In this document: positions 1-15,575 of the stretch, piece by piece
Layout of the letters: every line of letters begins with the position of its first letter
Position numbering within the stretch: position 1 is the first letter of the stretch
DNA from: Verrucomicrobiota bacterium
GTDB lineage: Bacteria; Verrucomicrobiota; Verrucomicrobiae; Limisphaerales; UBA11358
Length of the DNA stretch: 15,575 bases
Direction: 5' to 3'
Assembly (NCBI GenBank): GCA_014860005.1
Contig: JACZKP010000067.1
Span: 1 to 15,575, forward strand
Position numbers and translations under genes: made by a program
Notes under the pieces: model-generated
Database searches by the model: none
Seen by the model: the letters and a program-made list of their open reading frames with translations, nothing else
What the model was told of the DNA's origin: nothing

Positions 1-82
1 CCTGCCAGTCGGCCACCGGTCGGGCGAACGTCTCGTAACTGCTGTCGGATTGAGGAACCGATTTCACGCAGCAGTGGTTCAT
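1..82 (-). CDS. Possible 5' end of a leftward gene, cut by the window edge
   Basis: On the minus strand an ATG at 82-80 opens a frame that stays open for 27 codons to the left edge, beginning MNHCCVKSVPQSDSSYETFA. I do not recognise the product. Of the overlapping open frames here, this one has the highest proportion of G or C at third codon positions (about 21 of 27), as expected of a coding frame in a GC-rich genome. A weak purine stretch (AGAAG) lies about 6 nt upstream of the ATG. A second minus-strand frame starting at a GTG near 102 is also open but has low third-position GC, so I prefer the ATG frame. Too little is visible to assign a function, and it could be chance. Confidence 0.3.
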   Translation of the reverse strand, partial: MNHCCVKSVPQSDSSYETFARPVADWQ

Positions 83-238
83 GCCGTTCTTCTACCACTC
101 CCCAGCCAAAATTACCCCCCTATTTTTTGATGTGCGCCCTCTTTCTGGCGTTCCGCGGACTTGACCTGGCGACGCCAATATAGAATTGTCGTCTTGCAGT
201 TAAGCAACGCCCTCTTGAATAGTCGTTAGAGGGTCAAG

Positions 239-318
239 TCCCGCCCGGCGAGCCGGTCCATAAGCTCAAAGTCGTTAAAGCGACTGGTCGTTCGCAGACC
301 TGGCTCGCCGGGGCGGGA
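239..318. repeat. Large imperfect inverted repeat (hairpin 1)
   Basis: The left arm 239-258 (TCCCGCCCGGCGAGCCGGTC) pairs with the right arm 297-318 over 20 base pairs. Only two unpaired bases, at 301 and 310, are needed, both in the right arm. The 38-nt loop contains a smaller stem, AGTCG/CGACT, around 270-285. Single extrahelical bases on one side of a long GC-rich stem are seen in folded integron attC sites, but no matching core sites flank this hairpin. There is no T-run after it, so a simple terminator is unlikely. Confidence 0.6.
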
Positions 319-396
319 AAACCGAGAGACACGGATAGTGAAAACCAACGGGCCGCACCATCCGCACCGGGTCGCCAACTTTTGCGCGGCGACGAA

Positions 397-457
397 GTTA
401 TTCACCGGCGGGGCGGCGGGTGATTCCTGGCAGCCCACCGCCCCGCCCGTGAATAAC
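397..457. repeat. Large near-perfect inverted repeat (hairpin 2)
   Basis: The left arm 397-420 begins GTTATTCACCGG and the right arm 434-457 ends CGTGAATAAC. The two 24-nt arms are complementary at 22 positions, with a 13-nt loop at 421-433. The stem is GC-rich in its inner part and A/T-rich at its base. It lies 20 nt before a GTTAGGC heptamer. It could be part of an attC-like recombination site, a small palindromic mobile element, or an intergenic repeat of this genome. No poly-T follows it. Confidence 0.65.
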
Positions 458-497
458 TGCGCATAATCCATATCGTCGTTAGGCCGCTTCACACGCC

Positions 498-956
498 ATG
501 AAAAAGCAGTTTCTTCACGAGCATCACAATCGCCAAGATAAGAGACTGAAGCTCGACTATCGGGTTGAGATCAGCGAGCGAGGTCGTTCAGAGGCATCCA
601 GCGACACGGAAAAACTGAATGCTAAGGTTCAGTCACGGCCGAAGAGCATAAAAGCGAAGCGTGAGACGGTTCGTCGGTGGAGGAGAGCGAAGTTTTTTCA
701 CGCAGGTCATGTGGTTAAGCTCGGTTGGCCTTTGGCGCAATTTGCTAAAGCCAATGCTTTGCCTTCGGCAGAGCCGACCACCAAAGCGGCGCACGACGCA
801 ATCCGAGCTGTGGCCGAGAGAGACATGCAGAAGATTTCGGACGCCATCATGAGTGGGTTCGTCCGATACAAGCGACCGTTTGTTTTTCTCCCGAGCATTC
901 CGTACGTTGAGTGGGAATGTTCGGAGCTTGAGTGTAATGACGTTAAACTGCGGTAG
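498..956 (+). CDS. Hypothetical basic protein, orphan ORF
   Basis: This 152-codon frame starts with ATG at 498 and ends with TAG. I do not recognise the product. The first 75 or so residues are very rich in Lys, Arg and Glu (MKKQFLHEHHNRQDKRLKLD at the start) and probably largely helical or disordered. The rest is more ordinary, with a hydrophobic stretch (FVFLPSIPYVEW) near the C-terminus. There is no signal peptide and no obvious membrane segment. No Shine-Dalgarno sequence precedes the ATG. Third-position GC is visibly lower than in cysE downstream, suggesting a different origin. A GTTAGGC heptamer 13 nt before the start resembles the layout of integron cassettes, but I cannot find a clear attC after the stop. 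It may be a real accessory gene or a chance frame. Confidence 0.45.
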   Translation: MKKQFLHEHHNRQDKRLKLDYRVEISERGRSEASSDTEKLNAKVQSRPKSIKAKRETVRRWRRAKFFHAGHVVKLGWPLAQFAKANALPSAEPTTKAAHDAIRAVAERDMQKISDAIMSGFVRYKRPFVFLPSIPYVEWECSELECNDVKLR

Positions 957-962
957 GCCTGC

Positions 963-1018
963 TGATAAGCTGTTGCGTAAACCACTACAGCAGAGCGACT
1001 CCGCTTCGAAGCTTATCA
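963..1018. repeat. Inverted repeat downstream of the orphan ORF
   Basis: TGATAAGCT (963-971) is exactly complementary to AGCTTATCA (1010-1018), giving a 9-bp stem with a 38-nt interior. It sits 6 nt after the stop of the 498-956 ORF and may belong to its 3' end. No T-run follows, and the role is unknown. Confidence 0.4.
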
Positions 1019-1027
1019 CCTTGTTGC

Positions 1028-1044
1028 CCCGCCTCGGAGGCGGG
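1028..1044. other. Short GC-rich hairpin overlapping the cysE ribosome-binding site
   Basis: CCCGCCT (1028-1034) and AGGCGGG (1038-1044) form a 7-bp stem with a CGG loop. The only good Shine-Dalgarno sequence for the GTG at 1049, GGAGG at 1036-1040, lies inside this hairpin. It could be a terminator stem for the upstream ORF, although no T-run follows, or it could limit access to the ribosome-binding site. Confidence 0.4.
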
Positions 1045-1048
1045 TGGT

Positions 1049-2059
1049 GTGCTTAGCCCTTTGCGACCGTTCTCTCTCGCGGCCGGCTTGGTTTCTGCGC
1101 GGCTTGCTTTCGCATTGCGGCTCGCAAATACTGCGACCGTGGAACCGACCGTCACGCAACTCACCGATCAGTTGGTCGCCTCCTACGCGCAAGTGGGCGG
1201 CATCAATCATCTGGATGGCAAGAATCTGCCGTCCAAGCGCGCCATTTGCGAACTGACCACGGACTTGTTGCGCCTGCTGTTTCCGGGCTTCTTCGACGAG
1301 CAGCCGATTCACTCCTCCGAGATCAAGGTCGAAACCGCCTCGCGTTTGGATGCCGTGCTCGGCCCGCTCGAAGACGAAATCCGCAAGAGCCTTGAATACA
1401 ATCCGCCGCCGGAATTCGCCAAGAGCAAGCTACGCTCGGCGGCGCACAGCCTGACACTGGAATTTCTCGGCAGCCTGCCGCGTGTCCGCGAATTGCTGCA
1501 AACCGACATGGAGGCGGCCTTCAACGGCGACCCGGCGGCATTGAGCAAGGAGGAAGTCATTGTCGCGTATCCATTCGTCGAAGCGATCGCCGTGCAACGA
1601 CTCGCGCACGAGTTGTATCTCAAGAACATCGCGCTGATCCCGCGCATCATGACCGAGTGGGCGCACAGTCGCACCGGGATGGACCTGCATCCGGGCGCGC
1701 AAATCGGAGCGCACTTCTTCGTGGACCATTGCACCGGCACGGTGGTGGGCGAAACCAGCATCATTGGCGATCACGTCAAGATGTATCAAGGCGTGGGCCT
1801 CGTGGCCAAGTCTTTGGCGGCAGGCCAGCAGTTGCGCGGACGTCAGCGCCATCCCGTCATCGAGGATCATGTAACGATTTACGCCGGGGCCACGATCATG
1901 GGTGGCGACACGGTGGTCGGCGAAGGCAGCACGATTGGCGCGAACGTTTTTCTGACCAAGAGCGTCCCGCCGTATTCGCTGGTGGTTCAGGAAGACGCCA
2001 ATGTGAAGGTGATGCGCAAGCAGACCCGCGAGAAGAAGGGTGGGGAGTTCAGTATCTGA
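1049..2059 (+). CDS. cysE: Serine O-acetyltransferase, long form
   Basis: The enzyme transfers an acetyl group from acetyl-CoA to L-serine, giving O-acetylserine for cysteine synthesis in the cytoplasm. The protein has 336 residues if the GTG at 1049 is used. Residues about 30-205 form the helical N-terminal domain, and residues 208-325 the left-handed beta-helix of hexapeptide repeats. Visible active-site signatures are GMDLHPGA (Asp212-His214, matching the Asp-His catalytic pair of the E. coli enzyme), DHCTGTVVGET, and RQRHP with His268 in the acetyl-CoA/serine loop. It is longer than the 273-residue E. coli enzyme. GGAGG 8 nt upstream supports GTG 1049, but the first 30 residues look unlike the family and an in-frame GTG at 1139 is a good alternative. 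The last 18 codons plus stop recur at 6549-6605. The gene converges on the XRE regulator that follows. Confidence 0.95.
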   Translation: MLSPLRPFSLAAGLVSARLAFALRLANTATVEPTVTQLTDQLVASYAQVGGINHLDGKNLPSKRAICELTTDLLRLLFPGFFDEQPIHSSEIKVETASRLDAVLGPLEDEIRKSLEYNPPPEFAKSKLRSAAHSLTLEFLGSLPRVRELLQTDMEAAFNGDPAALSKEEVIVAYPFVEAIAVQRLAHELYLKNIALIPRIMTEWAHSRTGMDLHPGAQIGAHFFVDHCTGTVVGETSIIGDHVKMYQGVGLVAKSLAAGQQLRGRQRHPVIEDHVTIYAGATIMGGDTVVGEGSTIGANVFLTKSVPPYSLVVQEDANVKVMRKQTREKKGGEFSI

Positions 2060-2127
2060 CGGTTCTCCGAGGGTCTAAGCAAAGGGATCAAATCCTCTAC
2101 CGCACCGCGCCAGTCAGCAGGTTAGAT

Positions 2128-2439
2128 TCAACATCCCTCGAATATATCGCGCAAGGATGCCTGAAGACTCTTGGCGACTCGTTGGAGTGCATCCACGGAA
2201 ATGTTCTCTTTGCCGGCCTCGACGCGATTGATGAAAACTGTGGAGAGTTCTGCCTTCTCTTCCAGCTTTTCCTGACTGAGCGCGGCCCGCTGGCGGCAGC
2301 GAATGTTCTGGCCCAAAATCAGACGATGTTTTGATCTGGCCGCACGCCGGAAGCCCAAGCAGGAAGAGCCTGATCCTGTTGTTGAGCATACTTTAGTTTC
2401 GCTTGCCTTTTCGGCGGTGGCGGTGGCAATAATACTCAA
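2128..2439 (-). CDS. XRE-family helix-turn-helix transcriptional regulator
   Basis: This small DNA-binding protein of up to 103 residues has its HTH_3/Cro-CI domain at about residues 40-101. The domain runs from LGQNIRCRQRAALSQEKLEE, with the LSQEKL helix, through the recognition-helix region STVFINRVEAGKENIS, to the terminal DALQRVAKSLQASLRDIF. All are typical of stand-alone XRE regulators. The listed start is a TTG at 2439 with no clear ribosome-binding site. The first 40 residues are low-complexity and do not fit the family, so a start nearer the domain, such as an in-frame TTG just before LGQN, is equally possible. It is convergent with cysE (68 bp between stops) and divergent from paralogue A, so autoregulation or control of that gene is plausible but inferred. 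It lies inside the segment bracketed by the two cysE tails. Confidence 0.8.
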   Translation of the reverse strand: MSIIATATAEKASETKVCSTTGSGSSCLGFRRAARSKHRLILGQNIRCRQRAALSQEKLEEKAELSTVFINRVEAGKENISVDALQRVAKSLQASLRDIFEGC

Positions 2440-2476
2440 GCCTTGGCCGGCAGATCTTCAGGCACTCGACCAAGGC
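2440..2476. promoter_or_regulatory. Candidate operator: 7-bp inverted repeat between divergent genes
   Basis: GCCTTGG (2440-2446) and CCAAGGC (2470-2476) are exact inverted arms separated by 23 bp. They lie in the 84-bp gap between the XRE regulator and the signal-peptide gene at 2524. XRE repressors often bind palindromes in their own divergent promoter regions, so this is a reasonable candidate site. The long spacer and the short arms make chance quite possible. Confidence 0.25.
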
Positions 2477-2523
2477 AAGTAGGGGCTTTGGGAATGGATA
2501 AAACCACATCAAAGGACGGGTTT

Positions 2524-5500
2524 ATGAAACAAGGAAAGGATCAATCCACGTACCGGAACAGCGTCGCCATCGGGCTGGTGCTGCTGCTTTGGAATTGCAC
2601 CGCAGGCTATGCGGTTGACCGGTATGTCTACCTGGAGGGTGGCCACGTGCCACCGTTCACCGACTGGGCCAGTGCGGCCACCAACATTCAAGAAGCCATA
2701 GATGCCTCGGTTGAGGGAGATGTGATTTGGGTGACCAACGGTGTTTACGCTGTCGGCGGCAAGGTCATGGCCGGCGATTTAACCAACCGGGTGGCCTTGG
2801 ACAAGGCGCTCACGGTGCGCAGTGTCAACGGACCAACGTTGACGACGATCAAGGGCCAATGGGATGCCGCGAACACGAACGGGCTGGGTGCGGTGCGGTG
2901 CGCGTGGCTGACGAACGGGGCGACGTTGAGTGGCTTTACACTTTTGGGCGGGGCGACGCGTCTGTCCAGCCTAAGCGATACCGCCGGCGGCGGTGGCGCG
3001 TGGTGTAGCTCGAATGCCGTGATTGCGAACTGCATTATCAAATCCAACTCAGCAGGCTACGGTGGCGGTGTTTTTCAAGGCGTCCTGAATAATTGCTTAC
3101 TCAGCGGAAACAGATCCGTTAACAGCGGGGGTGGCGCATATAACAGCGTGTTGAACAATTGCTCGGTCGTCAGCAATTCCGGTTGGGGAATCGTTTCTCA
3201 ACCGTTCAATCTCGCCAGGCTCACAAATTCTATCGTGTACTTCAACACGCCCGGGAATTATCAGGGGAGCCTTTTTTCATATTGTTGTACGACACCACTG
3301 CCCGCTGGAGTTGGCAATATGGCCAATGGCCCGCAGTTGCTCAGTGACGGCGTCCACCTGACCAGTACTTCCGCGTGCCGCGGGGCGGGCACAAACCTGG
3401 TCAGCGGTACCGACATTGACGGCCAGACCTGGGCTGATCCGCCTTCGATTGGCTGCGACGAATGGCAGCCTGAACCAGTGATCTTCGACCAACCCCAAGT
3501 CCTACTCACCGGCAATCCTGTCGGTTTCCGCCTCACAGTGGGCGTTGTCGGACAGGAACCGTTTGTTTACTGGTGGACCAAAGATGGGGCGCTGATCGAG
3601 AACGACGACCGTTTTGCTGGCGCGCGCACACTAAATTTGCAGGCACGCGGGGTTGAACCATCGGATGCGGGCGGTTATCAGGTCGTTGTCAGCAACGTCT
3701 TTGGAGTCGTTACCAGTTCCGTGGCAAATGTCGTGATCCACCATGTTGACGCGACCGCAGTGGCCCCGCAGCCGCCTTACCTGAACTGGGGGGACGCCGC
3801 GACCAACATTCAGAATGCCATTGACGTGGCGCTGCCCGGAGGAATTGTCCTGGTGGCCAGCGGAACGTATGGGACAGGCGGGAAGGTGATGGGCGGCGAT
3901 CTGACCAATCGCGTCGCCCTGGACAAAGCAATACTCGTCCAGAGCCTGAGCGGATCGCAAGCCACAATCATCCAAGGTCTATGGAATCCTGTCGTCACAA
4001 ACGGTCCCGCAGCCGTACGTTGCGCCTGGCTGACCAACGGGGCAATCTTGAGCGGCTTCACGCTGCGAGGCGGGGCCACACGATCAGTCTCGCCCCCGGT
4101 GAATCAGCAAACGAGTGGTGGCGGCGTGTGGGGAGCCTCCAGCAATGCCACGGTAGCCAATTGTGCAATCGTGGACAACTCGGCCTCCTATCAAGGTGGC
4201 GGTGCCTATCAGATCACTCTTATCAACAGCACCGTTATGGGCAACCGGGCGGTGGGTTCCGGTACCCCAGGCGCCGGCGTAGGGTTAGCTGGCTCGGGCG
4301 GCGGTGCCGCCCGCTGTAATTTGATCAACTGCGTCATCACCATGAACTCCGCCGAGCAGGGCGAGGCCGGTGGGGTGTTAAACAGCAACTTGAAGAACTG
4401 CGCACTCACGAAGAATTCCTCTTTTATGAATGGGGGAGCCGCAAGTTCCGGCACGCTCGTCAACTGCACGGTTACTGGCAACACCTCTTCCGGATACTCC
4501 TCCGGTTACGGCTCGGCAGTGTATGGCGCTTCCCTGACCAATTGCCTCGTTTGGGGGAATCTTCACCGAACCACGAATCCCAACACGAACTATGCGAATT
4601 GCAACCTGAGCTACTGCAATTCCGTTCCCCTGCCGACCGGCGAGGGAAATCTCAGTATTAACCCGCAATTGTTGGCCGATGGCGTGCATGCATTGGAAAC
4701 CTCTCCGTGTCGGGGCGCCGGCACAAATGAGGTGGTCAGCGGTACAGACATTGACGGACAACCTTGGGAGAATCCACCGTCCATCGGCTGTGACGAATGG
4801 CACCCGCAACCGGCCATTATTGGGGAACCCAAGCTTCAAGTCTGGGGCAATCCGGCCCGCCTGCTTATTAGCGGGGTCGTCGTCGCTGGCGAGGAGCCGT
4901 TCAGCATCTGGTGGAGCAAGGACGGCTCCGTGCTGGAAGAAAGTCCGCGCTACAACTCGACACAAACGATCAATCTGATCGTGAACGATTTAGGGCCGTT
5001 GGATGCTGGGTTTTACCAGATGGTGGCTAGCAATGCGTTCGGGGTTGCCACGAGTGCAGTCGTACAAGTAGTCGTTCGTTGCGTTGACGGTGCTGGTCCT
5101 TCGCCTGCCAGTCCGTTTTCGGACTGGGCCACCGCTGCCACCACAATTCAAGACGCGATTGACGCCGCCTCACCTGGCGAAATCATCCTCGTCACCAACG
5201 GTGTTTATGCAACCGGCGGCAAAGTAATGGCGGGAGAATTGATGAACCGCGTCGCGTTGGACAAACCGTTGACCGTCGCCAGTGTCAATGGCGCCACAGC
5301 GACGGTCATCGAGGGGGCGTGGGATCCGGTAACGACCAACGGCCCGCTGGCGGTGCGCGGGGCTTGGCTGACCGACGGTGCAATTTTGAGCGGGTTTACG
5401 TTGCAAGGTGGTGCCACGCTCGCAACCGGAGACTCCCTGAGTGATTCAGGTCCCTTGCAATGCGGCGGCGGGGTTTGGTGCGTTTCCAGCAACGCCGTGG

Positions 5501-6552
5501 TGGCCAATTGCGTGCTGACCGGCAACGCGGCTTCCGCTTCCGGCGGCGGGGCGTTTCAGGGAACACTCGAAAACTCTGTGGTGACCAACAACACCGCCCG
5601 TTTCGGTGGCGGTCTAAGTTATGGCATGGCGAGGAATTGTCTCATCTCATTTAACGAGGCGCTCTATCAAGGAGGCGGTGCTTACCGCAGTTCGCTAAAC
5701 AACTGCACGGTCACGTTCAACTACACTTGTTTCAGTTGCACCCCGTCCAGCGGAGCGGGGACGTATTCCGGGACTACGCGCAACAGCATCGTCCTGTTCA
5801 ACAGCCTCGGGCGTTACGGCTACCAGTACGCGAATTACTATGCTCCCGGCGCTCAGTATGCCTATTGTCTGACGGACCCCGCAGCGTCGGGTCCTGGCAA
5901 CATCACCGGCAGTCCGCAATTCCTCGATTTGCATCACGTCTCCATCCACTCGCCCTGCCGCGGTGCGGGCAGTCCGCTGTACGCGACTGGCACGGACCTT
6001 GACGGCGAGCCTTGGGCCAATCCGCCCTCGATCGGCTGTGACGAAGTGGTGGAATCCGGTCTGACCGGTCCGTTAAGCGTGGGCATATATCTGGATCGAG
6101 CGCTGGAGCGGACGAACCTGTTGGTCAATCGACCGGTCTTTTTTGGCGCCCAGATCACCGGCCGCGTTGCTTGGTACGAGTGGTTGTATGGTGACGGAAC
6201 GGCACCCACGACTTCCGGCATCCATATCTGGACCAATCCGGGCCCCTACGCGGTCACTTTGACAGCGTACAACACGGATTATCCAGACGGCGTCTCCACG
6301 AATCTATTGGTTGACATAGTTCTGCCGGATCAGCCGCTTCTGCAATCAGCGGCGATTACGCCCGGCGGATTTCAATTCGAGTTCTCAGGTCAATACGAAG
6401 CTCGTTACTCGGTCGAAATGACGACCAACCTGACGCCGCCGATTAACTGGCAGGTGCTGCAAACCATCTTCTTCAGCACCGGTGGCGTGCATCAAATCAG
6501 CGACTCAAGGGCAACCAATTCAGCCGGTTTTTATCGGGTGCGGGCACAATGA
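2524..6552 (+). CDS. Secreted three-module beta-helix/Ig-like/PKD protein (paralogue A)
   Basis: This is a large exported protein of 1,342 residues from the ATG at 2524, chosen because AAGGA lies 7 nt upstream and a good Sec signal peptide follows (residues 1-30, likely cleavage after AGYA). The frame extends upstream to 2443. Three modules follow, at about 33-315, 405-760 and 852-1175. Each opens with a segment like WASAATNIQEAIDA, runs through beta-helix coils with GGGA turns and Asn-Cys pairs, and closes with CRGAG and PPSIGCDEW (choice-of-anchor-Q style). Ig-like domains at about 318-405 and 763-853 carry WWTKDG and DAGGYQVVVSN. A PKD-like domain (about 1180-1270, WLYGDG) and a final 70-residue domain ending FYRVRAQ complete it. 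A surface or secreted adhesive or polysaccharide-binding role is inferred. No catalytic site is evident. Its stop overlaps the cysE relic. Confidence 0.9.
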   Translation: MKQGKDQSTYRNSVAIGLVLLLWNCTAGYAVDRYVYLEGGHVPPFTDWASAATNIQEAIDASVEGDVIWVTNGVYAVGGKVMAGDLTNRVALDKALTVRSVNGPTLTTIKGQWDAANTNGLGAVRCAWLTNGATLSGFTLLGGATRLSSLSDTAGGGGAWCSSNAVIANCIIKSNSAGYGGGVFQGVLNNCLLSGNRSVNSGGGAYNSVLNNCSVVSNSGWGIVSQPFNLARLTNSIVYFNTPGNYQGSLFSYCCTTPLPAGVGNMANGPQLLSDGVHLTSTSACRGAGTNLVSGTDIDGQTWADPPSIGCDEWQPEPVIFDQPQVLLTGNPVGFRLTVGVVGQEPFVYWWTKDGALIENDDRFAGARTLNLQARGVEPSDAGGYQVVVSNVFGVVTSSVANVVIHHVDATAVAPQPPYLNWGDAATNIQNAIDVALPGGIVLVASGTYGTGGKVMGGDLTNRVALDKAILVQSLSGSQATIIQGLWNPVVTNGPAAVRCAWLTNGAILSGFTLRGGATRSVSPPVNQQTSGGGVWGASSNATVANCAIVDNSASYQGGGAYQITLINSTVMGNRAVGSGTPGAGVGLAGSGGGAARCNLINCVITMNSAEQGEAGGVLNSNLKNCALTKNSSFMNGGAASSGTLVNCTVTGNTSSGYSSGYGSAVYGASLTNCLVWGNLHRTTNPNTNYANCNLSYCNSVPLPTGEGNLSINPQLLADGVHALETSPCRGAGTNEVVSGTDIDGQPWENPPSIGCDEWHPQPAIIGEPKLQVWGNPARLLISGVVVAGEEPFSIWWSKDGSVLEESPRYNSTQTINLIVNDLGPLDAGFYQMVASNAFGVATSAVVQVVVRCVDGAGPSPASPFSDWATAATTIQDAIDAASPGEIILVTNGVYATGGKVMAGELMNRVALDKPLTVASVNGATATVIEGAWDPVTTNGPLAVRGAWLTDGAILSGFTLQGGATLATGDSLSDSGPLQCGGGVWCVSSNAVVANCVLTGNAASASGGGAFQGTLENSVVTNNTARFGGGLSYGMARNCLISFNEALYQGGGAYRSSLNNCTVTFNYTCFSCTPSSGAGTYSGTTRNSIVLFNSLGRYGYQYANYYAPGAQYAYCLTDPAASGPGNITGSPQFLDLHHVSIHSPCRGAGSPLYATGTDLDGEPWANPPSIGCDEVVESGLTGPLSVGIYLDRALERTNLLVNRPVFFGAQITGRVAWYEWLYGDGTAPTTSGIHIWTNPGPYAVTLTAYNTDYPDGVSTNLLVDIVLPDQPLLQSAAITPGGFQFEFSGQYEARYSVEMTTNLTPPINWQVLQTIFFSTGGVHQISDSRATNSAGFYRVRAQ
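2694..2831 (+). repeat. 138-bp block shared with paralogue B (copy 1)
   Basis: This block aligns without gaps to 6841-6978, with 7 mismatches in 138 positions. It includes a 48-bp identical run (2694-2741) and a second identical run of about 69 bp (2755-2823). Flanking sequence and the other modules of both genes are much more diverged, including at silent sites. It encodes the start of the first beta-helix module. Confidence 0.9.
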
Positions 6553-6605
6553 AGGTGAGGCGCAAGCCGACCCGGGAGAAGCAGGGTGGTGAGTTCAGTA
6601 TTTGA
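6549..6605 (+). pseudogene. Relic of the cysE 3' end (18 codons plus stop)
   Basis: These 57 bases align without gaps to the end of cysE (2003-2059) at 50 of 57 positions. They read in frame as MKVRRKPTREKQGGEFSI and stop, against VKVMRKQTREKKGGEFSI in cysE. Three differences are silent; the other four change an amino acid. The copy starts exactly where paralogue A stops, the two overlapping as ATGA. It is too short to be a gene. It is best read as the scar of a duplication, or as an attachment-type repeat left by insertion at the cysE 3' end. The sequence after the two stops (2060 onward and 6606 onward) is not visibly similar. Confidence 0.85.
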
Positions 6606-6691
6606 ATCAAGTGTCACATCGCGGATGAGGATTTGGCAATGGCATCATCAATCATGAAATCAGCAATCTGGATCGGCAAGGAGTCATTACG

Positions 6692-9556
6692 ATGAATACA
6701 ACCCAACTGGCATTGGCCTGCACCTTCGCACTGGCGCTCTCGTTTCCGTCGGCCTCGGCGACCGAGCGATTTGTTTCACCGGCAGGCGGACACATACCAC
6801 CGTTCAATACTTGGACAGACGCTGCCACAAATATCCAGGCAGCCATAGATGCCTCGGTTGAGGGAGATGTGATTTGGGTGACCAACGGCCTTTATGCGAC
6901 CGGCGGCAAGGTCATGGCCGGCGATTTAACCAACCGGGTGGCCTTGGACAAGGCGCTCACGGTGCGCAGCGTCAACGGGCCGGCAGTCACAATCATACAA
7001 GGCGAATGGGATCCAATTACGACGAATGGTCCGGCAGCGGTGCGAGGTGCCTGGCTGACGAACGGGGCGATATTGAGCGGTTTCACACTGACAGGCGGCG
7101 CCACTCGGGACAGCGGCGATACCTTCACTTTGCGGTCAGGAGGGGGAGTGTGGTCCGCTTCTACCGGGGCCAGTGTGCAAGATTGTTTCATTGTGGGAAA
7201 CAGCGCTCGCATAGCCGGTGCCGGAGCGTACCAGGGTTTCCTCGACAGGTGTGTGATTTCCAATAACGCCAGCGGGAACTATGGTGGCGGGGCCGCATCC
7301 AGCGCGCTCCTCAATAGCTACATCGCGTATAATCGTGCCGAGGGTGGCGCCGGCGTACGGGGTTCGATGCTCACCAATTGTGCCGTCATCCGGAATTCCG
7401 CGGATTTCTCGGGCGGCGGAGCCTCTCAGAGCCTGCTGGTTAACTGCACGCTCACCGGGAACTCTGCTCGTAGTGGTGCGGGAGCACAGTGGGGCGGCGG
7501 GGGTGGGTTGATCGTCAACAGCGTCCTGTGGGACAATATTGCGACCCTCACCGGCTTGCCGGACAATCACTCCGGCTACCTGGGTGTGAATGTCAGCCAC
7601 ACTTGCACCACGCCGCTGCTCGCTGGCACAGGGAACATCTCTGCCAATCCGCAGTTGCTGCCGGACGGAGTGCATTTGACCGAAACCTCACCTTGCCGTG
7701 GTGCGGGTAATCCCGCTCATACCACGGGCACGGATATTGACGGCCAGAGCTGGGAGAATCCGCCCGCCATCGGATGTGATGAATGGCGACCACAGCCGTT
7801 GATGGTCGCTGACCCGCAGCCAAGATTGGCCGTCGGCAACGGGCAAGCCAGAATCACGGCCGCGGCGGCAGGACTTGAACCCCTCCAGTGGCAATGGACC
7901 AAGGACGGTATGCCACTGGAGGATGGGGTGCGCTATACCTCCGCCAACACCGCAAGCCTCCTGATCAATCAATTCGGTGTGGAGGATGCCGGCGCCTATC
8001 AGGTCGTGGCCAGCAATGCCTACGGAATGGCCACCAGCCAGGTGGTGCAAGTGGGTATTGCCTGCGTGGATGGAGCGAGCTTGACTCCCGCCCCACCTTA
8101 TTCGAGTTGGGAATCGGCCGCCGCCAATATTCAGGATGCAGTGGATGTGGCCGGGCCGACGGATGTGGTGCTGGTGACAAATGGCATTTACGCGACCGGA
8201 GGTCGGGTCATGCTCGGAGATTTGACCAATCGCGTGGTGGTGGACAAACCGCTGCTGGTCATGAGCGTGAACGGTCCCGAAGTTACAATCATTCAGGGAC
8301 AATGGGATCCCGTGGACAAGGTCGGCCCTGCCGCCGCGCGTTGCGTCTGGTTGGAGAACGGAGCGGCGCTGAGTGGCTTTACGCTGCGGGACGGCGCAAC
8401 CAGTGCCAGTCAAGGCAGTGGGGTACTGGATACCAGTGGCGGAGGCGTGCGCTGTGCATCCACCAACGCCGTATTGGCCAACTGCGTGATCACCAACTGC
8501 TATGCCAGCCTTTATGGCGGGGGAGCGATGGGCGGTACGCTGAGTCACTGTAAAGTGGTTGGCAATACTTCCTTGGGGAGCGGAGGTGGCGCGTATGGTA
8601 GTTTGGTCGTCAACTCTGAACTCATCGCCAACCGCGCAGGAGGCGGTGGCGGGGGCCTTGCTTTTGGCTGGCTCCACAATTCCGCAATAACGGGCAACTT
8701 CGCCGGCGGAACCGGTGGTGGTGTTAACAATGCGCGTCTGGTCAATTGCACTTTGCTGGGGAACACCGCCGGTTTATCCGGCGGGGGCGCGGCATCGAGT
8801 GCCATGACCAATTGTATTGCCTTTTTCAACACGGCGTCCGCGTTTCCAAATGTTTACGTAACAGTTCTCTACTATTCCTGCACAACGCCGCTGGCCTCCG
8901 GTCCCGGCAATATCGCCGACGATCCTGAGTTCGTTGATGGATTCCACCTGGCGCCTTCCTCGCCCTGCCGCGGAACGGGAAATGCCCTGGTTGCGACCGG
9001 CACAGATTTGGAAGGCGAGCCGTGGGCCAACCCACCTTCAATGGGCTGCGACGAGGTGTGGGAATCGGGCATGGTCGGCCCACTCGCGGTCGGCCTTACC
9101 GCAGGCTATTCGGAAGTGGCAGCCTACGGTGCCATGCCGCTGTACGGTCAGGTCGAGGGGCGTGCCTCACGCTTGGAGTGGTCGTTTGGCGAGGGTTTGG
9201 TTTTTACCAACCTGAGCTATGTGACATCACACGTATGGACAAACGCCGGCGAGTATCAGGTAACGTTCACGGCGTACAACGCGGACAATGCCGGCGGCGC
9301 CACCACCAATCTGGTGGTGCATGTCGTGCCGCTGGTGCCGCCACCATTGACTGCGGAAGGGCTTAACGGAACCAACTTCAGCCTGTCGTTTCCCGGGCAG
9401 TCGGGGGTTACTTACCTGATCGAGCAAACGACCAATCTTGTGCCGCCCGTGACGTGGCAGACGGTGCGAACGATCCTGAGCACCGGTGCCCTGATGCAGG
9501 TGATGGACCCCCGGGCAACCAACGCGATGAGGTTCTATCGCGTGCGGACGCCGTAA
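6692..9556 (+). CDS. Secreted two-module beta-helix/Ig-like/PKD protein (paralogue B)
   Basis: This exported protein of 954 residues starts with an ATG preceded 8 nt earlier by AAGGAG. A Sec signal peptide covers residues 1-23 (cleavage after SASA). Beta-helix module 1 ends near residue 365 with DIDGQSWENPPAIGCDEW. An Ig-like domain lies at about 370-458 (QWTKDG, DAGAYQVVASNAYG). Module 2 ends near residue 789 with PPSMGCDEV, followed by a PKD-like domain (about 793-885, WSFGEG) and a C-terminal domain ending FYRVRTP. The order matches paralogue A with one module plus one Ig-like domain fewer. Coils repeat a GGG turn followed by an Asn-Cys pair and a hydrophobic-Asn ending, resembling the GGA(I/L/V)/FxxN repeats of chlamydial polymorphic membrane proteins. 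The role is probably surface-exposed or released; no enzymatic motif was found. The 86 bp upstream of the start hold nothing else recognisable. Confidence 0.9.
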   Translation: MNTTQLALACTFALALSFPSASATERFVSPAGGHIPPFNTWTDAATNIQAAIDASVEGDVIWVTNGLYATGGKVMAGDLTNRVALDKALTVRSVNGPAVTIIQGEWDPITTNGPAAVRGAWLTNGAILSGFTLTGGATRDSGDTFTLRSGGGVWSASTGASVQDCFIVGNSARIAGAGAYQGFLDRCVISNNASGNYGGGAASSALLNSYIAYNRAEGGAGVRGSMLTNCAVIRNSADFSGGGASQSLLVNCTLTGNSARSGAGAQWGGGGGLIVNSVLWDNIATLTGLPDNHSGYLGVNVSHTCTTPLLAGTGNISANPQLLPDGVHLTETSPCRGAGNPAHTTGTDIDGQSWENPPAIGCDEWRPQPLMVADPQPRLAVGNGQARITAAAAGLEPLQWQWTKDGMPLEDGVRYTSANTASLLINQFGVEDAGAYQVVASNAYGMATSQVVQVGIACVDGASLTPAPPYSSWESAAANIQDAVDVAGPTDVVLVTNGIYATGGRVMLGDLTNRVVVDKPLLVMSVNGPEVTIIQGQWDPVDKVGPAAARCVWLENGAALSGFTLRDGATSASQGSGVLDTSGGGVRCASTNAVLANCVITNCYASLYGGGAMGGTLSHCKVVGNTSLGSGGGAYGSLVVNSELIANRAGGGGGGLAFGWLHNSAITGNFAGGTGGGVNNARLVNCTLLGNTAGLSGGGAASSAMTNCIAFFNTASAFPNVYVTVLYYSCTTPLASGPGNIADDPEFVDGFHLAPSSPCRGTGNALVATGTDLEGEPWANPPSMGCDEVWESGMVGPLAVGLTAGYSEVAAYGAMPLYGQVEGRASRLEWSFGEGLVFTNLSYVTSHVWTNAGEYQVTFTAYNADNAGGATTNLVVHVVPLVPPPLTAEGLNGTNFSLSFPGQSGVTYLIEQTTNLVPPVTWQTVRTILSTGALMQVMDPRATNAMRFYRVRTP
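6841..6978 (+). repeat. 138-bp block shared with paralogue A (copy 2)
   Basis: This is the partner of 2694-2831, about 95% identical in DNA and in the same reading frame and domain position. Six of the seven differences fall in one 13-bp cluster and the seventh lies near the 3' end, so both long flanks of the cluster are identical. That pattern suggests recent sequence exchange rather than slow parallel conservation. Confidence 0.9.
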
Positions 9557-9686
9557 ATCACCAAGCCCAGGTTGCCGGTGGCGATTTGTATGACCATCCA
9601 CACAGGTCTTCGGTCTGCCGTCCGTGCGTTGCGATGCATCCAAATATTGTCGGAGTGGTCTTGGTAAAGGAATTCCTTGGATTCGC

Positions 9687-10484
9687 TCAAGCCGCAACCG
9701 CGGCATGGGCGAGGACGGATTCCTCCAGGTTCAACAGATCCGCAATCGACTTCAAGATGCCGCTGGGTTGATACGGATAGCGCGCCACGTCCTCGCGTTT
9801 CGTTGAACCGGTCAAAACCAAATAGGCCGGGATGCCCAGTTCCACTGCGCCGCGAATGTCCGTTTCCATTGTGTCCCCGATCATCACGGTTTCATCTGTG
9901 CGCAAGCCGAGCCGTTTCCGCGCCATGACGAACATGAAAGGATTCGGCTTGCCGAGACAGTAGGCCTGGGTGTTGGTGGCGCTTTCGAGCAATGCCACCA
10001 GCGCGCCGGTGCCGGGCCGCGGACCGGCATCGGTGGGACACCACGTATCGGGATTGGTGGCCACGAGCCGGCTGCCTTTGGCCAGCAGGCGCATCGCTTT
10101 CTCCATCAATTCAAAACTCAACACCCGCCCTTCGCCCACCACCACAAAGTCCGGCTTGATGGAATCGAACGCGATGCCCACTTCCTGCAACGCGATGATC
10201 AAGCCGCCTTCCCCGATGACGAACGCGCTGCTGGTCGGCTGCTGCCGCACCAAAAAATCCGCGGTGCAATGCGCAGCGGTGTAAAAGTTCTTCCAGGAAA
10301 CTTTTAGTCCATAGTGGCTGAATTTCGCCACGAGGTCCTTGGGCGAACGTTCGGAGTTGTTCGTGAGAAAAAGAAATGGCGTGCCGGTACGCTGCAATTG
10401 TTGAATGAACTCCACCGCGCCGGGGATCATGGTGGAGCCCCGGTAAATCACGCCGTCCATGTCTATCAAGTAGCCTTTACTCAT
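9687..10484 (-). CDS. HAD-superfamily hydrolase, subclass IIA (NagD-like)
   Basis: This is a cytoplasmic Mg-dependent phosphatase of 265 residues from the ATG at 10484. That start sits just before the first HAD motif and has an AGGA about 10 nt upstream; an upstream extension to 10547 is unlikely. Motif I is DMDGVIYRG, with the nucleophile Asp8 and the acid/base Asp10. Motif II is TNNS (42-45). The C2-type cap lies between about 75 and 175, and the GKPNPFMF segment supplies Lys180. Motif IV is IGDTMETD, with Asp205 and Asp210 binding metal. Length and motif order match NagD, p-nitrophenylphosphatase and phosphoglycolate phosphatase relatives, so the substrate (nucleotide monophosphate, phosphoglycolate or another small phosphate ester) cannot be told from sequence. 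It converges on paralogue B, with 130 bp between stops, and is divergent from the mfd remnant. Confidence 0.93.
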   Translation of the reverse strand: MSKGYLIDMDGVIYRGSTMIPGAVEFIQQLQRTGTPFLFLTNNSERSPKDLVAKFSHYGLKVSWKNFYTAAHCTADFLVRQQPTSSAFVIGEGGLIIALQEVGIAFDSIKPDFVVVGEGRVLSFELMEKAMRLLAKGSRLVATNPDTWCPTDAGPRPGTGALVALLESATNTQAYCLGKPNPFMFVMARKRLGLRTDETVMIGDTMETDIRGAVELGIPAYLVLTGSTKREDVARYPYQPSGILKSIADLLNLEESVLAHAAVAA

Positions 10485-10601
10485 TCCCTGATTCCTAGCA
10501 GACGCTGTTCCAGCGGTGCGATGGCGGGAAGACGGAAACCTTCGCACGCGGGCGGTGCTGGTGCTTGACGCCCAGCCCGGTCACTGCGATGGTCCGCACG
10601 C

Positions 10602-10802
10602 TTGGCGCAGGAATTCCAAGTCTTGGCGGCAGGCCGTTTGTTCGCCCGGGTCGCTGAAACTCCCGCCGTGCAATCCCTTGCCCGGCGACTGGAGTCGGGT
10701 GGCGCCTTGTCCTGTCCGGGCGTCCCAACGGCAGCCCAGCCATTCTTCACGGCGTTGTTGCGACATCTTTTTCCCGACCGCCCCATCGTCGTCGTCACCG
10801 AC
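10602..10802 (+). pseudogene. mfd: Probable truncated N-terminus of transcription-repair coupling factor
   Basis: Read from a TTG at 10602, these 67 codons look like the start of Mfd: VQSLARRLESGG, then LSCPGVPTAAQPFFTALL and RLFP-like HLFPDRPIVVVTD. In Mfd this segment begins the UvrB-like N-terminal region and is normally followed by a segment of the type GLKxQESFQQD. Here the family-like sequence stops at VVVTD, and the remaining frame to 10943 (KQRSWVVATRLQ onward) is unlike it. None of the helicase or RNA-polymerase-interaction domains follow, so it would be a dead fragment of a protein normally over 1,000 residues long. The identification rests on memory of family style, without alignment. 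A full mfd may exist elsewhere. The break lies about 130 bp before the end of the convergent giant gene. Confidence 0.4.
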
Positions 10803-10929
10803 AAACAACGTTCTTGGGTCGTCGCCACGCGGTTGCAGGTCGCCTTCCGGGATTCGTTCCGCACGCAGACTCCTGCAGCGGGAACAGCGCCCGTACCAGG
10901 ACCGCGCACGTCGGCAGTTCGCACGCGGG

Positions 10930-13900
10930 TCACGGCGGGGTGATGGCCAGCCGATAGAACCGCAGGTTGCCAGCAGCGGGTTCCTCGATGTTCATTGTCG
11001 TTCCATCACCGACGATGAGGGCGACTAGCGGCTCCCAACCCGGAGCGCCCAGGTTGGTCTTGAATTGCATCTGGTATTTCCACCCGAGTTTGGTCGCCCA
11101 AGCGATGCGTAGTTTGCCCCCCGTCACGAGGGTGGTCTCCAGACGAGTCGTCCCGGAGTCCGCGATGGTCACCTGGTAATCTTCGACTTTGCCATCGGGC
11201 GCAGGACCGTAAAACGACAGGCCCGGTACGGTGCTGAATCGAAAACGGGCGTAGGTGATTCCGGGCACAGCGGCGGCGGGAATCGGCACTTGAAGCACGT
11301 TGAAACCCGCCGACAATGCGACGTTTTGAATGACGTGCTCCTCGGGTTGGGCGAAATCTCCGTTGGCATTCAGATCAATCCAGCCGTTGAGATAACCGGC
11401 AACTGAAGCCTGCACCCGGATCTCGGAGAGCGGCGTGCCGTAGCGAAGCGGGCCCAGGAACTCCACGCCGTCTTCGTCATTCAAATTGTCCGCGTCGTCG
11501 CCCGAGGCATTCAGCGGATTGATGACCGCATCAGACTCTCCGTCAATCAAAGCTCCGAGGCGAATGGCTGGGTTAACGAGGTGGCGCGCTCCGTTTGCTG
11601 CCAATGTGGTGCGATGCTGGAGACCGGGTGCGTCGCCAAAATCAGCGAGCGGCGCGGATTGCACGGTGGCGCAGGCGGAAAATTCCGAGGTATCGCCGGT
11701 CAATCTGTTGATGGCAATCGCGGTGACACACTCACCCGCGCCGAGGCCGGGCAAAGGCATCGTGAAACGCGCGCGACCCTGGCTATCAGTCGTAAATAAT
11801 ACCTCATCATCCCACGTCTCGCCTTCCCCGAAGCCGGAAGGATCCGCCGAGCTGTTGATGTAAAATTCGATCCGGAACGGTGTGTTCGGGGTGCTCCGCA
11901 GATGCACGAACATCGCCTGGAGCACGCCGCCATAGAGCGTAAGTTCCGGGAAGTTCTGCAAACGGTTGGGGCCGGTGTCGGCATCGTCCGGGTCATTCGG
12001 CGTGGGGCCGTCGCCGCCAAGATCAATGCCCAACAGTCCATTGCTGAAAATCGAATTGGCGGTGATTTCGTTTTGATCGCCGCGCACTGCGTGCGGGACC
12101 GCTACGCCCGCACCTGAATTGTGAGCGATCAAATTTTGGGAACCGATAAGGTTGCCGCTGGCCGCCAGGATCCGGATGCCATCGCCGCCGTTCCCGGCGG
12201 GTGCATCATTCCCGTTTACGCCGATCCGGTTGCGGGTGATCCGATGACCGGCGTTGTCCTGGCCAACCCCGGGCGTGCCATCAATCAGAATTCCGTGCCC
12301 TCCGTTGCCGCTGATGACATTGCCCAACGGGGCAAGTCCGACCAGCGGGGCAGCTCCGCCGACAAAGGCATTGCGCGCGCCTTCAAGCCGGATGCCATTG
12401 GCGCCGTTTCCGAGGGCAAGCACTCCCGGAGCGTTCAGGCCGACGGTGTTTCGGTGAATTCGGTTGCCATCCGAGCCGACGCCCTTGATGTGAATGCCGT
12501 CCGTGAGATTGCCGGAAATAAGATTCGCGGTTTCGGGGTCGGGCCCGCCAATGAGGTTGCCGGGAGTTTCCACCAGTGAAATTCCCGCGTTATTGGCCAA
12601 GGCGCCCAGGCCGGTGGTATTGACGCCAATGCGGTTGCCCTGAATCAGATTCTCGGAAGCGACGTTCGCCGGCTCGGCGGGCGGGGATTCAATCAGGATT
12701 CCCGACAGAAAGTTTCCCGAGATGAGATTGCCCAGAGCAGCAACCCCCAGATTACCCAAGCCAGCCGGGCTACCTCCAATGACGTTGTTACGCCCGCCGC
12801 GAATATGAATGCCATGAAGACGGTTGGGAATGGCTGCCATGCCGGCGGCATTGACCCCGATTGAGTTCGCTTCGATCTGGTTGAACCTGGCCCCGGCGCC
12901 CATCAGCAGAATTCCACTCTCGTGGTTTCCCGAAATGAGGTTGCGCAGTTTTACGTCGCTGCCTCCAATCAGATTGTTTTGGCGGTGCAGCAAAACGCCG
13001 TTGCGAACGTTGCCCACGAGGAGACTGCCGCCCGGAGAGGTTCCAAGAATGTTGCCCTCGATGCGGTTTTCGTCCGTGTGACTCTCGATCCCGTTGAAGC
13101 TGTTTCCAGAAATGATATTGCCCGGCGGCGATCCCGGAGTAGCAGTAGCCCCGCCGATGCGAATACCCTTCGCGTCGGAAATCAGAATCCCGTTGCGGCG
13201 ATTGGGAATGGCCGCGTTCGCGGCGGCGTTGAGACCAATGATATTGCCTTCGATTCGATTGCGCACCGTGCCGGCACCCTGGATCTGAATTCCTTGAAGA
13301 TTCCCCGAGATGACGTTGCGGGAGGCAATCGTCGGGCCGCCGATGACATTGCCGGAAGCCCCGCCGAACAGGCGGACGCCATCGGCAGCGGTGGGATTGG
13401 CCGGACTGGCGGCGCCGGTTTTATCGGTGCCGATGTAGTTTCCCAGCACGCGATTGTTGCTAGATCCAGCGCCCTCGATGGTGATGTTTGCTCCGCCCGT
13501 TCCGGCCTTGCCGTTGCCCGTAATGACGTTACGGACGGCGCTGTTCAGGCCGCCGATGACGTTGTTGGTGGAATTGAGGATGTGAATGCCGGACTCGCTT
13601 GCGCCCGCGAGAGTCACTCCATCGGTGCGCAGGCCAATGAAATTCGCTTCGATCACATTACCTCCTCTTCCTTGAATGAAGACGCCGTCCTTGCCGAAAT
13701 TGACGATCGCCAGACCGCGGATGGCAGTGTCGCCCGCCAGCAGATTAAAACCGTTGAGCGGATTCTGCCCCAGCGCGGTTCCGTTCACTTCCACGACCGG
13801 ATTGCCCGGGGAATATCCCGGTTGGCTGGTGGCATCAATGGCAGTTGGCAGGACAATGTCAGGTAAAGCAGTGGCTGGAGTGATCACGTGCGGACCAGCG

Positions 13901-15435
13901 CCGGGAATATCGAACAGGATTGTCGAAAAGTTCCGGTTGGTGCTGGCGGCTTCTTCCATGGCAGCGCGCAACGTCACTTCCAACCGTCCGTCCTGAAGCG
14001 TTTGGCCGGTCCAAGCGATGCCATCGCCGGGACTGGTATCCGGCAAATCACCGGTGGAGTTCACCACGCCTGGCATGTCACAAGTGGAGAACTCGCTGGT
14101 GTTTCCCGCGTTGTCGGTGGAGGTCATGGTCAGGGCGAAGTGTTCACCCGGGATCGTCACGGTGAAGTCCAGTCGTTCGCTGAACGGAACGGTCACCTGA
14201 TGCAAGAGGAATTCGCCCTCGCCGAAACCGCGCGGATTACATTGCGTGTTCCAGAAGTACTCGACGGTGAACGGCGGGTTGAGATTGGAGTTGATGCGCG
14301 CCCGGACAATGGTGTTGCCGTTGGTGCGCTGGATTGAGATGAACTCCGGGGAGCGTTGCGAAAGGTTCGGGCCGGTTCCGGGCGTAAGAAAACGATTGTG
14401 GCTGACGCCGTTATCGCCAAGGTCAATGCCAAGCCCGTTGTACCGGATTTCATTCTGAAGAATGGAGTGGCGGCTGGTGCTCGCACCGGCGATGACAACG
14501 CCGCTCCCGTTTGCCGAGATGAGATTGCCGCGCCCCGGCCCTCCAATGCGCGTAAGCAACGAGCCACCATCAATGCGAATGCCGTCGGACCAATTAGCCT
14601 CGATATAGTTTTTTTCCAAGATGTTCCCGCTCGCCCGGTTATTCCCGGTGCTGGTGATGTGAATGCCGGTTGAATTTAACGCGATACCGTTGGTGGCAAC
14701 GATGACATTGTCACAGGTATTGAGCAGAATTCCCAGATTGCAGTTCAAGATGACATTGCCAATGACTCGGTTTGCCGGCCCGCCGAAATTATCCCCCTGA
14801 ATGGTAATGCCGGGGCCGTGATTTCCGACGAGCCAGTTTTGGTCCTCCGGTTGCAGACCACCAATGAGGCAATCCACCACGTTCAAGCCCGGCACGAATT
14901 GTGAGGGCGCCTGCCCCATCACAATGCCCCTCCCGTTGCCCAACTCATAAATGTGCTCGTTGAAATCGTTCCCGCCGACATTATTTCCCGTGATGCGCAC
15001 CCCCTCGGTGTAGCTGCCCATGGCAAAGTTCGAGTACACCTCAATGCCGGCATCTTTATTGGCGGACACCAGGTTGTTGCGGATGACAACGCCGTTCACC
15101 CCAAGGATGGTGATGCCTGCGCCGTTGCCCTGAGGAGCTTCGTTTGCTGGATTAATGCCGATCTCGCAGTATTCGATGATCACATTGGTCGGCGCTCCCG
15201 AAACGGCATGTCCGGCGACATAAATCCCAGACCGCTGGAAATTAATGATGACCAAATCGGAGATTCTGACGCCTGACGACCCGGCACTCTCAATCCGCAA
15301 TCCGTGGGTGTCACCCGCGAAGGCTCCGTCAATGACGACATAAGAATTCTGCGGGCCAATAATGGAACAGCGCACGGGCGGCAGCGGGGAAAGGGGCCGT
15401 ATCGTGACTGAACTCGAAAATGAACTCGAAAACAC
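10930..15435 (-). CDS. Giant parallel beta-helix/GEVED-domain protein, probably 5'-truncated
   Basis: The open frame has 1,501 codons from a GTG at 15435 with no ribosome-binding site and no signal peptide. Module 1 (1 to about 455) and module 2 (about 460-1250) are right-handed beta-helices with coils of the form NxIGG, NLISGN, GI.I.G, N.I.G. Each ends in a beta-sandwich-like segment: FTVEYFWN..CNPRGFGEGE in module 1 and FRIEFYIN..ADPSGFGEGE in module 2. Module 2 opens with a CSLREA-like segment (TLRAAMEEAASTNRN) and then ITPATALPDIVLP. Module 1 begins only at the equivalent IRPLSPLPPV, so at least about 45 residues plus any export signal are missing. A GEVED-like domain (about 1258-1425, ending DGKVEDYQV) and a C-terminal domain ending FYRLAITPP, like those of A and B, follow. 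An IS end lies directly upstream. A surface protein by origin; expression now is doubtful. Confidence 0.85.
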   Translation of the reverse strand: MFSSSFSSSVTIRPLSPLPPVRCSIIGPQNSYVVIDGAFAGDTHGLRIESAGSSGVRISDLVIINFQRSGIYVAGHAVSGAPTNVIIEYCEIGINPANEAPQGNGAGITILGVNGVVIRNNLVSANKDAGIEVYSNFAMGSYTEGVRITGNNVGGNDFNEHIYELGNGRGIVMGQAPSQFVPGLNVVDCLIGGLQPEDQNWLVGNHGPGITIQGDNFGGPANRVIGNVILNCNLGILLNTCDNVIVATNGIALNSTGIHITSTGNNRASGNILEKNYIEANWSDGIRIDGGSLLTRIGGPGRGNLISANGSGVVIAGASTSRHSILQNEIRYNGLGIDLGDNGVSHNRFLTPGTGPNLSQRSPEFISIQRTNGNTIVRARINSNLNPPFTVEYFWNTQCNPRGFGEGEFLLHQVTVPFSERLDFTVTIPGEHFALTMTSTDNAGNTSEFSTCDMPGVVNSTGDLPDTSPGDGIAWTGQTLQDGRLEVTLRAAMEEAASTNRNFSTILFDIPGAGPHVITPATALPDIVLPTAIDATSQPGYSPGNPVVEVNGTALGQNPLNGFNLLAGDTAIRGLAIVNFGKDGVFIQGRGGNVIEANFIGLRTDGVTLAGASESGIHILNSTNNVIGGLNSAVRNVITGNGKAGTGGANITIEGAGSSNNRVLGNYIGTDKTGAASPANPTAADGVRLFGGASGNVIGGPTIASRNVISGNLQGIQIQGAGTVRNRIEGNIIGLNAAANAAIPNRRNGILISDAKGIRIGGATATPGSPPGNIISGNSFNGIESHTDENRIEGNILGTSPGGSLLVGNVRNGVLLHRQNNLIGGSDVKLRNLISGNHESGILLMGAGARFNQIEANSIGVNAAGMAAIPNRLHGIHIRGGRNNVIGGSPAGLGNLGVAALGNLISGNFLSGILIESPPAEPANVASENLIQGNRIGVNTTGLGALANNAGISLVETPGNLIGGPDPETANLISGNLTDGIHIKGVGSDGNRIHRNTVGLNAPGVLALGNGANGIRLEGARNAFVGGAAPLVGLAPLGNVISGNGGHGILIDGTPGVGQDNAGHRITRNRIGVNGNDAPAGNGGDGIRILAASGNLIGSQNLIAHNSGAGVAVPHAVRGDQNEITANSIFSNGLLGIDLGGDGPTPNDPDDADTGPNRLQNFPELTLYGGVLQAMFVHLRSTPNTPFRIEFYINSSADPSGFGEGETWDDEVLFTTDSQGRARFTMPLPGLGAGECVTAIAINRLTGDTSEFSACATVQSAPLADFGDAPGLQHRTTLAANGARHLVNPAIRLGALIDGESDAVINPLNASGDDADNLNDEDGVEFLGPLRYGTPLSEIRVQASVAGYLNGWIDLNANGDFAQPEEHVIQNVALSAGFNVLQVPIPAAAVPGITYARFRFSTVPGLSFYGPAPDGKVEDYQVTIADSGTTRLETTLVTGGKLRIAWATKLGWKYQMQFKTNLGAPGWEPLVALIVGDGTTMNIEEPAAGNLRFYRLAITPP
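15409..15432. repeat. Perfect 12-bp tandem repeat at the 5' end of the giant gene
   Basis: TGAACTCGAAAA occurs twice in a row (15409-15420 and 15421-15432). On the coding strand it encodes the repeated FSSS of the N-terminus. It lies against the presumed IS target duplication and keeps the frame. It may reflect slippage or the native sequence. Confidence 0.9.
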
Positions 15436-15437
15436 AA
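15430..15437. repeat. Candidate 8-bp target duplication next to the IS end
   Basis: AAACACAA directly abuts the inferred IS terminus at 15438. ISL3-family elements make 8-bp, usually A/T-rich, target duplications, which fits. The second copy would lie beyond the right edge of the window, so this cannot be confirmed here. The GTG start of the giant frame falls inside this octamer. Confidence 0.4.
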
Positions 15438-15575
15438 GGTTCTTCGCTGTTTTCGGTGGAATTAAAATTGGGGGAAGCGGAGTTTTCCGGCGACGAAGTA
15501 GAGCATGGTGATCAGATGCGTCGTCGAACGGTAGCCGCGAGCCTTGCGTTTGGTCGCGCTGAAGACGCTGTTTAA
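15438..15575 (-). mobile_element. 3' end of an ISL3-like insertion sequence
   Basis: The segment runs off the right edge. Its outer end begins GGTTCTTCGCTGTTTTCGGT (15438-15457), which resembles the GGCTCTTCC..TTTT..GTG terminal inverted repeats of ISL3-family elements. It is followed at once, on the minus strand, by the 3' end of a transposase gene. The IS is oriented with its transposase reading toward the giant gene, so transcription leaving the IS could enter that gene. Confidence 0.65.
15462..15575 (-). CDS. Transposase C-terminus, ISL3-like (partial)
   Basis: The last 37 codons and stop (TAA at 15464-15462) of a transposase are visible. They read NSVFSATKRKARGYRSTTHL and end ITMLYFVAGKLRFPQF. 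The pattern N-S-x(n)-KRKARGYR-S/T-x-x-x-L-I-T-M-x-Y is typical of the C-terminal end of ISL3-type DDE transposases, after the last catalytic Glu. The stop is in the same frame as the giant gene downstream, and only nine codons separate it from that gene's GTG. The rest of the transposase lies beyond the window. Confidence 0.75.
   Translation of the reverse strand, partial: LNSVFSATKRKARGYRSTTHLITMLYFVAGKLRFPQF

Follow-up and report, generated by a model that had tools for sequence, protein, structure and literature searches.

A second cysE 3' end beside a secreted Ig/PKD gene of a Verrucomicrobiota bacterium: most likely a scar of local gene shuffling

In a 15,575-nucleotide stretch of contig JACZKP010000067.1 from an uncultured Verrucomicrobiota bacterium, referred to here as the window, the last 57 bp of the serine O-acetyltransferase gene cysE (2003-2059) recur as a direct repeat at 6549-6605, at the end of a large secreted-type gene. 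The most likely reading is that gene shuffling within the locus, and not the arrival of a mobile island, left this second copy: it is probably the scar of a short-homology event in a tandem array of secreted Ig/PKD genes that undergoes shuffling. The repeat itself, proposed in the initial annotation, was confirmed by repeat search and pairwise alignment: 50 of the 57 positions are identical, no gaps are needed, and the stop codon is retained. By a binomial estimate, about 3e-14 ungapped pairs of this quality are expected by chance in a random window with this base composition. The proposal of a genuine, non-chance remnant of a cysE 3' end that marks a rearrangement was upheld. The HTH (XRE) regulator and the 4-kb gene reported between the two copies were also found, with Pfam HTH_3 and Ig/PKD domains, respectively. 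The features are collected in Table 1.

Table 1. Features of the window around the two cysE 3' ends
Feature	Position	Strand	Basis and remarks
cysE, serine O-acetyltransferase, 306 aa, GTG start	1139..2059	+	Several homologues so named; source-type copy of the repeat formed by its last 57 bp, 2003-2059
Stretch absent from TGS_VER2 between cysE and A	2070..2377		Collinear-block comparison; contains the HTH core of the XRE-type gene
XRE-type HTH gene	ORF 2128-2439	-	Pfam HTH_3
Paralogue A, secreted-type Ig/PKD repeat protein	2524..6552	+	ORF list; Pfam Ig and PKD domains
cysE 3'-end copy	6549..6605	+	50/57; also an open 18-codon ORF, ATG...TGA
13 matching bases, likely join or short-homology site	6550..6562	+	12/13 to the 3' end of A in TGS_VER2, 12/13 to cysE
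Spacer after the copy	6606..6691		No match to the spacer behind cysE or to the TGS_VER2 stretches compared
Paralogue B, apparent chimera	6692..9556	+	Residue-wise comparison with P0123 and P0121
HAD-IIA family hydrolase, right neighbour	9687..10547	-	Profile matches; collinear with TGS_VER2

Against NCBIfam the cysE product scored below the cut-off for both TIGR01172 (142.5 bits; cut-off 210.65) and EpsC (144; cut-off 150). It is 97% identical in the metagenome-assembled genome TGS_VER2. The ORF of paralogue A opens with TTG at 2443, and the likely start is the ATG at 2524, as in the homologue P0133. Paralogue A is 96% identical to P0133 and, at the amino acid level, 90% identical to its counterpart in TGS_VER2. 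P0133 and P0123, with which paralogue B is compared below, seem to share one contig of 19,701 bp.

The copy had been described as abutting the stop codon of paralogue A. The two are indeed adjacent, but the copy contains this TGA (6550-6552) rather than merely adjoining it. With the copy starting at 6549, the stop codon of paralogue A is precisely where identity to cysE sets in; base 6549, just 5' of it, is already mismatched to cysE. The ATG of the 18-codon ORF overlaps the stop of paralogue A as ATGA. The tail peptides, each followed by a stop, are VKVMRKQTREKKGGEFSI in cysE and MKVRRKPTREKQGGEFSI in the copy. A reading of the repeat as an RNA element or terminator was rejected: folding of the two 57-nt copies was no better than that of shuffles (z of -0.91 and -0.42), as was folding of the 118-nt stretches of both copies (0.56 and 0.53), Rfam gave nothing at the gathering threshold anywhere in the window, and no terminator-like site was detected at either copy. 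One such site was located at 6754-6766, within the start of paralogue B.

Judged by its closeness to that gene, the copy appears to have been duplicated from part of the cysE 3' end of this same lineage. Among 120 listed cysE homologues of 7997 matches, the copy peptide is nearest to the tail of P0001, from which it differs at 3 of 17 residues (the runner-up differs at 5), which argues for a local copy and not for import from a distant cysE. P0001 is a sister of the cysE in the window and 99% identical to it, so the earlier suggestion of a tail from a related but different cysE was not borne out. At the DNA level, the copy matches the cysE of TGS_VER2 at 49 of 57 positions, one fewer than the window's cysE, and the cysE tails of five other family relatives at 68-74%. 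Among the 297 proteins compared, which include the 120 cysE homologues, the tail pattern RKxTREKxGGEF was found in P0001 only; it is also present in the window and in TGS_VER2.

TGS_VER2 is the only relative with paralogue A beside cysE that was read as DNA. Its gene order is cysE-A-(long B)-HAD without the tail copy, the last join being presumed; the A-B junction is split over contigs C36 and C71, for which no end overlap was found, so the A-B order there is putative. The blocks collinear between the window and contig C36 are 1127-2069 and 2378-6562, with about 60 unmatched nucleotides of TGS_VER2 between them. The tail copy was absent from the approximately 300 nt that follow the stop of paralogue A in TGS_VER2. 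From this stop codon, TGS_VER2 continues as TGAAGGTGAAGCG, which matches both cysE and the window copy at 12 of 13 positions. Local alignment of the A-B gap of TGS_VER2 with the cysE tail was equalled by 9 of 2000 shuffles, and alignment with the window copy by 67 of 2000. Beyond the 13 bases the gap showed no likeness to the cysE tail or the copy (785 and 821 of 2000 shuffles). The 14-mer ATGAAGGTGARGCG occurs exactly once in TGS_VER2, at the end of paralogue A; with up to one mismatch it was found at 8 places, versus 3 for a reversed-pattern control. The 13 bases fit equally well as the decayed remnant of an older full copy.

Downstream of the copy, paralogue B appears to be chimeric, with two paralogue types meeting near residue 100. 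Residues 1-100 are 98-100% identical to P0123 and 42-72% to P0121, residues 101-350 are 98-100% identical to P0121 (the B_long type) and 72-88% to P0123, and the rest of the protein is nearer to P0121 in most 50-residue bins. Relatives of the first 106 residues were found in 54 of 320 genomes of the order (E up to 1e-20). Residues 1-104 of paralogue A match the N terminus of P0121 at 99 positions, P0133 at 96, and paralogue A of TGS_VER2 at 91. The best reading of these comparisons is a tandem array of secreted Ig/PKD genes that appears to recombine and to keep shuffling.

Between the window and TGS_VER2, dS (NG86, codons aligned to gaps dropped) was 0.24 for paralogue A, 0.31 for the body of paralogue B, and 0.50 for cysE. 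YN00 gave 0.20 for A and 0.66 for cysE, with no value for the B body or for A versus B. The dS between A and B was about 2.5, and 6 of the 57 positions of the copy carry changes private to it. The age of the copy is about that of the split between the window organism and TGS_VER2; paralogues A and B are far older than the tail copy.

The stop codon of paralogue A would have been joined to the cysE tail when strands were exchanged, or the template switched, between the end of cysE and the 3' end of A, which match over about 13 bases; this was presumably a short-homology step. The DNA after the copy, comprising the spacer and the first 100 codons of paralogue B, would stem from a third paralogue type and have been fused to a B_long-type gene body; we infer this order of events. 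A blastn search with 6606-6765 (word size 7, E up to 0.1) against the window, TGS_VER2 and the family stretches returned the self-match only, and for 6606-6691 the other five matches in the 320 order genomes (22-45 nt, E of 4.5e-4 to 9.2e-4 per genome) were taken as chance. The donor side of the join is putative. The copy itself is probably without present function. Illegitimate or short-homology recombination close to tandem paralogues can leave pieces of gene ends behind. The present case shares with these the partial end of a neighbouring gene, a short match at the join and an adjacent chimeric paralogue; it differs in that the source of the fragment is cysE, a housekeeping gene unrelated to the paralogues, and in that the reading frame of the fragment is still open and ends in its stop. 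As a scar, the copy gives a handle on the timing and sequence of shuffling among large secreted proteins of a family that is common in this order. Among the papers listed in literature searches, none addressed this kind of repeat or beta-helix arrays in Verrucomicrobia, as judged by title and abstract opening.

Further copies of the tail were sought in related genomes. In the search of genome contigs, a degenerate form of the tail had one match, the cysE end of TGS_VER2. In the 12 family genomes, the cysE end was matched in five, with one additional partial match of 40 nt in TGS_VER2. Among 320 genomes of the order, where the two best candidates were scored per genome and weak further copies could be missed, only the cysE of TGS_VER2 was matched over the tail. 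When TGS_VER2 was searched alone with E up to 10, 18 matches were obtained; besides cysE, there were 17 with lengths of 16-40 nt. Among these, the strongest (40 nt, 85%) lies on contig C3 within an ORF other than cysE, and a 19-nt match on contig C5 lies near the start of a gene that resembles FtsH by eye. A dispersed repeat of the REP or MITE kind was rejected, as the genome contigs, the 12 family genomes and the 320 order genomes held no copies at many unrelated places; no dispersal of the 57-bp motif behind unrelated genes was seen. The region downstream of cysE was read over 3.5-14.5 kb in five of the 11 other family genomes (G002, G003, G011, G012 and, at the first of its two cysE-like places, G010; not G004-G009). 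None of the five contained A, B, the XRE gene or the HAD gene there (E up to 1e-5), and no empty site with cysE joined directly to the right flank was found. The arrangement is not universal among the relatives read. In G012, the HAD relative and cysE are on different contigs.

An import would produce a similar picture, in which a segment [cysE end - XRE - A] from a relative recombined into a chromosome with cysE directly before a P0123-type gene. The left copy would be the donor tail, and the right copy the recipient's original tail severed from its gene. Such an event predicts two same-lineage tails that differ at few positions, the right one standing before the next gene, as observed; the P0123-type 5' end behind the copy and the lack of the XRE stretch between cysE and A in TGS_VER2 also agree with it. 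However, no cysE directly before a P0123-type gene was found in the five relatives read (3.5-14.5 kb downstream, E up to 1e-5), the 13 matching bases after A in TGS_VER2 would have to be a coincidence or a remnant, and a mobility gene was absent from the seven proteins tested. We regard both the import and its assignment of the two tails as rather unlikely.

It is much less probable that the copy is a selected micro-gene. Its 18-codon ORF would be coupled to translation of paralogue A through the ATGA, and the GGEFSI end would mimic the CysE tail that enters the active site of CysK; an equally improbable extension is that the free 18-residue tail occupies this site and links cysteine synthesis to secreted-protein expression. 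The frame is open, GGEFSI and the stop end both copies, and both changes within the last six sense codons are silent. A C-terminal isoleucine is present in 118 of the 120 listed cysE homologues. This residue is described as indispensable for the binding of CysE to CysK (PMC12895370), and the CDI toxin CdiA-CT depends on a C-terminal isoleucine for its own CysK binding (PMC4961446). All 12 family genomes gave a CysK/CysM-family match, which passed the cut-off in 11 of them. The copy resembles CdiA-CT of UPEC536 (PMC4961446) in placing a C-terminal isoleucine tail, here a putative CysK binder, outside CysE, but whereas the tail of CdiA-CT terminates a toxin, the one here is copied from cysE at the DNA level and stands as an 18-codon frame of its own. 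Against this reading, with five random substitutions GGEFSI and its stop persisted in 16% of simulated cases, the frame stayed open up to a stop in 65%, and the two coincided in 13%. TGS_VER2 has a different 11-codon frame at this place, MKVKRRQLKSQ, which lacks the isoleucine tail, and no ribosome-binding site was seen by eye upstream of 6549. Compared with full E. coli CysE, the binding of the CysE decapeptide on its own is about 250-fold weaker (PMC12895370). If the copy were translated, a DNA accident would have freed the docking peptide of a metabolic enzyme as a micro-gene.

That an old tandem duplication of a [cysE tail + gene] unit gave rise to paralogues A and B, as the initial annotation offered, is highly improbable and is contradicted by age, with a dS of about 2.5 between A and B versus 6 private changes in 57 positions of the tail. 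Each of the two tandem paralogues does have a cysE tail upstream, but blastn detected no similarity between the spacers that follow these tails. In TGS_VER2, the gene that follows A resembles it in the 5' part (81% identity over 282 nt), a similarity that is explained by exchange between paralogues.

Genomic islands can integrate at the 3' ends of genes such as guaA or those for tRNA and tmRNA, and a 3'-end direct repeat enclosing extra genes, as seen here, is their classical picture. A site-specific island inserted at the cysE 3' end, also offered earlier, has the slimmest chance of all: no integrase or recombinase domain was found in seven window proteins (Pfam, NCBIfam) or in two (PHROGs), the second copy has diverged at 7 of 57 positions and lies at the stop of paralogue A, and TGS_VER2 has the same A beside cysE without a second repeat. 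Taken as a scar, the copy cautions that a diverged direct repeat of a gene end need not mark an island.

The XRE-type gene was also considered as a travelling companion of the repeat. Its relatives were found in 31 of the 320 order genomes (E up to 1e-10), which marks it as a small regulator of a common type, and this role was rejected; the nearest relative, 56% identical, is encoded on another contig of TGS_VER2.

Pairwise alignment of the cysE tail (2003–2059) with positions 6549–6605 reproduced the second cysE 3' end described in the initial annotation: 50 of 57 bases were identical, without gaps and with the stop codon conserved (chance expectation ~3e-14, binomial estimate). As described, silent and replacement differences were mixed, with three silent changes and four replacements (V/M, M/R, Q/P and K/Q). 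The copy adjoins the stop of paralogue A, as claimed, but the TGA (6550–6552) is itself part of the copy, and the match to cysE starts exactly at this stop codon. The regulator and the giant gene reported between the two tails were located there as the XRE-type HTH gene and paralogue A. The copy is real and most likely a local scar of an ordinary kind.

Genes and tail copy in the window
Feature	Position	Strand	Remark
cysE	1139–2059	+	source-type tail, 2003–2059
HTH gene	2128–2439	minus	between cysE and A
Paralogue A	ATG 2524 to 6552	+	Ig and PKD domains
Tail copy	6549–6605	+	between A and B
Paralogue B	6692–9556	+	Ig and PKD domains
HAD-IIA hydrolase	9687–10547	minus	after B

A and B are members of a large family. 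For B alone, 2459 of 7993 scored candidates were relatives at E ≤0.001, and its first 106 residues had a relative (E ≤1e-20) in 54 of 320 genomes from the order.

A related but different cysE had been suggested as the source. Among the 120 cysE homologues listed, whose commonest tails were of the SKKDREKKGGDFHI kind, the peptide closest to the copy was that of P0001, a 99% identical sister of the window cysE (3 differences in 17 residues; second best, 5), and its tail is the window's own. At the DNA level, window cysE, the copy and cysE of the related MAG TGS_VER2 (VER2) were the same at 48 sites; 6 were private to the copy, 2 common to window and copy, and 1 common to VER2 and copy. Because P0001 is nearest and the sites are distributed in this way, copying probably took place within this lineage, around the time when the window and VER2 parted. 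Copy-private changes (6/57 = 0.105) were compared with a per-branch yardstick of half of 0.24–0.50, window–VER2 dS (NG86) being 0.24 for A, 0.31 for the B body and 0.50 for cysE. The copy would thus have an age of the order of the window–VER2 split and be much younger than A and B, which in the window differ by a saturated dS of 2.5 (467 of 921 residues identical). An old tandem duplication producing A, B and the copy together, as also proposed, is excluded by this age gap, unless the copy was held constant.

The degenerate pattern REK-x-GGEF-x-I-stop gave 2 matches in the window, 1 in the genome contigs (MAG Verrucomicrobiia bacterium TGS_VER2) and 0 in the viral contigs. The cysE end was matched in 5 of 12 genomes from the TGS_VER2 family, every time at cysE; the search otherwise gave one 40-nt partial match, in VER2. 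In a comparison of the copy and its spacer with 320 genomes from the order, in which scoring was limited to the two best candidates in each genome, the sole match over the tail was VER2 cysE. We take it from these searches that the tail is not a repeat dispersed downstream of many unrelated genes. A 19-nt exact cysE-tail match on VER2 contig C5 (L004) is probably due to chance; it lies in the stretch coding for the N-terminus (AQKKGGEF) of a protein that by eye resembles FtsH.

In VER2, cysE (97% amino acid identity to the window) is followed by A (90%); the 178 bp from the cysE stop to the A ORF hold no HTH gene, and window 2070–2377 has no counterpart there. From the A stop codon on, VER2 reads TGAAGGTGAAGCG and thereafter is unlike the tail, with no tail copy in the sequence read. 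Contig C36 stops inside the 5' part of an A-like gene, and the HAD gene is on C71 together with a B gene longer than that of the window; we infer that the two contigs are adjacent. Collinearity begins 12 nt before the cysE start, with nothing detectable in common between window 1–1126 and the VER2 stretch compared. At the other end, an mfd-like gene (named by eye) matches C71 over its 5' end (10602–10802), after which homology ceases; mfd appears shortened, adjoining a giant minus-strand beta-helix/GEVED gene (10930–15435). Downstream of cysE in G002, G003, G010, G011 and G012 of the same family (3.5–14.5 kb read), no A, B, HAD or XRE gene was found at E ≤1e-5. The arrangement is thus lineage-specific, as far as seen, and not universal. 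No informative empty site, for which a comparison of strains had been proposed, was found downstream of cysE in VER2 or these five.

Residues 1–100 of window B were 98–100% identical to its relative P0123 and 42–72% to P0121, a longer B type, whereas residues 101–350 were 98–100% identical to P0121 and 72–88% to P0123. Beyond 350, P0121 was closer in most bins; it was not at, for example, 451–500 (90% P0123, 88% P0121) and 801–850 (92% P0123, 90% P0121). P0123 and the A homologue P0133 apparently share a single contig of 19,701 bp. The first 104 residues of window A matched the P0121 N-terminus at 99, P0133 at 96 and VER2 A at 91 positions. Within each lineage, gene conversion seems to have homogenised the 5' ends of A and of the longer B type (window 2524–2835; P0121 residues 1–104). 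Together, the B mosaic and the A N-terminus place the copy where paralogue ends appear to have been exchanged. Spacer 6606–6691 did not match the cysE–A spacer.

We favor a short-homology exchange at the A end, where the 13 VER2 bases from the A stop on match cysE at 12; the 14-mer ATGAAGGTGARGCG occurs exactly once in VER2, at this end. The few changes in the copy lean slightly toward a gain of the tail in the window lineage. Alternatively, an older copy may have been lost from VER2 except for its 13 bases.

The copy forms an open 18-codon frame with an ATGA overlap with A. Since the CysE tail docks in CysK by its C-terminal isoleucine (PMC12895370) and a CDI toxin needs such an isoleucine for CysK binding (PMC4961446), a decoy peptide directed at CysK is conceivable. 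It is nevertheless very improbable: GGEFSI-stop persists in 16% of neutral simulations (5 substitutions), and VER2 carries a different short frame at the same place. A functional reading of the copy is intriguing and weakly supported.

To the left of cysE, the ORF at 498–956 had no Pfam, PHROG or NCBIfam match. A 28-nt inverted repeat with a 13-nt loop (393–461), followed by GTTAGGC near 478–484, is a candidate attC-like element by eye.
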